Part shown: piece by piece, positions 1 to 64,000 of the stretch | How positions within the stretch are numbered: the stretch's first letter is position 1 | Layout of the letters: every line of letters begins with the position of its first letter | DNA from: Corynebacterium humireducens NBRC 106098 = DSM 45392 | Lineage (GTDB): Bacteria; Actinomycetota; Actinomycetes; Mycobacteriales; Mycobacteriaceae | Length of the DNA stretch: 64,000 bases | Assembly (NCBI RefSeq): GCF_000819445.1 | Contig: NZ_CP005286.1 | Location: forward strand, 1,922,001-1,986,000 | Direction: 5' to 3' | The notes under the pieces: generated by a model | What the model was told of the DNA's origin: nothing | The model's input: the letters and a program-made list of their open reading frames with translations, nothing else | Database searches by the model: none | Position numbers and translations under genes: made by a program

Positions 1-1369
1 AACGCACGGCGCGGCGGCGCTTCTCCTCCTTCGGACGGCGGGCCTCCGCGCGGACCTGCTGCACGACCCCCTCGGTGTTGGCCCAGCCGACCCAGCCGGC
101 GAGCTGGCGGGCGTACTCGCCCTGGAGAACCGGGTCCTTGATGGAGGCGACGACGGGGACGGTGCGTCGCAGGGCCTGGAGACGCCCCTCCACCGTGTCG
201 AGGTTGTGCTCCGCGAGCATCGACTCGACGACGAACTGGAACATCGGGATGCGGTCGGCGACGAGGTCGCGGACGGCGGCGTCGCCCCGCTCGAGGCGCA
301 GGTCGCAGGGGTCCATCCCGGCGGGGGCGACGGCGACGAAGGACTGGCCGGTGAACTTCTGGTCCCCCTCGAAGGCGCGCATGGCGGCCTTCTGACCGGC
401 CTCGTCACCGTCGAAGGTGTAGATGAGCTCGCCGCGGAAGTAGTTGTCGTCGAGCATGAGGCGCCGCAGGATCTGCAGGTGCTCCTCACCGAAGGCGGTG
501 CCGCAGGAGGCGACGGCGGTGGTCACGCCCGCGGCGTGCATCGCCATGACGTCCGTGTAGCCCTCGACGACGACGGCCTGATGCCCGGCGGCGATATTCT
601 TCTTCGCCACGTCCAGGCCGAAGAGCACCTTCGACTTGTTGTAGAGCATGGTGTCGCGGGTGTTCATGTACTTGCCCATGTTGTCGTCGTCGAAGAGCTT
701 GCGCGCCCCGAAACCGATGACGTTGCCGGACAGGTCCTTGATGGGCCACAGCAGGCGGCGGTGGAAGGCGTCGATGGGTCCGCGGCGGCCCATCTTCGAC
801 AGGCCCGCGGCCTCCAGCTCCTTGAACTCGAAACCCTTGCGCAGCAGGTGCTTGGTCAGGGTGTCCCAGCCCTCCGGGGCGTAGCCGCACTCGAAGGTGT
901 AGATGTGCTCCTGGGAGAAGCCGCGGTCGAGGAGGAACTCGCGGGCGGTCTGCGCCTGCGGGGTCTCCAGCTGCTCGCGGTAGAACTGGTGGGCCGCCTT
1001 GTTGGCGTCGATGAGGCGCTTGCGGGTGCCCGGTTCCTCGCGACGCGCGCCCGTCGTCCCGCCCTGGTAGTTGATCGTGTACCCGATCTCCTGGGCCACC
1101 GCCTCCACCGCCTCGGGGAAGGAGATGTGCTCCATCTCCATGAGGAAGGTGAAGACGTCGCCGCCCTTGCCCGTGGAGAAGCAGTGGAAGTAGCCGCGGT
1201 TCGGGCGGACGTGGAAGGAGGGGGTGCGCTCGTCCTTGAACGGGCTCAGTCCCTTGAGCGAGTCATGCCCGGCGGGCTTGAGCTGAACGTACTCGCCGAC
1301 GATCTCCTCGATGAGGGCCCGCTCGCGGATCGCCTGAATGTCACTGTCCGGAATACGCCCCTTAGCCAT
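1..1369 (-). CDS. dnaG: DNA primase, C-terminal part beyond window
   Basis: Makes RNA primers for replication together with the DnaB helicase. The start is ATG at 1369 and 456 residues are visible; the end lies outside the window. The N-terminal zinc-ribbon region (residues 38-72) keeps its surrounding sequence, but at the four CHC2 ligand positions, with exact C-x2-H-x17-C-x2-C spacing, it has S42, K45, C63 and T66, so metal binding is very unlikely. The catalytic core follows, and the TOPRIM region shows EGYTD and the acidic DGDEAG motif, so the polymerase core looks intact. Divergent from the RNase-like gene at 1422, with 52 bases between. Identity is certain; the ligand loss is read directly from the sequence. 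Confidence 0.96.
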   Translation of the reverse strand, partial: MAKGRIPDSDIQAIRERALIEEIVGEYVQLKPAGHDSLKGLSPFKDERTPSFHVRPNRGYFHCFSTGKGGDVFTFLMEMEHISFPEAVEAVAQEIGYTINYQGGTTGARREEPGTRKRLIDANKAAHQFYREQLETPQAQTAREFLLDRGFSQEHIYTFECGYAPEGWDTLTKHLLRKGFEFKELEAAGLSKMGRRGPIDAFHRRLLWPIKDLSGNVIGFGARKLFDDDNMGKYMNTRDTMLYNKSKVLFGLDVAKKNIAAGHQAVVVEGYTDVMAMHAAGVTTAVASCGTAFGEEHLQILRRLMLDDNYFRGELIYTFDGDEAGQKAAMRAFEGDQKFTGQSFVAVAPAGMDPCDLRLERGDAAVRDLVADRIPMFQFVVESMLAEHNLDTVEGRLQALRRTVPVVASIKDPVLQGEYARQLAGWVGWANTEGVVQQVRAEARRPKEEKRRRAVR

Positions 1370-1409
1370 GATGAACAGGGTACCGCGCGGGTCAAACCCC
1401 CGGCCTGGT

Positions 1410-1415
1410 TAGGAT
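1410..1415 (+). promoter_or_regulatory. -10 box for leaderless transcript of RNase-like gene
   Basis: TAGGAT followed by six bases and then the GTG at 1422. This spacing places the transcription start at or next to the start codon. No Shine-Dalgarno sequence is present in between, as expected for an actinobacterial leaderless mRNA. Confidence 0.55.
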
Positions 1416-1421
1416 CGGGGC

Positions 1422-1838
1422 GTGAAGAAGAACTCCGTCCTCGCCACCCTCGGGGCCGTCCTCCTCGCCGCCGTCGCCGCCTTCTACGGCATCGACCTCG
1501 GCTCCTCCGGGCAGCCCTCACCGCTTGTCGACGACCTCGAGGTCTGCGAGGTCGCGTCCCTGCCGGCGGAGGCGGAGCCGGTCATCGCCGACATCCTCTC
1601 CGGCGGCCCGTACGAGTACCCGGGCGAGGACGGCGGCCACTTCGGCAACTACGAGGGACTGCTGCCCGAGGAGAGGGGCAGCTACTACCGCAGCTACACG
1701 GTCGACACGCCGGGTATGGGTCACCGCGGGCCGAAGCGCATCGTCGTCGGCGGGGGCACGGAGACCGATCCGGAGGTCTGGTACTACTCCGGGGACCACT
1801 ACGAGTCGTTCTGCGTCATCCCGGATGCGGAGGACTGA
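1422..1838 (+). CDS. Secreted guanyl-specific ribonuclease-like protein (RNase Sa/T1 type), catalytic Glu missing
   Basis: 138 residues with a GTG start. A hydrophobic segment (about 6-22) looks like a signal peptide or anchor. Residues 39-133 follow Streptomyces RNase Sa: paired cysteines C42 and C131, the guanine-binding NxE (N76-E78), the SYTVDTPG stretch, GPKRI (R106) and GDHY (H126). In RNase Sa the general base is a Glu within HEYTV; here the aligned residue is S91. The nucleolytic arginine and histidine are kept. This may be a weak or inactive enzyme, or a binding protein. The next gene starts three bases after the stop, and its Shine-Dalgarno GGAGG lies inside this gene's 3' end. Confidence 0.75.
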   Translation: MKKNSVLATLGAVLLAAVAAFYGIDLGSSGQPSPLVDDLEVCEVASLPAEAEPVIADILSGGPYEYPGEDGGHFGNYEGLLPEERGSYYRSYTVDTPGMGHRGPKRIVVGGGTETDPEVWYYSGDHYESFCVIPDAED

Positions 1839-1841
1839 GAC

Positions 1842-3671
1842 TTGGACTTCGAAACCACAAAGGCAGATCTAGAAACTCTCGCATATTTGCTTGATTCTTT
1901 AGCACCAGCCGCAGCCGACCCTGCGGACCTTCTGCAGTCGCTTGGATCATTCATATACGACATGCGACAAAGTTTCGATTCACACGAATCTGTATCGGCA
2001 ATCGAGCGAGGACTAGCTTACACCTTCTCCAGCGACGAACGACATCCTGGCTTCTTAAAGCTCGGAAATGAGTTCAGCTCCTTGAATAAAAACTGGCCGC
2101 CGCCATTCAGCCTAGTCCCAAACCATGAAAAGGATTTATGGCTTGCATTAGCAGAGATGGCAAAGACCCCTCTCACCCAAGCCCACTTCCTCGACCTGGC
2201 CATCTCTTCCGGAAAACACACGAACCGAGATGCTGCAGAAAAGCTCGTCAGACTCTACCTACAGATTGGAACTGGCGCAATTGGCGATACATTCTATCAA
2301 TCGGCTTGCCTGCATCGAGCCTCAAGCCTAAGCAGGCAGTTCCAGCTCCCACTAGAAATGAACGCCAGACAAGCTCTATTCTCTTTCGCCACGGAAGATC
2401 GTCCTGACGAACCTCTATCCCCAGGCGCACTAATGCATTGCCTTCGACCACTTTCAGTCCCACCCCGCTATGGAGAATTTGCCAACCCCTCCAAAAATCA
2501 GATAATCGAACTCCTCAAGGATAGGAGACCCCGCCGCGCTGACACATTCCTCCTTGAAGAACTAACTGAAATGCTAGCTCAGCTATTGGAGGAAGAAGAA
2601 GACATCCGCATAGCTCGCCAATTCTTTGTTCAAGTAATGCTGGACACTGCTCACGAAACGATCGGCATCGGAAGGATTTCATGGCTAAACCAAGCTGCCG
2701 AAACCGCCAAACGGTTCCAACTTCATAAGATGCACGACGAGGCGGTACAGGCGCTCCAATCGCTTCAACCGGAAGAAGTCGAACTCCAGAAATTGGAGGT
2801 GGAAATGCCTGTCCCCGTTTACGCCTTCGACCAACACCTTCGCACGTTCCGCAAAGCAATTGACATATACACGGCCCTAAGAATGTGGCTAACTACCGGC
2901 TCGCCCACCGGACACCATGAAAAAAATCTAGAACAGGCTGCGACCCTTTCGGAAGAAAGTATCGTGTCTTACATGACTAGGATTGAGCTTGACTCCAAGC
3001 TGCTCCCTCGGAAAACAAGTTCCGATTTCGACAGCGCCAGGGATTATTGGCTAAATACGGTCGAGCAATTGGAGTTCCAATCAAGAGGGCAGATGCTGGC
3101 GGGTGAACTCCTTCTCATTCGCGATAGTTTCAAGGTGCCGACTTCCGAACATATTGCCACGCGCTTGGCCAACGATTATAAGTGTAGTTCAGAACTCGCC
3201 CAAGGGTTCAGTGAAGCACTCTCCAGCTTTTGGGATGATCGGTACTCCGATGCAGGACGAGCAGCGTACCCATTAATTGAAGCAGGAGCTCGCGGGCTTC
3301 TTATGAGCCTTGGCTGCCCACTGTATCGAATTCAGATCGGCAAAAGTGCTGGAAGATTCCCGGCACTCGAAAAATATATTGATGAATTGGAGGCACGCGA
3401 TTTCGACCCCGACTGGGTTCGCTGCTTGAGGAACCCGGTAAGCTACCTAAGAAATTCTTTGGCTCATGGACATCTACTCAGCCTATCCAAGGTTGACGCT
3501 GCTATACTATTGCGAACGGCTGGGCTGTTGACCGTACTCGCTCCCGAACACTCCATTCCAGTGGATCAGAACAGCGTCCACTCACGACTCCGTGACCCAG
3601 TTTCTTGGATAGGTACTATTGGCCGCTTGGTGCCCCATGCGCGCATAGTCTGGGAGCCAAGTTCCGGCTAA
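1842..3671 (+). CDS. DUF4209-like protein with RxxxxH motif, AT-richer than neighbours
   Basis: 609 residues. The start is TTG at 1842, preceded by GGAGG at 1829-1833 with eight-base spacing. The protein is mostly helical. The C-terminal part (about 470-560) resembles DUF4209: a conserved helix, then RNSLAHGH at about 536-543, giving an R-x4-H motif of the kind seen in HEPN nucleases. That motif alone does not prove nuclease activity. Base composition drops abruptly to roughly half GC with many A/T-ending codons, unlike both flanks, which points to recent transfer. It follows the RNase-like gene so closely that they may be co-translated. Function unknown; a defence or toxin role is inference from the HEPN-like motif and mobility. 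Confidence 0.7.
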   Translation: MDFETTKADLETLAYLLDSLAPAAADPADLLQSLGSFIYDMRQSFDSHESVSAIERGLAYTFSSDERHPGFLKLGNEFSSLNKNWPPPFSLVPNHEKDLWLALAEMAKTPLTQAHFLDLAISSGKHTNRDAAEKLVRLYLQIGTGAIGDTFYQSACLHRASSLSRQFQLPLEMNARQALFSFATEDRPDEPLSPGALMHCLRPLSVPPRYGEFANPSKNQIIELLKDRRPRRADTFLLEELTEMLAQLLEEEEDIRIARQFFVQVMLDTAHETIGIGRISWLNQAAETAKRFQLHKMHDEAVQALQSLQPEEVELQKLEVEMPVPVYAFDQHLRTFRKAIDIYTALRMWLTTGSPTGHHEKNLEQAATLSEESIVSYMTRIELDSKLLPRKTSSDFDSARDYWLNTVEQLEFQSRGQMLAGELLLIRDSFKVPTSEHIATRLANDYKCSSELAQGFSEALSSFWDDRYSDAGRAAYPLIEAGARGLLMSLGCPLYRIQIGKSAGRFPALEKYIDELEARDFDPDWVRCLRNPVSYLRNSLAHGHLLSLSKVDAAILLRTAGLLTVLAPEHSIPVDQNSVHSRLRDPVSWIGTIGRLVPHARIVWEPSSG

Positions 3672-3728
3672 CTCGCAAGCCATTGGAAACGCCTGCCACG
3701 AATGTGGTTTTCGCGCAAGCACTCGAAA

Positions 3729-4061
3729 TCACCCGTGCAGCGGCTCCCCGCTGCGCACGTGATCCGCCCGGCTGAGCGTCTCGACGACCAGCCGCACCAC
3801 ATGCCCGTCCGCCACCCGGTAGTAGACGTTGCGCCCCTCCCGGCGGTTGACCACCAGCCCGCCGAGGCGCAGCTTCGCCAGGTGCTGGCTCACGAGGGTG
3901 CGGGAGGCGCCGGTCGCCGCGACGAGGTCCGAGACGTTACGTTCGGCGTCGATGAGCAGGAACAGCAGGTGCAGGCGCGTCGGCTCGGCGATGAGCCGGA
4001 GCGTCTCGGCGGCCTCGCTGAGCAGGGCCTCGTCGGGAGTCAGTTGATGCTCGGAGCTCAT
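3729..4061 (-). CDS. ArsR/SmtB-family transcriptional repressor
   Basis: 110 residues forming a winged helix: EPTRLHLLFLL, then the recognition helix ASRTLVSQHLAKLRLGGLV and the wing RREGRNVYYRVAD. No clear cysteine metal site is present, so the ligand is unknown. It overlaps the upstream MFS gene by four bases (ATGA), so the two are translationally coupled. It probably represses the shared promoter through the palindrome at 5259-5282, giving an efflux pump controlled by its own repressor. Confidence 0.88.
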   Translation of the reverse strand: MSSEHQLTPDEALLSEAAETLRLIAEPTRLHLLFLLIDAERNVSDLVAATGASRTLVSQHLAKLRLGGLVVNRREGRNVYYRVADGHVVRLVVETLSRADHVRSGEPLHG

Positions 4062-5245
4062 GCCCTCACCCTAGGCCACGTGAGGGCGGCCATGACCGTG
4101 CCCAGCACGGCCAGGCCGAGCAGCGTCCATGTCGCCGCCTCCAGCCCGAGCCACCCGGCGACGGGGTACGTCACCAGGTAGCAGGCATGACTGAGGGAGA
4201 ACTGCGCCGCGAACACGTAGCCGAGATCGCTTTCCGACGCCCGCCCCCGGACGATCCGCCCGATCGGCGTCTGCATCGCCGACAGCGCCCCACCCAGCAG
4301 GAGCCAGGTGACCGCCAGTAGCTGCCAGGTGACGGGCACGAGTGCCAGCACCGCGAGGACGACGGCGCCGAGGACGGCGGCGGGCAGCATGACCGCCCGG
4401 TCGGGCACCGTCTCCAGGAGGCCGGGCAGGACGAGTGCGACGAGCATGGAGCCGAGGCCGAAGACCGCGAGGGTCCAGGCGAGCGCGGCCTCGTCGAGAC
4501 CCAGCTGCGCACGGACGAGCACCACGGTGTTGACCATGACCATCGCCATCGGGGCGGCCACCGCCAGATTGAGCCACAGCACGGCACGCAGGGGGCGTTC
4601 GTGCAGCATGATGCGGACGCCGCGCCAGGTCCGCTCGAGAAAGCCGGACTGCGGCCCCGTGATCTGCGGGACAGCGGGCAGGCCGGCGGTGACCACGAGC
4701 AGCGCCGAGGCGAGGAAGCCGACCACGGTGCCCAGGAAGAGGTTCGTGTAACTCATGACCGTGAGCAGGGCGGCGGCGAGCACGGGGCTGGCGATCTGCT
4801 CGAGGTCGTAGGCCAGGCGGGACAGCGAGAGCGCGTTGGTGTACTGCCCCTCCTCGGGCAGGACGCGCGGGATGGCGGCCTGGAAGGTCGGGGTGAAGGT
4901 GGCGGACGCCGCCTGCAGGACGCCGATGGCGAGGTAGAGCTGCCATTCGGCGCCGATGAAGGGCAGGGTGAGGGCCACGCCGGCGCGGACCAGGTCGGCG
5001 GCGACGAGCACCGGCCGCGTGCTCCAGTTGGCCGCCAGTGCGGTGACCACCGGGGAGAGAAGTACGTAGATGAGGATCTTGATGGTCAGCGCGGTGGCGA
5101 GGACGCGGCCGGCGCTGCCGCCGGCGATGTCGAAGGCCAGCAGGCCGAGAGCGACGGTGAGCAGGCCGGTGCCCACGAGCGCGACGACCTGTGCGGAGAA
5201 CAGGTGCAGGTAGACGCGGTTGCGGAGAGGACTGAGGAGCGACAC
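4058..5245 (-). CDS. MFS efflux transporter
   Basis: 395 residues from the GTG at 5245. That start is preferred because a -10 box (TATGGT, 5257-5252) lies six bases upstream, implying a leaderless message. About twelve hydrophobic segments, beginning with VYLHLFSAQVVALVGTGLL, and a central loop near residue 200. The pattern resembles the EntS/drug-export branch of the major facilitator superfamily. The substrate cannot be read from the sequence. Co-transcribed with the overlapping ArsR repressor. Confidence 0.88.
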   Translation of the reverse strand: MSLLSPLRNRVYLHLFSAQVVALVGTGLLTVALGLLAFDIAGGSAGRVLATALTIKILIYVLLSPVVTALAANWSTRPVLVAADLVRAGVALTLPFIGAEWQLYLAIGVLQAASATFTPTFQAAIPRVLPEEGQYTNALSLSRLAYDLEQIASPVLAAALLTVMSYTNLFLGTVVGFLASALLVVTAGLPAVPQITGPQSGFLERTWRGVRIMLHERPLRAVLWLNLAVAAPMAMVMVNTVVLVRAQLGLDEAALAWTLAVFGLGSMLVALVLPGLLETVPDRAVMLPAAVLGAVVLAVLALVPVTWQLLAVTWLLLGGALSAMQTPIGRIVRGRASESDLGYVFAAQFSLSHACYLVTYPVAGWLGLEAATWTLLGLAVLGTVMAALTWPRVRA

Positions 5246-5251
5246 ACCCCA

Positions 5252-5257
5252 ACCATA
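5252..5257 (-). promoter_or_regulatory. -10 box for MFS-arsR operon
   Basis: TATGGT on the minus strand, six bases before the GTG at 5245. The palindrome at 5259-5282 covers the spacer and -35 region. Confidence 0.55.
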
Positions 5258-5258
5258 C

Positions 5259-5282
5259 AACACGTGCACACGTGTGCACATG
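5259..5282. promoter_or_regulatory. Near-perfect palindrome, likely ArsR operator
   Basis: The two 12-base arms match their reverse complement at 22 of 24 positions, centred on an alternating purine-pyrimidine GTGCACACGTGTGCAC core. It sits directly upstream of the -10 box of the MFS-arsR operon and a few bases from the end of dgt. Its place suggests repression by the encoded ArsR protein. Confidence 0.6.
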
Positions 5283-5286
5283 TGGC

Positions 5287-6552
5287 TTATCCCAGGAACG
5301 CCACCAACCCCGCCGACTGCTTCGCCAGCCGCTCCAGCCGGGACTCCGTCATCGACGCGATCTGGTCGACCACCACCCGCTGCCGGGCGGCCTCATCCGG
5401 GGCGGCCTCCCACCACTGCCGGAACATCGGGTCGAGGGAACCCGGCGCGCCCGCGGTGAGGTAGTCGAAGACCCGGTAGATCCGTTCGCGCTGCCGGTCC
5501 TGACGCGCCAGGTGCGTGGGCAGGTCCATGACGTAGAGGACGGCGATCGTCTTGAGCAGCGTCACCTCGGCCTGCGCCTGCGGCGGGATGATGAGCTGCC
5601 CGTGCTGCCGCCCCAGCCGCTCCTGCCCCACCGTGGCCCCGACGGTCGCCCCCACGTACCGGCCGACCAGCTCGGAGGTCATCCGCTTGAGGTCCGCGTA
5701 GCCGGCGAGTGAGTGGTCGAAGTCGGCGGCGCGGTTGACCACGGGCAGCTGTCGGAGGGAATCGGCGGCGTCGACAAGCGATTCCGGGGTACCGCCGAAG
5801 GCGCGTGCCCCCTTCTCCGCCAGCGCCGCGAGTTCGACCAGGTCCCACAGCACGTGCAGGTTGATGCGGCCGGAGACGATGCCGTCCTCGACGTCGTGGA
5901 CCGAGTAGGCGATGTCGTCGGCCCAGTCCATCGTCTGCGCCTCCATCGAGGGCCGCTCGTCGTCGTGGCCCTCACGCAGCCAGGCCAGCACCTCGGCGTC
6001 CTCGTCGTAGCAGCCGTACTTGCGGTTGACGGTGCCGTCCGGGTTGGTGCGGGTGCGCGGGTACTTGCAGGCCGCGTCGAGGGCCGCGCGGGTGAGGTTC
6101 AGGCCGTGGCTCTCCCCCTCCTCCGACACGATCTTGGGCTCCAGTCGCGTGAGGATGCGCAGCGTCTGCGCGTTGCCCTCGAAACCGCCGCAGTCGGCGG
6201 CGACCTCGTTGAGCGCGACCTCACCGTTGTGTCCGTAGGGCGGGTGGCCGATGTCGTGGGTGAGGCCGGCCATCTCGCAGAGGTCCGGGTCCAGGCCCAG
6301 CCCGGAGCCGATGCCCCGGGAGATCTGCGCGACCTCGAGCGAGTGGGTCAGGCGGGTGCGTGGGGTGTCGCCGTCCCGGGGTCCGACGACCTGCGTCTTG
6401 TCCGCCAGGCGTCGCAACGCGGCGGAGTGGAGCACGCGGGCCCGGTCACGGCCGAAGTCTCCGCGGTGGTCGGCCTGCGAGTCCTCGAACTCGCTGCCCT
6501 TCGGGGCTTCTGCGTACCGACGTTCCGTGTCGGCGGACGAGTAGTCGTACAT
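5287..6552 (-). CDS. dgt: dGTP triphosphohydrolase-like HD-domain protein
   Basis: Hydrolyses dNTPs to the nucleoside and triphosphate, limiting the dNTP pool. 421 residues from the ATG at 6552; a GTG four codons upstream is possible. HD-domain ligands are visible in RLTHSLEVAQ and in HDIGHPPYGHNGE, and a later histidine-aspartate pair lies in MDWADDIAYSVHD. The N-terminal RVLHSAALRRLADKTQV is typical of the family. Starts nine bases after the YdcF-like gene, likely the same transcript. Confidence 0.93.
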   Translation of the reverse strand: MYDYSSADTERRYAEAPKGSEFEDSQADHRGDFGRDRARVLHSAALRRLADKTQVVGPRDGDTPRTRLTHSLEVAQISRGIGSGLGLDPDLCEMAGLTHDIGHPPYGHNGEVALNEVAADCGGFEGNAQTLRILTRLEPKIVSEEGESHGLNLTRAALDAACKYPRTRTNPDGTVNRKYGCYDEDAEVLAWLREGHDDERPSMEAQTMDWADDIAYSVHDVEDGIVSGRINLHVLWDLVELAALAEKGARAFGGTPESLVDAADSLRQLPVVNRAADFDHSLAGYADLKRMTSELVGRYVGATVGATVGQERLGRQHGQLIIPPQAQAEVTLLKTIAVLYVMDLPTHLARQDRQRERIYRVFDYLTAGAPGSLDPMFRQWWEAAPDEAARQRVVVDQIASMTESRLERLAKQSAGLVAFLG

Positions 6553-6560
6553 CGGTCCTT

Positions 6561-7181
6561 TCACCTGTCGGTCAGCGCGTCGTGACGCGCCCGACGCGAG
6601 GGACGCAGACCGGCCTCCAGCCTGCGCAGTAGTCCCTCCAGCCTATCCGCCGGCCCCTCCCCCAGGACGCGGGACACATCGACGACGACCATCCCACCCA
6701 CCTCATGCGCCAGCGTCCGCCACCACGCCGCCGACGGGAAATGCGAGGGACTCGTCTGCGTCGGCGAGGCGACGGCGTCCATCCCGGCCTGCCGCGCGAG
6801 GATCTCCGCCCGCAGCGCATGGTTCGGGTCGGTCACGATGATCACCCGCCCCACCTCGTGCCCGGCCACCAGCGCGGCGTAGGAGCCCTGCGTGTCATTG
6901 CCCTCCGGCACCGGCGTCACCGCCTCCGCGGGCACGCCACGCTCGACGAGGTAGCGCTTCCCCACCTCCGCCTCGGTGAAGCGATCCCCGGGGAGTTTCC
7001 CGCCGAGGGGGTACACATGCTTCGCGACGCCCGCCTCCCACAACCCCACCGCATGATCCAGGCGGGCGGCGAACTGGCGTGACGGCGTGCCGTCGTACTG
7101 GGCCGTCCCCAGGATGACGAGGGAGTCGGCGGGGGACGGACGACGGCGGCGTCGGTAGGCGTGGAGCAGGATACGGATCAC
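6561..7181 (-). CDS. YdcF/SanA-family (DUF218) protein
   Basis: 206 residues from the GTG at 7181. The DUF218 signature is present: SLVILGTAQYDGTPSRQF near the N-terminus, YPLGGKLPG, EGNDTQGSYAAL and VIIVTDPNHALRAEIL. Members are linked to cell-envelope functions, but their reaction is not settled. No good membrane anchor is visible, unlike many relatives. Divergent from the TPM gene with only 24 bases between starts, so the two promoters overlap. Confidence 0.82.
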   Translation of the reverse strand: MIRILLHAYRRRRRPSPADSLVILGTAQYDGTPSRQFAARLDHAVGLWEAGVAKHVYPLGGKLPGDRFTEAEVGKRYLVERGVPAEAVTPVPEGNDTQGSYAALVAGHEVGRVIIVTDPNHALRAEILARQAGMDAVASPTQTSPSHFPSAAWWRTLAHEVGGMVVVDVSRVLGEGPADRLEGLLRRLEAGLRPSRRARHDALTDR

Positions 7182-7192
7182 TCCACAAACGG

Positions 7193-7198
7193 TAGTCT
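7193..7198 (+). promoter_or_regulatory. -10 box for leaderless TPM gene
   Basis: TAGTCT ending seven bases before the ATG at 7206. No Shine-Dalgarno sequence lies between, so leaderless initiation is likely. Confidence 0.5.
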
Positions 7199-7205
7199 GG
7201 GCGGC

Positions 7206-9248
7206 ATGAAACGCATGCTGCCCCGCCCGCTGACCCTGGTCGCCGCCCTCGGTGCCGCCGCTCTGGTCGGCGCCGCCCCGTTGACGACCGCGCTGGCCGG
7301 CCCGCAGGTACTCGCCCAGGCCGCGGCCACCGCCGTCGCCCCCGAGCACCTCACCTCCCCGGTGACCGACTACTCCGGGGTCCTCGACGCCGGCCAGAGC
7401 GCCGACCTCACCGACCGGATCCAGCAGTACAAGATCGACGCCCACAAGTCGATCTTCGTGGTCCTCCTGCCCAGCTTCGGCGACATGGACAACGAGGAGT
7501 GGGTGAAGCAGTCCGTCACCCTCAACGGCGGCGGCAACACGGCGGTCGTGGCGATCGCCACCGAGCAGCGCCAGTACCGCATCCTCGGCGGCAACGAGTG
7601 GCCACAGTCCGAGATCGACCGGATGGCGGACGCCGCGTACCCCCACCTGGTGAACTCCGACTGGTACGGCGCCGCCGACGCGGCCGTGAACGCCGCCGCC
7701 ACCTCCGGTGAGATGTCCGGCGAGTCCCTGGCCTGGCTCGGCGGCGGCGCCGCAGCCGCCGTCGCGGCCGGTGGCGGCATCTACGCCTACTCCCGCCGCA
7801 AGCGGAAGCAGACCTCCGCGGCCGTCCTCGAGGACTCCCGCGCCATCGAGCCCTCCGACACCCGCCGCCTGGCGTCCCTGCCCATGGAGACCCTCGAGCA
7901 GCTCGCCCACGAGGAGCTCGTCTCCACCGACGAGTCGATCCGCCGCGGCCGCGAGGAACTGGACCTGGCGATCGCCGAGTTCGGCCCCGAGCGCACCCGT
8001 TCCTTCACCAGGGCGATGAACCACTCGACCACCACCCTGCAGAAGGCCTTCGCCCTGCAGCAGCGCCTCAACGACTCCATCCCGGAGACCGAGGCCGAAC
8101 GCCGCTCCATGCTGGTCTCCATCATCTCCTCCTGCGGCCAGGCCGACAACGCCCTCGACGCCGAGGCCACCGCCTTCGCCGACATGCGCAACCTGCTCGC
8201 CACGGCCGACCGCAAGATCGACGAGCTCACCCAGCGCACCGTCGACCTGCGCACGCGCCTGCCCCGCGCCGGGGAGCAGCTCGCCGACCTCCGCAGCCGC
8301 TACTCCGCCGACGTGCTCGAGTCGATCGCCGACAACGTCGACCTGGCCTCCGCCTCCCTCGACGAGGCCGAGAAGTCCCTCGCCGTCGCCCGTGACCTCG
8401 AGGCCCGCCCCGCCGGCGAACAGTCCGGCCTCGTCGACGCCATCCGCGACTCCGAGCACGCCATCGAGGTCGCCGACCGCATGCTCGGCGGCATCGAGCG
8501 TGCCGACGACAACATCGCCACCGCCCAGGCCGGCCTCAACGACCTGCTCACCGAGGTGGAGGACGAGATCCGCGAGGCCGGCGACCTCAAGCGCCGCGGC
8601 ATCTCCGAAGGCGCCCGCGCGGACTGGGAGAAGCTCGACGCCGTCGTCGGCCGCGCCATCACCGTCGTCCAGCAGGCCCGCGAACAGTCCACGACGGACC
8701 CGCTCGGCGCCTACACCGCCCTCACCGACGTCGACGGCGAACTCGACGAGCAGCTCGACCGCGTCCGCGAGACCACCGCCGACCAGACCCGCCAGCTGCA
8801 GATCCTCGACCAGCAGCTCCACTCCGCGGGCTCCGCGATCCAGTCCGCCGAGGACTTCATCGCCTCCCGCGGCCGCGTCGTCAAGGCCGAGGCCCGCACC
8901 CTGCTCGCCGACGCCAAGCGCCTCCACGCACAGTCTCTCCAGTTGCGCACCTCCGAGACCCGCCAGGCGATCGACTACGCACGCCAGGCGGCGACCGTGG
9001 CCAAACGGGCCCTCAAGCGCGCCCAGTCGGACTACAACGACTACCAGCGCCGCCAGCAGGCCAACTACCGCGGCCGCGGCGGGGGCGGCGGTATGGGCGG
9101 CATCGTCACCGGCATGGTCATCAACGAGATCCTCTCCGGCGGCGGCCGCGGTGGCGGCCGCGGTGGCGGCTTCGGTGGAGGTTTCGGCGGGGGCGGTGGC
9201 TTCGGCGGCGGTGGCGGCTTCGGCGGCTCCCGCGGCGGTTCCTTCTAG
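7206..9248 (+). CDS. Exported TPM-domain protein with coiled coil and Gly-rich tail
   Basis: 680 residues. A signal peptide (1 to about 36) is followed by a TPM domain (about 48-165; SPVTDYSGVLDAGQ, KSIFVVLL, NTAVVAIATEQRQYRILGG). A Gly/Ala-rich membrane segment (about 177-197) and a basic YSRRKRKQ stop-transfer place residues 200-610 in the cytoplasm, where long Glu/Arg-rich helices suggest coiled coil. The last ~60 residues are almost entirely Gly with Arg/Phe. TPM proteins in actinobacteria are envelope-associated; the role here is unknown. I see no classical terminator after it, only the strong hairpin at 9327-9354. Confidence 0.85.
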   Translation: MKRMLPRPLTLVAALGAAALVGAAPLTTALAGPQVLAQAAATAVAPEHLTSPVTDYSGVLDAGQSADLTDRIQQYKIDAHKSIFVVLLPSFGDMDNEEWVKQSVTLNGGGNTAVVAIATEQRQYRILGGNEWPQSEIDRMADAAYPHLVNSDWYGAADAAVNAAATSGEMSGESLAWLGGGAAAAVAAGGGIYAYSRRKRKQTSAAVLEDSRAIEPSDTRRLASLPMETLEQLAHEELVSTDESIRRGREELDLAIAEFGPERTRSFTRAMNHSTTTLQKAFALQQRLNDSIPETEAERRSMLVSIISSCGQADNALDAEATAFADMRNLLATADRKIDELTQRTVDLRTRLPRAGEQLADLRSRYSADVLESIADNVDLASASLDEAEKSLAVARDLEARPAGEQSGLVDAIRDSEHAIEVADRMLGGIERADDNIATAQAGLNDLLTEVEDEIREAGDLKRRGISEGARADWEKLDAVVGRAITVVQQAREQSTTDPLGAYTALTDVDGELDEQLDRVRETTADQTRQLQILDQQLHSAGSAIQSAEDFIASRGRVVKAEARTLLADAKRLHAQSLQLRTSETRQAIDYARQAATVAKRALKRAQSDYNDYQRRQQANYRGRGGGGGMGGIVTGMVINEILSGGGRGGGRGGGFGGGFGGGGGFGGGGGFGGSRGGSF

Positions 9249-9326
9249 GCGGGGTCCTCTGCCTGCCGAGGAGGTGTTCGCCTTCCACGAGGGAGACGAC
9301 CATGTGGCCGAGGCCGCTGGTCGGCA

Positions 9327-9354
9327 CCACCCGGGCTGCACGCTCCCCGGGTGG
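9327..9354 (+). terminator. GC-rich hairpin after TPM gene
   Basis: A nine-base perfect stem (CCACCCGGG with CCCGGGTGG) and a ten-base loop, without a T-run. A second small stem (CCCCG-GAAG-CGGGG) follows at about 9359. Could be a U-less terminator or part of a structured RNA. The rest of 9249-9446 shows no convincing gene on either strand. Confidence 0.4.
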
Positions 9355-9446
9355 CGACGACCCCGGAAGCGGGGATTGGATAAGAAGCTGTCAGCTGGGC
9401 ATCCCCCGAAGGTGTGGCGGAGTTCAGCCGCTCACCGCCGAGCCTG

Positions 9447-9452
9447 TAGAGT
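9447..9452 (+). promoter_or_regulatory. -10 box for short RNA upstream of abi gene
   Basis: TAGAGT, with TTCAGC about 18 bases upstream as a weak -35. It would start RNA near 9459, ending at the terminator at 9503-9511, so it would make an RNA of only about 50 bases. Confidence 0.45.
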
Positions 9453-9458
9453 GAGGGC

Positions 9459-9511
9459 ATAAGCCACCGGCCCCCTCTGTCAACTAGTTGACAAGGGGCC
9501 GGTTTTCTTTT
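9459..9511 (+). ncRNA. Candidate Abi-associated small RNA ending in a strong terminator hairpin
   Basis: Begins with a possible GGC-AUAA-GCC mini-hairpin, then a long stem: ACCGGCCCC (9466-9474) pairs with GGGGCCGGT (9495-9503), enclosing a perfect 16-base palindrome TGTCAACTAGTTGACA (9478-9493). A T-rich tail follows. Its placement directly before an Abi_2-type gene matches the reported AbiF arrangement, in which a structured RNA partners the HEPN protein. Transcription and pairing with the protein are inferred. Confidence 0.55.
9466..9511 (+). terminator. Intrinsic terminator upstream of abi gene
   Basis: Nine-base outer stem with a T-rich run after it (TTTTCTTTT). The stem encloses a palindrome containing ACTAGT. 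It would end transcripts from the -10 box at 9447 before the abi ORF, separating the RNA from the gene. Confidence 0.7.
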
Positions 9512-9516
9512 CGGGC

Positions 9517-9522
9517 TATCCT
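9517..9522 (+). promoter_or_regulatory. -10 box for leaderless abi gene
   Basis: TATCCT six bases before the ATG at 9529. A TTGACA at 9488-9493 is inside the hairpin and too far (23 bases) to be a normal -35. The gene would thus have its own promoter just downstream of the RNA terminator. Confidence 0.5.
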
Positions 9523-9528
9523 CCGGTC

Positions 9529-10548
9529 ATGGTGAATGTGAAGCCGTACCTGGATCACGATGCGCTGGTGGCGGGACTGGTTGCCACAGGGTTGAGTATT
9601 CCGGATCGCGAACAGGCGAAGGTGCAACTGCAGAAGTACGGTTACCACCGTTTATCCGGCTACCGGTACCTCTACCGGGTTCAGCTCCCTCCCGAGCAGC
9701 AGGACCCGTCCAGCCGACGTTTCCGAAGCAAGGAACACGTGCCGGGGACTTCACTCGGCGACGTGATCGACCTCGCGGAATTCGATGTCCGACTACGCTG
9801 CGTTCTGGCGTCGGGAATCGAGGATTTCGAGATTCGCCTGCGCACTGCCGTCGCGCATGTGATCGCCCGCCGCTCCGAACTCGGTCATCTCTACGTTGAG
9901 CACCTCGACGAGAAACACTGCCTCAAGAGACCGCGCAACAGCAGCAAGACGAGCCACGAGATTTTCCTGCAACAGGTCAACGAGGCCACCGCCCTTGCCC
10001 ACAGGAGAAACGACGACTTCGTCATCCACCACCGTCAGATGTACGGGCGTGATCTTTCCGTGTGGGCGGTGGTGGAGTACCTGACTTTCGGTTCCCTGAT
10101 TTTCCTGCTCGACTACCTCAAAGCAGAGGACAAGCGCTCGGTGGCCAACACCTTCGGTGCCTCACACCCGGCACAGTTCGTCAAGTGGGTGAGGGCGATC
10201 GGCACTCTCCGCAATGACGTGGCACACGCGGTGAGACTCTTCAACAAGCCACTGAAAAACGAGATAGCAATCCCGCCTCGCTCCTGCACCAACACGCTAC
10301 TCACCGAGACAGCAAGCCACCTCAGAGTGAACAGCACGCTTCCTGAGTCAAGACGTCCCTCAAAGAGGATCTACTCCCACTCCGCGGTGCTTTCCTATCT
10401 GCTGAGGAGCCATCCTGCTGGATCGGAGTGGTGGAAGGAGTTCCGTGACGTCTCCTCCACCTTTCCCCGACACTCTGCAGTTCCTCTCTCCCCTGAGGAG
10501 AACATGGGATTTCCCGCAGGCTGGAAGAACGATCCACTCTGGAACTAA
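9529..10548 (+). CDS. Abi_2-family (AbiF/AbiD-type) HEPN protein
   Basis: 339 residues. Abi_2 features in order: YGYHRLSGYRYLYR (37-50), DLAEFDVRLRCVL (81-93), RTAVAH (105-110), WAVVEYLTFGSL (179-190) and LRNDVAHAVRLFNK (227-240). The two R-x4-H motifs (R105/H110 and R228/H233) are those expected of a HEPN ribonuclease. Family members abort phage infection, and AbiF proteins are proposed relatives of Cas13 that work with a structured RNA. The candidate RNA at 9459-9511 supports this here. The ~75 residues after position 260 are outside the core and unrecognised. GC is a little below the neighbours. Confidence 0.88.
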   Translation: MVNVKPYLDHDALVAGLVATGLSIPDREQAKVQLQKYGYHRLSGYRYLYRVQLPPEQQDPSSRRFRSKEHVPGTSLGDVIDLAEFDVRLRCVLASGIEDFEIRLRTAVAHVIARRSELGHLYVEHLDEKHCLKRPRNSSKTSHEIFLQQVNEATALAHRRNDDFVIHHRQMYGRDLSVWAVVEYLTFGSLIFLLDYLKAEDKRSVANTFGASHPAQFVKWVRAIGTLRNDVAHAVRLFNKPLKNEIAIPPRSCTNTLLTETASHLRVNSTLPESRRPSKRIYSHSAVLSYLLRSHPAGSEWWKEFRDVSSTFPRHSAVPLSPEENMGFPAGWKNDPLWN

Positions 10549-10566
10549 TGGCTCTGTTCCTGCCTA

Positions 10567-11028
10567 CTACACCCGCGGGCGGCGCACCGGGGAGTCCACC
10601 AGCACGCAGCCCCAGGACAGGAACACCGCGTCGATGGGCGGCAGATCGTCGTAGGTGGGGCCAGCGTGCAGTTCCACCCGGCCGGAGATCAGCGGCCGGA
10701 CGCGGGCGACCATGCCGCCGGAGGAGTCGATGATGGTGCGTTCCTTCCGCCAGATGCTGGTGCGGCGCAGCTCGTAGAGCCGACCGACGCAGTCGGCGTA
10801 GAGGGTGCCCACGGTGAAACCGTTCTGGGCGAGGGTGAACACCCGGCCGTCGCCGGTCGTCGCCCGGGCCCGGAACTGGATGGGACCGGGCTCGGACTCG
10901 ACGAGGAGGCGTTCCGAACCGAAGAAGATCACGTCGGAGCGGACGGCGGCGACGAGGTTCCGGTTGGCGTCGAGAAGCTCGTTGCCCTCCCAGAACCACG
11001 GCCCGGCGGGACGTTCCTCGATCTCCAT
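10567..11028 (-). CDS. Small beta-rich protein, weakly LURP-one/tubby-C2-like
   Basis: 153 residues, no signal peptide. The sequence alternates short beta-type strands, with a C-terminal LPPIDAVFLSWGCVLVDSP that parallels LPADVVVGLSWLTRLVLET in the upstream neighbour. The two therefore look like diverged paralogs. The repeated strand pattern recalls LURP-one/scramblase-like barrels, but I cannot confirm this. Starts five bases after the neighbour's stop, so one operon with it and probably with glyS. Confidence 0.6.
   Translation of the reverse strand: MEIEERPAGPWFWEGNELLDANRNLVAAVRSDVIFFGSERLLVESEPGPIQFRARATTGDGRVFTLAQNGFTVGTLYADCVGRLYELRRTSIWRKERTIIDSSGGMVARVRPLISGRVELHAGPTYDDLPPIDAVFLSWGCVLVDSPVRRPRV
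10966..10978 (-). repeat. GCTTCTCGACGCC word
   Basis: Exact copy, read as Leu-Leu-Asp-Ala after a GAG codon. Confidence 0.7.
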
Positions 11029-11032
11029 GCGC

Positions 11033-11539
11033 CTAGATGAGGAACGCCAGGATCGCGACGACGGACATGAGCGCCAGCGTGGCGATGACCGCCATCGTCG
11101 AACGGGACAGGCGGGTCTCCAGGACCAGCCGGGTCAGCCAGCTGAGGCCGACGACGACGTCGGCGGGCAGATCAGTCTCCCCCTCGAACTCGAGGATGGC
11201 CTTGCGCACGCCGTTGTTGCCGCCGGAGAACTGGCCGACCTTGTTTCCGTTCTCGTCGTCGATGATCCAGTTGTTGGCCGACTCGTTGACGAGGACGAAA
11301 CTGCGGGACCCGACGGACACCGGGATCGACTTGTCCTTCTTGAAGTTCGCCGCAGCGGTGACCACGGGGGCGTCGAGAAGCGTGGCCGTGGCACCGGTCT
11401 CCGGACGGAAGTCCAGCGTCCACCGCTCACCGGCGACGTCGGCGGAGGTCGCGTCGAAACGTGCGAGCACCTCCGGGCCGCCCTCCGCGAGGAGGACGGG
11501 GCGATCGACGTCGCTGCGGTCCCAGCTGGTGTAGTGCAT
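11033..11539 (-). CDS. Tail-anchored small protein, paralog of the next gene
   Basis: 168 residues from the ATG at 11539, two bases after the glyS stop. The main part is soluble and beta-rich, including NNWIIDDENGNKVGQFSGG, a pattern like the strand-turn repeats of LURP-one-like proteins. A single C-terminal hydrophobic helix (about 147-168, ending at the last residue) suggests tail anchoring with the body in the cytoplasm. No motif assigns a function. Confidence 0.65.
   Translation of the reverse strand: MHYTSWDRSDVDRPVLLAEGGPEVLARFDATSADVAGERWTLDFRPETGATATLLDAPVVTAAANFKKDKSIPVSVGSRSFVLVNESANNWIIDDENGNKVGQFSGGNNGVRKAILEFEGETDLPADVVVGLSWLTRLVLETRLSRSTMAVIATLALMSVVAILAFLI
11369..11381 (-). 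repeat. GCTTCTCGACGCC word
   Basis: Exact copy read as Leu-Leu-Asp-Ala after ACG; ACC would be the expected threonine codon in such a GC-rich gene. Confidence 0.7.
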
Positions 11540-11541
11540 GA

Positions 11542-12921
11542 CTAGCAACCGACGAGGCGGGTGGCCAGGTAGTCCTGCAGGTCCTCGATCTTGACGCGCT
11601 CCTGCTCCATGGAGTCACGCTCACGGACGGTCACGGCGTTGTCCTCGAGGGTGTCGAAGTCGACGGTGACGCAGAACGGGGTGCCGATCTCGTCCTGACG
11701 ACGGTAACGGCGGCCGATCGCACCGGAGGTGTCGTACTCGATGTTCCACAGCTGGCGCAGCTGCGCGGCGATCTTCTCGGCCGGCTCAGCCAGCTCCGGC
11801 TTCTTGGACAGCGGCAGCACGGCCACCTTCACCGGGGCCAGACGACGGTCGAGCTTGAGCACGACGCGGGTGTCGACGCCGCCCTTGGAGTTCGGTGCCT
11901 CGTCCTCGGTGTAGGCGTCGACCAGGAAGGCCATGAAGGCGCGACCCAGGCCGGCGGCCGGCTCGATGACGTAGGGGTACCAGCGCTCGCCGGACTCCTG
12001 GTCGAAGTAGGACAGGTCCTCGCCGGTGGCCTCGGAGTGGACCTTGAGGTCGTAGTCCGTGCGGTTGGCGATGCCCTCGAGCTCGCCCCACTTGGTGCCC
12101 TGGAACTCGTAGGCGTACTCGATGTCGACGGTGCGCTTGGAGTAGTGGGACAGCGCCTCCTGCGGGTGCTCGTAGAAGCGCAGGTTGTCACGGTTGATGC
12201 CGAGGTCGACGTACCACTGCATGCGGTCGTCGATCCACTTCTGGTGCCACTCCTCGTCGGTGCCCGGCTTGACGAAGAACTCCAGCTCCATCTGCTCGAA
12301 CTCACGGGTACGGAAGATGAAGTTGCCCGGGGTGATCTCGTTGCGGAAGGACTTGCCGATGTTGGCGATGCCGAACGGCGGCTTCATGCGCGCGGAGGTC
12401 ATGACGTTCTTGAAGTTGACGAAGATGCCCTGCGCGGTCTCCGGGCGGATGTAGTGCAGGCCCTCCTCATCGTCGACCGGGCCCAGGAAGGTCTTGAGTA
12501 GGCCGGAGAAGGGGCGCGGCTCGGTCCAGTTGCCCGGCTGGCCGGTCTCCGGGTCGTTGATGTCCGCGAGGCCGTTCGCCGGCGGGTGGCCGTGCTTCTC
12601 CTCGTAGGCCTCGAGCAGGTGGTCGGCGCGGTAGCGCTTGTTGGTGTGGAGGGACTCCACCAGCGGGTCCGTGAAGACCTCGACGTGACCGGAGGTCACC
12701 CAGACCTGGCGGGGCTGGATGATGGACGTGTCGACACCGACGACATCAGGACGGGAGGTCACCATGTGACGCCACCACTGGCGCTTGATGTTCTCCTTGA
12801 GCTCGACACCGAGCGGACCGTAGTCCCATGCGGAACGGGAACCGCCGTAGATCTCGCCTGCCTGGTACACGAATCCGCGACGCTTGCACAGGTTGATTAC
12901 GGTATCGATGACGGACGCCAT
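11542..12921 (-). CDS. glyS: Glycyl-tRNA synthetase, single-chain dimer type
   Basis: Charges tRNA-Gly. 459 residues, the usual length for the alpha2 bacterial/eukaryal-type enzyme. Class II features: [22 protein letters not shown] near the N-terminus, the long [13 protein letters not shown] region, [26 protein letters not shown] (motif 2) and [14 protein letters not shown] (motif 3), then an anticodon-binding domain ending in [20 protein letters not shown] lies upstream of the ATG. Promoter likely at 12972-12977. Confidence 0.97.
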
Positions 12922-13263
12922 GGGGCTTCAGACTCCTCTGGTAGGGGATAAGTCGTTGATGATTCACAACGAGTGTAGCCCCACCGCGTTTTCTGGGTCA
13001 TTCGGGGTTGTCGGTGTCACAGGGCGACGCCGGTGGTGTCCGCGGAAACCCCACCCAATCAAGCCCATACAGGGGCATTTCGCGGATGAAACTTTAACAT
13101 GCTACGGCAAATGTCTAGAGTGATATACGGTACGGGTACAATCCAGAAACCAGCACGTCTGAGTACTTATGCCGGTAGAGTAGAACATTACTGATATTAT
13201 CTATGGTCTAGAACGGAACCACTGCTGCCCGTTCGGACCCGTTTCGGAAAGAACTGGGTTGGG
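12922..13263. other. Divergent intergenic region between glyS and ArsR gene
   Basis: 342 bases without a supported gene. It carries a minus-strand -10 (TACACT, 12977-12972) for glyS and a plus-strand TATGGT (13202-13207) about 56 bases before the ArsR start. An imperfect inverted repeat lies at 13039-13052 and 13072-13086 (TCCGCG arm, GAAA/TTTC, CCCC/GGGG). The right half (13085-13205) is notably AT-richer. The long leader would allow binding by the zinc regulators encoded downstream. Confidence 0.5.
12972..12977 (-). promoter_or_regulatory. -10 box for glyS
   Basis: TACACT on the minus strand, about 50 bases before the glyS ATG, with ATGACC about 18 bases further upstream as a weak -35. Confidence 0.4.
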
Positions 13264-13782
13264 ATGAACACCTATTCGGACACTGATCTTGATGCCGCCG
13301 AAGTCATCATCGGTGCACTCGACTCTCGCCTGCGTGTGCAGATCATCTGGCGGCTGTCCATCCGCGAGCACTTCGTCCACGAGCTTGTCGACGGTCTCCA
13401 GAAGTCCCAGCCCCTCATCTCCCAGCACCTCCGCGTGCTCAAGCGCTCCGGCATCGTCGACTCCGAGCGCCGTGGCCGCGAGGTCATCTACCGCCTCGTC
13501 CTCCCGCAGGCCGCCGACCTCATCGGCGCCGCGGTGACCCTGGGCCTCCACGCCCGTGAGATGCAGGCGGCCCAGACCACCACGAACGGTCGCACCGATG
13601 AGCGGTCCCCGCTGGCCGCCGTGGTCCAGATCGGCCACACCGATGAGGCCCGCGGCTCCGGAACCGAGGAGGACGTGGTCGGCCAGGTCGCCCACGCCCC
13701 GGCCGCCGCCGCCGCAGCCCCTGGCCTGGAGACCATCCCGGACCCCTCCCCCACCCCGCCCGTGCCGGCCTCCTTCTCCTGA
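13264..13782 (+). CDS. ArsR-family regulator, Znr-like
   Basis: 172 residues. Winged helix at about 10-85 (ALDSRLRVQIIWRLS, QKSQPLISQHLRVLKRSGIVDSERRGREVIYRLV), followed by a long, low-complexity, Ala/Pro-rich tail not needed for the fold. Directly followed by a Fur-family gene; I recall the same ArsR-zur pair beside glyS in C. glutamicum, where it controls zinc uptake and export. The tail contains several histidines and acidic residues but no clear zinc cluster. Name by synteny, not by ligand evidence. Confidence 0.82.
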   Translation: MNTYSDTDLDAAEVIIGALDSRLRVQIIWRLSIREHFVHELVDGLQKSQPLISQHLRVLKRSGIVDSERRGREVIYRLVLPQAADLIGAAVTLGLHAREMQAAQTTTNGRTDERSPLAAVVQIGHTDEARGSGTEEDVVGQVAHAPAAAAAAPGLETIPDPSPTPPVPASFS

Positions 13783-13806
13783 CCCCGCAGCCGCCGGGGG
13801 CCACTA

Positions 13807-13831
13807 ACGCTGCCTGAATCGGGCGCAGCGT
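13807..13831 (+). terminator. Small hairpin between the two metal regulators
   Basis: ACGCTGC pairs exactly with GCAGCGT across an 11-base loop, with no T-run. It could attenuate read-through into zur. Confidence 0.35.
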
Positions 13832-13849
13832 ACATAATGGGCTTTGTAC
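13830..13849. promoter_or_regulatory. Inverted repeat over the zur promoter
   Basis: GTACA and TGTAC arms, ten bases apart, bracket the -10-like CATAAT (13833-13838) about 45 bases before the zur ATG. A candidate self-regulation site; not matched to a known Zur box. Confidence 0.35.
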
Positions 13850-13879
13850 TCGATCCCTTTTCCCAGGAAGAACCCGTAC

Positions 13880-14308
13880 ATGTCTCCCTTGCCTTCCGGC
13901 GTGCCGAAGCTGGGCGCCCGCAACACGCGCCAGCGCACCGCAGTGATCAACGTCCTCTCCGAGATCGACACGTTCGCGTCGGCCAAGGAGATCCACCGTG
14001 AACTGGAGAACCGGGATCAGCAGGTCGGACTGACCACCGTCTACCGCACCCTGCAGTCCCTCGCGGAGATCGAGGCGGTCGACGTCCTCCACATGGCCAC
14101 CGGCGAGACCCTCTACCGGCAGTGCGTCTCCCCGCACCATCACCACCACCTGGTGTGCACCGGCTGCGGACGCACCGAGGAGATCGGGGGCGACACGGTC
14201 GAGACGTGGGCGCAGGCCGTCGCCAAGGAGCACGACTTCGAGCTCACCGGCCACGACGCCGAGGTCTACGGCCGCTGCCCCGCCTGCCGCACCACGTCGA
14301 AGAACTAG
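13880..14308 (+). CDS. zur: Fur-family zinc uptake regulator Zur (FurB)
   Basis: 142 residues from the ATG at 13880, preceded by AGGAAG. The Fur winged helix (LGARNTRQRTAVINVLSEI, GLTTVYRTLQSLAEI) is followed by the metal domain with HHHHHLVCTGCGRTEEI, HDFELTGHDAEVYGRC and CPAC, giving two CxxC zinc pairs. Controls zinc import genes as a zinc-dependent repressor. Its TAG overlaps the TAG of the convergent transporter in a shared CTAG. Confidence 0.92.
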   Translation: MSPLPSGVPKLGARNTRQRTAVINVLSEIDTFASAKEIHRELENRDQQVGLTTVYRTLQSLAEIEAVDVLHMATGETLYRQCVSPHHHHHLVCTGCGRTEEIGGDTVETWAQAVAKEHDFELTGHDAEVYGRCPACRTTSKN

Positions 14309-15426
14309 CCGACGACGGTGCCGAACGCCACGCCCAGCAGATAGGTGATGCCCGCGGCACCCAGCCCGATCGCCAGCTGACGCATGGCCCGGGAGAACGG
14401 CGGTTTCCCGGAGAGCACGCCGACGACGCCACCGGTGAACATGAGCGCACCGGACACGAGCACGACGGCGATGATCGCCCCCAGCACCGGGGACGCCCCG
14501 AAGATGTACGGGACGATCGGGATGAACGCGCCGCCCGCGAAGAACAGGAAACTCGAGCCGGCGGCCGTCCACGGCGAACCGACCACCTCACCGGGGTTGA
14601 CCGGTTCCACGTCGTGGCGGGCGTCCGGGCTGTCATCCCGGTCGAGCCCGATGGCCTGCTCCAGCGCCACGCGGGAGAACTCGGACTTCGCCTTCGCGAC
14701 GGCCTCCTTCTCCCCCATGCCCCGCGCCCGGTAGACCAGTGCCAGCTCGTTGGCGTTGACGTCCAGGGAGGGCAGCAGCGTGTGCGCCTTCGGGTGCGGG
14801 GTGGACGCCTCGAGCAGCTCCTTCTGCGAGCTGACGGACACGTACTCACCCGCGGCCATGGACAGGGCGCCGGCCAGCAGGCCGGAGATGCCCGTCAGCA
14901 GGATCATGTTCGCTGACACACCCGAACCCATGATGCCGACGACGAGCGCCAGGTTGGACACCAGACCGTCGTTGGCGCCGAAGACCGCGGCCCGGAAACC
15001 ACCGGACATCTGTTCCCGGCCCCGGGCGGCGAGGCCGCGCACCACCTCGGCGTGGATGCGCTCGTCCGCGGCGATCTGCGGAGAGGCGTCCTCGTCCTTG
15101 ATGTAGGGGCTGCGGGACTCCGCGGTCTGCATGAGCGCCAGGGTGAACACGGAACCGAAGTGCCGGGCCATGAACCCCATGAAGCGGGTGGTCAGGTCCG
15201 GGTTCCGGGGGAAGCCGACGTACTCGCCGAGCTTCTCCCGCCAGAACTGCTCGTGGCGGGACTCGGACTCCGCGAGCGCCATGAGGATCTCCCGCTCCTC
15301 GCCGGTCTTCTTGCGGGCGAGCTCACGGTAGAGGGCGGCCTCGGCGCGCTCGTTGGCCAGGTAGCGACGCCACTTGCTGATCTGCGCCGGAGTGGGTTCG
15401 GTGGTGGGAGGAACCTTGTACACCAC
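14305..15426 (-). CDS. Ferritin-like/VIT1 fusion iron-manganese transporter
   Basis: About 373 residues. The start is one of two adjacent GTGs at 15426/15423 behind AGGAAAGAG. N-terminal half (about 15-150) is an erythrin/ferritin-like di-iron domain with ESRHEQFW and ERIHAEVV ExxH motifs. C-terminal half is a CCC1/VIT1 membrane domain with GANDGLVSNLALVVG, AGALSMAAGEYVSVSSQ and three final membrane helices. This matches membrane-bound ferritin (MbfA), which senses or exports iron. Beside zur, it fits a metal-homeostasis neighbourhood. Confidence 0.85.
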   Translation of the reverse strand: MVYKVPPTTEPTPAQISKWRRYLANERAEAALYRELARKKTGEEREILMALAESESRHEQFWREKLGEYVGFPRNPDLTTRFMGFMARHFGSVFTLALMQTAESRSPYIKDEDASPQIAADERIHAEVVRGLAARGREQMSGGFRAAVFGANDGLVSNLALVVGIMGSGVSANMILLTGISGLLAGALSMAAGEYVSVSSQKELLEASTPHPKAHTLLPSLDVNANELALVYRARGMGEKEAVAKAKSEFSRVALEQAIGLDRDDSPDARHDVEPVNPGEVVGSPWTAAGSSFLFFAGGAFIPIVPYIFGASPVLGAIIAVVLVSGALMFTGGVVGVLSGKPPFSRAMRQLAIGLGAAGITYLLGVAFGTVVG

Positions 15427-15445
15427 GGGGTATCGTCTCTTTCCT

Positions 15446-16186
15446 CTACTGCTGCTTGACTCCGCCGAATCGACGGTCACGCGAAGCGTACTCAACCACA
15501 GCATCGTACAGATCCTGCGGGGTGAAGTCCGGGAACAGCTTGTCCTGGTAGACCATCTCGGCGTAGGCGGACTGCCAGATGAGGAAGTTGGAGGTCCGCT
15601 TCTCACCCGAGGGACGCAGGAACAGGTCCACGTCGGGCATGTCGGGCTCGTCGAGGAAATCGGGGAACGTCTTCTCCGTGATCTGCTCCGGGCGCAGCTC
15701 ACCGGCGGCGGCGCGGCGGGCGATCTCCCGGGCGGCGTCGACAAGCTCGGCGCGACCGCCGTAGTTGACGCACATCGCCAGGGTCATGCGGGTGTTGTCC
15801 TTCGTCAGCTCCTCCGCGACCTCGAACTCGCGGATGACGCTGCGCCACAGACGCGGGCGGCGGCCGACCCAGCGCACGCGCACCCCCTTCTCGTGGAGGG
15901 TGTCCCGCTGCCGACGCAGCACATCCCGGTTGAAGCCCATGAGGAAACGCACCTCGTCCGCCGAGCGGCGCCAGTTCTCCGTCGAGAAGGCGTAGGCCGA
16001 CAGGTACGGCACGCCGAGGGCGAGGCAGGCGTCGACGACGTCCATGAGGACGGCCTCCCCGCGCTTGTGTCCCTCGGTGCGCTTGAGCCCCTGCTGCTGG
16101 GCCCACCGCCCGTTGCCGTCCATGACCAGTGCGATGTGGTCGGGGATGAACTGGGCGGGGATGTCCGGTGGAGTTGGAAGAGTCAC
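15446..16186 (-). CDS. uppS: Undecaprenyl (isoprenyl) diphosphate synthase, cis type
   Basis: Condenses isopentenyl diphosphate to make the lipid carrier for cell-wall synthesis. 246 residues from a GTG. Signature motifs: [17 protein letters not shown] (catalytic D23), [19 protein letters not shown], and [32 protein letters not shown] seven bases before the GTG, overlapping the recO stop codon, may give it an extra promoter. Confidence 0.95.
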
Positions 16187-16196
16187 GCAGACAAGT

Positions 16197-16931
16197 CTAC
16201 GTCTGGTCCATCACGCCCAGGCTCGTGACCTTCTGTTCCAGGTGCCACTGCAGATGTGCCCTGGTCAGACGGTGTGCGACGGCGCCGAGGTGCGGGGCTT
16301 GCGCGACGATCCCCAGCGCTGCCGGCCAGTGCGCGTTGTTGAGCAGCCACATCAGGTGCAGCGACTCCTCCGGCACCTCCGCCGAACCGGGCGGACGGCA
16401 CTGCACGCACGCCGCCCCACCCACCGCCGGGTGGAAGGCGTGGTGCGGGCCCGGGGCCCCGCACTGGGCGCAGTCGAAGAGGCTCGGGGCCCAGCCGGCG
16501 TGCGTCATCCCCTGCAGCAGGAAGGCGTCGAGCACCACCGTCGGATGCGCGGTGGTCTGCATGCGGGCGAGGGTCTCGGTGAGGTGGTCGAAGAGCCACG
16601 GGTCCCCCTCGTGGGCGAGCCGCTCCGCCGTCTCGAGCGCCGCGCAGGCCGCGGTGTAGCGCTCGTAGTTGTCGATGATCCCGCTGCCGTAGAACGCCAC
16701 CGTGTCCGCCCCCGTGATGGACTCCAGGTTGCGGCCCGGGTAGAGCTGCACGTCGATGTCCACGAAGTGCTGCAGCCGCGACCCGAAACGCGACTTCGCG
16801 CGCCGCACCCCCTTAGCGACGCCGCGCTTCACCCCGTGACTCCGGGTCAGCAGCACGATGATGCGGTCGGCCTCGCCGAAGTCATGGGTCCGCACCACCA
16901 GGGCGCGGTCCCGGTACGGCTGGGCACGCAC
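16197..16931 (-). CDS. recO: DNA repair protein RecO
   Basis: Loads RecA in the RecFOR gap-repair pathway. 244 residues. An N-terminal OB-fold ([28 protein letters not shown]) is followed by a helical domain with a C4 zinc site (CAQC at about 157 and CVQC about 20 residues later). GTG start immediately after the era stop codon, so translationally linked. Confidence 0.94.
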
Positions 16932-17843
16932 CTAGAACCCCAGTCGGCCCAGGGACTTCGGGTCGGACTGCCAGTTCTTCAGCACCTTCAGGCGCAGGTC
17001 CAGGTACACGTTCCGGCCCAGCAGCCGGTTGATCTCCAGGCGCGAGTTGTGGATGATCCGGCCGAGACGACGCCCGTCACGCCCCTGGATGATGGCCTTC
17101 TGGCCCTCCCGCTCCAGGTAGATGATGGCGTGGATGGTGGTCCTGCCCTCGTCGTCGTAGATCTCGTCCACCTCGACCGCCACCGAGTGCGGCAGCTCGT
17201 CCTTGAGGCCGCTCAGCGCCGCCTCCCGGATGAGCTCGGAGATGCGCTTCTCCGTCTCCTCGTCGGTGACGTGGTCGTCCGGGTAGAACTTCGGGCCCTC
17301 GGGGAGGAGGGACGTGATGACGTCGAGAAGCACGTCCACCTGGGTGCCGTCCTGCGCGGAGACCGGCACCACCTCGGACTCGCCGCCGAGCAGCTCGTGC
17401 AGCGCGAGCAGCTGCGCCCCGACCTGGTCCTTCGAGGCCTTGTCCAGCTTGGTCACGATGCCGACGATCGGGGTGTCCGGCACCACCTTGCGCAGGTTCT
17501 CCAGGATCCAGCGGTCGCCGGGGCCGATCTTCTCGTCCGCCGGGACCGTGAAACCGATGAGGTCGACGTCCGCGTAGGTGTCCTTGACCATCTCGTTGAG
17601 CCGCTCACCCAGCAGCGTCCGCGGCTTGTGCAGACCCGGGGTGTCCACGACCACGATCTGCGCGTCCTCCCGGTGGACGAGACCGCGGATCGGGTGACGC
17701 GTGGTCTCCGGCTGGTTGGCGGTGATGGCGATCTTCTCCCCCACCAGTGCGTTGGTGAGGGTGGACTTGCCGGTGTTGGGCCGGCCGACGAAGCTGACGA
17801 AACCGGAACGGAAACCTTCCGGGGTGTCGGTGAATGAGCTGAT
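16932..17843 (-). CDS. era: GTPase Era with a non-canonical ATC start
   Basis: Membrane-associated GTPase for 16S rRNA/30S maturation. 303 residues if started at ATC 17843-17841. G1 GRPNTGKS (20-27), DTPGLH (G3) and TKLDKA (G4) are present, and a KH domain is at the C-terminus (KAIIQGRDGRRLGRIIH). No ATG, GTG or TTG exists in frame between the P-loop and the upstream pdxY stop. The first standard start (a GTG in NALVGEK) is downstream of the P-loop. The ATC has AGGAG five bases upstream and encodes the first residue of ISSFTDTPEG, where relatives start M-S-F-T-D. CTG (17879) and ATT (17867) are weaker options. Confidence 0.92.
   Translation of the reverse strand: MSSFTDTPEGFRSGFVSFVGRPNTGKSTLTNALVGEKIAITANQPETTRHPIRGLVHREDAQIVVVDTPGLHKPRTLLGERLNEMVKDTYADVDLIGFTVPADEKIGPGDRWILENLRKVVPDTPIVGIVTKLDKASKDQVGAQLLALHELLGGESEVVPVSAQDGTQVDVLLDVITSLLPEGPKFYPDDHVTDEETEKRISELIREAALSGLKDELPHSVAVEVDEIYDDEGRTTIHAIIYLEREGQKAIIQGRDGRRLGRIIHNSRLEINRLLGRNVYLDLRLKVLKNWQSDPKSLGRLGF
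17319..17331 (-). repeat. GCTTCTCGACG word, variant
   Basis: First eleven bases match the repeated word; ends GTC. Read as Leu-Leu-Asp-Val. Confidence 0.5.
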
Positions 17844-17880
17844 GGGGACTCCTCGGTCCTGGGGAATGGTGGTGTCCAGA

Positions 17881-18741
17881 TTACCTGACCTGCGTGACCT
17901 CGAACTGCATCCGCGGGTGCGCGTAGGCGTCCTGGGACTCGATGAGCAGCAGCTCGCGGGAATCAGCACGGTAGGTGTTCTCGACGAGGTCGAAGACGGA
18001 GGAGGCCGTCTTCGCCAGCGCGTCGGCGGCGTCGCCGGTGGAGACGTAGTGGCCGGTGAACAGCGCGGCGGTGACGTCACCGGAGCCGTTGCGCTTGAAG
18101 GGCAGGTACGGGGTGCGGACGATCCAGGCACCCTGGTCATTGACCACCAGCATCTCGATGGTGTCGGCCGGACGGTCCGGACGCTCCACCGAGGTGACCA
18201 GCACCGTCGACGGGCCCATCCCGCGGGCGACGTCCACCGCCTCGAGGGTGGACTCCAGGCAGGTGGCCTCCCGGCCCGTGAGGTAGCCCAGCTCGAACTG
18301 GTTCGGGGTGATGATGTCCGCGACCGGGACGACCCGGTCACGCAGCAGCGGCGGGATGAGGTCGGAGACGTGGCAGCCGGAGCGGGCGTTGCCCATCACC
18401 GGGTCGCAGGCGTACACGGCCTGCGGGTTCGCCGCCTTGACCTTCGCCACGGCGTCGATGATGACGTCCGCGATCTCCGCGCCACCCTGGTAGCCGGAGA
18501 GCACCGCGTCGACCTCGCCGAGCACACCGCGCTCCTCGATGCCCGTGATGATCTCCGCGACCTCGGAGGCCGGGATCATCGGACCCCGCCACGCGCCGTA
18601 ACCGGTGTGGTTGGAGAAGTTGACGGTGTACACCGGCCACACCTCGTGCCCCAGACGCTGGAGCGGGAAGACGGCCGCGGAGTTGCCGACGTGGCCGTAC
18701 GCCACGGAGGACTGGATCGAGAGGATGTTCACGCCCGTCAT
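17881..18741 (-). CDS. pdxY: Pyridoxal kinase
   Basis: Phosphorylates pyridoxal for B6 salvage. 286 residues from the ATG at 18741. Ribokinase-like fold with NILSIQSSVAYGHVGNSAA, FSNHTGYGAWRG, YACDPVMGN, ITPNQFELGYLTG and the catalytic NGSGDVTAALFTGH. Divergence from PdxK-type kinases supports PdxY. Followed 37 bases later by era. Confidence 0.93.
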   Translation of the reverse strand: MTGVNILSIQSSVAYGHVGNSAAVFPLQRLGHEVWPVYTVNFSNHTGYGAWRGPMIPASEVAEIITGIEERGVLGEVDAVLSGYQGGAEIADVIIDAVAKVKAANPQAVYACDPVMGNARSGCHVSDLIPPLLRDRVVPVADIITPNQFELGYLTGREATCLESTLEAVDVARGMGPSTVLVTSVERPDRPADTIEMLVVNDQGAWIVRTPYLPFKRNGSGDVTAALFTGHYVSTGDAADALAKTASSVFDLVENTYRADSRELLLIESQDAYAHPRMQFEVTQVR

Positions 18742-18768
18742 TGTGCTCCCCCAGGAGGGGAAAAACAA

Positions 18769-20097
18769 TCAGCTGGCGTCGTCGCCCTCGGTGGGACGCT
18801 CCAGCACCTCCACCACGACCGACCGCACACGCATACGGCCGCGGCGGTCCCGCCCGCCCTCGGCGGTGAGGCGCAGCCCGCAGGACTCCACCGTCGCCCC
18901 CGGCAGGGGCACGCGCCCCAGCTCGTAGCCGATGAGACCGGCGACCGACTCGACCTGGTCCTCGATCTCCTCGGTGAACTCGACGTCGATGTCGTGGTCG
19001 TCGTGGATCTCGTCGACGAGGTCCTCCAGCGACAGGCGCGAGACCGCCCGGTAGGTGCGCGGACCGATCTTCTCGATCGGCGCGACCTCGGCGACGTCGT
19101 ACTCGTCGGCGATCTCACCGACGATCTCCTCGAGGATGTCCTCCATGGTGATCAGACCGGCGATGCCGCCGTACTCGTCCACGAGCATGGCCATGTGGAT
19201 CTTGTCGCGCTGCATCTCGTGGAGCAGCTCGTCGAGGTTCTTCGAGTCGGGCACGAAGGTCGGCGGACGCATGACCTCGGTCACCGCCACGGACGCCCCG
19301 CCGTCGGTGAGGTGGTACGTGTGGCGCACCAGGTCCTTGATGTAGACGATGCCCAGGATGTCGTCGATGTTCTCACCCACGACCGGCACGCGCGAATGAC
19401 CGGAACGCACACACAGCGTGGTGGCCTGGCCGGCGTGCTTGCCCTCCTCGATCCAGATCATCTCGGTGCGCGGCACCATGACCTGCCGGGCGGTGGTCGA
19501 CGCGAGGTCGAACACCGACTGGATCATGCGGCGCTCCTCGATCTCCACGATGCCGTGCTCCTGGGCGATGTCCACCATCTCCCGGAGCTCCACCTCCGTG
19601 GCGTAGGGGCCGTCCCGGAAACCACTGCCCGGGGCGATGAGGTTGCCCACCCAGATGAGCACCCGCGACACCGGGCCGAGGACGAAGGCCGTGCCCTGCA
19701 GCACCATCGCCGAACGCAGGGAGACCGAGTACGGGTTCTTGCGGCCCATCGTCCGGCCGAAGACACCGACCACGGCGTACGTGAACAGGGCGACCGCCAC
19801 GATGGCGATCGTGATGGCCCACGCGTCCGAGGCGATGAGCTCCCTCGCCAGGGCGGCGGCGAAGACGGCCGCGGTGGCGTCGAGAAGCGTCTTGAGCAGG
19901 ATGAGCAGGTTGATGTTGTCCGCGCGGTGCTCCACGACCTTGAGCAGCGAACGCGCGCCGGCGACCTCGTCCTTCACCATGCCCTCGACGCGGGCGCGGG
20001 AGATGGAGCTGACGGCGGACTCGACGGTGCCGACCAGGCCCGACAGAGCCAACGCCAGCAGCGTCACCCCGCCGAACCAGATGACCTCCATCTCCAT
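18769..20097 (-). CDS. CorC/HlyC-family CNNM-type membrane protein
   Basis: 442 residues. DUF21 (CNNM transmembrane) region at 1 to about 190 with hydrophobic segments near the N-terminus and at about 80-110 and 125-145. Then two CBS domains (about 200-330, PRTEMIWIEEG and DKIHMAMLVDEYGGIAGLITMEDILEEIVGEI) and a CorC_HlyC domain, ending in an acidic tail. Implicated in Mg/Co homeostasis. Overlaps ybeY by one base. Confidence 0.92.
   Translation of the reverse strand: MEMEVIWFGGVTLLALALSGLVGTVESAVSSISRARVEGMVKDEVAGARSLLKVVEHRADNINLLILLKTLLDATAAVFAAALARELIASDAWAITIAIVAVALFTYAVVGVFGRTMGRKNPYSVSLRSAMVLQGTAFVLGPVSRVLIWVGNLIAPGSGFRDGPYATEVELREMVDIAQEHGIVEIEERRMIQSVFDLASTTARQVMVPRTEMIWIEEGKHAGQATTLCVRSGHSRVPVVGENIDDILGIVYIKDLVRHTYHLTDGGASVAVTEVMRPPTFVPDSKNLDELLHEMQRDKIHMAMLVDEYGGIAGLITMEDILEEIVGEIADEYDVAEVAPIEKIGPRTYRAVSRLSLEDLVDEIHDDHDIDVEFTEEIEDQVESVAGLIGYELGRVPLPGATVESCGLRLTAEGGRDRRGRMRVRSVVVEVLERPTEGDDAS
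19876..19888 (-). repeat. GCTTCTCGACGCC word
   Basis: Exact copy read as Leu-Leu-Asp-Ala after ACG. Confidence 0.7.
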
Positions 20098-20707
20098 CAG
20101 GCGTCACCGGCGGGTTCGCCGATGGCCGGGATGCCGCCCCCGGGGACGATGTCGTCGAGGGCCTCCCGGTCCGCGGCGGAGGGGAAGGCCTGCGCGCCGC
20201 TCGGCTTCGGCTGGTACTCGACGCCGCGGCGGGCCACGTCGTCGTACCAGTCGGCGAGCAGCTCATTCTGCAGGGCGAACATCTCCTGCTCCTCGGCCGG
20301 GGTGGCGTGGTCGTAGCCCAGCAGGTGCAGGCAGCCGTGCACGGTGAGCAGCGCCAGCTCGTGGTCGAGGCCGTGCCCCGCGGCGGTCGCCTGCTTCGCG
20401 GCGAACTCCGGGCACAGCACGATGTCACCGAGCAGCGCCGGGCCGGGGTGCTTCGAGTCGGGTCGGCCCCCGAGGGCGGTGCCGGAACCCGGGGTGAGCT
20501 CGTCCATCGGGAAGGTCATCACGTCGGTGGGGCCGTCCAGGTCGAGCCAGCGCACGTGGAGGTCCGTGATCGTCTTCAGGTCGACGATGTGGATGGACGC
20601 CTCCGCATCGGGGTGGATGTCCATCTCGCCGAGGGCGAAGGAGGCGACGTCGATGAGCATCTCCTCGTTGACGCCCGCGTACCCGGATTCGTTGAAGACC
20701 TCGATGC

Positions 20708-20711
<4 letters not shown>
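20097..20711 (-). CDS. ybeY: Endoribonuclease YbeY
   Basis: Single-strand endoribonuclease required for 16S rRNA 3' maturation and ribosome quality control. 204 residues. Zinc motif [11 protein letters not shown] (H125, H129, H135) and DVMTFPMDE. The core ends near 155; the remaining ~50 residues form a Pro/Gly-rich tail absent from short homologs. Overlaps phoH by four bases. Confidence 0.95.
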
Positions 20712-21676
<965 letters not shown>

Positions 21677-21719
21677 GGAGTACGGCGCCTGCTTTCTTCT
21701 CGAAACGTTTAGGGGAACT

Positions 21720-22442
21720 CTACCAGCGGCCCGTGAGCACTCCGATGGCCGACAGGGCCACCATCGACGCACTCGCCGTGCGCAGTACCTCGGGGCCCAG
21801 TTTCACGGCCCGCGCCCCCGCGTCGGTGAGCTTCGCCAGCTCCTCCGGGCCGATGCCGCCCTCGGGTCCGACGATGAGCACGAGCTCGTCGACGTCGAGG
21901 TCGATCTCCCGCAGCGGGGTCGCCGACTCCTCGTGGAGGACCAGCGCGGGACGCCCGGCGATGAGCTCGGCCAGCTGCGCCGTGGTCACCGGCTCCCGGA
22001 CCGTCGGGATGCGGGTCCGGCGCGACTGCTTCGCCGCCGCCAGCGCCGCCGCCTCCCACTTGGCCACACCCTTGGCGGCCTTCGGTCCGACCCACTTAGC
22101 GACGCAGCGCTCCGCCTGCCACGGCACGATCTCATCGGCCCCGGCCTGCGTCGCCAGGTCGACGGCCAGCTCGGAGCGGTCCGCCTTGGGCAGGGCCTGC
22201 ACGACGGTCACCGCCGGACGCGGCTGCGTGTCGACGCCCACCTCCTCCACCTCCCCCGTCAGCTCCTCCCTGCCACGGGTGGCGGTGACGGTGACGGTGG
22301 CGTGGGTCCCGCGGCCGTCGACGAGCATGATCTGCTCGCCGGGCTGGATCCTCTTGACGGTGACCGCGTGCCGCCCCTCCGGGCCGGCCAGAGTGACCGT
22401 CCCCTCGAAGGGGCCGGGGTGGACGAAGACGGGCAGACTCAT
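21720..22442 (-). CDS. rsmE: 16S rRNA m3U1498 methyltransferase
   Basis: 240 residues. An N-terminal PUA-like part is followed by a SPOUT knot with [21 protein letters not shown] and [16 protein letters not shown], the SAM-binding loops. It overlaps the dnaJ gene by four bases, so the pair is co-translated. Confidence 0.95.
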
Positions 22443-23578
22443 CGGTTACGGAACTTGCTCTTCAGCCGGGAGAAGAAGCCGCCGTCATCCTCGCCCTCGC
22501 GGTTGACGCGGGAGGACTCGTTGCGGTGCGCGCGGATCTGCTCGAGGAGCTCGCGGGTGCGGTCGTCGAGCTCGGTGGGGATGAACACCTGGACGTGGGC
22601 GTAGAGGTCGCCGCGCCCCTCGGTGCGCAGGTGCGGCATGCCCTCGCCGACGAGGTGGATCTGATCGGAGGGCTGGGTGCCGGCCGGGATGTCGATGATG
22701 AGGTCCTCGCCCTTGAGGTCCTCGAGGGTGACCTGCGCCCCCAGGGCGGCGTCGACGGCCGGGACGCGGACGGTGACGTGCAGGTTGTCCCCCTCCCGGT
22801 GGAACACCGGGTGCGGACGGGTGGAGACCTCCACGTAGAGGTCACCGGCCGGGCCACCACCGTGGCCGACCTCGCCCTGCCCCGCCATGCGGATGCGCAT
22901 GCCGTTGCTGATGCCGGCCGGGACGTTGACCACCAGGTCACGGCGCTTCTTCACGCGACCACCACCGGAGCAGCGGGTGCAGGGGTCCTGGATGATCTCG
23001 CCGTAGCCGTCACACGCCGGGCAGGGACGCGAGGTCATGATGTTGCCCAGGAAGGAACGCTGCATCTCCTGCACCTCACCCTGACCGTGGCACTGGCCAC
23101 AGGTGACGGGCTTCGACCGGGACTCCGAACCGGAGCCCGCGCAGTGGTCGCACACCACGGCGGTGTCGACGGTGATGTCCTTCTTCACACCCGCGAAAGC
23201 CTCCTCGAGGGTGATCGAGGCCCGCAGCAGGGCGTCATTACCCGGCTGGACACGGGACCGCGGACCACGGGCCCCGCCCGCGCCGCCACCGAAGAAGGCC
23301 TCGAAGATGTCACCGAAGCCGCCACCCCCGCCGAAGCCGCCCGGCATGCCGCCGTTGCCCTGCTCCATCGGGTCGCCGCCCATGTCGACGATCCGCCGCT
23401 TCTCGGGGTCGGTGAGCACCTCATGCGCCACCGACGCCTCACGGAACTTCTCCGCCGCCTCCTCCGAGGGGTTCACGTCCGGGTGGTACTTGCGGGCGAG
23501 CCGGCGGTAGGCCTTCTTGATCTCCGCGTCGGTCGCCGACTTCTCGACACCCAGAATTCCGTAATAATCACGAGCCAC
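22439..23578 (-). CDS. dnaJ2: Co-chaperone DnaJ2
   Basis: 379 residues. J domain with HPD at 32-34, a Gly/Phe-rich linker (about 75-100), four CxxCxGxG zinc modules ([32 protein letters not shown]) and a C-terminal substrate domain. Stimulates DnaK ATPase. Located 44 bases after hrcA, the usual actinobacterial hrcA-dnaJ2 pair. Confidence 0.96.
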
Positions 23579-23622
23579 GATGAGACTGATTCCTTCTTGA
23601 CTGTTGGATAACCGAATGAATT

Positions 23623-24630
23623 CTACTCGCCGGCGAGCACACGGCTGACATACCGTGCAACGGCCGACACCTTCGAGATTGTTCCCGGGTAGTCCATGAA
23701 CGTCGGACCCACCACCCCGAGCCCGCCGAGGGCGTGCCCGTCGGAGCCGTAGGCCGTCGCGACGATCGAGGCGTCGTGCAGGTCCTCGTCCTCGTTCTCC
23801 TCACCGATGAGCACGCTGACGTTGCCCAGGTCCGGCACGTTGGTGAGCAGCTTGAGCACCGTCACCTGCTCCTCCAGCGCCTCGATCACACCCGGCAGAC
23901 CGAGGGTGAGGTTGGAGGCGCCGGCCAGGATGAGCCGGTCGGCGGGCTGCTCCACCAGGGTCTCGATGAGGCGCGTCGCCGACCGCGTCAGGGCGTGACT
24001 GATCCGGGCCGGCGGGTTCTCCGCCAGCTCCTCCAGGCTCGTCGAGCCCTCCGTGAGGGTCCGGTCCACGAGCGCCCCGTTGAGCAGGTCACGCAGGAGG
24101 ATGACACCCTCCGCGTCGATGGCCTCCTCGAGTTCGACGTTGCGCTGATCGACCCGCCCGGTGTCGGTGATGAGCACCAGCAGCAGGCGCGTCGGGCCGA
24201 GCGCCACCACCTCGACGTGCTTCACGCGGGAGACCTTGAGGTTGGGCAGCTGGATCACGGCGGCCTGGCGGGTGAGCTGCGCCAGCAGGGTGACGGAACG
24301 GCGCAGGACGTCCTCCAGGTCGACGCCGTCCTCGAGGAAGGTGAGGATCGCCCGCCGCTCGGCCGCGGACAGCGGCTTGAGGTCGTGGATGTGGTCCACG
24401 AACTGGCGGTAGCCCTTCTCCGTGGGGATGCGCCCCGAGCTGGCGTGCTGCTGCACGATGAAGCCCTCGGACTCGAGCACCGCCATGTCGTTGCGGATCG
24501 TCGCACTCGACACCTGGAGCTGGTGCCGCTCCAGCAGGGCCTTCGACCCCACGGGCTCCTGGGAGGCGATGTAGTCGGCCACGATGGCACGCAGCACCTC
24601 CTGCCGACGCCTGTCCGTCGCACTCGTCAT
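23623..24630 (-). CDS. hrcA: Heat-inducible transcription repressor HrcA
   Basis: 335 residues. Winged helix at 1-75 ([51 protein letters not shown]) and a GAF-like dimerisation domain. Represses groE/dnaJ genes by binding CIRCE. Start ATG at 24630 with GGGAGGTGA upstream. A degenerate CIRCE touches the start codon and covers the Shine-Dalgarno region, so it likely represses itself. Confidence 0.96.
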
Positions 24631-24657
24631 CTGGCACTCACCTCCCTTGATTGCCAG
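24631..24657. promoter_or_regulatory. Degenerate CIRCE operator
   Basis: CTGGCACTC, nine-base spacer, GATTGCCAG. The halves are self-symmetric at 8 of 9 positions and match TTAGCACTC-N9-GAGTGCTAA at about 7 and 6 of 9. It lies at the hrcA transcription start. Confidence 0.65.
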
Positions 24658-24658
24658 C

Positions 24659-24664
24659 ATTATA
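24659..24664 (-). promoter_or_regulatory. -10 box for hrcA
   Basis: Perfect TATAAT on the minus strand, ending next to the CIRCE. The predicted transcription start falls inside the operator. Confidence 0.65.
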
Positions 24665-24772
24665 TGCCTAAACACCCCGTATCGGGAATGCCGGCGACTG
24701 GCCTCCGGCGATCCCGGGAATTACATTTGTCCGAACAACCCGTCCGCATTCCCGCAGAGAACCAGAGGCCCC

Positions 24773-25123
24773 ATGTCCCACCGCCACGACGAACCCCTGC
24801 TGGCCAACCCGTTCGACCCGCCGTCGATCCCGGCCGCGGTCGTCCCCACGGAGACCCCGGAGCGGTCCTCCCGGTCGCGGATGGTCGCCGTGATCCTGGG
24901 CATCTTCCTCGGCGTCCTCGGTGCGCACAACCTCTACCTCGGGTACCGCCGGAACGGCGTGGCCCAGCTCCTGCTGTGGGGCGCCACCCTCCTCTTCGAG
25001 GGCACGACCCTGGGCACCCTGGGCGTGCTCGTCCTCATCGGCTGGGTCCTCGCCGACCTCGCCCGACTGGTCCTCCGGTCCGGGAAATTCCTCCTCGACG
25101 GCCACGGACGACCCCTCCGCTGA
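24773..25123 (+). CDS. TM2-domain membrane protein
   Basis: 116 residues from the ATG at 24773 with AGAGG upstream. A disordered Pro-rich N-terminus (1-38) is followed by a TM2 domain: VAVILGIFLGVLGAHNLYLGYRR, then QLLLWGATLLF and a third hydrophobic stretch GTLGVLVLIGWVLADLARLVL. TM2 proteins have no fixed function. It is the first gene to the right of hrcA and reads towards the conflict-like cluster, 106 bases ahead of it; whether it belongs is open. Confidence 0.8.
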   Translation: MSHRHDEPLLANPFDPPSIPAAVVPTETPERSSRSRMVAVILGIFLGVLGAHNLYLGYRRNGVAQLLLWGATLLFEGTTLGTLGVLVLIGWVLADLARLVLRSGKFLLDGHGRPLR

Positions 25124-25229
25124 ACCTTCCCCCCGCCAGCCGCCCGCCCCCGAAGAACAGCGTGGAGCCGACACATCTGCTCTACTTGGTGGGTAGAACT
25201 GCGCACGACCCTGACCCTCCGGAGCCCCG

Positions 25230-25748
25230 ATGTCCAACCCCTTCGCCCCTCACGGCGGACAGCCCTCGCCTGATCCCGCCCCCACCCCCGGGTCCCGTTC
25301 CGGAGAGCAGAGCCCGTTCGCAGCGCCCGCCCCCTCCCCCTCCCCGGGTTCCCAGGGGTGGGGTGCCGCCCCGGACACCGACCTCCCGGTGGCTCTCCCT
25401 CCCGGACCCACCACCGCAACCACCGGCCCCTGGCACTTCGTCAGCGCGGCGGCGGTCACCGCGGTGCTGAGCATCGTCCTCGGGCTGGCCGCCTGGCTGG
25501 GGTCCACCGCCACGGAGCCGCTCTGGCTGACGCTCTCCGGTCTGGGCTGGTTCACCGCCGGCATCGTCACCTTCATCCTCCTGGGGCTGCACATCCAGGC
25601 GGACACGAAGCGCCAGGCGGCGGGCCTCTACGTCTCCAATCCCACCCAGACCCTCCTGTACCGGGCGGCGCTGGGTGTCGGGGCGGTCGGTGTCCTCATC
25701 AACGCAGTGGAGATCGCACTGTGGTTCGGCAAGGCCTACGGAGGTTAG
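25230..25748 (+). CDS. Proline-rich three-helix membrane protein, first gene of cluster
   Basis: 172 residues with GGAG six bases before the ATG. Residues 1-65 are disordered and Pro/Gly/Ser-rich, including a QGWGAAPD element. Three membrane helices follow at about 69-91, 98-121 and 144-168. No family recognised. It stops five bases before the vWA gene. The GWG motif recurs in the C-terminal tail of that vWA protein, suggesting a shared or interacting low-complexity segment. Confidence 0.72.
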   Translation: MSNPFAPHGGQPSPDPAPTPGSRSGEQSPFAAPAPSPSPGSQGWGAAPDTDLPVALPPGPTTATTGPWHFVSAAAVTAVLSIVLGLAAWLGSTATEPLWLTLSGLGWFTAGIVTFILLGLHIQADTKRQAAGLYVSNPTQTLLYRAALGVGAVGVLINAVEIALWFGKAYGG

Positions 25749-25753
25749 AAGGA

Positions 25754-28300
25754 ATGAAGACCACACCCGCTCTCCGTCTGCTGGCGGCCACCGCCACCAC
25801 GGCCCTCGCCGTCGGCCTCGCCGCCCCGGGCACCGCCCAGGACCTGTCACCGCGTGCGCAGGACAGTCTCGACGACTTCGGCTCCTGCCTGGCGACCACC
25901 AAGAGGGCCGACATCCTCTTCGTCCTCGACGAGTCCGGTTCCCTCTCCGGGCAGGGGGCGACCGCGCCCACCGACCCGGAGCACGTCCGCGTGGAGGCCA
26001 CCCGGGACCTCGTCCGGCAGTTCCAGACCCTGGCCGAGGACCTCGACGCCGACATCAACGTCAAACTCGCCGGCTTCGGCCAGCACTACCGCTCCGACCC
26101 GGCCGTGTACGGCGGGTGGACGTCGGTGCAGGGGGGCGTCGAGAAGCTGTCGTCCCAGATCGACGGTTTCCGGGACCGCGCCAACGACGGGTACACCACC
26201 TACGGGGCAGCCTTCGACGGCATGCTCCAGGAGTTCGCCCGCCACTCCGACGCCGGCGCCTGCAAGGCCACCCTGTTCTTCACCGACGGCATGCTCACCG
26301 TGGAGGGCCCGCCCGAGGCGGACGCCGCCGCCCGCGCCGCCGTGTGCGCGGAGGGCAGCCCCGTCGGCATGCTGCGCCGCGCCGACATCCGGCTCTTCTC
26401 CGTCGGCCTGATCCCCACCGACTCCGACACCCCCGAGGAGCTGCTGCGCAACATCTCCGAGGAGGACAGCTGCGTCCCTGGCACCACCGCGAACGGCGCC
26501 TTCTTCAACGCCGGCACAGACGCCGCCGCCCTGTTCTCCGCGTTCCGCAACATCATCCCGGCACCGGGTTCGGCGGGCGCCACGCAGGGCATCCACGAGC
26601 CCTTCCCCTTTGTGCTGGACGACACCGTCGCCCCGGTCCGCATCTCCGCGCAGCCGACCTCGCGTTTCGACGCCGCCACCATCACCCCCGTCCTCACCGC
26701 CCCGGACGGGCAGACCCTCGACCTCGTCCCGGGTGAGCACCAGCTCGGGGACACCACCGTCACCGTCACCGGCGTCGACAGCCTGCCCGGCATGTTCGAC
26801 GGCACGATGACCCTCAACGACGGCGGCACCTGGGCGGGCCGGTGGCAGCTGGGTTACCGCGTCGACGGCGACGCCCCCGGCGACTACGCCGCCTCCGTCC
26901 AGATCTCCCCCGGCCTGCACCTGCGGGTCGCGGAACTCGCCGAGGGCGGCCACACCGGCCTGGCCAGCACCGATCATCTGCACGTCAGCCTCCTGCGCGC
27001 CAGCGGGGAACAGGCCGTCCTGGCGGGCACCGCCGACCTCACCGCCGTGCTCACCGCCCCCGACGGCACCGAGACCGTCCTCGGTGCCCCGCAGTCCATC
27101 GCCGGGGGCACGGCCGTCGTGCCGCTCGACGCCGTCGACCGTCCCCTCACCGGGGAGCTGACGCTGCGCGCCGACATCACCACCCAGGGCGTCGACGACG
27201 CCCCCGGCACCCCCCTCACCCCGATCCAGGTGACCCACGGCATCACCGTCACCCCGGTGAACATGCCGCGCATCCCGGGAGAGATCAACGTCGACCTCGA
27301 GGAACGCGACACCACCTTCACCATCCCGGTCTCCGGGCCGGGTGCGGTGTGGATCGAGGAGGGCGAACTCGCCGGCGGCGACTCCCTGCTGCCCGCCGGC
27401 GTCGACAGCCTGCAGCTGAGCTCCCCGCACAACTCCGCCGCGACGGCCCTGCAGCTCGCGGAGGGCGAGTCCGGGGAGCTGGAGGTCACCGTCTCCACGC
27501 CCGCGCTTGCCGACGGCCCCGTGTCCCTCCTCCCCATCCTCCACCTGATCTCCGCGGAGGGCGACGCCGACGAGGCCGTCTCCGTGCCCCTCAACGGCTC
27601 CATGCGCGCCCCGGTCAGCGCCCCGGTCTTCGGCCTCGCCCTCGGCCTGGCGCTGCTGCTGGCCCTGCTCATCCCGCTGGGCCTGCTCTACCTGCTCAAG
27701 TACTTGACCGGCACCATCCCGCGGAACCCCGGCCTGCACGCCCTGGCCGTCCCGGTGCAGACGGAGAACGGCCGCCTCCTGCGCACCGACACCGGCGGCG
27801 ACTTCCGGGTCACCTACGACGAGATCATCAACTCCACCCCCCGACTCGTCCACAACGGCCGCTCCCTCACTGCGGCGGGCCGCCCCCTGCAGGTCGCGCT
27901 CGGCTGGAACCCCTTCGGCCCCGCCCGCGTCAGCCTCCCCGGCGCCGCGGTCACCGACCGGGGGGACACCACCCTGCCGCTCGCGGTGCACAACCACTGG
28001 TACGCGGAGGCGACCCCCGGCGCAGCGGACCACGGGCACATCATCCTGCTCGTCGACGAGTTCATCACCCGCGACAAGCTCGACGCCCTGGTCTCCGAGA
28101 TCGCCGCCGAGGGACCCGACCGTCTACGGCGGGCGCTCGACCTCACCGACGAGGAGCCCCCGGCACCGGACACCCCGACCTCCCCCACCACCCCGACCGG
28201 TGAGGGGTGGGGCGCCCCCTCCCCCACCCGCGACACCGGCTGGGGACCGGACACCGGTCAGGCCCCCGGCTGGGGCCCACCCACCGGCCACACCCCCTAA
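25754..28300 (+). CDS. Exported vWA-domain protein with transmembrane helix and GWG-rich cytoplasmic tail
   Basis: 848 residues. A signal peptide (1 to about 29) is followed by a von Willebrand factor A domain (about 50-270) with a complete MIDAS start DESGS (D59, S61, S63), GYTTYGAAF and FFTDGML. A large beta-rich extracellular part (about 290-610) follows, then one strong membrane helix (about 622-648). The cytoplasmic part carries a small domain and ends in a low-complexity tail with GWG repeats (GEGWGAP, DTGWGPD, APGWGPP). Likely an outward-facing, metal-dependent adhesion or sensing module that signals inward to the tubulin-like and GTPase partners. AAGGA-type ribosome site before the ATG. 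Confidence 0.78.
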   Translation: MKTTPALRLLAATATTALAVGLAAPGTAQDLSPRAQDSLDDFGSCLATTKRADILFVLDESGSLSGQGATAPTDPEHVRVEATRDLVRQFQTLAEDLDADINVKLAGFGQHYRSDPAVYGGWTSVQGGVEKLSSQIDGFRDRANDGYTTYGAAFDGMLQEFARHSDAGACKATLFFTDGMLTVEGPPEADAAARAAVCAEGSPVGMLRRADIRLFSVGLIPTDSDTPEELLRNISEEDSCVPGTTANGAFFNAGTDAAALFSAFRNIIPAPGSAGATQGIHEPFPFVLDDTVAPVRISAQPTSRFDAATITPVLTAPDGQTLDLVPGEHQLGDTTVTVTGVDSLPGMFDGTMTLNDGGTWAGRWQLGYRVDGDAPGDYAASVQISPGLHLRVAELAEGGHTGLASTDHLHVSLLRASGEQAVLAGTADLTAVLTAPDGTETVLGAPQSIAGGTAVVPLDAVDRPLTGELTLRADITTQGVDDAPGTPLTPIQVTHGITVTPVNMPRIPGEINVDLEERDTTFTIPVSGPGAVWIEEGELAGGDSLLPAGVDSLQLSSPHNSAATALQLAEGESGELEVTVSTPALADGPVSLLPILHLISAEGDADEAVSVPLNGSMRAPVSAPVFGLALGLALLLALLIPLGLLYLLKYLTGTIPRNPGLHALAVPVQTENGRLLRTDTGGDFRVTYDEIINSTPRLVHNGRSLTAAGRPLQVALGWNPFGPARVSLPGAAVTDRGDTTLPLAVHNHWYAEATPGAADHGHIILLVDEFITRDKLDALVSEIAAEGPDRLRRALDLTDEEPPAPDTPTSPTTPTGEGWGAPSPTRDTGWGPDTGQAPGWGPPTGHTP

Positions 28301-28330
28301 CACACACGAACAACGAGAAGAGGATCCACG

Positions 28331-31300
28331 TTGAAGAAGTTCCTGGTAGTCGGATGTGGCGGTTCCGGAGCCAAAACACAGGCCTACATGATGGACCAGC
28401 TCAAGGCGATGCTGCGCAGCGTCGACCCGAGCATCACGCGTCTGCCGAAGGCCTGGCAGTTCGTCACCATCGACGTCGCCGGACAGCCCGAACCGGGCCC
28501 CTCCGGCCTGGCCAACGTCCCGGAGAACGGCGGACGCTACATCAGCATCGGCTCGGACCAGCAGTACGCCACCTTCGACGCCGGCGTCTCCGCCAGCCTG
28601 GGTGCCAAGGGGGCCCTCGGTGAGATCGCCACGTGGGCGCCGCGCCAGCCGGAGCGCATCACCACCCCGATCTCGGACGGTGCGGGCCAGTACCGCGGTC
28701 TCGGCCGCATGCTCACCATCAACTCCCTGCGCAAGATCCGCTCCGGCCTCAACCAGGCCCTCTCGGAGCTCTTCGACGCCGACACCGACTCCGAGATCAA
28801 CGCCCTGAGCGAGAAGCTCACGGGACGTCGGCAGGATCTGTCGGCCTCCACCCCGATCATCCTGGTCCTGTCCTCCATGGCCGGTGGTGCCGGTGCCTCG
28901 ATGTTCGTGGACGTCTGCCGCGCGCTGTCCACCCTGCCCAACGGTGACCCGAAGAACACCGCCGTGTTCATGTACACCCCCGAGATCTTCGAGACCCTCG
29001 CCGACTCCGCCGTCGTGGGCACCTGGCCGAACTCGCTGGCCATGTTCGGTGAGGCACTCGCCGCCCAGACGGGCGCCGCCACCGCCAGCGACCAGGCCCT
29101 CTTCCGCGCCGCCGGCATCGAGTCGCTCGGCAGCCACCAGACCTTCGCCCGCCTCTTCCCGCTGGGTGCCCGGATGGGCGCGCAGGGCACCGTCTTCGGC
29201 GACGGCACCCCGGACACCATCTACCGGGGCGTCGGCCGCGCCCTCGCCGCGCTCATGGCCTCCGAGGAGGCGTCGAACTCCTTCGCCTCCTACCTGCTGG
29301 CGAACACCGGTTCCCCGGACGCCGACCGTTCCTTCCTCGGCTGGGGCGACCGGGAGAAGCTGCCGTGGGACGTCATGCCCTGGGCCACCTGGGGCTACGC
29401 CCAGCTGAGCATGGGCCGTGACCGTTACGCCGAGTACTCCGCGCAGCGCCTGGCGAAGACCGCCTTCGAGCGTCTGCTCCGCGGGCACCTCGACCCCGCC
29501 AACCCGGCCACCGGTGAGGAGCAGCTCCAGGCCCGCCTCGCCGAGCGCTTCCCCCGGATCCTCACCCGCCTGCAGCTGGACCCCCGCTTCGGCCAGGCCA
29601 CCCCGAACAGCGACAACCTGCGGGGGTGGCTGGCCCAGGTCTTCGAGAAGTACGGCAACCCGGCCACCGTCTCGGCGTCCGCCCTGGTGCACAAGAGCCT
29701 GCCCAACCACGAGGGCATGAAGTCCCAGGACTTCGCGCAGCTCATCCGCGCCCGCCTCGCCGACCCCCGCCTCAACGAGACCGTCTCCGCCCAGCTCTCC
29801 GACGCCGCCTACGCCGCCGTCCACGAGTTCGCCGACGCCCTGACCGATGCCCTCATCAGCATGTCCGAGGACGAGCTCGCCGCCCACGGCGTGCCCTACC
29901 TGGAGGCCGTGCTCGGGCACCTGCGGGACCTCTACACCCAGCGGGTCATCCAGCCGATGCAGACCCTGCTCAACGAGAACCGCGGCCGCACGGCCCTGGC
30001 CACCCCGCAGGGGCTGGACCAGTACCTCTCCCCGCTCAGCGGCCGCGGCAACGTCACCCAGGTGGGCAAGCTCCTCGACGACATCGCCGCCCTGTACCGC
30101 CCGCAGCTCTTCGACTACTTCCTCGTCAGAGTCGCCGCGAAGCTGGAGCCCGTCCTGGAGGACTTCGTCCGCACGGTGATCGGCCGTCTGGACAAGGAAC
30201 TGCGTTCCGCGCACACCACCCTCGAGCTGGCGGACAGCAGCGCCCGGGCACGCACCAACCTCGCCGACGTCGCCACGAATGAGCCGGTCGCCTGGCCGAA
30301 CGACAACGACGAGCGCATCGCCGACCGTTTCAAGGGCTCGCAGAACGAGATCCTCATCACCGAGGTCGAGTCCTTCCCACGCGACTACGAGGCGCACCTC
30401 CTGCAGACCATCCAGGTCGACGACCCGGGTGTCTTCGACTACCGGGAGGCCACGAAGGTGGCGGCCCGGGCGGTGATCGTCGGCAAGTGGAACACGCAGG
30501 CCGCGGAGAGGGCTCCCGCCGACACCCTGGCCCCGCGCCCGGTGGAGGGCCGGACCGGCGGCAACCGGGCCGGCTGGATCTCCAAGCACCTCCTCAAGTC
30601 CCCCACGGGTGGTGAGATCCGGGAGTCCCGCCCCGCCCAGTTCCGGGCCCGCATCCGCCCGGCCGACCTCCTGGAGCGCTCCCGCGCCTGGATCGCCCGC
30701 CCGAACGACCACTTCTCCAACTTCATCTCCGCTGACCTGCGCAGCTACATGACCGAGTCGACGATCAACGACATCGAGGCGAACAACCGGATGACGCGCC
30801 TGCGGGCCGCCTTCAACGAGGCGCTCAGCCAGGCCCGCCCGCTCGCCGCCGTCGACGCCAACCTGGTCTCCACGATCCACAACCGCCCCGACCTCTCGCG
30901 GTTCACCTTCTCCGAGATCCCGCTCAAGGACACCCGCGCGGGCGACGCCCTCAAGGAGATCCTCGACGCCAAGACCAACCTCGACGACACCACGCTCGGT
31001 GAGTTCAGCAAGGTCCTCAGCCTCGGTGAGAAGGTCCGCCACATCGACGTGTTCGGCTCCTACCCGAACTACTCGCCGCTGGTCTTCAGCTCCCTGCTCG
31101 CCCCGATCTCCCGGGCGTGGGCCAGCCGCAAGGGTCAGGAGGGCTTCTGGACGCTGCGTCGTTCCCGCCCCCTGCCGGCCGCACTGCCGCTGTCTGACGA
31201 CGAGCGACGCGCCATGGTCGCCGGCTGGATCATCGGCGTCACCACCGGCCAGATCCACATCTCGAACCCGAACACCCCGCAGGCGGCCGCCCACATCTTC

Positions 31301-31960
31301 GACCGGGACTCCCAGACCTGGGTCGACTTCCCGTCGCCGATGCTCACCCCGCCTTCCGCCATGCAGGCCGCCATCGACTGGATGCCCGCCGTCATCGAGT
31401 CCGTGCTGCTGGCCTACGCCAACGTCGCGCTCAGCGACTCACAGGGTCGCCAGGGCAGCTCCCTGCGCCCGTACCACCTCCTGCGTGGCATCTACGACGA
31501 CAACCCCTCCGGCCCGACCACCGGTGGAGTGGTCAACCACCCGGTCGTCTCCCACCTGGCGGAGTTCCTCCGCACGGGTGAGCGTCCCTCGCAGCAGGCC
31601 CTGGGCGCGGACATCGACGAGCGCCACGGGCTGCTGCGTGAGGCCCTCCTCCGCTCGCACAGCAACGCGCAGACCTTCGTGGCCGACAACCGCTCCGTGC
31701 TCCCCGGTTCGCAGACCGAGGAGAAGCCGTGGGCCACGGTCACCAGCCGTGAGTACGCCAAGAAGATGCCCCTCTACCGCGACCTGGCCCCTGATGTCAT
31801 CGCGGTCACCGAGGACCTGCTCGGCCGCCTCGAGGAGGCCCGACAGCAGGCGGAGGCCCCGGTCGGCTTCGATCCCTTCCCGGGCGCGGTCCAGCCTGAC
31901 CCGACCCGCCAGGCGTCCAGCGGCCCACAGCTGCCCGACTTCGGTGGGGGTCTGATCTGA
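28331..31960 (+). CDS. Large tubulin-like protein (Tubulin_2 type)
   Basis: 1209 residues from a TTG behind AGAAGAGGA. The N-terminus FLVVGCGGSGAKT (4-16) is a nucleotide-binding loop. LSSMAGGAGASMFVDV (180-195) has the place and form of the tubulin/FtsZ GGGTGTG signature (here AGGAGAS, 184-190). Residues 200-350 continue the tubulin-like part; beyond that come ~850 residues of helical sequence I do not recognise, with a short Pro-rich end. It is not FtsZ: too long and with a divergent signature. Expected to bind GTP/ATP and perhaps polymerise. Its stop overlaps the next start (TGATG). Confidence 0.75.
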   Translation: MKKFLVVGCGGSGAKTQAYMMDQLKAMLRSVDPSITRLPKAWQFVTIDVAGQPEPGPSGLANVPENGGRYISIGSDQQYATFDAGVSASLGAKGALGEIATWAPRQPERITTPISDGAGQYRGLGRMLTINSLRKIRSGLNQALSELFDADTDSEINALSEKLTGRRQDLSASTPIILVLSSMAGGAGASMFVDVCRALSTLPNGDPKNTAVFMYTPEIFETLADSAVVGTWPNSLAMFGEALAAQTGAATASDQALFRAAGIESLGSHQTFARLFPLGARMGAQGTVFGDGTPDTIYRGVGRALAALMASEEASNSFASYLLANTGSPDADRSFLGWGDREKLPWDVMPWATWGYAQLSMGRDRYAEYSAQRLAKTAFERLLRGHLDPANPATGEEQLQARLAERFPRILTRLQLDPRFGQATPNSDNLRGWLAQVFEKYGNPATVSASALVHKSLPNHEGMKSQDFAQLIRARLADPRLNETVSAQLSDAAYAAVHEFADALTDALISMSEDELAAHGVPYLEAVLGHLRDLYTQRVIQPMQTLLNENRGRTALATPQGLDQYLSPLSGRGNVTQVGKLLDDIAALYRPQLFDYFLVRVAAKLEPVLEDFVRTVIGRLDKELRSAHTTLELADSSARARTNLADVATNEPVAWPNDNDERIADRFKGSQNEILITEVESFPRDYEAHLLQTIQVDDPGVFDYREATKVAARAVIVGKWNTQAAERAPADTLAPRPVEGRTGGNRAGWISKHLLKSPTGGEIRESRPAQFRARIRPADLLERSRAWIARPNDHFSNFISADLRSYMTESTINDIEANNRMTRLRAAFNEALSQARPLAAVDANLVSTIHNRPDLSRFTFSEIPLKDTRAGDALKEILDAKTNLDDTTLGEFSKVLSLGEKVRHIDVFGSYPNYSPLVFSSLLAPISRAWASRKGQEGFWTLRRSRPLPAALPLSDDERRAMVAGWIIGVTTGQIHISNPNTPQAAAHIFDRDSQTWVDFPSPMLTPPSAMQAAIDWMPAVIESVLLAYANVALSDSQGRQGSSLRPYHLLRGIYDDNPSGPTTGGVVNHPVVSHLAEFLRTGERPSQQALGADIDERHGLLREALLRSHSNAQTFVADNRSVLPGSQTEEKPWATVTSREYAKKMPLYRDLAPDVIAVTEDLLGRLEEARQQAEAPVGFDPFPGAVQPDPTRQASSGPQLPDFGGGLI

Positions 31961-34665
31961 TGCTGCCCAACGTGATGTTCTTCGGTTCGGGGGCGATCTC
32001 CGACCAGATCCGCGCCCGACTGCAGGATCTGGCCGCGATGTCGCTCATCCGCTCCTTCGCGTGGGTGGATCCGCGCCTGGGAGCCGACCGCCCGGCCGTC
32101 CGCCTGTGCCGCCCCGACGGTTCCCTCCTGTCGGTCGTCACCCTCGACGAGGCCCTGCGGGACCTCGACGGCAACATCCTCCTCGTCGCCCTGGACCCGC
32201 TGAGTCGGGACTCCGCGACGGAGTTCGACATGTCCGCCGTACAGCGGTGGACCACCGCGATCGACGCCCGCGTGCCCGGCACGAACCCGCGCGTGCGGGT
32301 CCTGCTGCCGCGCCTGCCGCTGGACACCCTCGTCCCCGCCCCGGAGATGGGCTGGTCGACGGTGGCGATCGCGCCCGAGGACTCCGACGCCCCGACCTCG
32401 TCGGTCACCCCGGTCAACCGTGCCGACGACCCCCACGCCGTCGCCGAGCTGGCGGCCGCCACCCTGGCGACTCTCACCGGCCTGTGGCGTTCCGCCGAGC
32501 ACGCGCCGCTTCTCGACGCCCACGGCCGCGCCGTCTCCACCGGCGACGAGCACACGTTCCGCCTGGTGCGCGCCTACCACCGCACGATCGACGCCTCCGA
32601 GATCGAGTCGCAGGTCCGCGAGCAGGTCTTCGACGTCACCGGCCAGCTGCCGCTGCCGATGGTCGAGGACGGCCGCCAGGCGGTGCGCATGCCCGACCCG
32701 GCGGTCACCGGCGGGCAGGCCGCGGACGCTCTCATCAACCGCTACCGCGACTCCCTCCTCACCCCGCCCCGACAGCTGCAGACCGCCGAGACCCTCCGCC
32801 CCTCCGCCTGGGCGGCGCTGAGGAAGTTCCTCGGGGAGTTCTTCCGGGCGTCGGTGGGCACCCCGAAGGACTGGAAGCACGCGCAGGGGCACGCCCTCAA
32901 CGCGGCGATCGCCAAGGCCGTGCAGAACACCCTGTACGGGCAGGGCGCCTCCGTCGACATCGTGTGCGGCACCTACCGCGGACGTTTCAACGACCCGGGG
33001 CTCTTCGAGCTCACCTCCGCCACCGCCGACCTCAAGCGGGACGCCCGCAGCCGCGGCCTCAACATCGAGGACCCGCCGAGCCTCCCGGACCTGTGGAACG
33101 GCTACCGTCGCGTCGCGCTCATGCTCGTCGACGGCACCAACTACCTCGGTGACACCTTCGACGCCCCCCGCGACAACCAGCACAACCCGGCGATCGTGGA
33201 ACAGGGCTGGATGTCGGTGCCGGACCCCGCCGACCGTTTCGAGGGCTACCACCCGCAGCTCACGGACATCCTCGGTCTGCAGCCCGCCGACGCCGTCATC
33301 AGCCCCTACGACTCCCACCATGCGCGCGTGTACAGCGAGGGACTGGATTTCGCGGTGACGCAGACCTCGGACCGTAACGTCCTGGCCCTGCGCGACCGCT
33401 TCCGGGAGTGGTCCGAGCGCATGTCGACGTCCTTCGCATGGCAGACCGGCGAACGCCTCATGCAGATGCTGGGGCAGGCCCAGCAGAACGCACACAAGTG
33501 GCGCGACGTGCACCAGGGGATCAGCTCCGCCCTCCGGGGCTACGAGGGCCGCGACTACGATTCGGAGAACCGCCGCCTCACCCGTGTGCTGCGTCTGTTC
33601 ACCGCCCTGTGGGTGCTGCTCATGATCCTCATCGGCTACCTCACCCTGAGCCACTACCAGCCGAAGTACCGGTTCGCGGACTGGATGACGGGCATCGACT
33701 GGCGCTGGGCACTGCTGTCGGTGTTCCTCACGACGGTGGTCATCATGGGCACCCAGATGTTCATCTTCGCCCGCGCCCGCCGGGGGATCCTCGACGACCT
33801 CAACCAGATGCGTCTCCTGGTGGCCAACGAGGAGATCTCCCGTCTCAACTCCAACGCCGCCGTCAACGACGTCGAACGTCTCGCGCAGTCGTACCACCAG
33901 TTCCTGTCCTGGTCGACGCTGCTCGGCAAGGCCATCGCGCAGCCGCTGGGACGTGTGGACCACGACCACGGCGCCGTCACCATCCCGACGTCCGGCCTGC
34001 CCCGCACCACCCGCCTGGGACGGGCGGTCCTGCCGCCGGAGGAACTGCAGCGGATGGTCAATGACCTGCGCCATGCCGTCTTCCCCCGCGACTGGGCGGA
34101 CCGCGCCCTCAACCAGCTTGTCGACGACGCTGCCCGGGAACTCCAGCACGTCGACGGCACCCGCATCGCCTCGGTCAACGAGCTGCACGGGCAGGCGGGC
34201 ACCGGCTCCCGTTCCGCGCTGGACAAGCTGTCCTCCCTCGTCGCGTCGGGGGCGGCGGACGACCGCAGCCACTCCGACGAGGCGTGGGCGGAGGCCATCA
34301 GCAGCCACGGCATGGCCTCCCGTTTCGATCAGCGTGACATCGCCATCGAGATGTACCGCGACGGCGACCGCGTCACCGTCTCCCGGGACGCCTTCCGCGC
34401 CGACCTGACCGCGACGAACGGCATCCCGCACTTCTCCAACCGTTCCCTCAACTACGAGGGCGTCAACGCCGGCGCCACCGCGGTGGACCCCGCGATCGGC
34501 GGCGTCCTCCACTCCCCCGCCGACACCCGCGCCGCCGGCACCCTGACCAGTTCGGTCAGTGTCATCCAGTACGGCAACTTCACCCGCCTGGAGAACCTGT
34601 CCGCGAGGACCACCCCGGGCCCGCAGGACGACACCACGACCCCCGACTGGGACTCCCTGATCTAG
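31960..34665 (+). CDS. Two-helix membrane protein with Rossmann-like N-terminus
   Basis: 901 residues; ATG overlaps the previous stop by one base. The N-terminus MLPNVMFFGSGAISDQIRARL and later ILLVALDPLSRDSA resemble a Rossmann-type fold, though no full GxGxxG is present. A long soluble middle has several conserved-looking WNGYR and DGTNYLG stretches. Two membrane helices are at about 546-568 and 583-606 with a short loop, so both large parts face the same side, probably the cytoplasm. Family unknown. It may anchor the tubulin-like polymer to the membrane; that is inference. Confidence 0.65.
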   Translation: MLPNVMFFGSGAISDQIRARLQDLAAMSLIRSFAWVDPRLGADRPAVRLCRPDGSLLSVVTLDEALRDLDGNILLVALDPLSRDSATEFDMSAVQRWTTAIDARVPGTNPRVRVLLPRLPLDTLVPAPEMGWSTVAIAPEDSDAPTSSVTPVNRADDPHAVAELAAATLATLTGLWRSAEHAPLLDAHGRAVSTGDEHTFRLVRAYHRTIDASEIESQVREQVFDVTGQLPLPMVEDGRQAVRMPDPAVTGGQAADALINRYRDSLLTPPRQLQTAETLRPSAWAALRKFLGEFFRASVGTPKDWKHAQGHALNAAIAKAVQNTLYGQGASVDIVCGTYRGRFNDPGLFELTSATADLKRDARSRGLNIEDPPSLPDLWNGYRRVALMLVDGTNYLGDTFDAPRDNQHNPAIVEQGWMSVPDPADRFEGYHPQLTDILGLQPADAVISPYDSHHARVYSEGLDFAVTQTSDRNVLALRDRFREWSERMSTSFAWQTGERLMQMLGQAQQNAHKWRDVHQGISSALRGYEGRDYDSENRRLTRVLRLFTALWVLLMILIGYLTLSHYQPKYRFADWMTGIDWRWALLSVFLTTVVIMGTQMFIFARARRGILDDLNQMRLLVANEEISRLNSNAAVNDVERLAQSYHQFLSWSTLLGKAIAQPLGRVDHDHGAVTIPTSGLPRTTRLGRAVLPPEELQRMVNDLRHAVFPRDWADRALNQLVDDAARELQHVDGTRIASVNELHGQAGTGSRSALDKLSSLVASGAADDRSHSDEAWAEAISSHGMASRFDQRDIAIEMYRDGDRVTVSRDAFRADLTATNGIPHFSNRSLNYEGVNAGATAVDPAIGGVLHSPADTRAAGTLTSSVSVIQYGNFTRLENLSARTTPGPQDDTTTPDWDSLI
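32508..32520 (+). repeat. GCTTCTCGACGCC word
   Basis: Exact copy, read as Leu-Leu-Asp-Ala after CCG. Confidence 0.7.
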
Positions 34666-34678
34666 GACCACATCCACC

Positions 34679-36757
34679 ATGACTCAACTGACGCTCAGCG
34701 AGATCCCGCTGCCGGTGCTGCGTGGGATCGCGGCACTCCACGACCCGACCCGCGACGAGGTGTCCGCGGCACTGCCGGAGAACGCCCGGCACCTCGCCGA
34801 CGACATCATCGCCCTGCTCAACGGCCGACCCGCCAGCGCCCCGGCGTTCCCCGCCCCGGAACCGGAGCCGGAGCCGGAGCCCGAGCCTGTGATCCCCGAG
34901 CCCGTGGTCCCGGAGCCGGAGCCTGTCCCGCGCAGCACCGCGACGGCCTCCCTCCAGGACCTGGCCCGCGCCCTCGAGGAGGAGGTCCGGGGCCAGACCG
35001 CAGCGGAGGCGGCCCGCCAGCAGGTCGACCCCGCCCTGTTCCTCGACATCGACCCGGCCCTGTTCGACAGGTACCAGTACGGTTCCACCCCCGACCACCT
35101 GTCCCCGGGCATCACCGTCGAGCACCACCCCGCCCCGGTGGACGAGGACGGCGAGCCCCAGGGCCGGGGCTCCGTCCTCATCTCCTGGGAGCCGCCCGCG
35201 GTCCCCGCCGGCCATCAGGTCGTCTACCGGGTCGTCGCCGCGGACCGGGAGGTGATCGCCTCCCCGGACGGCCAGCAGACGCTGGTGACCACGCTGGGTA
35301 CCGCCTACCTCGATGAGGATCTCGGCACCAGCGGTGTCCGGCACTACATGGTGTGGGCGAACGTCCTCCGGAGCGAGCTCAAGGAGGCGCTGCACTCCCA
35401 GCCCACGCTGGTCGGTGAGCGGATGGTGGTGTTCCCGCCGGAGAACTTCCAGCTGGTCGAGTCGAAGGGCACCATCACCGGCACGTGGGACCCCCTGCCT
35501 GGGCATGCAGAGATGCGTGTGTACGCGAAGCTCGAGCAGGTCCCCGTCGACATGCGGGACCCCGGCAACCAGGTCATCAGCGGGGTGAGTGACCGCCGCT
35601 TCATCTACGAGGCCGCGGAACGTGGGCGGAACTACGTCTTCCAGCTCGTCCCGGCCGCCGAGTTCCGGGGTTCCCTCATCCTGGGTGAGGGCAGCGCGGA
35701 GCTCCGGCAGGCCACGAGCGCGGACATCCGGCAGGTGCAGCTGAATACGCCGCAGCTGTTCAACGACGGCCGGAACGAACGCATCATGCTGTCCTGGACG
35801 GCGCCCCCGACCGGCAGCGTGAAGATCTTCCTCTCGCAGATCCCCCCGCGTCCGACCCTCACGGTCGCCCCCGTGGAGTACTCCTGGATCGAGGACGACC
35901 CGGCCTTCGTCGGCGAGATCCCGACCGACACCAGCGAGGCCCCGGCCGGCAGCACCGCCGACACGACGATGACGTGGCCGGAGGGGTGGCACGAGGTGTA
36001 CATCACCGCCGTCAACATCGTCGGCGACAAGGCGTGGGCCGGCCCCAGCGAGGTGATGCAGCGGGTCTCCCCGATCACGGAGGTCCGCCTGGTCGAACGC
36101 CTGTCGAGTCAGCTCATCACGTTCGACTGGCCGGCCGGCGCGCGGATGGTGCAGATCGAGACGTCGAACAGCCCGACGAGCCGGGAGCTGCTGGAGGAGG
36201 ACTACCGGCGCCAGGGTGGCGTCCGCGTCCAGCTGGCGCACACGGGTGAGGAGGTCACCCTCACCCCGAAGTCCTTCTACGCCGGCCGGGACACGACGGC
36301 GGAGCCGACGCACCTGCGTTACCGCGGTCTGAAGACCTACTCCTACGATCTGCGGACGGTGGACAACGGGACGCAGCTGCTCATCTGGCGCAACGAGTCG
36401 GAGGACCGTAACCCGCCGCGTTTCACGCTCGTCCACAACCCGACGTCGCTGCCGCTGCACCCGCACGACGGCCGCCCGCTGCGGTGCGCCAACGTACAGG
36501 ACATCCTGGACGGCCGGCAGGCGCAGGGTCCGGTGATCGTCGCCTCGCACGGTCTGTCCCGGGGCCGCCCGGAGGTCGGCAGCGCCAACCAGGTCACCTG
36601 GTGGGTCGAGATGCCTCCCGCGGCGACGGGCTACGTGCGTCTCTTCCTTCTCGACGACGACCAGGAGCAGGACGACTCCCTCGCGGCCAAGGTCGTCGTC
36701 GAGGGTGACGTGGCCGAGCGCCTGCGCATCGAGTCCCTGTGGAGGAGCCAGCCGTGA
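34679..36757 (+). CDS. Multi-beta-domain cytoplasmic protein with Pro-Glu linker
   Basis: 692 residues, no signal peptide or membrane helix. A short helical domain (1-50) is joined by a PEPEPE linker (about 58-85). At least four fibronectin-III-like units follow, each with a xxISW/GTW/LSW/FDW-type strand: about 162-225, 262-330, 362-430 and 478-530, with a final LLIWRNESED unit. Acts most likely as a scaffold for protein contacts. It overlaps the next gene by four bases (GTGA). The fold assignment is by strand pattern only. Confidence 0.6.
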   Translation: MTQLTLSEIPLPVLRGIAALHDPTRDEVSAALPENARHLADDIIALLNGRPASAPAFPAPEPEPEPEPEPVIPEPVVPEPEPVPRSTATASLQDLARALEEEVRGQTAAEAARQQVDPALFLDIDPALFDRYQYGSTPDHLSPGITVEHHPAPVDEDGEPQGRGSVLISWEPPAVPAGHQVVYRVVAADREVIASPDGQQTLVTTLGTAYLDEDLGTSGVRHYMVWANVLRSELKEALHSQPTLVGERMVVFPPENFQLVESKGTITGTWDPLPGHAEMRVYAKLEQVPVDMRDPGNQVISGVSDRRFIYEAAERGRNYVFQLVPAAEFRGSLILGEGSAELRQATSADIRQVQLNTPQLFNDGRNERIMLSWTAPPTGSVKIFLSQIPPRPTLTVAPVEYSWIEDDPAFVGEIPTDTSEAPAGSTADTTMTWPEGWHEVYITAVNIVGDKAWAGPSEVMQRVSPITEVRLVERLSSQLITFDWPAGARMVQIETSNSPTSRELLEEDYRRQGGVRVQLAHTGEEVTLTPKSFYAGRDTTAEPTHLRYRGLKTYSYDLRTVDNGTQLLIWRNESEDRNPPRFTLVHNPTSLPLHPHDGRPLRCANVQDILDGRQAQGPVIVASHGLSRGRPEVGSANQVTWWVEMPPAATGYVRLFLLDDDQEQDDSLAAKVVVEGDVAERLRIESLWRSQP

Positions 36758-38124
36758 GTGCCGCAGCCTTCAGTTACGCGTCCTTCTCCCGGGGTGCCGG
36801 CGGTTGGCAGATCGGCGAGGTCGTCGGGCCGCTCGATGAGGGGCGGGTGAGGTCCCTGCTGGGTGCGGTCCCGACCCAGCTCGGTGACGGCACCCAGGTC
36901 CCCACGTACCCGGACAGGAAGGAACGCGCCCGTCTGGTGCGCCGTTTCGCCTGGCTGCCGGCCCCCTGGGATCCGCGGGTGCGGGTGTTCTTCTCCTCCG
37001 TCCCCGCGGGTTCCGACGCCACCGGCCGCCCCGGCAACGTCTTCACCTACGTGTCGGTGTGCGGTGGGCCGGACGTCCCCGTCGGTGCCGCCGTCTCCGC
37101 CATGTTCAGCCCGGACATCCCGACGCCCTTCGGGCCGCGGGAGACCGAGTCCGCCCGCATCCCCGCGCAGCCCGCGCAGGCCGGCCCGGTGGCCGGGCTG
37201 GTGCCGACGTTCCTGGACGGCTGGGAGGAGGGTACCTCCCCCCTGCCGGAGATCTTCGCCGCCGTGTCCAACACCCACGGCACCCGGCGCCGGGATCTCG
37301 TCCGTTTCCTGGCGTCCACGCTGGAGACGGGCGAGCCCGTCGTCCTGGCGTGCCCGCCGGCGGAGGCCCCCCTGTGGGTCGCCGCCGTGAACGCCGAGAG
37401 GCCACAGCTGGACTTCTGCTTCTCGACGATCGAACGCACCCCCACCGTCGAGGAGACCCTGTCCCGCGGCGCGCAGCTGGTCATGGTCCCCCTGCCGGAC
37501 GCCGACCGCGTCCGGGTCATGCTCCCCCATCTGACGGTCATCACCACCACCGACGACATCCCCGCCGCGCCCGCCCCGGAACCGGTCGCCGACGCCCTGT
37601 CCAACCCCTTCGACGCGGAGCCGGAGCTCCCGCCTGCCCCGGACCTCTCAGTGCAGTTGTCCGAGGTGACCGACTACCTGGGACGCCCCGGCACGCCCGC
37701 GTACCTGACGGCCGGTCTCACGCTGACCCCGACGGCGGCGCAGAACTCCTTCCTCCACACCGCCGGGGTGCAGGAGTGGGTCGACGTCCTGCGCGGGGAG
37801 GTCGAGGATCCGCTCACCGTGTCCGACGTGCTCGGTTTCCTGCTGTTCCCGCCGACCAGTTTCATCGGCGCCCGCACGCGGGCGATGGTGCTGGCCGCGG
37901 AGACCGCGGAACCGTGGTGCAGCCGGGACGTCACGCGTTTCGGGTGGCTCTTCGACCTGCCCGACGACCTCCAGGAGGAACTCTGCCGGGACGCCGCCGC
38001 GCAGCTCCCGGAGACCCCCGGACCGGTTGCGCCCCGGGAGGACGGACTGCCGGTGACCGACCTGGTGCGGAGGGTCGTCGAGAAGCATCATGCCCGCACG
38101 CCCCGAACCCAGGTGAGGAAGTAG
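36754..38124 (+). CDS. GAP1-like (GTPase-associated protein) N-domain protein
   Basis: 456 residues from the GTG at 36754 with GGAGG eight bases upstream. The first 150 residues fit the GAP1-N pattern: FSYASFSRGAGGWQIGEVVG, a PTYPDRKERARLVRRFAW stretch, then TGRPGNVFTYVSV (about 89-101). The remainder is helical, with DFCFSTIERTPT and FLLFPPTSF blocks. GAP1 proteins are predicted to work with a double-GTPase (DO-GTPase) in bacterial conflict systems; a GTPase lies two genes downstream. Assigned by motif memory, not by search. Confidence 0.62.
   Translation: MSAAAFSYASFSRGAGGWQIGEVVGPLDEGRVRSLLGAVPTQLGDGTQVPTYPDRKERARLVRRFAWLPAPWDPRVRVFFSSVPAGSDATGRPGNVFTYVSVCGGPDVPVGAAVSAMFSPDIPTPFGPRETESARIPAQPAQAGPVAGLVPTFLDGWEEGTSPLPEIFAAVSNTHGTRRRDLVRFLASTLETGEPVVLACPPAEAPLWVAAVNAERPQLDFCFSTIERTPTVEETLSRGAQLVMVPLPDADRVRVMLPHLTVITTTDDIPAAPAPEPVADALSNPFDAEPELPPAPDLSVQLSEVTDYLGRPGTPAYLTAGLTLTPTAAQNSFLHTAGVQEWVDVLRGEVEDPLTVSDVLGFLLFPPTSFIGARTRAMVLAAETAEPWCSRDVTRFGWLFDLPDDLQEELCRDAAAQLPETPGPVAPREDGLPVTDLVRRVVEKHHARTPRTQVRK
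37418..37430 (+). repeat. GCTTCTCGACG word, variant in another frame
   Basis: Same first eleven bases, but read as Cys-Phe-Ser-Thr, showing the word is not tied to one peptide. Confidence 0.5.
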
Positions 38125-38126
38125 CC

Positions 38127-39104
38127 ATGTCCACCATCACTCTCAGCGCGAACGACTCCCACCCGATCCCCCTGGGCGGGTACCTGCGCATCGACGCCTT
38201 CTCCGTCGGCGGCGCCGCGGAACCTGTCCGCGTCAGCGTCAACGGCGAGCAGCTGCAGGCCAACGCCGCAGGCGACAGCTGCGTGTTCCTCATGTCCTGC
38301 CCGCAGCGCGCCACCATCGTCGTGGCCCCCGCCCACGGTGGGGAGTTCGGGCCGGACCAGTCGACGCGGGTCACCGTCACGCGCAGCGGCGCCAGCGACC
38401 ACCGGGACATCACGGTGGAGTTCCCCATCGTGCGTGTCGACGGCGTCAGCGAGAAGATCATCGGCGAGATCGACAACACCGGCGAGCACTACCTGCTCAC
38501 CGCCTACGGTTCCGACGAGTCCACCAACCTGGGCCGCGAGTCCATGGTCGTGCTCTCCGCGCTGCGCAGCCGCCTGACCGCCCCCACCGGAGTGACCTCG
38601 CTCGTGCTGTGCCCGGACGCCTCCGCGACCGCCGCCCAGCTCAACGATCCCCGCATGATCGCCGGGGCCGCGCACATGGTCACCGGCGTCGCCACCGCGC
38701 TCACCCTCGACTCGGTCCGCCTCGGCGGGGAGTCGTGCACCTTCGACCAGCTGGCGGCACGACTGGAGGCCCTGGTGGGGGCGGGAGCCACCCGCATCGG
38801 TGGCGAACGTCCACCGCAGGTCGACGACCACACCCTGGTGGTCCACCTGACGCCGACCCCGCGGGCCGCGATGGTGAGCACCGGGCACCCCAGCCTGGTC
38901 CTCGCCTACGGCCCCACCGCCGCCGCGGAGCAGGAGCTCTTCGAGCTCAACCTGCGCAGCGGCGACCGGACCGGTTTCGTCGCCCTCACCGACCACGTCC
39001 TCACCGCCCTGGAGGACGGCAGCCACTCCGCCATCGCCCCGCACGCGGACACCATCGCGGCCGTCCTGTCGTCCCCCACCAACCCCCACGGAGCCACGGA
39101 ATGA
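38127..39104 (+). CDS. Unrecognised two-domain cluster protein
   Basis: 325 residues, cytoplasmic. The N-terminus (1-100) is beta-rich (MSTITLSANDSHPIPLGG, VRVSVNGEQLQA), distantly recalling the strands that begin TerD proteins, too weak to assign. The middle (about 110-220) is alpha/beta with LLTAYGSDESTNLG. Overlaps the GTPase gene by four bases (ATGA), so its level is coupled to it. Only found here as part of this cluster. Confidence 0.5.
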   Translation: MSTITLSANDSHPIPLGGYLRIDAFSVGGAAEPVRVSVNGEQLQANAAGDSCVFLMSCPQRATIVVAPAHGGEFGPDQSTRVTVTRSGASDHRDITVEFPIVRVDGVSEKIIGEIDNTGEHYLLTAYGSDESTNLGRESMVVLSALRSRLTAPTGVTSLVLCPDASATAAQLNDPRMIAGAAHMVTGVATALTLDSVRLGGESCTFDQLAARLEALVGAGATRIGGERPPQVDDHTLVVHLTPTPRAAMVSTGHPSLVLAYGPTAAAEQELFELNLRSGDRTGFVALTDHVLTALEDGSHSAIAPHADTIAAVLSSPTNPHGATE

Positions 39105-40123
39105 GCCAGTTCGCACGTTGCCCGCACACCTTCCGACCCCTGGACCCCGGCGCCACGGTCAGTCCGTACACCGGTCTCGAACTTCCCGCGGACTGGTCCG
39201 AGAGCGTCACCCACTGCATCGCCATGGCCGGCGCCCGGGCGTCCGGCAAGTCGCTGTACACCGCCGTGGTGATCAAGCAGCTGGAGCTGCTGGCGGCGCG
39301 GTTCCACCGCCTCATCCGGCCGCTCGACGAGTCCACCCGGGAGCGCTACACCACACACTACGAGACCCCGCTCTACCTCGAGATGCGGCACATGGCCCCC
39401 ACCCCGACGAGCACCAGCACCGACGCCTACCAGCGGGACCCGCTGATCTTCACCCTGGGCACCTGGCGCGCCCCGGACGGCGTCGACCGTGTCCACAACC
39501 TCGTGCTGCGTGACGTCGCGGGCGAGGACCTGGAGAACACCGAGACCCCCGTCGAGGAGCTGGAGTTCTTCCGCCACGCCCACCTCATCGTCTTCCTCTT
39601 CGACCCGCTGAAGGTCCCGCAGATCAGCAGCTACCTCCACGGGCTCATCCCGCCGCAGGCCAGCCTCGGCGGCAACCCGGAGGACGTGCTGGAGAACCTC
39701 CGGCGGATCCTCGGCGACGCCCGCCCGGCCCTGGCGGTGACGATCTCGAAGTTCGACACCCTGCAGAAGCTCGCCGCCCTCCCCGACGGGGAGTGGCAGG
39801 CGATCATGGGCAACGAGGGCTCCAGTTTCCGCCGCGACACCGGCTGGGACTTCGACCGGCACGACCAGCTCATGCTCGACATGGAGATCGACGCACTCCT
39901 GCGGTACGTCAAGGCCGACACCCTGCTCAACCAGCTGGAGGAGGCCTACGGCAGCCGCGGGGAGCGCCACTACTTCGCCGTCTCCGCCCTGGGTGAGTCC
40001 CCCACCGGTGAGCACCTCAGCCGGCAGGGCATCGCGCCCTTCCGCACCACCGATCCGCTGCGCTGGCACCTCCAGCGTTACGGGGTGTTCGAGGAGCCGC
40101 AGCCGGGAGGTGTGTCGCTGTGA
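39101..40123 (+). CDS. P-loop GTPase-like protein (DO-GTPase type)
   Basis: 340 residues from the ATG at 39101. A short N-terminal part with CPHTF is followed by Walker A GARASGKS (G44-S51), a switch-like LVLRDVAGEDLE (D138, G141) equivalent to the DxxG motif, and TISKFDTL (S216-D219) in the place of NKxD. These order as in small GTPases of the double-GTPase group used in predicted conflict systems. Whether it uses GTP or ATP is inferred from the SKFD motif. Overlaps both neighbours by four bases. Confidence 0.7.
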   Translation: MSQFARCPHTFRPLDPGATVSPYTGLELPADWSESVTHCIAMAGARASGKSLYTAVVIKQLELLAARFHRLIRPLDESTRERYTTHYETPLYLEMRHMAPTPTSTSTDAYQRDPLIFTLGTWRAPDGVDRVHNLVLRDVAGEDLENTETPVEELEFFRHAHLIVFLFDPLKVPQISSYLHGLIPPQASLGGNPEDVLENLRRILGDARPALAVTISKFDTLQKLAALPDGEWQAIMGNEGSSFRRDTGWDFDRHDQLMLDMEIDALLRYVKADTLLNQLEEAYGSRGERHYFAVSALGESPTGEHLSRQGIAPFRTTDPLRWHLQRYGVFEEPQPGGVSL

Positions 40124-40608
40124 CGTTCCAGGGACCTGAACGCATCGGCTGGGACGAGCCCGACTCCTCCGCCGGGCACGGACACACGCAACCGGAGAGC
40201 TACGTCTACGGTCAGCCCGTGGCGGACACGGAACGCCGCCACGTGTCGGCCCGCGGGGTCAACCCGCTGCAGGCGCCGTGGAACCTGCTGATCTCGGCGG
40301 GTCTCTACCTGCTGGGTGTCGGCTACCTCACGTACCTGCTCATCTCCCACGTCAACTCCACTCCCCTGCGGCACGACTTCTACTGGGAGTTCTTCACCCT
40401 CAAGGTGGTGGCCCTGGTGGCGATCGTCGTGCTAGTCGGGGCCATGCTGCTGGCCCAGCCCTGGGGCAGGTACGGGCTCAGTGCGGTGACGGTCGTGGGG
40501 ATCCTCGTGGTCGTCCTCCCCGGGTTCTGGCCCGCCAGCCTGCTGGGCATCGCCGCGGGTGTTGCGTTGTGGCTGCCCCGCGGGCACGCCTGGTTCGGCT
40601 TCCGCTGA
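40120..40608 (+). CDS. Four-helix membrane protein, last gene of cluster
   Basis: 162 residues from a GTG that overlaps the GTPase stop by four bases. Residues 1-45 are polar, then about four hydrophobic segments (about 51-75, 88-108, 117-135, 139-152). No family recognised. Placed at the end of the operon as a likely membrane effector or anchor for the soluble GTPase. Its stop abuts the stop of the convergent TPR-like gene in a TGATCA palindrome. Confidence 0.7.
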   Translation: MTFQGPERIGWDEPDSSAGHGHTQPESYVYGQPVADTERRHVSARGVNPLQAPWNLLISAGLYLLGVGYLTYLLISHVNSTPLRHDFYWEFFTLKVVALVAIVVLVGAMLLAQPWGRYGLSAVTVVGILVVVLPGFWPASLLGIAAGVALWLPRGHAWFGFR

Positions 40609-41970
40609 TCAGCGGGCGCGGGCCTGCTCCACCTGGCGGTGCAGGCCCAGCTCCTCCATGGTGGTGACGGCGCGGCCGAGCATCTCCTCGTAGGTGGTGT
40701 GGGCCCCGGCGAAGCGGTGCATGAGCGCCAGCTCGAGTTCCGCCATGGCGTACCCCAGCCGGTCGCTCTTCTCGGTGAGCGTGTCCTGCGGGTACTCCGT
40801 GAGGATGTCGATGAACAGGTTCGCCGCGTCCCGGTGCATGCTGCGCAGGAAGTACAGCCGGGCCAGCCCGGTGCTGGCCACCACCTGCGCCGGCAGGAAA
40901 CGTTCCCGCCGGGCCAGGGAGTACGCGTGGTTGAGCGAGGTGAAGGCGTCGCGGGGGTTGTCCTCGCGGGCGAGGAACTCGCCCTCGTGGATGAGTGCGT
41001 CGATGTACTCGCCCACGTCACCGTCGCCACTCAGCAGGGTCTCCTTGGCGGACTCCATCAGGGGCCGCCACTGCGGGGAGTTGTGTGCGGCACGGTAGCC
41101 GGCCGTCCCCATGTCGACGGCGGCGAGCCCCTCCTCGCCCAGGAGCTCCGCGCCCACGACGTGCCGGCTCTCGTGGAGTGGCGCCGCCGCCAGGGCCAGC
41201 ACCTGGTAGGCGGCGGCCCGGTCCACGAAACGCAGCGCGACGTAGTACTCGTAGGCGATGCGGAAGCGGTCGACCAGGGTGCCGATGCTCTCGTCCGCCG
41301 GGTCGAGGACGGACATCGTGGCGTCGAAGAGCGTCTGCACGGCCTCGAGGTCGAGGTCCTCACCGCGGTCAGCGATGAGCTCGACGATCCGGTCGACCTG
41401 GTCCTCGCTGAACTGGGCCGGTCCGGCGGCGAGCCAGGTGGCCACCTCCTCGTCGACGGCGGCGAGCGCGGGATCGAGCGGGCGTGCCAGGAGGGAGTCC
41501 AGATGGTCCAGCGCCCGGACGATGCGCTGGTTGAGGGGTTCATGGTTCATGCGCAGGGGGTGGACGACCAGCCACTCGGCGAGGTCGAGCATCCTCTCCG
41601 CCGCGTCACGGTCGGTGGTCTGCATGATCTCGGTGACCAGCTGGTTGGCCTTGCCCTGGAACACCAGGTCCGGGTCGCCGGAGGCGAGGCCGAGGGCCGT
41701 GAGGTGCTCCGCGTGGCGCCCGGCGTGGGGGTCCTGCAGTGCCCCGTCCCCGGAGATCTCCGCCAGGTCGGTCGCCTGCATGAGTCGGGCGGCCTCGACG
41801 AGCAGGTCGGTGTGCTCCTCCACCGCGGCGAGGGTGTCGAGTCCGCGGAGGGTCTCGTCGATGCGCGGGCCGACGCGCCGTGCGTGCCCCAGGTAGTCCT
41901 GCGGGGCGAGGTCCCCCCGACTCCGGTGGATCTCGTCGACCAGGGTCCGCAGAGAGTCGATGTCCTGCAC
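40609..41970 (-). CDS. TPR-like helical protein
   Basis: 453 residues from the GTG at 41970. That start is favoured over an upstream GTG at 42015 because a -10 TATGAT (42009-42004) lies between them and GAAGGAAGA precedes 41970. All helical with repeated A-x-x-x-L-Y/F patterns; the last ~90 residues (ASTGLARLYFLRSMHRDAAN..EYPQDTLTEKSDRLGYAMAELELALMHR) align well with the C-terminus of the neighbouring 222-residue protein. Converges on the cluster, so a regulator or partner of it is plausible. Confidence 0.68.
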   Translation of the reverse strand: MQDIDSLRTLVDEIHRSRGDLAPQDYLGHARRVGPRIDETLRGLDTLAAVEEHTDLLVEAARLMQATDLAEISGDGALQDPHAGRHAEHLTALGLASGDPDLVFQGKANQLVTEIMQTTDRDAAERMLDLAEWLVVHPLRMNHEPLNQRIVRALDHLDSLLARPLDPALAAVDEEVATWLAAGPAQFSEDQVDRIVELIADRGEDLDLEAVQTLFDATMSVLDPADESIGTLVDRFRIAYEYYVALRFVDRAAAYQVLALAAAPLHESRHVVGAELLGEEGLAAVDMGTAGYRAAHNSPQWRPLMESAKETLLSGDGDVGEYIDALIHEGEFLAREDNPRDAFTSLNHAYSLARRERFLPAQVVASTGLARLYFLRSMHRDAANLFIDILTEYPQDTLTEKSDRLGYAMAELELALMHRFAGAHTTYEEMLGRAVTTMEELGLHRQVEQARAR

Positions 41971-42003
41971 AGATCTTCCTTCTTCCGGGGGAAAGGTCCC
42001 CTC

Positions 42004-42009
42004 ATCATA
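42004..42009 (-). promoter_or_regulatory. -10 box for TPR-like gene
   Basis: TATGAT on the minus strand about 34 bases before the GTG at 41970. Confidence 0.5.
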
Positions 42010-42028
42010 GGTCACGGGACGGGTGGCT

Positions 42029-42697
42029 TCAGCGCGTCTCCGCCCACCGGGCGAGGGTCTCCTCGCCGAGTTCCCGGAGCAGTCCGGCCGCCCGCGCGGT
42101 GAGCTGCCGGTGGAGGTCGGCTCGCCCGGCGGTGCGGTGCATCCCGGCCAGCTCGACGAGGGCGTAGGCGTAGGACACCCGCGACCTCGTGTCGGGCAGT
42201 GTCTGCGGGTCCGTCTGCGCCAGGATCTGCACGAACAGCTCCGCCGCCTCCCGTCGCCGCCCGGCCTTGAGGTACAGGTTCGACAGTCCGATGGACGCGG
42301 AGACGACCGGCGTGAGGTGCCGGTTCCAGTCGGCCTCGCGGTACACCGTCGAGAGCAGTGCCTCCGCCTCCTGCGGGTCCCCGTCGGTCATCTCGAGTTC
42401 CCCGGCGATGAGCAGTGCCTCGAGGCGCTGCAGCGGGTCCTCACTCAGCCGGGCGGCGGCCCGGGCGGCGGAAATCCGCCGCCGCACGTCCACGGCAGTG
42501 TCCTGCGCGACCCACCGCCACCCCAGGGCGATGAGTTCCGGGGAGCCGGAGCCCAACCCGAGCGCGACCGCCTCCTCCCCGACTCCCCCGCCCGGGGACT
42601 GCCGGTGGCGGGCACGCATGGCGTCGATGAGCTCCTGCGGCCCCATGCCCAGGGCACCGACGGTGGGGGCGTCGGCGATCCGGTCGAGTCCACCCAC
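42029..42697 (-). CDS. Short TPR-like paralog
   Basis: 222 residues from a GTG that directly follows the hemW stop, with GGAGG in the hemW 3' end. Helical. Its C-terminal part (SIGLSNLYLKAGRRREAAELF..TRSRVSYAYALVELAGMHR) is the counterpart of the end of the 453-residue protein downstream. It lacks that protein's N-terminal ~230 residues. Translationally coupled to hemW, whose product needs no such partner, so probably a chance hitch. Confidence 0.66.
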   Translation of the reverse strand: MGGLDRIADAPTVGALGMGPQELIDAMRARHRQSPGGGVGEEAVALGLGSGSPELIALGWRWVAQDTAVDVRRRISAARAAARLSEDPLQRLEALLIAGELEMTDGDPQEAEALLSTVYREADWNRHLTPVVSASIGLSNLYLKAGRRREAAELFVQILAQTDPQTLPDTRSRVSYAYALVELAGMHRTAGRADLHRQLTARAAGLLRELGEETLARWAETR

Positions 42698-43810
42698 TCA
42701 GGCCTCCTCCGCCACCAGGATGTCCGTGATGATGCCGTCCGCGAGCAGCCGGCCCGCATCGGTCAGCGCGATGCGGTCACCGCGGTGCTGCAGGAGTCCC
42801 CCCGCCACATGCTTCTCGACGACACCGTGCCCCGCCTCCGCGACCCACGCGAGGGGGATGCCCTCGCGGAGGCGCAGGCCGAGCATGATTCTCTCGGTGT
42901 GGCGTTCCACCTCGGTGAGGGTCTCCTCCCCCGCGACCGGCAGTTCCCCGGCGGCCAGGAGCGCCGCATAGCGGGCGGGGTGCTTGACGTTGTGGAAGCG
43001 GCGGTCACCCAGGTGGGAGTGCGCGCCCGGGCCGGCTCCCCACCAGTCGCCGTCGCGCCAGTAGATGCCGTTGTGGCGGCACTCGCCACCCGGCTTCGCC
43101 CAGTTGGACACCTCATACCACTCGAAGCCGGCGTCCTCGAGGCGGGCGGCGATCATCTCGTAGCGGTGCGCGTAGACGTCCTCGTCCGGGGCAGGCAGCT
43201 CGCCGCGGCGGACCTTGCGGGCCATGGCGGTGCCCTCCTCCACGATGAGGGAGTAGGCGGAGACGTGGTCGACGTCGGCGGAGAGCACAGCGTCGAGGGT
43301 GGCACGGACGTCGTCGTCCGTCTCGGTCGGGGTGCCGTAGATCATGTCGAGGTTGACGTGCTCGAAGCCGGCGGCCCGGGCCTCCTTCGCGGCCTCCACG
43401 GCGCGGCCCGGGGTGTGCATGCGGTCGAGGACGCGCAGGACGCCCGGGGCGGCGGACTGCATGCCGAGGGAGATGCGGGTGAAGCCGGCGTCGAGAAGCG
43501 CGGCGAAGAACTCGGGTGACGTGGACTCCGGGTTGGACTCCGTGGTCACCTCCGCGCCGGGCGCGAGGCCGAAGTTGTCCCGGACGAGCGTGAGGATGCG
43601 CGTCAGTCCCTCCGCGCCGAGGAGGGAGGGGGTGCCGCCGCCGATGAAGACGGTGTCGGCAGGGGGACCGGACGCGAGCTCCAGTTCCCGCGCCAGGGAG
43701 TCGAGGTAGGCGACGGGCGCCATGTCGAGCTCACCCGGGGTGTAGGTGTTGAAGTCGCAGTACCCGCAGCGGGTCGTGCAGAAGGGGACGTGGACGTAGA
43801 CGCCGAACAT
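42698..43810 (-). CDS. hemW: Radical SAM heme chaperone HemW
   Basis: 370 residues. The radical-SAM cluster motif CTTRCGYC (C11, C15, C18) and GGGTPSLL are present, with the HemW-type C-terminal domain (HNVKHPARYAALLAAGELPV). It binds heme and delivers it to cytochromes; often mislabelled as coproporphyrinogen oxidase HemN. Nine bases after the 214-residue hypothetical gene. Confidence 0.93.
   Translation of the reverse strand: MFGVYVHVPFCTTRCGYCDFNTYTPGELDMAPVAYLDSLARELELASGPPADTVFIGGGTPSLLGAEGLTRILTLVRDNFGLAPGAEVTTESNPESTSPEFFAALLDAGFTRISLGMQSAAPGVLRVLDRMHTPGRAVEAAKEARAAGFEHVNLDMIYGTPTETDDDVRATLDAVLSADVDHVSAYSLIVEEGTAMARKVRRGELPAPDEDVYAHRYEMIAARLEDAGFEWYEVSNWAKPGGECRHNGIYWRDGDWWGAGPGAHSHLGDRRFHNVKHPARYAALLAAGELPVAGEETLTEVERHTERIMLGLRLREGIPLAWVAEAGHGVVEKHVAGGLLQHRGDRIALTDAGRLLADGIITDILVAEEA
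43487..43499 (-). repeat. GCTTCTCGACGCC word
   Basis: Exact copy in hemW read as Leu-Leu-Asp-Ala after GCG. Confidence 0.7.
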
Positions 43811-43819
43811 TCCGTCAGG

Positions 43820-44464
43820 CTAGCTGGCGGCGCCCCGGCGTGCACGTTTGGCTGCGACACGGGCCACGATGGCGTCGATACGCGCACGTTCCGTGAGGAA
43901 CGCCGGCGGGTTGTCCCCGCGCATGGAACGCGTGTACCCCGGGTAGGCGTGGGCGACGGTCTCCAGCCAGCCCTCCACCACCGTGGTCACGTGCGTGCCC
44001 ACGCGGGCGAAGAGGTGCGGCAGGCTCACGGCGTCGAGGTTGCCCGCCACCATGTCGGTCTGTGCCAGCACCCACTCGACGATCTCCCCGAGATGCTCGA
44101 CGACCAGCGCGGTGCGCCCGTCGAGTTCGGTGAAGGTGAAGAGTTCCTCGAGCGAGGCGGCGTCGAGAAGCTCCGGTTCGACGAGCCGTGAGGACGGCGA
44201 CGCCGACGCGGAGAGCACCCCGGCGCGCACGCCGGAGATGAGCGCCTGGCGCAGGCCGAGGAGTTCACCGATGATGTGGCGGGAATCGCGGCGCGCGTCG
44301 GCGAGGATCTCATCGAACTCCGCGAGGCAGTCGACGGTGAGTTCCGCGTCCCAGTCGCGGATGGCCTCGAGGAGATGCTCGATGTATTCGACGACCTCGT
44401 CGCCGATGTTGTAGATCTCCTGGGTGAGCTCGCGGTGGCGCAGCTCGGCGGCGATCTTCTGCAT
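43820..44464 (-). CDS. Conserved hypothetical helical protein
   Basis: 214 residues, no signal or membrane segment. Mostly helical: KIAAELRHRELTQEIYNIGDE, VVEHLGEIVEWVLAQTDM and a basic Arg/Ala-rich C-terminus. No family recognised. A -10 TAGAGT (44508-44503) and a G-rich ribosome site precede the ATG. Likely the first gene of the hemW transcript. Confidence 0.7.
   Translation of the reverse strand: MQKIAAELRHRELTQEIYNIGDEVVEYIEHLLEAIRDWDAELTVDCLAEFDEILADARRDSRHIIGELLGLRQALISGVRAGVLSASASPSSRLVEPELLDAASLEELFTFTELDGRTALVVEHLGEIVEWVLAQTDMVAGNLDAVSLPHLFARVGTHVTTVVEGWLETVAHAYPGYTRSMRGDNPPAFLTERARIDAIVARVAAKRARRGAAS
44159..44171 (-). repeat. GCTTCTCGACGCC word
   Basis: Exact copy in the 214-residue gene, Leu-Leu-Asp-Ala after GAG. 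Confidence 0.7.
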
Positions 44465-44545
44465 CGTAGGCTGCCCCCTGTCTTTTTCCTGGATCGAGGC
44501 TGACTCTATGACAGTTCCGTCCCAGAGTCGGTGTGACTCGCCGGA

Positions 44546-46393
44546 CTACCTCTTGTAGAGGTGTCGGATGGCGTCTGCGTAGCGCTGGGCGACGACGTTG
44601 CGCTTCACCTTCATCGTCGGGGTGAGTTCATTCTCCTCCTCCGTGAGGTCCCGGTCCAGGATGTAGAACTTCCGGATACCCTCCGCCTGGGAGACGGTGG
44701 AGTTGACGGTGTTCACGGCGTCCTGGATCTCGGCGCGCAGGGCCGGGTCCATGGCCAGGTCGGAGACGGACTTGTCCTCCGGGATGTTGCGGTTGAGCTT
44801 CCAGCGGGTGAGGGCCTCCTCGTCGAGGGTGACGAGCAGACCGATGAAGGGCTTGCCGTCGCCGACCACCATCGCCTGGGAGATGAGCGGGTGGGCGCGC
44901 AGGGAGTCCTCCATCGGGCCGGGCGAGACGTTCTTGCCGCCGGCGGTGACGATGAGGTCCTTCTTGCGGCCCGTGATGACCAGGTGGCCGGACTCGAGCA
45001 GCTCGCCGAGGTCGCCGGTGTTGTACCACCCGTCCTCCATGGACTCGGCGGTGGCCTCCTCGTTGTTCCAGTAGCCGTCGAAGAGGATGGGGCCCTTGAT
45101 GAGGATCTCGCCCTCGTCGTTGACCCGGATGCTCACCCCGCCGAGCGGACGCCCGACGGTGCCGATCTTCTGGTCCTCGAAGTCGACGGCCGCGGCGGCT
45201 GCGGTCTCGGTCAGGCCGTAGCCCTCGTAGACGGTGACGCCCAGGCCGCGGAAGAAGTGCAGCAGGTCGTGGCTCATCGCCGATCCACCGGTGATGCAGT
45301 ACTTCACGGAGTCACCGATCGCGGCGCGGATCTTGGAGTAGACCAGCTTGTCGAACACGGCGCGCCTTGCCGCCAGCATCCGCGACGGCCCCTCCGGGGT
45401 GTCCAGGGCGCGGGAGTAGGCGATGGCGGTCTTCTCCGCGCGGGCGAAGATGGCGGCCTTCGCCGGTCCCCCGTCCGCGGCGTTGGCGGCGGCGGAGTTG
45501 CGGACCTTCTCGAACACGCGGGGCACGCCGAGGATGAGGTTCGGGCGGGAGCGGGCGAACTCGACGGAGAGGGTGGAGAAGTCGGACCAGTGGTTCTGGG
45601 TGGCGCCACCGATGACCACGGCCAGCGACACCGCGCGGGAGAGCACGTGGGCCAGCGGCAGGAACGTGAGCACGCGGGTGCCCGGGACGGCGATCGCGCC
45701 GATCGGGTGGCTGAGCACGCCCCGGACCTCGGCCAGCCAGTTGCGGTGCGTGAGGCGGCAGCCCTTCGGCTTCCCCGTGGTGCCCGAGGTGTAGACGATG
45801 GAGGCCAGGCTGTCAGTGTCGGTGCGGGCGATGCGGGCGTCGATCTCCTCGGCGGGGATCTCGCGGCCCTCGAACTTCAGGGTGGCGATCGCGGAGGAGT
45901 TGATCTCCAGCACGCGGCGCAGCTGCGAGGGGGAGTCCTGCAGACGCGGGGTGCCGTCCTCGGTGAGGACGAGGTGGGAGATGAGCTCCGTGTGGTCGCG
46001 GGTCTCGGAGATGGCGAGCACCGCGCCGGAGTCCTCGATGATCCACTGCATCTGCGACAGGGAGGAGGACGGGTAGACGGGCACGCTCACGGCACCGGCC
46101 GCCCAGATGGCGAAGTCCAGGAGGGACCACTCGTAGCGGGTGTCCGAGATGAGCGCCACGCGGTCGCCGGGCTGCACGCCGGACGCCACCAGGCCCTTCG
46201 CCACCTCGTAGACCTCGGCGACGAACTCCGCAGAGGTGACGTTGACCCACTCGAAGTTGGCGGGGCGCGTGAACATGACGCCGTGCGGGTAGCGGCGCGC
46301 GGTGTCCAGCATGGCGGTGAGGCAGGTTTCGCCGGGGGCGATCTCGTAGTCGGCCGGGGTGTGGAACTCCTGCACGGGTGCGTCCTCTCGCAT
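44546..46393 (-). CDS. Long-chain acyl-CoA synthetase
   Basis: Activates fatty acids as acyl-CoA through acyl-AMP. 615 residues from the ATG at 46393; a GTG at 46375 has a better ribosome site (AGAGGA) and may be the true start. AMP-binding motif SIVYTSGTTGKPKGCRLTHRN, GYGLTETAAA, and DGWYNTGDLGELLESGHLVITGRKKDLIVTAGGKNVSPGPMED are all complete. Resembles FadD15-type enzymes of the Mycobacteriales. Divergent from malQ. Confidence 0.94.
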   Translation of the reverse strand: MREDAPVQEFHTPADYEIAPGETCLTAMLDTARRYPHGVMFTRPANFEWVNVTSAEFVAEVYEVAKGLVASGVQPGDRVALISDTRYEWSLLDFAIWAAGAVSVPVYPSSSLSQMQWIIEDSGAVLAISETRDHTELISHLVLTEDGTPRLQDSPSQLRRVLEINSSAIATLKFEGREIPAEEIDARIARTDTDSLASIVYTSGTTGKPKGCRLTHRNWLAEVRGVLSHPIGAIAVPGTRVLTFLPLAHVLSRAVSLAVVIGGATQNHWSDFSTLSVEFARSRPNLILGVPRVFEKVRNSAAANAADGGPAKAAIFARAEKTAIAYSRALDTPEGPSRMLAARRAVFDKLVYSKIRAAIGDSVKYCITGGSAMSHDLLHFFRGLGVTVYEGYGLTETAAAAAVDFEDQKIGTVGRPLGGVSIRVNDEGEILIKGPILFDGYWNNEEATAESMEDGWYNTGDLGELLESGHLVITGRKKDLIVTAGGKNVSPGPMEDSLRAHPLISQAMVVGDGKPFIGLLVTLDEEALTRWKLNRNIPEDKSVSDLAMDPALRAEIQDAVNTVNSTVSQAEGIRKFYILDRDLTEEENELTPTMKVKRNVVAQRYADAIRHLYKR

Positions 46394-46502
46394 CGGGATA
46401 CATGACGGTTTCCTCATAACGCTACCCCTGTCGTGGCGCGGGAGGGTGGCCACACCCCGCAGCTTCCAGCGGAACGACCACCGAGATGGCAGGATGTGCG
46501 GT

Positions 46503-48638
46503 GTGACTAACCAGGACGTGCTGAGAGAACTCGCGGACGCCCACGGCGTCGCCACGCGCTACACCGCCAGCGACGGGGAGGAGATCACCGTCACCGACGA
46601 CACGCTGCTCAAGACGCTGCGTGCCCTCGGCGTCGCCCTCTCCGCCGCCCCCGACGGCGAGGAGCTGCGCGCCGCCCTCGACGCCCACCGCACAGCCGAG
46701 GCGATCCGCCCGCTGCCGCCGTGCGTCGTCGCCGTCGCCGGTGACGCCCGCACCTTCAACGTGCACGTCCACGACGGCGCCCCGGCCGACATCCAGATCA
46801 TCCTCGAGGACGGTTCCGTGCGTTCCGCCCACCAGGAGGAGAACTGGAACCCGCCGGTCACCGTCGACGGTCAGCCCTGGGGCGAGGCGACGTTCCGCAT
46901 CCCGGGTGACCTGCCGCTCGGCTGGCACCGCATCACCCTGCAGTCGAACGACGCCCACCACGAGTGCGCGCTCATCATCACCCCGGCCCGCCTGTCCACC
47001 ACCGACCGCTACGTGGAGGAGCCGGTCACCGGCGTCATGGCGCAGATGTACTCGGTGCGGTCCGAGAAGTCCTGGGGCCTGGGCGACTTCCACGACATGG
47101 GGCAGCTGGCGGAGGTCCTGGCGAAGGAGGCCGGCGCCGACTTCCTGCTGGTCAACCCGATGCACGCCGCGGAGCCCTTCCCGCCGGCCGAGGACTCCCC
47201 CTACCTGCCGACGACCCGCCGCTTCATCAACCCGATCTACCTGCGCATCGAGGACATCCCGGAGATCGCGCAGCTGGACGAGGAGACCCGCGCGGACCTG
47301 CAGGAGCTCGCCGCCGAGCTGCGGGAGATGAACCGTTCCGACGAGATCATCGAACGCAACCCCGTCTACCAGGCCAAGCTCGACGTCCTCCACGAGATGC
47401 ACCACCGCGGCCGCACCCCCGAGCGGGAGGCCGCCTTCCGCGCCTACGTCGAGCGGGAGGGCCAGGGCCTGGTCGACTTCGCCTCCTGGTGCGCCCGCCG
47501 CGAGAACGAGCAGATCCATCAGCAGCGGGCCCACGGCATCGTCCCGGACATGGACGAGATGGTCGACTTCTACATGTGGCTGCAGTTCCTCTGCGACGAG
47601 CAGCTCGCCGCCGCGCAGGCCCGCGCGAAGGCCGCCGGCATGAAGATCGGCATCATGGCCGACCTCGCCGTCGGCGTGCACCCGGGTGGCGCCGACGCCC
47701 ACAACCTCGCCCCCTGGCTGGCGCCGGACGTCTCGGTGGGTGCCCCGCCGGACGGCTACAACCAGCACGGCCAGGACTGGTCCCAGCCGCCGTGGCACCC
47801 GGTGAAGCTGGCGGAGTCCGGCTACCGCCCGTGGCGCAACCTGCTGTCGACGGTGCTGCGCCACTCGGGCGGCATCCGCGTCGACCATGTCCTGGGGCTG
47901 TTCCGTCTCTTCGTCATGCCGCGCATGCAGCCGCCGACGACGGGCACCTACGTGTACTTCGACCATGAGGCACTCGTCGGCATCCTGGCGCTCGAGGCCG
48001 AGCGTGCCGGCGCCGTCGTCGTGGGCGAGGACCTGGGCACCTTCGAGCCGTGGGTGCAGGAAGTCCTGGCGGCCAAGGGTGTCATGGGCACCTCGATCCT
48101 GTGGTTCGAGGGCTCCCCCACCGTCGAGGGCCCGCGCCTGCAGCACGAGTACCGTCAGCTGGCGCTGAGCTCGGTGACCACGCACGATCTGCCGCCGACC
48201 GCCGGTTACCTGGCCGGCGAGCACATCGAGCTGCGTGAGCGTCTGGGGCTGTTCACCACCGACGCCGCCGAGGAGGACGCCGTCGACCTGGAGTGGCAGG
48301 GCGAGGTGCTCGACCGCATCCGGGAGACCGGCTGCTTCGACGGCACCCCCCTGGCGGACACCGAGTTCGAGGGGCTGGCCCGCGACGAGCGCGGCAGCAC
48401 CGGCGACCTCATGGTCGGCATCCACCGTTTCATCGCCGGCACCCCGTCGGCGCTGAGCTGCATCTCACTGGTGGACATGGTCGGTGACATCCGGGCGCAG
48501 AATCAGCCCGGCACCACCAAGGACCAGTACCCCAACTGGTGCATCCCCCTGTGCGACGCCGACGGCACCCCGGTCCTCATCGAGGACCTCGCCGACGTCG
48601 CGCTGTTCCACCGCATCGCGGAGGCCAGCGAACGCTAG
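46503..48638 (+). CDS. malQ: 4-alpha-glucanotransferase (amylomaltase)
   Basis: Transfers maltodextrin segments in maltose/glycogen use. About 711 residues from the GTG at 46503 (the ATG at 46494, three codons earlier, is an alternative). A CAGGAT seven bases upstream would fit a leaderless start. N-terminal extension of about 190 residues as in corynebacterial MalQ; GH77 core with MQPPTTGTYV, GIRVDHVLGLFRLF (nucleophile Asp), VVVGEDLGTFEPWVQ (acid/base Glu) and TTHDLPPTAGY. Its TAG overlaps the stop of the small gene on the other strand. Confidence 0.95.
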   Translation: MTNQDVLRELADAHGVATRYTASDGEEITVTDDTLLKTLRALGVALSAAPDGEELRAALDAHRTAEAIRPLPPCVVAVAGDARTFNVHVHDGAPADIQIILEDGSVRSAHQEENWNPPVTVDGQPWGEATFRIPGDLPLGWHRITLQSNDAHHECALIITPARLSTTDRYVEEPVTGVMAQMYSVRSEKSWGLGDFHDMGQLAEVLAKEAGADFLLVNPMHAAEPFPPAEDSPYLPTTRRFINPIYLRIEDIPEIAQLDEETRADLQELAAELREMNRSDEIIERNPVYQAKLDVLHEMHHRGRTPEREAAFRAYVEREGQGLVDFASWCARRENEQIHQQRAHGIVPDMDEMVDFYMWLQFLCDEQLAAAQARAKAAGMKIGIMADLAVGVHPGGADAHNLAPWLAPDVSVGAPPDGYNQHGQDWSQPPWHPVKLAESGYRPWRNLLSTVLRHSGGIRVDHVLGLFRLFVMPRMQPPTTGTYVYFDHEALVGILALEAERAGAVVVGEDLGTFEPWVQEVLAAKGVMGTSILWFEGSPTVEGPRLQHEYRQLALSSVTTHDLPPTAGYLAGEHIELRERLGLFTTDAAEEDAVDLEWQGEVLDRIRETGCFDGTPLADTEFEGLARDERGSTGDLMVGIHRFIAGTPSALSCISLVDMVGDIRAQNQPGTTKDQYPNWCIPLCDADGTPVLIEDLADVALFHRIAEASER

Positions 48639-48775
48639 ATCATGCTGATGAGCCAGGCGATGACCACGATCGCGAGGAGAACCCACAGCGACTGGGTCAC
48701 CCGCGACTGCGGGTACTTGCGCCTGGCCTTCGGCAGCTTCTGATCCTCTTTACGCAGTTCCTCGGGGTTGGCCAT
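48635..48775 (-). CDS. 46-residue single-helix membrane protein
   Basis: ATG at 48775 with AAAGGAGAA upstream. Polar basic N-terminus (MANPEELRKEDQKLPKARRK), then a hydrophobic helix (about 28-45, LWVLLAIVVIAWLISMI) at the very end. The stop shares CTAG with malQ. Strong ribosome site and clean hydrophobic design make it a real small protein. Function unknown. Confidence 0.75.
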   Translation of the reverse strand: MANPEELRKEDQKLPKARRKYPQSRVTQSLWVLLAIVVIAWLISMI

Positions 48776-48795
48776 GATTCTCCTTTGAGTGAATG

Positions 48796-48969
48796 TCAGT
48801 GGTCGCCGACGGAGGCCCGCCAGGCACGCTCAGCCGCCAGGGAGACGGTGTCGACGATCCGCACCAGCGCCACCGCCGCGACGGTGGCGACCGGAACGGC
48901 GACGCCCATCACCAGCGGGATCTGCAGCCACAACGGGGCACTGAGCAGAAACTGGGTGACGGCGTCCAT
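48796..48969 (-). CDS. 57-residue membrane protein
   Basis: ATG at 48969. One or two hydrophobic segments (about 5-20 and 21-37) and an amphipathic basic C-terminus ending VGDH. TAGATT eight bases upstream of the ATG suggests a leaderless promoter. It lies 20 bases upstream of the 46-residue gene and is likely co-transcribed with it. Confidence 0.68.
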   Translation of the reverse strand: MDAVTQFLLSAPLWLQIPLVMGVAVPVATVAAVALVRIVDTVSLAAERAWRASVGDH

Positions 48970-48977
48970 GTCGGATC

Positions 48978-48983
48978 AATCTA
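48978..48983 (-). promoter_or_regulatory. -10 box for the two small membrane proteins
   Basis: TAGATT on the minus strand, eight bases before the ATG at 48969. Confidence 0.4.
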
Positions 48984-48991
48984 CCCCAGGT

Positions 48992-51004
48992 CTAGCCGAG
49001 TTCCACCCCGGCCAGCCCACGACGGTGCAGCAGCGGGGTGACGTCCTTGTCGCGGCCACGCAGGCGTCGGAAAGCATCGGTGTAGTCCAGTGATGCGCCG
49101 CGGGAGAGGATGTGCTCGCGGAACCGCTCGCCGGCCGCCCGGCGGTCCTCCTCCCCACGGAACCAGTCGAAGCCGTCGGCGTCGAGGGCCTCCGCCCACA
49201 GGTAGGAGTAGTAGCCCGCGGAGTAGCCGCCGCCGAAGATGTGGTTGAAGTAGGTGGAGCGGTAGCGCGGTGCCAGCTCATCGACCACGAGCCCGGCCTC
49301 CTCCAGGGCCTTCTCCTCGAAGTCGCTTATCGACGTCACCTTGCCCGCCTCCTCCTCCGTCAGGGAGTGCCACGCCAGGTCGATGATGGCGGCGGCGAGG
49401 TACTCGGAGGTGGCGAAGCCCTGGCCGAACTGGCGGGCGGCGACCACGGCGTCGAGAAGCTCCCGGGGGATGACCTCGCCGGTGTCGACGTGGCGGGCGT
49501 AGTTGCGGACGATGTCCGGCTCGAAGGCCCAGTTCTCGTTGATCTGGGAGGGGAACTCGACCCAGTCGCGGGGGACGTTGGTGCCGGCGAGGGTCGGGTA
49601 GCGCACGTCGGAGAGCAGCCCGTGGAGGGCGTGGCCGAACTCGTGGAAGAGGGTGGTCACCTGGTCGATGGTCAGCAGCGGCTCGGAGCCGTCCACCGGG
49701 TGGGTGATGCCCATGACGTTGACCACCACCGGGCGGCGGTCCAGCAGGCCGGACTGGCGCACGAAAGAGCTCATCCAGGCGCCGCCCCGCTTGGAGGGGC
49801 GGGCACGGTAGTCGGTGAGCAGCAGGCCGAGGCCCGCGCCGTCGTGGTCGAGGACCTCCCACACGTCGACGCCCTCGGCGTAGCCGTGGAGGTCCTCGCG
49901 CGGGACGACGGTGATGCCGTAGAGCTGGTTCGCGGAGTGGAAGACACCGTCGACGAGCACCTGGCGCAGCGGGAAGTAGGCGGAGAGCTCGTCCTCGTCG
50001 AGGGAGAAGTCACGCTCGCGGACCTTCGCCTGCCAGTAGGGCCAGTCGGCGGCGGTGACGTCGGCGGCGGCGAGTTCACCGGCCAGCTTGCGCTCGGCGT
50101 CGGCGTTGGCGGCGGCCGCCGGGGCGAGGTCGAAGAGCAGGCGGCGGGCCGCCTCCGCGGTGCCGGCGGTCTCCTCGGCGATGACGTAGTCGGCGTGAGT
50201 GTCGTAGCCGAGGAGGCGGGCCCGCTCGGCGCGCAGACGCACCTGCTCGAGGAGGTTCTCCCGGTTGGACTCGAGGCCGCGGCGCTGGGAGGCCTCGTAG
50301 AGGCGGGCGCGGGACTCCGCGCTGTCGAGCACCAGCTGATCCGACTGGACGGTCGGCAGCTCGAGGGGGATGAGCCACCCCTCCTGCCCGGCCTCCTCGG
50401 CGGCGGCCCTCGCGGAGGCGACACGGGACTCGCTGAGGCCCGCGAGGTCGGCGGCGTCGTCGAAGAGCACGGCCAGGTCGCGGGTGTCGGCCAGCAGCTG
50501 CCGGCCGAAGGACTCGGAGAGGGAGCTCAGGCGCTGGTTGATCTCCGCCAGGCGGGCCTTGCCGGCGGCGTCCAGGCCCGCGCCGCGGCGGGTGAAACGG
50601 CGCACGAGCAGGTCGTGGAGGCGGGCGGACTCGGGGTCGGCGGGCACGGGGGCGTCGAGAAGCCGCTGGTAGAGGCCCTCATTCTGGTAGATCGCGTCGG
50701 AGTGCGCGGACAGGCGCGGAACGATCTGCGCGACGGCGGCGTCCATCTCGTCGTTCGAGTCGGTGCCCTGCAGGTTGAACAGCCAGGAGGTGACGCGGTC
50801 GAGCAGCGCACCGGAGGTCTCCAGCGCCTCGACGGTGTTCTCCCACGTCGGCTCGGCCGGGTCGGCGACGATCGCGGCGATCTCCGCGGCGTGCTCCTCC
50901 AGGGCGGTGTCGAAGGCCTCGACGGCGTGCTCGAGTCGGATGGCCCGGAAGTCGGGGAGCTCGTAGGGCAGGGTGGACGGGGCGGTCAACGGGTTGGAGG
51001 TCAT
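48992..51004 (-). CDS. M3-family zinc metallopeptidase
   Basis: 670 residues from the ATG at 51004. Zinc-binding HEFGH at 454-458 with the downstream Glu in ENWAFEP, and the typical oligopeptidase A/Dcp helices before it. No signal peptide, so a cytosolic oligopeptidase or peptidyl-dipeptidase that breaks down small peptides. TAGCAT at 51018-51013, eight bases before the ATG, is a likely leaderless promoter, overlapping the divergent promoter of the esterase gene. Confidence 0.92.
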   Translation of the reverse strand: MTSNPLTAPSTLPYELPDFRAIRLEHAVEAFDTALEEHAAEIAAIVADPAEPTWENTVEALETSGALLDRVTSWLFNLQGTDSNDEMDAAVAQIVPRLSAHSDAIYQNEGLYQRLLDAPVPADPESARLHDLLVRRFTRRGAGLDAAGKARLAEINQRLSSLSESFGRQLLADTRDLAVLFDDAADLAGLSESRVASARAAAEEAGQEGWLIPLELPTVQSDQLVLDSAESRARLYEASQRRGLESNRENLLEQVRLRAERARLLGYDTHADYVIAEETAGTAEAARRLLFDLAPAAAANADAERKLAGELAAADVTAADWPYWQAKVRERDFSLDEDELSAYFPLRQVLVDGVFHSANQLYGITVVPREDLHGYAEGVDVWEVLDHDGAGLGLLLTDYRARPSKRGGAWMSSFVRQSGLLDRRPVVVNVMGITHPVDGSEPLLTIDQVTTLFHEFGHALHGLLSDVRYPTLAGTNVPRDWVEFPSQINENWAFEPDIVRNYARHVDTGEVIPRELLDAVVAARQFGQGFATSEYLAAAIIDLAWHSLTEEEAGKVTSISDFEEKALEEAGLVVDELAPRYRSTYFNHIFGGGYSAGYYSYLWAEALDADGFDWFRGEEDRRAAGERFREHILSRGASLDYTDAFRRLRGRDKDVTPLLHRRGLAGVELG
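49448..49460 (-). repeat. GCTTCTCGACGCC word
   Basis: Exact copy in the M3 peptidase gene, Leu-Leu-Asp-Ala after GAG. Confidence 0.7.
50651..50663 (-). repeat. GCTTCTCGACGCC word
   Basis: Second exact copy in the M3 peptidase gene, Leu-Leu-Asp-Ala after CGG. Confidence 0.7.
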
Positions 51005-51012
51005 GCCTGCCG

Positions 51013-51018
51013 ATGCTA
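51013..51018 (-). promoter_or_regulatory. -10 box for M3 peptidase
   Basis: TAGCAT on the minus strand, eight bases before the ATG at 51004. It abuts the plus-strand box at 51020. Confidence 0.4.
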
Positions 51019-51019
51019 G

Positions 51020-51025
51020 TACCGT
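51020..51025 (+). promoter_or_regulatory. -10 box for esterase gene
   Basis: TACCGT ending seven bases before the ATG at 51033, a leaderless arrangement. Confidence 0.45.
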
Positions 51026-51032
51026 GGGCTTC

Positions 51033-52322
51033 ATGACCGACCATGACCGTGTGACCGTGAGCTGCCCCGCCGGCAGGATCACCGGCGTCAGCGACGGGGA
51101 GATCACCCGTTTCCACTCGATCCCCTACTCCGTCATCCCCGGCCCGTTCGAGGACGCGCGGCGTATCGGACGGACACAGGACGTCGACGCCACGAGGTAC
51201 CGTCCCGACACCATCGCCCTGTCGATCGTCACGCCCACCGGGGCCCGGGAACTGAGTGACCTCCCGGTGGTCGTCTACATCCACGGCGGGCGTTTCGAGA
51301 ACGGCACCCACGGCGACCGCCGCGCCGACGGGGCCCCCAACGCCCGCGACGGCATCATCACCGTCCACCTCGGCTACCGCACGAAGCTGCCCGGATTCGC
51401 CCGCTTCCACGACGACGAGCCCGACCGCTTCCGCGGCATCGACGACTGCCAGCTCGGCCTCGAGTGGGTGCAGCGCAACATCGAGTCCTTCGGCGGCGAC
51501 CCCACCAACGTCACCCTCGTGGGCCAGTCCGCCGGCGCCACGGTCGCACTGTGGCTGGCCCGGCGCGACCATTTCCGCGGCGCTTTCCGACGCCTCATCG
51601 CCATGTCCCCCAGCTTCCCGCGGGAGAGCTTCGAACGCCGGAAGGGATCGCTGCGGGCGGCCCTCGGACGTCCGGTGACCCGGGAGTCCCTGACGCAGCT
51701 CGCGGAGGACAAACCCGACCTCCTGCGGAGGGGGTACAACCGTTTCCGCACCATCCACGGCCTGGACATGGCGCTCGGCCCCACCGGTTTCGACGGTGCC
51801 GAACTCTCCGACATGCCCATGCTCCTCACCTGCACCCGTGACGAGCACTACGCGATGCCCGCCGGACAGAAGGTGGACGCCCGCGGCTGGGGTCCCGCGT
51901 TCGTGCGGCTGCTCGCCCGGCGGATGGGCGTGCGCGGTCCCGTGGACCGGTACCTGCAGGCCGCCCGGGAGATGGACGCCTCCCGCCTCATGGGCCGGCT
52001 CATCGGCGACGCCGCCAACCGCCGCTGGGTCTCCCAGGCCGGGGACGAGGTCCCCGGGCCGGTGTGGGTGGCGGAGTTCGTCGAGAAGGACGGACCTGCC
52101 CTGCACTGCGCGGAGATCTCCCCGATGTTCGGCCTGGCGGGCGAGGAGGCGGCCGCGGTACGTCAGCTCTTCCTCGACTTCGTGCACGGCCGGGAGCCCG
52201 ACTGGGCGGAGTACGACCAGAGCACCGGACGCGTTGTCTCCATATTTGGGTTAACGGCGAATAGCGTAGGTTTGGCTCATGACCCCCTGAGAATGGTCCG
52301 TGAGGCCTTCTCCCCCCACTGA
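51033..52322 (+). CDS. Carboxylesterase-family hydrolase
   Basis: 429 residues, alpha/beta hydrolase of the type B carboxylesterase group. Oxyanion-hole HGG at 84-86 and nucleophile elbow GQSAG (S166) after the typical QRNIESFGGDPTNVTL. An acid and a histidine are expected later; DEHYA (about 270) and a late His are candidates but not clear. No signal peptide. Followed 17 bases on by the maltokinase-like gene, likely the same transcript. Confidence 0.87.
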   Translation: MTDHDRVTVSCPAGRITGVSDGEITRFHSIPYSVIPGPFEDARRIGRTQDVDATRYRPDTIALSIVTPTGARELSDLPVVVYIHGGRFENGTHGDRRADGAPNARDGIITVHLGYRTKLPGFARFHDDEPDRFRGIDDCQLGLEWVQRNIESFGGDPTNVTLVGQSAGATVALWLARRDHFRGAFRRLIAMSPSFPRESFERRKGSLRAALGRPVTRESLTQLAEDKPDLLRRGYNRFRTIHGLDMALGPTGFDGAELSDMPMLLTCTRDEHYAMPAGQKVDARGWGPAFVRLLARRMGVRGPVDRYLQAAREMDASRLMGRLIGDAANRRWVSQAGDEVPGPVWVAEFVEKDGPALHCAEISPMFGLAGEEAAAVRQLFLDFVHGREPDWAEYDQSTGRVVSIFGLTANSVGLAHDPLRMVREAFSPH

Positions 52323-52339
52323 CGGAAGGACAAGGGCCG

Positions 52340-53542
52340 ATGGGCGAGACCTTTGACCGGCGCTACTCGGAGCCGTGGATCCTCCACGGCTCCCTGCCGT
52401 CCCCGGAGGAACTGACCACGGTCATCTCGTCCGAGGTCCCCGGGGCCGTCCACACCCTGATGACCTCGGGGGAACCCGGGGACGACTCACTCCACCAGTT
52501 CGTCCTCCACCCCGAGGGCCACGAACTCGACCTCGAGGAACTGGCCACCGAGTTCTGCCGGAGCATCAGACGAGGGGTCCCCTTCGGGCTGGGCACCTTC
52601 CACGGCACGCTGCCGACGGAGGTGGTCTCCACCCGGATCGTGAGTGAACCCCACAGGATCAGCCTCTTCTGCGCGGACGCGGAGGGCACCGACCGGTTCG
52701 TGTTCACCCTGTACCGACGCGTGTGGCCGGGCATCCCCAACGAGGTCGAGGTGCTGTCGACCCTCACCGACTCCTACTCCCCCGGACTCACCGGTCACCT
52801 GGAGCTCGAACTCGACGGACTGGTCTACGTGCTCGGCACCGCCCGCCGCGTGCCCACCGGCATCAACGCGTTCGAGTACGCGAAGATGGGGGTCGCCGCC
52901 CAGGTGTTCTCCCACTCCCAGGGCCTCACCCTGGGGCAGACACTGCGTTTCATCCACGACTCCCTCATCATGTCCTTCCCCTACGAGTGGGCCCCCGCCG
53001 CCGAGGTAGCACGGGACCTGGAGAGTCGTCTCGACGGTTTCCTGGAACGCACCCCCGTCCTCGCGGAACACGCACCCTGGATCCGCGACTGGTACCGCAA
53101 CCTGCGTGGCGAGGTCTTCTGCCAGCGTCTCCACGGGAACATGTCGTTCCAGCGGATCTGGCTCGAGGACGACGAGTCCTGGTTCATCGGCGGCTGGGAG
53201 GGCGACCTACGTCTCCCCCTCGAGGAACGCACCGTCTTCGGCTCCCCCCTGTCCGACTTCGCCATGCTGCAGCGTTCCCTCTTCTGGGCGTGCGAGGACA
53301 ACAAGCCGTGGTGCATGAAGACGATGTCAGCCGTGTTCGAGGGCTACGGCGAACCCATGACGACGCGCCTGTTCTGTGCCTACGTCCTCGACCGGGCGTG
53401 CGAGGAACTCGCCGACCACTCGGGCACCCCCGACGGGCAGCCGGAGATCCCGCTCGGGTTCTTCACGTGGTTCCGCGACGTCCTGCTGCCCACCCGCGAC
53501 ACGATGGAGCTCTCCCAGTTCCACCGCGAGGTCACTGCGTGA
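52340..53542 (+). CDS. Maltokinase-like protein lacking catalytic aspartates (pseudokinase)
   Basis: 400 residues, N-terminal maltokinase cap-like part then an APH/Mak-type C-lobe. RLHGNMSFQRIW aligns with the [11 protein letters not shown] loop of the true Mak at 62074, putting N267 where Mak has the catalytic Asp (D238). WFIGGWEGDL aligns with VLIDFEGEP, putting G285 for the metal Asp (D255). The following LPLEERTVFGSPLSDFAMLQRSL clearly matches [21 protein letters not shown], so the loss is real. Possibly a regulator or scaffold for trehalose/maltose enzymes. Overlaps the convergent idi gene by 11 bases. Confidence 0.75.
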   Translation: MGETFDRRYSEPWILHGSLPSPEELTTVISSEVPGAVHTLMTSGEPGDDSLHQFVLHPEGHELDLEELATEFCRSIRRGVPFGLGTFHGTLPTEVVSTRIVSEPHRISLFCADAEGTDRFVFTLYRRVWPGIPNEVEVLSTLTDSYSPGLTGHLELELDGLVYVLGTARRVPTGINAFEYAKMGVAAQVFSHSQGLTLGQTLRFIHDSLIMSFPYEWAPAAEVARDLESRLDGFLERTPVLAEHAPWIRDWYRNLRGEVFCQRLHGNMSFQRIWLEDDESWFIGGWEGDLRLPLEERTVFGSPLSDFAMLQRSLFWACEDNKPWCMKTMSAVFEGYGEPMTTRLFCAYVLDRACEELADHSGTPDGQPEIPLGFFTWFRDVLLPTRDTMELSQFHREVTA

Positions 53543-54086
53543 TGGCGTCACGCAGCCGCTGGTCGGACAGCTCCTCCACCAGCCACGGGCTGAACGCGAA
53601 CGGGGTGGCGTCCACGGCGGCGATGACCTCCTCCGGGGTGGCCCAGGCCAGCGAGTCGATCTCGTCCGGCCGCGGGTCCGGCTGCTCCCCCTCCTTCAGG
53701 CGGGCGACGAACACCGGGCAGAACTCATTCTCGACGATGCCGCTCGAGTCCACCGCCCGGTAACGGAAGTCCGGCAGGACCGGCGTGATCTGCCCGACCG
53801 CGCCCGGCGCGAAACCGAGCTCCTCGATGCTGCGGCGCACCACCGCCTCCTCGTTGCTCTCCCCGGGGCCGGGGTGACCGCAGAAGCTGTTGGTCCACAC
53901 CCCCGGCCAGGTCTTCTTGGACAGTGCCCGCCGGGTCATCAGCAGACGGCCGTCGGAGTCGAGCAGATAGCAGGAGAAGGCGAAGTGCAGCGGGGTGTCC
54001 CCGGTGTGGATGGTGGCCTTCGGCGCAGTACCGGTAGGCTCCCCGTGCTCGTCGGCCAGAACCACCAGTTCAACGTCGCTATTCAT
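53532..54086 (-). CDS. idi: Isopentenyl-diphosphate delta-isomerase, type 1
   Basis: Interconverts IPP and DMAPP for isoprenoids. 184 residues with a Nudix-related fold: NSFCGHPGPGESNEEAVVRRSIEELGF (catalytic C69) and GIVENEFCPVF (E119/E121). TAGGGT six bases before the ATG is a likely leaderless promoter. Confidence 0.96.
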   Translation of the reverse strand: MNSDVELVVLADEHGEPTGTAPKATIHTGDTPLHFAFSCYLLDSDGRLLMTRRALSKKTWPGVWTNSFCGHPGPGESNEEAVVRRSIEELGFAPGAVGQITPVLPDFRYRAVDSSGIVENEFCPVFVARLKEGEQPDPRPDEIDSLAWATPEEVIAAVDATPFAFSPWLVEELSDQRLRDAITQ

Positions 54087-54092
54087 GCCACC

Positions 54093-54098
54093 ACCCTA
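54093..54098 (-). promoter_or_regulatory. -10 box for idi
   Basis: TAGGGT on the minus strand ending six bases before the ATG at 54086. Confidence 0.45.
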
Positions 54099-54118
54099 CC
54101 CAGGTCTGTTTTCCCGGG

Positions 54119-55885
54119 TCAGCCGCGGGCCCACGCCCCGATCACGCCGGGCACCACCGCCGGCCGTTCACCGAGGACCGCGGCGACGTTGCCCTCCTCC
54201 TCGACGGCGGACGTCACCGCCCGCACCTTCGACGCCTTCGACGGCTGCTGTCCCGCCATCGGAGCCCCCATCATGGGCATCTCGCCGCGGCCCGCGGGTG
54301 TGCCGGCGCTTCTCGACGCCGCCCCTACCCCGCCACCGGCTCCCACCGCAGGGGTCCCCGGGACGGGACGCACAGCACCCACCGGTCCGACGCCCGCTCC
54401 ACCGAACGCGGATCGGGCGGAGGCACCGACACCGCCACCCGGGCGGCCCGGCGGCAGGACACCGACCGGACCCAGCCCACCGGGGACGGCACCCGGGGCA
54501 GTGGTGACCCGGCTGCCGGTACCGGCCGCGGTGGTGCCCGCCTGGCTGAGGTTGCCCGGTGTACCCGGGATCAGCGGCGAGCCATGGGACGGCAGGGACA
54601 GCGGCGCGCTCGCCCCGCCACCCGTCCCGGAAGGGCCTCCACGGAACGGCGGTGCCCCGATCACGCCGCCGACGGAGGGAACTGACGGCACGGCACCCGT
54701 AGCACCCGCAGCACCCGCAGTGCCCGCAGTGCCCGCAGCACCCGGGGTGCCGAGGGTGGGCGGCACCGTCAGCGTGCCCGTCGACGCGGCGGTGGTGCCT
54801 ACGTCTGCCCCGCTCACCAGGGCATCCAGCTCCGGCATGTTGCCGCCGACACCGGCCAGTCCCTCCATGCCCGCCTGCACGGTCCCGAACTCACCCGCCC
54901 CGATCGCCCGCTGCAGGGAGGTCAGCGACTCCAACGGCGCACCCGGCGCCCGCAGCCCAGTCGCATCATGCTTGGAACCCGTGCCCTCCACGGTGCCGCC
55001 CCCGAGTGCGATCTCCCCGCCACCGTCCGGTGCCGGGTCCATGACCATGAGGTTGCGGATGGGCGGGATACCCGTCGCCACGGTGGGCGTGTAACTCGCT
55101 GGGAAGGACGCCAGGAAGGAGCTCTCCGCCGCCTGGCGGGCCACGGGGTCCGGGATCGCCGCGATGGCGGCCATCGCCAGGTTCACCGTGACGGCACCCT
55201 GCTGCTTGATGAACGACAACCTCTCCACCGAGGAGCCCATCACCTGCGAGTTCATGGCGAAGGTCTCGCCGGCCCGCGCGACCTCGGAGACCCGGGCGAT
55301 CGCGGCCTCGATGACGTCACCCCGGTTACGGGAACCGAGGTCGGAGGCCACCGCCTGCAGCTGCGCCGAGATCTCGGTGACATCGGCGGACATCTGGTGC
55401 CACATCCGTGCCGCCACGACACTGTCCTGGATCTTCGTCGACGAGAAGTCCGCCGACAACTGGCTCATGGACGTCGCCGGCAGCACCACCGGCGGCGTGA
55501 AGGTGAAGTTCTCGAAGCGGGGTCGGGGCCGCGTCGGGAAGCTCACCCCGTCCTGCCCGATCGCACCTCCCTCATCCGCGATGTCCATTCCCCGCGCAAC
55601 GAAGGCGTTCTGCCCGGTCAACGCCTCGTAGCTGGCCGCCAGCGCCCCACTGAGCCAGGACACCTGCTCGGCGTAGGACTGCAGCACGGTGATCGCCGAA
55701 CCGGCGCCTCCGTTGATGACGCCGCCGTGATTACCGCCGAGCTGGTCGAGGCCCGAGACCCCCGAGAAGCTGGCGTTCAGAGAGTTCTGGCTCGCTTCAC
55801 CGGCCACGTCACGTGCGTTGGAGCCGATGGTCTCCAGCTTCCGGACGCCAGTGAGAATCGAATCATGATCGATGTACAACTCCAT
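54119..55885 (-). CDS. PPE/EspB-like type VII secretion substrate candidate
   Basis: 588 residues. The helical first ~250 residues include SYAEQVSWLSGALAASYEALTG, a helix-turn-helix of WXG100/PPE type, and a second helical part with EAAIARVSEVARAGETF. The C-terminal ~270 residues are Gly/Ala/Pro-rich, low complexity. No signal peptide. Typical of corynebacterial ESX-associated proteins with a disordered tail. It overlaps the DUF3558 lipoprotein gene by 23 bases. No ESX ATPase gene is in the window, so the secretion system would be elsewhere. Confidence 0.62.
   Translation of the reverse strand: MELYIDHDSILTGVRKLETIGSNARDVAGEASQNSLNASFSGVSGLDQLGGNHGGVINGGAGSAITVLQSYAEQVSWLSGALAASYEALTGQNAFVARGMDIADEGGAIGQDGVSFPTRPRPRFENFTFTPPVVLPATSMSQLSADFSSTKIQDSVVAARMWHQMSADVTEISAQLQAVASDLGSRNRGDVIEAAIARVSEVARAGETFAMNSQVMGSSVERLSFIKQQGAVTVNLAMAAIAAIPDPVARQAAESSFLASFPASYTPTVATGIPPIRNLMVMDPAPDGGGEIALGGGTVEGTGSKHDATGLRAPGAPLESLTSLQRAIGAGEFGTVQAGMEGLAGVGGNMPELDALVSGADVGTTAASTGTLTVPPTLGTPGAAGTAGTAGAAGATGAVPSVPSVGGVIGAPPFRGGPSGTGGGASAPLSLPSHGSPLIPGTPGNLSQAGTTAAGTGSRVTTAPGAVPGGLGPVGVLPPGRPGGGVGASARSAFGGAGVGPVGAVRPVPGTPAVGAGGGVGAASRSAGTPAGRGEMPMMGAPMAGQQPSKASKVRAVTSAVEEEGNVAAVLGERPAVVPGVIGAWARG
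54308..54320 (+). repeat. GCTTCTCGACGCC word, antisense to its gene
   Basis: Exact copy on the strand opposite to the coding strand. The coding strand reads Ala-Ser-Arg-Ser with a rare AGA arginine codon, which suggests the DNA word, not the peptide, is kept. Confidence 0.7.
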
Positions 55886-56444
55886 TGTTTTCCCCCAAGT
55901 AAGCGAAGAGATTCTCTAGCTTGTCGATAGCGAGAACGCAGAGCTCGTCACGGCTCTGCGTCGTGAGTGTTTCTGTGTACTGGACAACGAACCTCCCCCG
56001 GTTCGTGTGGACCGCCGCGCTGCACTCATCCGGCACACCGGCCCCCATGTGATGCAGGTACACCCCCGGAATCTGTGTGTCCGCGTCCGGTGCCACCATG
56101 AATCCCCTCTCGATGATGCGTTCCACTGGAACTCTGTCACCGGTCAACGTGTAGAAGGCACGCCCTCCATGCGCAGACGAGAAGTAGGAGCACCTGGCTG
56201 ACAGTCCCCCGTCATAAGACGGCTCCCGCACCCGTTCCCCCAGCCCCGCCCCCGCCAGTACCTCCGGCGGGATCTCGGTGCACGGGTCGAACACCGCGAA
56301 GTCGCCCGCAGGGTCGAAATCCCCCAACTCGAGGACCGGGGCCGGTTCGGGTGTCGGGGCTGGTGGGGCGTCGTTAAGCGTGGTGGGCGAGCAGGCGGTG
56401 AGAAGCGCGCCGAGGGCGACGGGCAGGAGTCGGCGGACGGGCAT
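55863..56444 (-). CDS. DUF3558-like lipoprotein
   Basis: 193 residues from the ATG at 56444 with AGAGGGGA upstream. Lipobox LLTAC (C18) after a short signal. The mature part has the DUF3558 pattern FDPCTEIPPEVLAGAGLG, then RCSYFSSAHGG. Faces the envelope. In actinobacteria such proteins often accompany type VII genes, consistent with the overlapping PPE-like gene. Confidence 0.78.
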   Translation of the reverse strand: MPVRRLLPVALGALLTACSPTTLNDAPPAPTPEPAPVLELGDFDPAGDFAVFDPCTEIPPEVLAGAGLGERVREPSYDGGLSARCSYFSSAHGGRAFYTLTGDRVPVERIIERGFMVAPDADTQIPGVYLHHMGAGVPDECSAAVHTNRGRFVVQYTETLTTQSRDELCVLAIDKLENLFAYLGENNGVVHRS

Positions 56445-56463
56445 GGGGTCCCCTCTGGTGGTG

Positions 56464-56492
56464 GTCGGGCGCGGAGGGTTTCCGCACCCGAC
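56464..56492 (-). terminator. Hairpin between the two lipoprotein genes
   Basis: GTCGGG/CCCGAC and GCGGA/TCCGC arms with a short loop and one mismatch. No T-run. Confidence 0.35.
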
Positions 56493-56545
56493 ACACTTAG
56501 ACTCCGAAAAGGGGCCGAAGGTTCCCTGCCGGGCGGAATTTCTTC

Positions 56546-57067
56546 CTAGAAGTTGAGGTTGCCTTCCCAGATGATGTTGCCGACCTGCAGTTTCGCGTCC
56601 CAGAGGTTGCCGGGGCTGACGTTGAAGGCGTAGCGGACGTTGGTGGAGGCACCGCTGCCGAGGGGCAGGTCGAGGCCGAGTGTCATGTCGGTGTTGTCGC
56701 CGGTCATCGGCTCGGCGTCGACCATGGTGCCGCCGCCGGAGTTGTAGGTGAGGGTGGGCTGCGGGAGGGCGTCGACGGGGAGGGGTTCGTCGTTGAGGTT
56801 GGTCACCAGGACGGTGATGATGCTGCCGCCGGTGGTGCCGCTGCGGACACCCTGGTAGCGCATGTCGACGTTGAGGCCGGGGTCGGTGGTCTTGCCGCGG
56901 AGGGACTCCGCCTCGACGGGGTCGACCTGGGAGGCGGCGGCCACCGGTGTCTCGGAGGTGGTGACGTTGATGGACTCGTCGCCGCCATTGCCTCCGGCCT
57001 CTCCCGAGCAGGCGGTGAGGAGCGCAGAGCAAGCGAGCAGAGCGAGGGCGGGGCGGAGTCGTGACAC
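56546..57067 (-). CDS. Small lipoprotein with DUF4352-like domain
   Basis: 173 residues from a GTG with GGGAGG upstream. Lipobox LLTAC (C20), a Gly/Ser linker, then a beta domain (about 60-173) with VTNLNDEPLPVDALPQPTLTY and MVDAEPM, resembling immunoglobulin-like DUF4352 extracellular domains. Divergent from the ABC transporter; a TACACT -10 is at 57123-57118. Confidence 0.68.
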   Translation of the reverse strand: MSRLRPALALLACSALLTACSGEAGGNGGDESINVTTSETPVAAASQVDPVEAESLRGKTTDPGLNVDMRYQGVRSGTTGGSIITVLVTNLNDEPLPVDALPQPTLTYNSGGGTMVDAEPMTGDNTDMTLGLDLPLGSGASTNVRYAFNVSPGNLWDAKLQVGNIIWEGNLNF

Positions 57068-57142
57068 GGTGCCTCCCTTTCAGTCCGGCCTAAGATGTTC
57101 GGGGTCATTCCCGCACCAGTGTATCCAGCGGTTCCCGCCGGG

Positions 57143-57148
57143 TAGTGT
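57143..57148 (+). promoter_or_regulatory. -10 box for ABC exporter
   Basis: TAGTGT about 44 bases before the TTG at 57192. Confidence 0.35.
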
Positions 57149-57191
57149 GCAACCCCGACCGTCGCCTCAAGTTTTGGAGTAGCAGAAGAAG

Positions 57192-59069
57192 TTGAACAGT
57201 CTCGCCCGTATCCTGCGCAGCGCCTCCGCGTTGTGGCCCTACTATCTCGGCGTGGTGCTGATCTCCACGGCGGCGGCGGCGCTGGCGCTGGTGTCACCCT
57301 TCATCCTCCGTGAGGCGACCGACACGATCGTGTCGGCGGTGCACGGGGACGTGGAGGTCGCCGATGTCACCACGACGTTGCTGTGGCTGGCGGTGGCGCT
57401 GCTGGTGGCGGATCTGACCAACACCGCGATGGGCAACATCGGTGGCTACATCGGTGACGTCATGGCCATGCGGATGCGGCAGATCCTGTCGACGCGCTAC
57501 TACGCGAAGCTGCTGGCGCTGCCGCAGAGGTACTTCGACAATCAGGTGACGGGCACGGTCATCGCCCGTCTGGACCGTTCGATCACGTCGATCACGCAGT
57601 TCCTGCAGTCCTTCTCCAACAGTTTCTTCCCCATGCTCATCCAGGTGATCGCGGTGCTGGTCATCACGTCCTGGTACTACTGGCCGCTGACGCTCCTGCT
57701 GGCGCTGCTGTTCCCGGTGTACATGTGGCTGACCACGCTGACGTCGCGACGCTGGCAGAAGCTCGAGGGGAAGAAGAACGAGCAGATCGACCTGGCGAAC
57801 GGTCGTTTCGCGGAGGTCATCGGCCAGGTGAAGGTGGTCAAGTCCTTCGTCTCGGAGGTGCGGGAGCTGGATGACTTCGGGCGTCGTTACGGGAGGACCG
57901 TCGACATCACGCGCCCGCAGTCGAGCTGGTGGCACATCATGGACACGGCCCGCGGCGCCGCGCTCAACCTCATCTTCTTCGGCATCTACCTGGTGCTGTT
58001 CTTCCGCACGCTGAACGGCCAGTTCTCCCTCGGTGACATGGTCATGCTCATCCAGCTGGTGAACATGGCGAAGCAGCCGGTGCACATGATGAGCTGGATC
58101 GTCGACGCCGCGCAGCGGGCCATCGCCGGTTCCCGCGACTACTTCAAGGTCATGGAGGAGGAGTTCGAGCCGACCGCCAACGCCGAGCTCATCGCCGCGA
58201 CGGAGGCCACCGGCGTCCCCGTCCTCGATCTCACACCGGTGCAGCCGCTCACCCCGCAGGCCCCGGTCGTGCGTTTCGACGACGTCACCTTCGCCTACAA
58301 CGAGGACGAGCCGGTGATCCGCAACGTCAGTTTCGAGGCCCGCGAGGGGGAGAAGATCGCCCTGGTCGGCGAGTCCGGCGGCGGCAAGTCCACGCTGGTC
58401 AACCTGCTGCTGGGCCTGTACCGCATCGGGGAGGGCACCCTCCAGGTCTGCGGCCGCGACGTCCGTGACCTGTCCGCGGCGGAGCTGCGCGCCAGTGTCG
58501 GCGTCGTGTTCCAGGAGGCGTCGCTGTTCTCCGGCACGATCCGCGAGAACATCGCCTACGGTCGCCCCGGCGCGACGGAGGATGAGATCGTCGAGGTCGC
58601 CCGCCGCGCCAACGCGCACGACTTCATCATGCGTTTCCCCGACGGCTACGACACCGTCATCGGCGAGCGTGGCCTGCGCCTGTCGGGTGGTCAGAAGCAG
58701 CGCGTCGCCGTCGCGCGCGCCATGCTCAAGGACGCCCCGATCCTGCTTCTCGACGAGGCGACCTCCGCCCTCGACACCAAGGCCGAACGCGCCGTCCAGG
58801 CCGGCCTGGACGAGCTGATGAAGGACCGCACCACGCTCATCATCGCGCACCGCCTGTCGACGATCGCGGGTGTGGACACCATCGTCACCCTCCGCGACGG
58901 CATGGTCGACGAAATAGGTTCACCGGACCAGCTCGCCGCCTCGGGTGGCATCTACGCCGAACTCCTGCAGCTCACGGCGTCCTCCTCGGCCGCTGACCGG
59001 GCCCGTCTGAAGAGGTACGGGCTCGTCGTCGACGGTCACGGCGACGAGGAGGACGAGGAAGAGGACTAG
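57192..59069 (+). CDS. ABC exporter, fused membrane and ATPase domains
   Basis: 625 residues from a TTG; the ribosome site is weak and the start could shift. Six membrane helices in 1-310, then the ATPase: Walker A GESGGGKST (393-401), LSGGQ (497-501), Walker B ILLLDEATSALD (517-528) and the H-loop in IIAHRLSTI. A half-transporter that should act as a homodimer; substrate unknown. Extra acidic tail (EDEEED). Confidence 0.92.
   Translation: MNSLARILRSASALWPYYLGVVLISTAAAALALVSPFILREATDTIVSAVHGDVEVADVTTTLLWLAVALLVADLTNTAMGNIGGYIGDVMAMRMRQILSTRYYAKLLALPQRYFDNQVTGTVIARLDRSITSITQFLQSFSNSFFPMLIQVIAVLVITSWYYWPLTLLLALLFPVYMWLTTLTSRRWQKLEGKKNEQIDLANGRFAEVIGQVKVVKSFVSEVRELDDFGRRYGRTVDITRPQSSWWHIMDTARGAALNLIFFGIYLVLFFRTLNGQFSLGDMVMLIQLVNMAKQPVHMMSWIVDAAQRAIAGSRDYFKVMEEEFEPTANAELIAATEATGVPVLDLTPVQPLTPQAPVVRFDDVTFAYNEDEPVIRNVSFEAREGEKIALVGESGGGKSTLVNLLLGLYRIGEGTLQVCGRDVRDLSAAELRASVGVVFQEASLFSGTIRENIAYGRPGATEDEIVEVARRANAHDFIMRFPDGYDTVIGERGLRLSGGQKQRVAVARAMLKDAPILLLDEATSALDTKAERAVQAGLDELMKDRTTLIIAHRLSTIAGVDTIVTLRDGMVDEIGSPDQLAASGGIYAELLQLTASSSAADRARLKRYGLVVDGHGDEEDEEED
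58745..58757 (+). repeat. GCTTCTCGACG word, variant in Walker B
   Basis: Ends GAG rather than GCC; read as Leu-Leu-Asp-Glu of the Walker B motif. Confidence 0.5.
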
Positions 59070-59079
59070 TCTGTCTGGC

Positions 59080-60210
59080 ATGCAGTTCCCCACCCTCGAC
59101 CAGCTCAAGGACCGTCGCACCCGCAAGTGGACGGTCTACGCCGACGACGTCCTGCCCCTGTGGATCGCGGAGAGTGACTTCTTCACCTGCCCGCCGGTGA
59201 AGCAGGCGATCGCGGACGCCATCGACCGGGAGTCCTTCGGGTACACCCCGGCGACCTCCGACCTGCCGCAGGCGGTCTCCGACTTCTACGCCGCACGTTA
59301 CGGCTGGCGCCCGGACCCGGCGCTCATCGTCGCGGTCCCCGACGTCGTCCGTGGCCTGGCCCTCGCCATCGAGTACATGACGCGCCCGGACTCGGGTGTC
59401 ATCGTGCCGGTGCCGGCGTACCCGCCGTTCCTGGAGCTGCCGGAGGCGACCCGCCGTCCGATGCACCAGATCGACGCCTACGGCGGGATCGACCTGGGGG
59501 ACGTCGAGAAGCAGTTCGCGGCCGGCGCCGGCTCGATCCTCCTGTGCGCCCCGAACAACCCCCTGGGGTACACGTTCGACGCGGAGTTCCTGCGGGAGCT
59601 GTGCGACCTGGCGGACCGTTACGACGCCCGCGTGCTCGTCGACGAGATCCACGCCCCGCTGGTGTTCGACGGCACCCATGTGTGCGCCGCCGCCGTCAGC
59701 GAGACCGCCGCGCGGGTGTGCGTCACCGTCACGGCGACGTCGAAGGCGTGGAACATCGCGGGCCTCAAGTGCGCGCAGATGATCTTCTCCAACCCGGCGG
59801 ACATGGACACGTGGCGGTCGATGACCGGCGTGGCCAAGGACGGCACCTCCACCCTGGGCATCTGGGCGGCGATCGCCTGCTACCGGGAGGGCGGCGACTG
59901 CCTCGACGAGCAGGTCGCGTACCTGCGGGAGAACCGCGACTGGCTGGCCGAGGAGCTGCCGCGCCGCGTGCCGGGGCTGCAGGTGATCAGCCCGGCGGCG
60001 ACCTATCTCATGTGGATGGACTTCTCCGGCACCTCCATCGGGCACCTGGAGCGCCCGGCGGTGTGGCTGCGGGAGAACGCGAAGGTCGCCCTCAACGACG
60101 GCGTCGCCTTCGGCCCGGGAGGCAGCCACCACGCGCGGCTGAACTTCGCCACGTCCCGGGAGATCCTGGAGGAGGCCTGCGACCGGCTGGGGTCTGCATT
60201 CGCCCGGTGA
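59080..60210 (+). CDS. aecD: C-S lyase / cystathionine beta-lyase (MalY/PatB type)
   Basis: 376 residues, PLP aminotransferase fold type I. PLP lysine K222 in [20 protein letters not shown] and [12 protein letters not shown]. Closely follows the C. glutamicum AecD sequence as I recall it. Cleaves cystathionine and related C-S substrates. Starts 10 bases after the ABC gene. Confidence 0.93.
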
Positions 60211-60229
60211 TTTCCCTACCCTGGATTTC

Positions 60230-62071
<1,842 letters not shown>

Positions 62072-62073
62072 TC

Positions 62074-63135
62074 ATGGATCTGGCACGCATGCTTCTCGAC
62101 GCCCGCTTCTACGGCGCCAAGTCCGAGCCCGTCGAGGACGTCGAGATCGTCTCCGAGACCCCGGCCGGCGACGCCCGTCTGCTCATCCTCCGCGTCAACG
62201 GGAGGTACCTGTACCAGGTGCTTGTCGACGCCACCGGTCAGGACGTCCTCGCCACCTCCCCCGAGCTGTACCTGCGGGCGCACGACCTGCCGCAGGGTGC
62301 GGCCCGGGCGGTCGACGGTGAGCAGTCCAACACCTCGCTCATCGTCGACGGGCAGATGGTCAAGGTCTTCCGTCGGCTGGAGGCCGGGCTCAACCCGGAC
62401 GTGGAGCTGCTCTCCCGCATCAGCGACTGCCCACACATCGCCCCGGTCCGCGGCTGGGTCACCGAGACCATCGACGGGGAGGAGCACACCCTGGCGATGG
62501 TGCAGGACTTCGTGCCCGACGCCGACGACGGCTGGCGCTACGCCCTCGGCTTCGCCACCCACGACGCCTCCTTCGGGGCAGAGGCCTCCCTGCTGGGCGA
62601 GGCGACCCGCGCCGTCCATGAGGCGTTGGCGGGGGCCTTCGAGGTGGGCGTCGAGAAGCCTGCGTTGACGCGTTCCCTCGAGGACCTCGTCGCCCGTGCC
62701 CCGGTGCTCCGGGAGTTCGCGGCGGCCGCGCGCGACGTCTACGACGCCCTCGACGAGGAGGTGCCGGTGCAGCGTGTGCACGGTGACCTGCACCTGGGGC
62801 AGGTCCTGCGCACCCCGGACACGTACGTGCTCATCGACTTCGAGGGCGAGCCCGCCCGCCCGCTCGCCGAGCGCCGCCGCCCTGACTCGCCGCTGCGTGA
62901 CGTCGCGGGCATCCTGCGGTCGCTGGACTACGCCGCGCACGTCGCCGGGGCGTCCCCGGAGTGGGCGCAGGCCGCGGGGGACGCCTTCCTCGAGGGCTAC
63001 GGGATCGGACGGTCCCCGCTGCTCGACGCCTACGTGCTGGACAAGGCCCTCTACGAGGTGGTCTACGAGTCGGACAACCGCCCGGACTGGGTGCACATCC
63101 CGCTGGCGGCGGTGAGGCGTATCCTCGGTGGGTGA
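62074..63135 (+). CDS. mak: Maltokinase
   Basis: 353 residues, shorter than the ~450 of mycobacterial Mak, with a reduced N-terminal cap. Catalytic [12 protein letters not shown] (D238) and metal LIDFEGEP (D255) are intact. Makes maltose-1-phosphate for the GlgE route of alpha-glucan synthesis. Forms a coupled unit with treS. The start is ATG at 62074. Confidence 0.92.
62091..62103 (+). repeat. GCTTCTCGACGCC word
   Basis: Exact copy near the mak start, Leu-Leu-Asp-Ala after ATG. Confidence 0.7.
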
Positions 63136-63160
63136 CCCGTCTCCGACCGGAAGGTGCCCC

Positions 63161-64000
63161 GTGCGTATCCCGCTCTCGCTGATCGATTTCTGCCACATCT
63201 ACCCTGGTGAGACCGCCCGCCACTCCATGCGGCGTTCCGTGGACATGGCGCAGAGGGCGGAGCGGCTGGGGTTCCGGCGGATCTGGTACGCCGAGCACCA
63301 CAACATGCCGTACATCGCGTCCTCGGCCCCGGCAGTGCTGATCGCCCACGTCGGCGCGCACACGGAGACGATCCGTCTCGGGGCCGGCGGCGTGATGCTG
63401 CCGAACCACTCCCCCTACGTCATCGCCGAGCAGTTCGGCACCCTCGCGGAGCTCTACCCCGACCGCATCGACCTGGGGCTCGGCCGCGCGCCGGGCACCG
63501 ACATGAACACGCTCGGCCGGGCGCTGCGCCGCTCCCCCAACGCGGCGGACCACTTCCCGCAGGACGTCATGGAGCTGGAGGGCTATCTGGCCGGCCGTTC
63601 CCGGATCCCGGGGGTGGACGCCGTCCCGGGTGTCGGCACCAACGTGCCGCTGTACATCCTGGGGTCCTCCCTCTACGGCGCGACGCTGGCCGCGCAGCTC
63701 GGACTGCCCTACTCCTTCGCCTCCCACTTCGCGCCCACCCACCTGGAGCACGCGGTGTCGACGTACCGGGAGAACTTCCAGCCCTCGGAGAAGCTCTCCG
63801 AGCCCTACGTCATCGCGGCGGTCAACGTCGTCGCCTCCGACACCGAGGCCGACGCCGTCCGGCAGCTCGAGGGTGTGCGCCGCCAGCGGGTGAAGGCGAT
63901 GGCCGGCCGGGGCCGTCACCTCAGCGAGGAGCAGCTCGACCAGATCATCGAGTCGCCGCAGGGGCGGCAGATCATCGACATGCTGCGCTACACCGCCGTC
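63161..64000 (+). CDS. Luciferase-like flavin-dependent oxidoreductase, truncated by window end
   Basis: 280 residues visible from a GTG with GGAAGG upstream. Bacterial luciferase-like TIM barrel: [50 protein letters not shown] and [27 protein letters not shown]. Cofactor FMN or F420 unresolved; corynebacteria favour FMN. In C. glutamicum a similar gene lies near aecD. Confidence 0.9.

Follow-up and report, generated by a model that had tools for sequence, protein, structure and literature searches.

A nine-gene block with tubulin-like, GAP1-N2 and DO-GTPase2-type proteins in Corynebacterium humireducens, with a candidate TerF-like component and signs of horizontal movement

The window, i.e. 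the whole 64-kb stretch of Corynebacterium humireducens DNA that was analysed, contains on its plus strand, at positions 25230-40608, nine coupled genes (g1 to g9 in the list of open reading frames). An earlier note, made from the sequence alone, had described a coupled cluster with this extent, which stands; its count of eight genes does not, because it omitted the 162-residue protein encoded at 40120-40608. The successive intergenic distances from g1 to g9 are +5, +30, -1, +13, -4, +2, -4 and -4 bases, which agrees with the four-base overlaps already pointed out (there are three, plus one one-base overlap) and gives a widest gap of 30 bases. The reading frames are open in all nine genes, and their third-position GC is of the coding type (0.88-0.95). 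On the plus strand of the region, the longest open frame has 1219 codons, for a mean of 375 and a maximum of 955 in 200 shuffles. Length is nevertheless a poor argument for the block, and conservation a better one, because the minus strand of this high-GC region also holds an open frame of 1104 codons; the finding of the same gene order across the loci of relatives means that the block is not the product of chance. A search for a sigma-70-like promoter upstream of the block, which is a weak test, found none. The genome is a single contig of 2.68 Mb, with one match to Tubulin_2 genome-wide.

Profile searches bore out most of the family calls of the earlier note: Pfam directly matches Tubulin_2, VWA and GAP1-N2 in the window, and the GTPase call is upheld by its relatives, the window's own copy having no Pfam match. 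The Tubulin_2 (FtsZl1) protein is the 1209-residue product of g3 (28331-31960, TTG start; PF13809, E 3.6e-39). Its tubulin domain spans residues 5 to 379 approximately, includes the loops T1 (GCGGSG), T3-like (GAGQYR..GR) and T4 (GGAGAS), and is followed by a C-terminal extension of 830 residues without a Pfam family match. T1 GCGGSG and T4 GGxGAS are invariant across a 31-row alignment of the family. When compared with a profile built from 22 FtsZ proteins, T1 and the T3-T5 stretch align as two separate segments with E-values of 0.27 and 0.04 (0.055 and 0.39 under another column setting), to be read next to the 0.11-0.63 given by six control profiles and HH probabilities of about 1% or less. 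The likeness to FtsZ and tubulin thus lies in T1 and in the T3-T5 stretch, with weak E-values. The differences are in T4, which is GGGTG in FtsZ and GG[A/S/T]GAS in the g3 family, and in the 830-residue extension. Because T1 and T4 are invariant and the FtsZ segments align, if weakly, nucleotide binding by g3 is plausible.

The GAP1-N2 protein is encoded by g6 (36754-38124, 456 residues; PF20013, E 7.8e-12, 45.8 bits for a cut-off of 24). Its N-terminal domain is conserved among relatives and its C-terminal half is variable. We assign g8 (39101-40123, 340 residues) to the DO-GTPase2-type GTPases by its motifs and family alignment: G1 GARASGKS, G3 DVAGED and G4 SKFD are at the expected places, E142 of DVAGED is invariant in the alignment, and 13 of the 15 family members scanned match DO-GTPase2 (PF19993) at E up to 1, the best at 1.2e-8. 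The window copy has no N-terminal zinc ribbon, its ARCPHTF lacking the CxxC pair; a Rhodococcus copy starts with CPRC...CPIC, a paired zinc-ribbon-like motif of which the window's equivalent is cut to CPHT.

Two further proteins of the block may provide recognition surfaces. The 692-residue product of g5 (34679-36757), which had been called a multi-beta protein, is weakly FN3-like, its fn3 match (E 0.0098, 16.5 bits) remaining below the cut-off of 25. Alignments show a segment of some 50 residues at its N-terminus, followed by an acidic proline-rich linker, and a scan of 12 members over their first 90 residues gave no match to HRDC. The 325-residue product of g7 (38127-39104), previously left unrecognised, we resolve as a TerD-like beta-sandwich (residues 2-135 approximately) followed by a vWA domain (140-320 approximately), a new interpretation based on an AlphaFold2 model (pLDDT 80.4, pTM 0.58), VIA-align and the family alignment. 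The TerF layout is a TerD domain followed by a vWA domain, and g7 would share it. Comparison of the g7 and TerF profiles on both strands gave E-values of 0.0027-0.024 with HH probabilities of 2-11%, and the TerF-like reading frames also match TerD upstream, in agreement with the order TerD then vWA. For the 15 family members, Pfam gave no match to TerD or vWA-TerF-like at E up to 1; two matched VWA_2 (best E 0.0043). Among profiles of solved structures, g7 found midasin at E 0.14, and since this match pointed there we examined the MIDAS motif. It is degenerate in the window copy (DASAT, with the third aspartate lost) and degraded in locus L032 too. The same library gave only E-values above 0.04 for g3, g4 and g5, and nothing for g8 at E up to 1.

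The layout of g7 suggests an alternative in which the block is a Ter-like stress module: g7 would be its core, responding to a ligand or a metal in the way suggested for TerD and TerF, the tubulin and the GTPase would form a membrane-bound effector arm, and the output would be resistance to membrane-active agents or phage. The likeness to the Ter proteins TerD and TerF (PMC7824862) lies in the TerD-like sandwich followed by a vWA fold. The difference is that no other Ter gene was recognised in the block and that the g7 family lacks the Pfam matches to TerD and vWA-TerF-like, and we regard this alternative as improbable.

Hydrophobic membrane segments are found in four of the nine proteins. The small membrane protein g1 (25230-25748, 172 residues) has a proline-rich N-terminus and three hydrophobic segments by hydropathy, and g9 (40120-40608, 162 residues) also has three. 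The 848-residue g2 (25754-28300) is an anchored vWA protein (Pfam VWA, E 1.8e-7) with its vWA domain at residues 53-239, an intact MIDAS (DESGS, T, D), one transmembrane segment at 619-653 and a proline-rich tail. Its N-terminus is signal-like by eye, and the vWA domain probably lies outside the cell. The 901-residue g4 (31960-34665) has two transmembrane segments, at 540-565 and 584-604, and belongs to no known family; a second tubulin domain hidden in this protein was considered and not supported. All-against-all hhalign comparison of the eight core families revealed no convincing paralogy (HH probabilities under 2%), the best pairs being g3/g4 (E 0.029) and g2/g7 (E 0.035), and an NCBIfam scan of ten proteins gave matches for two of them, both below cut-off.

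Systems of this kind have been predicted from gene neighbourhoods in 2010 and in 2020, and the block is a well-formed member. The earlier note's suggestion of a distinct architecture must therefore be abandoned: an operon with FtsZ-like, vWA and GTPase proteins was described by Makarova & Koonin in 2010 (PMC2875224), and the combination by Kaur et al. in 2020 (PMC7159879). Its association of GAP1 and DO-GTPase with the literature on conflict systems holds, since Kaur et al. describe actinobacterial tubulin-type GAP1-N2/DO-GTPase systems and propose a conflict role for them; they also report that these systems and the VMAP systems are mutually exclusive. The block shares with their systems GAP1-N2, DO-GTPase, a membrane-bound vWA protein and a lone tubulin gene whose product is extended far beyond the tubulin domain at its C-terminus; g5, with its sub-threshold fn3 match, is a candidate for their FNIII-repeat protein. 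In their account the DO-GTPase is a TRAFAC GTPase with a glutamate in Walker B and lies next to GAP1, the tubulin bears a C-terminal alpha-helical domain, and the vWA protein has a beta-rich part. The block also shows several departures. First, zinc ribbons, which they report on 60% of DO-GTPases and as "usually" two at the N-terminus in GAP1-N2 systems, are frequent without being defining, whereas the window GTPase has none. Second, they describe HRDC fused to one FNIII protein, for which the g5 segments scanned gave no match. Third, they stress multicellular bacteria (601/904 for GAP1-N2), whereas here the block is frequent in Corynebacterium, which is unicellular. Fourth, their main text mentions TerD once, for another system, and there names no TerD-vWA component for the tubulin theme. 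The FtsZl1 operons of PMC2875224, a paper that precedes the naming of GAP1 and DO-GTPase, resemble the block in that they combine Tubulin_2 and a P-loop GTPase with a vWA protein whose MIDAS is intact. Our searches of open literature brought up no experimental study of these systems. What is new here is the TerF-like layout of g7, the evidence for mobility and the location of the variation within the block.

Makarova & Koonin proposed membrane remodelling for the FtsZl1 operons, and this provides the main rival to a conflict role. The block would be a membrane-remodelling or envelope-stress machine, accessory yet physiological, whose tubulin-like filaments shape or repair the membrane under the metal- and GTP-regulated control of the vWA protein and the GTPase. 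The membrane segments in four of nine proteins fit this, as does the report that certain gammaproteobacterial operons of the psp envelope-stress response include a DO-GTPase (PMC11237479). The absence of a recognisable effector enzyme also favours it and counts against a conflict role: no nuclease, protease, toxin or other effector was recognised in the block with Pfam and no variable effector gene occurs within it across the loci compared, whereas many conflict systems have an effector. PADLOC-DB 2.0.0 gave no match to anti-phage families for ten proteins at E up to 1, and PHROGs none for seven. We consider membrane remodelling possible, if on the unlikely side; three further observations, given below, would be unexpected of machinery that shapes or repairs the membrane.

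The first is the patchy presence of the block. Tubulin_2, GAP1-N2 and g8 were each found in 45 of the 151 genomes of the genus, the window's included, and these are the same 45 genomes. The block is thus not made of universal core genes; it was universal presence that the earlier note had named as speaking against its reading. In wider draws, Tubulin_2 was found in 33 of 251 genomes of the family and in 6 of 198 of the phylum, and GAP1-N2 in 3 of these 198; a 2023 FtsZ survey also describes a scattered distribution of Tubulin_2. We compared 41 loci, i.e. 40 regions from the 44 other genomes with Tubulin_2 (all but G045, G130, G091 and G023) plus L032. The synteny that the earlier note had proposed to search for is strong: g1-g4 are present in 41/41 loci and g5-g8 in 40/41, always in identical order, so that the eight core genes are complete and in order in 40 of the 41. 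In the one incomplete locus (L066), the 12.4-kb stretch runs up to the edge of its contig. Only two of the 283 junctions between block genes have gaps above 200 bp (739 and 214), and the remaining ones therefore contain no inserted gene. A relative of g1 occurs at every locus. The best match to g9 is a separate reading frame in 16/41 loci, the g1 reading frame in 22/41, and absent in 3/41.

The second is the way in which copies are distributed among near relatives and replicons. A blastn comparison with the closest relative (G139, locus L073) delimits an insert of 18,036 bp at 24662-42697, between hrcA and hemW. The relative has 39 bp in its place and a distance of 43 bp between the two genes, and its flanks are 98.6% (22571-24661) and 94.4% (42698-45567) identical to those of the window. 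The hrcA-hemW gap, read by eye in the 12 genomes whose HrcA is most similar, is of 15 to 1,635 bp in all of them. G139 carries a different copy of the cluster on another contig: HrcA and HemW are 97% identical between the two genomes, and the tubulin and GTPase 39%. No tRNA was found, the ends of the insert share no repeat longer than chance allows (longest direct word 11 bases; 30 shuffles gave a mean of 9.4 and a maximum of 11), and no integrase or other mobility gene was recognised by Pfam among the scanned proteins. The insert contains three other genes. A TM2-domain protein of 116 residues (24773-25123, plus strand; Pfam TM2, E 2.9e-10), 106 bp before g1, is an upstream passenger, with a relative within the fetched stretch in three of the 41 loci (L039, L064, L068). 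On the minus strand, a convergent TPR-like gene (40609-42015; TPR_12, E 9.9e-4, below cut-off) lies outside the conserved block, having a relative in one of the 41 loci (L032), and a second (42029-42697; several TPR families below cut-off, best E 1.3e-4) forms the right end. The L032 cluster adjoins hrcA and a TPR gene, as in the window.

Across 42 loci, the flanks fall into 19 upstream and 13 downstream groups, numbers that overstate the diversity of sites because the flanks are mostly of 0.1-2.7 kb. Since the downstream flanks start after g8, the largest downstream group (17 loci) may reflect g9 and not a common site. Upstream flanks are common to groups of 8, 7 and 6 loci, so the distribution is partly vertical. 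Among 72,556 plasmid records, two Rhodococcus megaplasmids (1.39 and 1.10 Mb), both typed as non-mobilizable, encode the nine genes in the same order, with a tubulin 36% identical to that of the window; no tubulin relative was found in 50,697 phage records, nor in viral_contigs with the patterns used. The clean insert facing an empty site, the varied flanks, the contrast between 97% core and 39% cluster identity, and the Rhodococcus plasmids lead us to regard the block as a mobile unit. In a Mantel comparison (38 genomes, two core proteins), tubulin and GTPase distances are correlated at r 0.95 and those of HrcA and HemW at 0.87; cluster and core distances are correlated at 0.66, a value reached in none of 2000 permutations. 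Together with the shared upstream flanks, this correlation means that the block is not freely mobile.

The third is a cassette-like change at the 3' end of GAP1 in one pair, which belongs to a wider picture of where the block varies. The tubulin and the GTPase evolve slowly and the C-terminal half of GAP1 faster. By mean pairwise identity, the GTPase (0.49) and the tubulin (0.42) come first, followed by g5 (0.30), g4 (0.27), GAP1 with corrected starts (0.26) and g7 (0.22). Net purifying selection acts on each of the eight core genes, with median dN/dS of 0.04-0.20 in hand-chosen pairs; the GAP1 starts used for this value were set by length, which cut off the N-terminal domain in many relatives. 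Such selection also speaks for membrane remodelling, and under that view the fast GAP1 C-terminus would track a changing cellular partner, not an invader. The pattern bears on yet another alternative, in which the block is a decaying or neutral island, a former conflict system kept by linkage. The missing zinc-ribbon cysteines of the window's g8 and the MIDAS of g7 degraded in both the window and L032 are in line with this, but the nine frames are open and the window/L032 pair has dN/dS of 0.16-0.42 over the eight core genes, well under 1, and decay seems to us very improbable. In 25 close pairs (tubulin identity ≥0.85), which share ancestry and are not independent, pN is higher in the C-half of GAP1 than in its N-half in 25/25 (medians 0.215 and 0.057), with median pS of 0.60 and 0.49. 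In g5, pN is higher over the first 180 codons than over the remainder in 25/25 pairs (0.191 vs 0.081), which is weak evidence because the first stretch includes the low-complexity linker, and in g7 the C-terminal part exceeds the N-terminal one in 18/25. One pair (L036/L037) shows a synonymous difference of 0.06-0.18 that climbs to 0.34-0.48 in the last 290 or so codons of GAP1 only and drops again in g7, a pattern that looks like the exchange of a cassette. The clusters of two pairs look mosaic: in L051/L053, g1-g3 are diverged, g4 little and g5-g8 nearly identical; in L055/L057, g1-g3 are closer than g4-g8. In the remaining pairs pN is raised without pS, and selection or relaxed constraint is a simpler reading than exchange.

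These observations lead us to favour a module under diversifying pressure, for which a role in defence is an inference. The reading that we prefer, and to which we give about even confidence, is that of a horizontally moving, membrane-tethered module of the GAP1-N2/DO-GTPase type, combining a sensor, a GTPase switch and a tubulin scaffold, and acting in biological conflicts. In such a module, an invader or an insult to the envelope would be detected outside by the anchored vWA protein g2 and in the cytosol by the FN3-like g5, the TerD-vWA g7 and the C-terminus of GAP1. GAP1 would relay the signal to the DO-GTPase, whose GTP state would switch the complex. The Tubulin_2 protein would then assemble or rearrange into a GTP-dependent scaffold under the membrane, tethered by the two-TM g4 and the small membrane proteins g1 and g9, and the membrane would be reorganised, sealed or sacrificed. 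A more specific version makes the block a mobile machine guarding the membrane, in which the TerD-vWA protein and an exchangeable C-terminal cassette of GAP1 confer specificity on the GTPase switch that triggers the tubulin scaffold. This would amount to an immune-type cytoskeleton of Corynebacterium and Rhodococcus, plasmid-borne in the latter, and at this level of detail we find it doubtful.

If the tubulin assembles on infection, the block would show a filament of the tubulin family at work in immunity. Failing that, the Ter-like component would still link two poorly understood stress systems. The genus makes systems of this kind testable, because it offers natural pairs of presence and absence and diverged GAP1 halves, and because Corynebacterium glutamicum, a genetic model, carries both Tubulin_2 and GAP1-N2, as found in our control scans. 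A reviewer's comment published with PMC2875224 had already singled out cgR_2627 of C. glutamicum, a vWA protein with a signal peptide, as a neighbour.

Among the loci compared in other genomes, the clusters of L036 and L037 encode tubulin-like proteins that are 99% identical, yet their GAP1 proteins diverge at the C-terminus. Across the last 200 of the 650 GAP1 residues, 36-54% of the positions differ between the two loci, and synonymous differences jump likewise over the same stretch. The junction between g6 (GAP1-N2) and g7 (TerD-like and vWA) is unusually wide in two other loci, L050 (739 bp) and L063 (214 bp), where the g7 frame is also short (192 and 258 codons, respectively); both features are perhaps due to frameshifts or assembly errors.

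Two further loci come from wider draws of the phylum. In L132 (G334:C1), a Tubulin_2 ORF of 1228 codons lies directly 3' of a weakly vWA-like ORF (E 0.003), the genome gives no GAP1-N2 match, and the locus is perhaps a tubulin/vWA pair without GAP1. L133 (G313:C2) comes from a genome in another family of the class. GAP1-N2 matches and DO-GTPase-like ORFs, two of each, lie there inside 20 kb, the genome gives no Tubulin_2 match, and the locus perhaps represents a further theme among systems of this type.

The insert containing the cluster also carries two TPR-like genes on the minus strand (window 40609-42697), the first of which adjoins the cluster in only one of 41 relatives' loci (L032). Elsewhere in the window, a plus-strand gene (1842-3671) lies where the GC content drops locally to 0.54-0.58, compared with about 0.69, and encodes a 609-residue protein with a HEPN-like motif, RNSLAHGH, in its C-terminus. 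A Pfam scan of this protein at E-values up to 0.1 returned no match; its PADLOC matches were PDC-S39 (6.8e-5) and Csx1/Csm6 (0.018), and the gene is possibly a foreign one of defence type.
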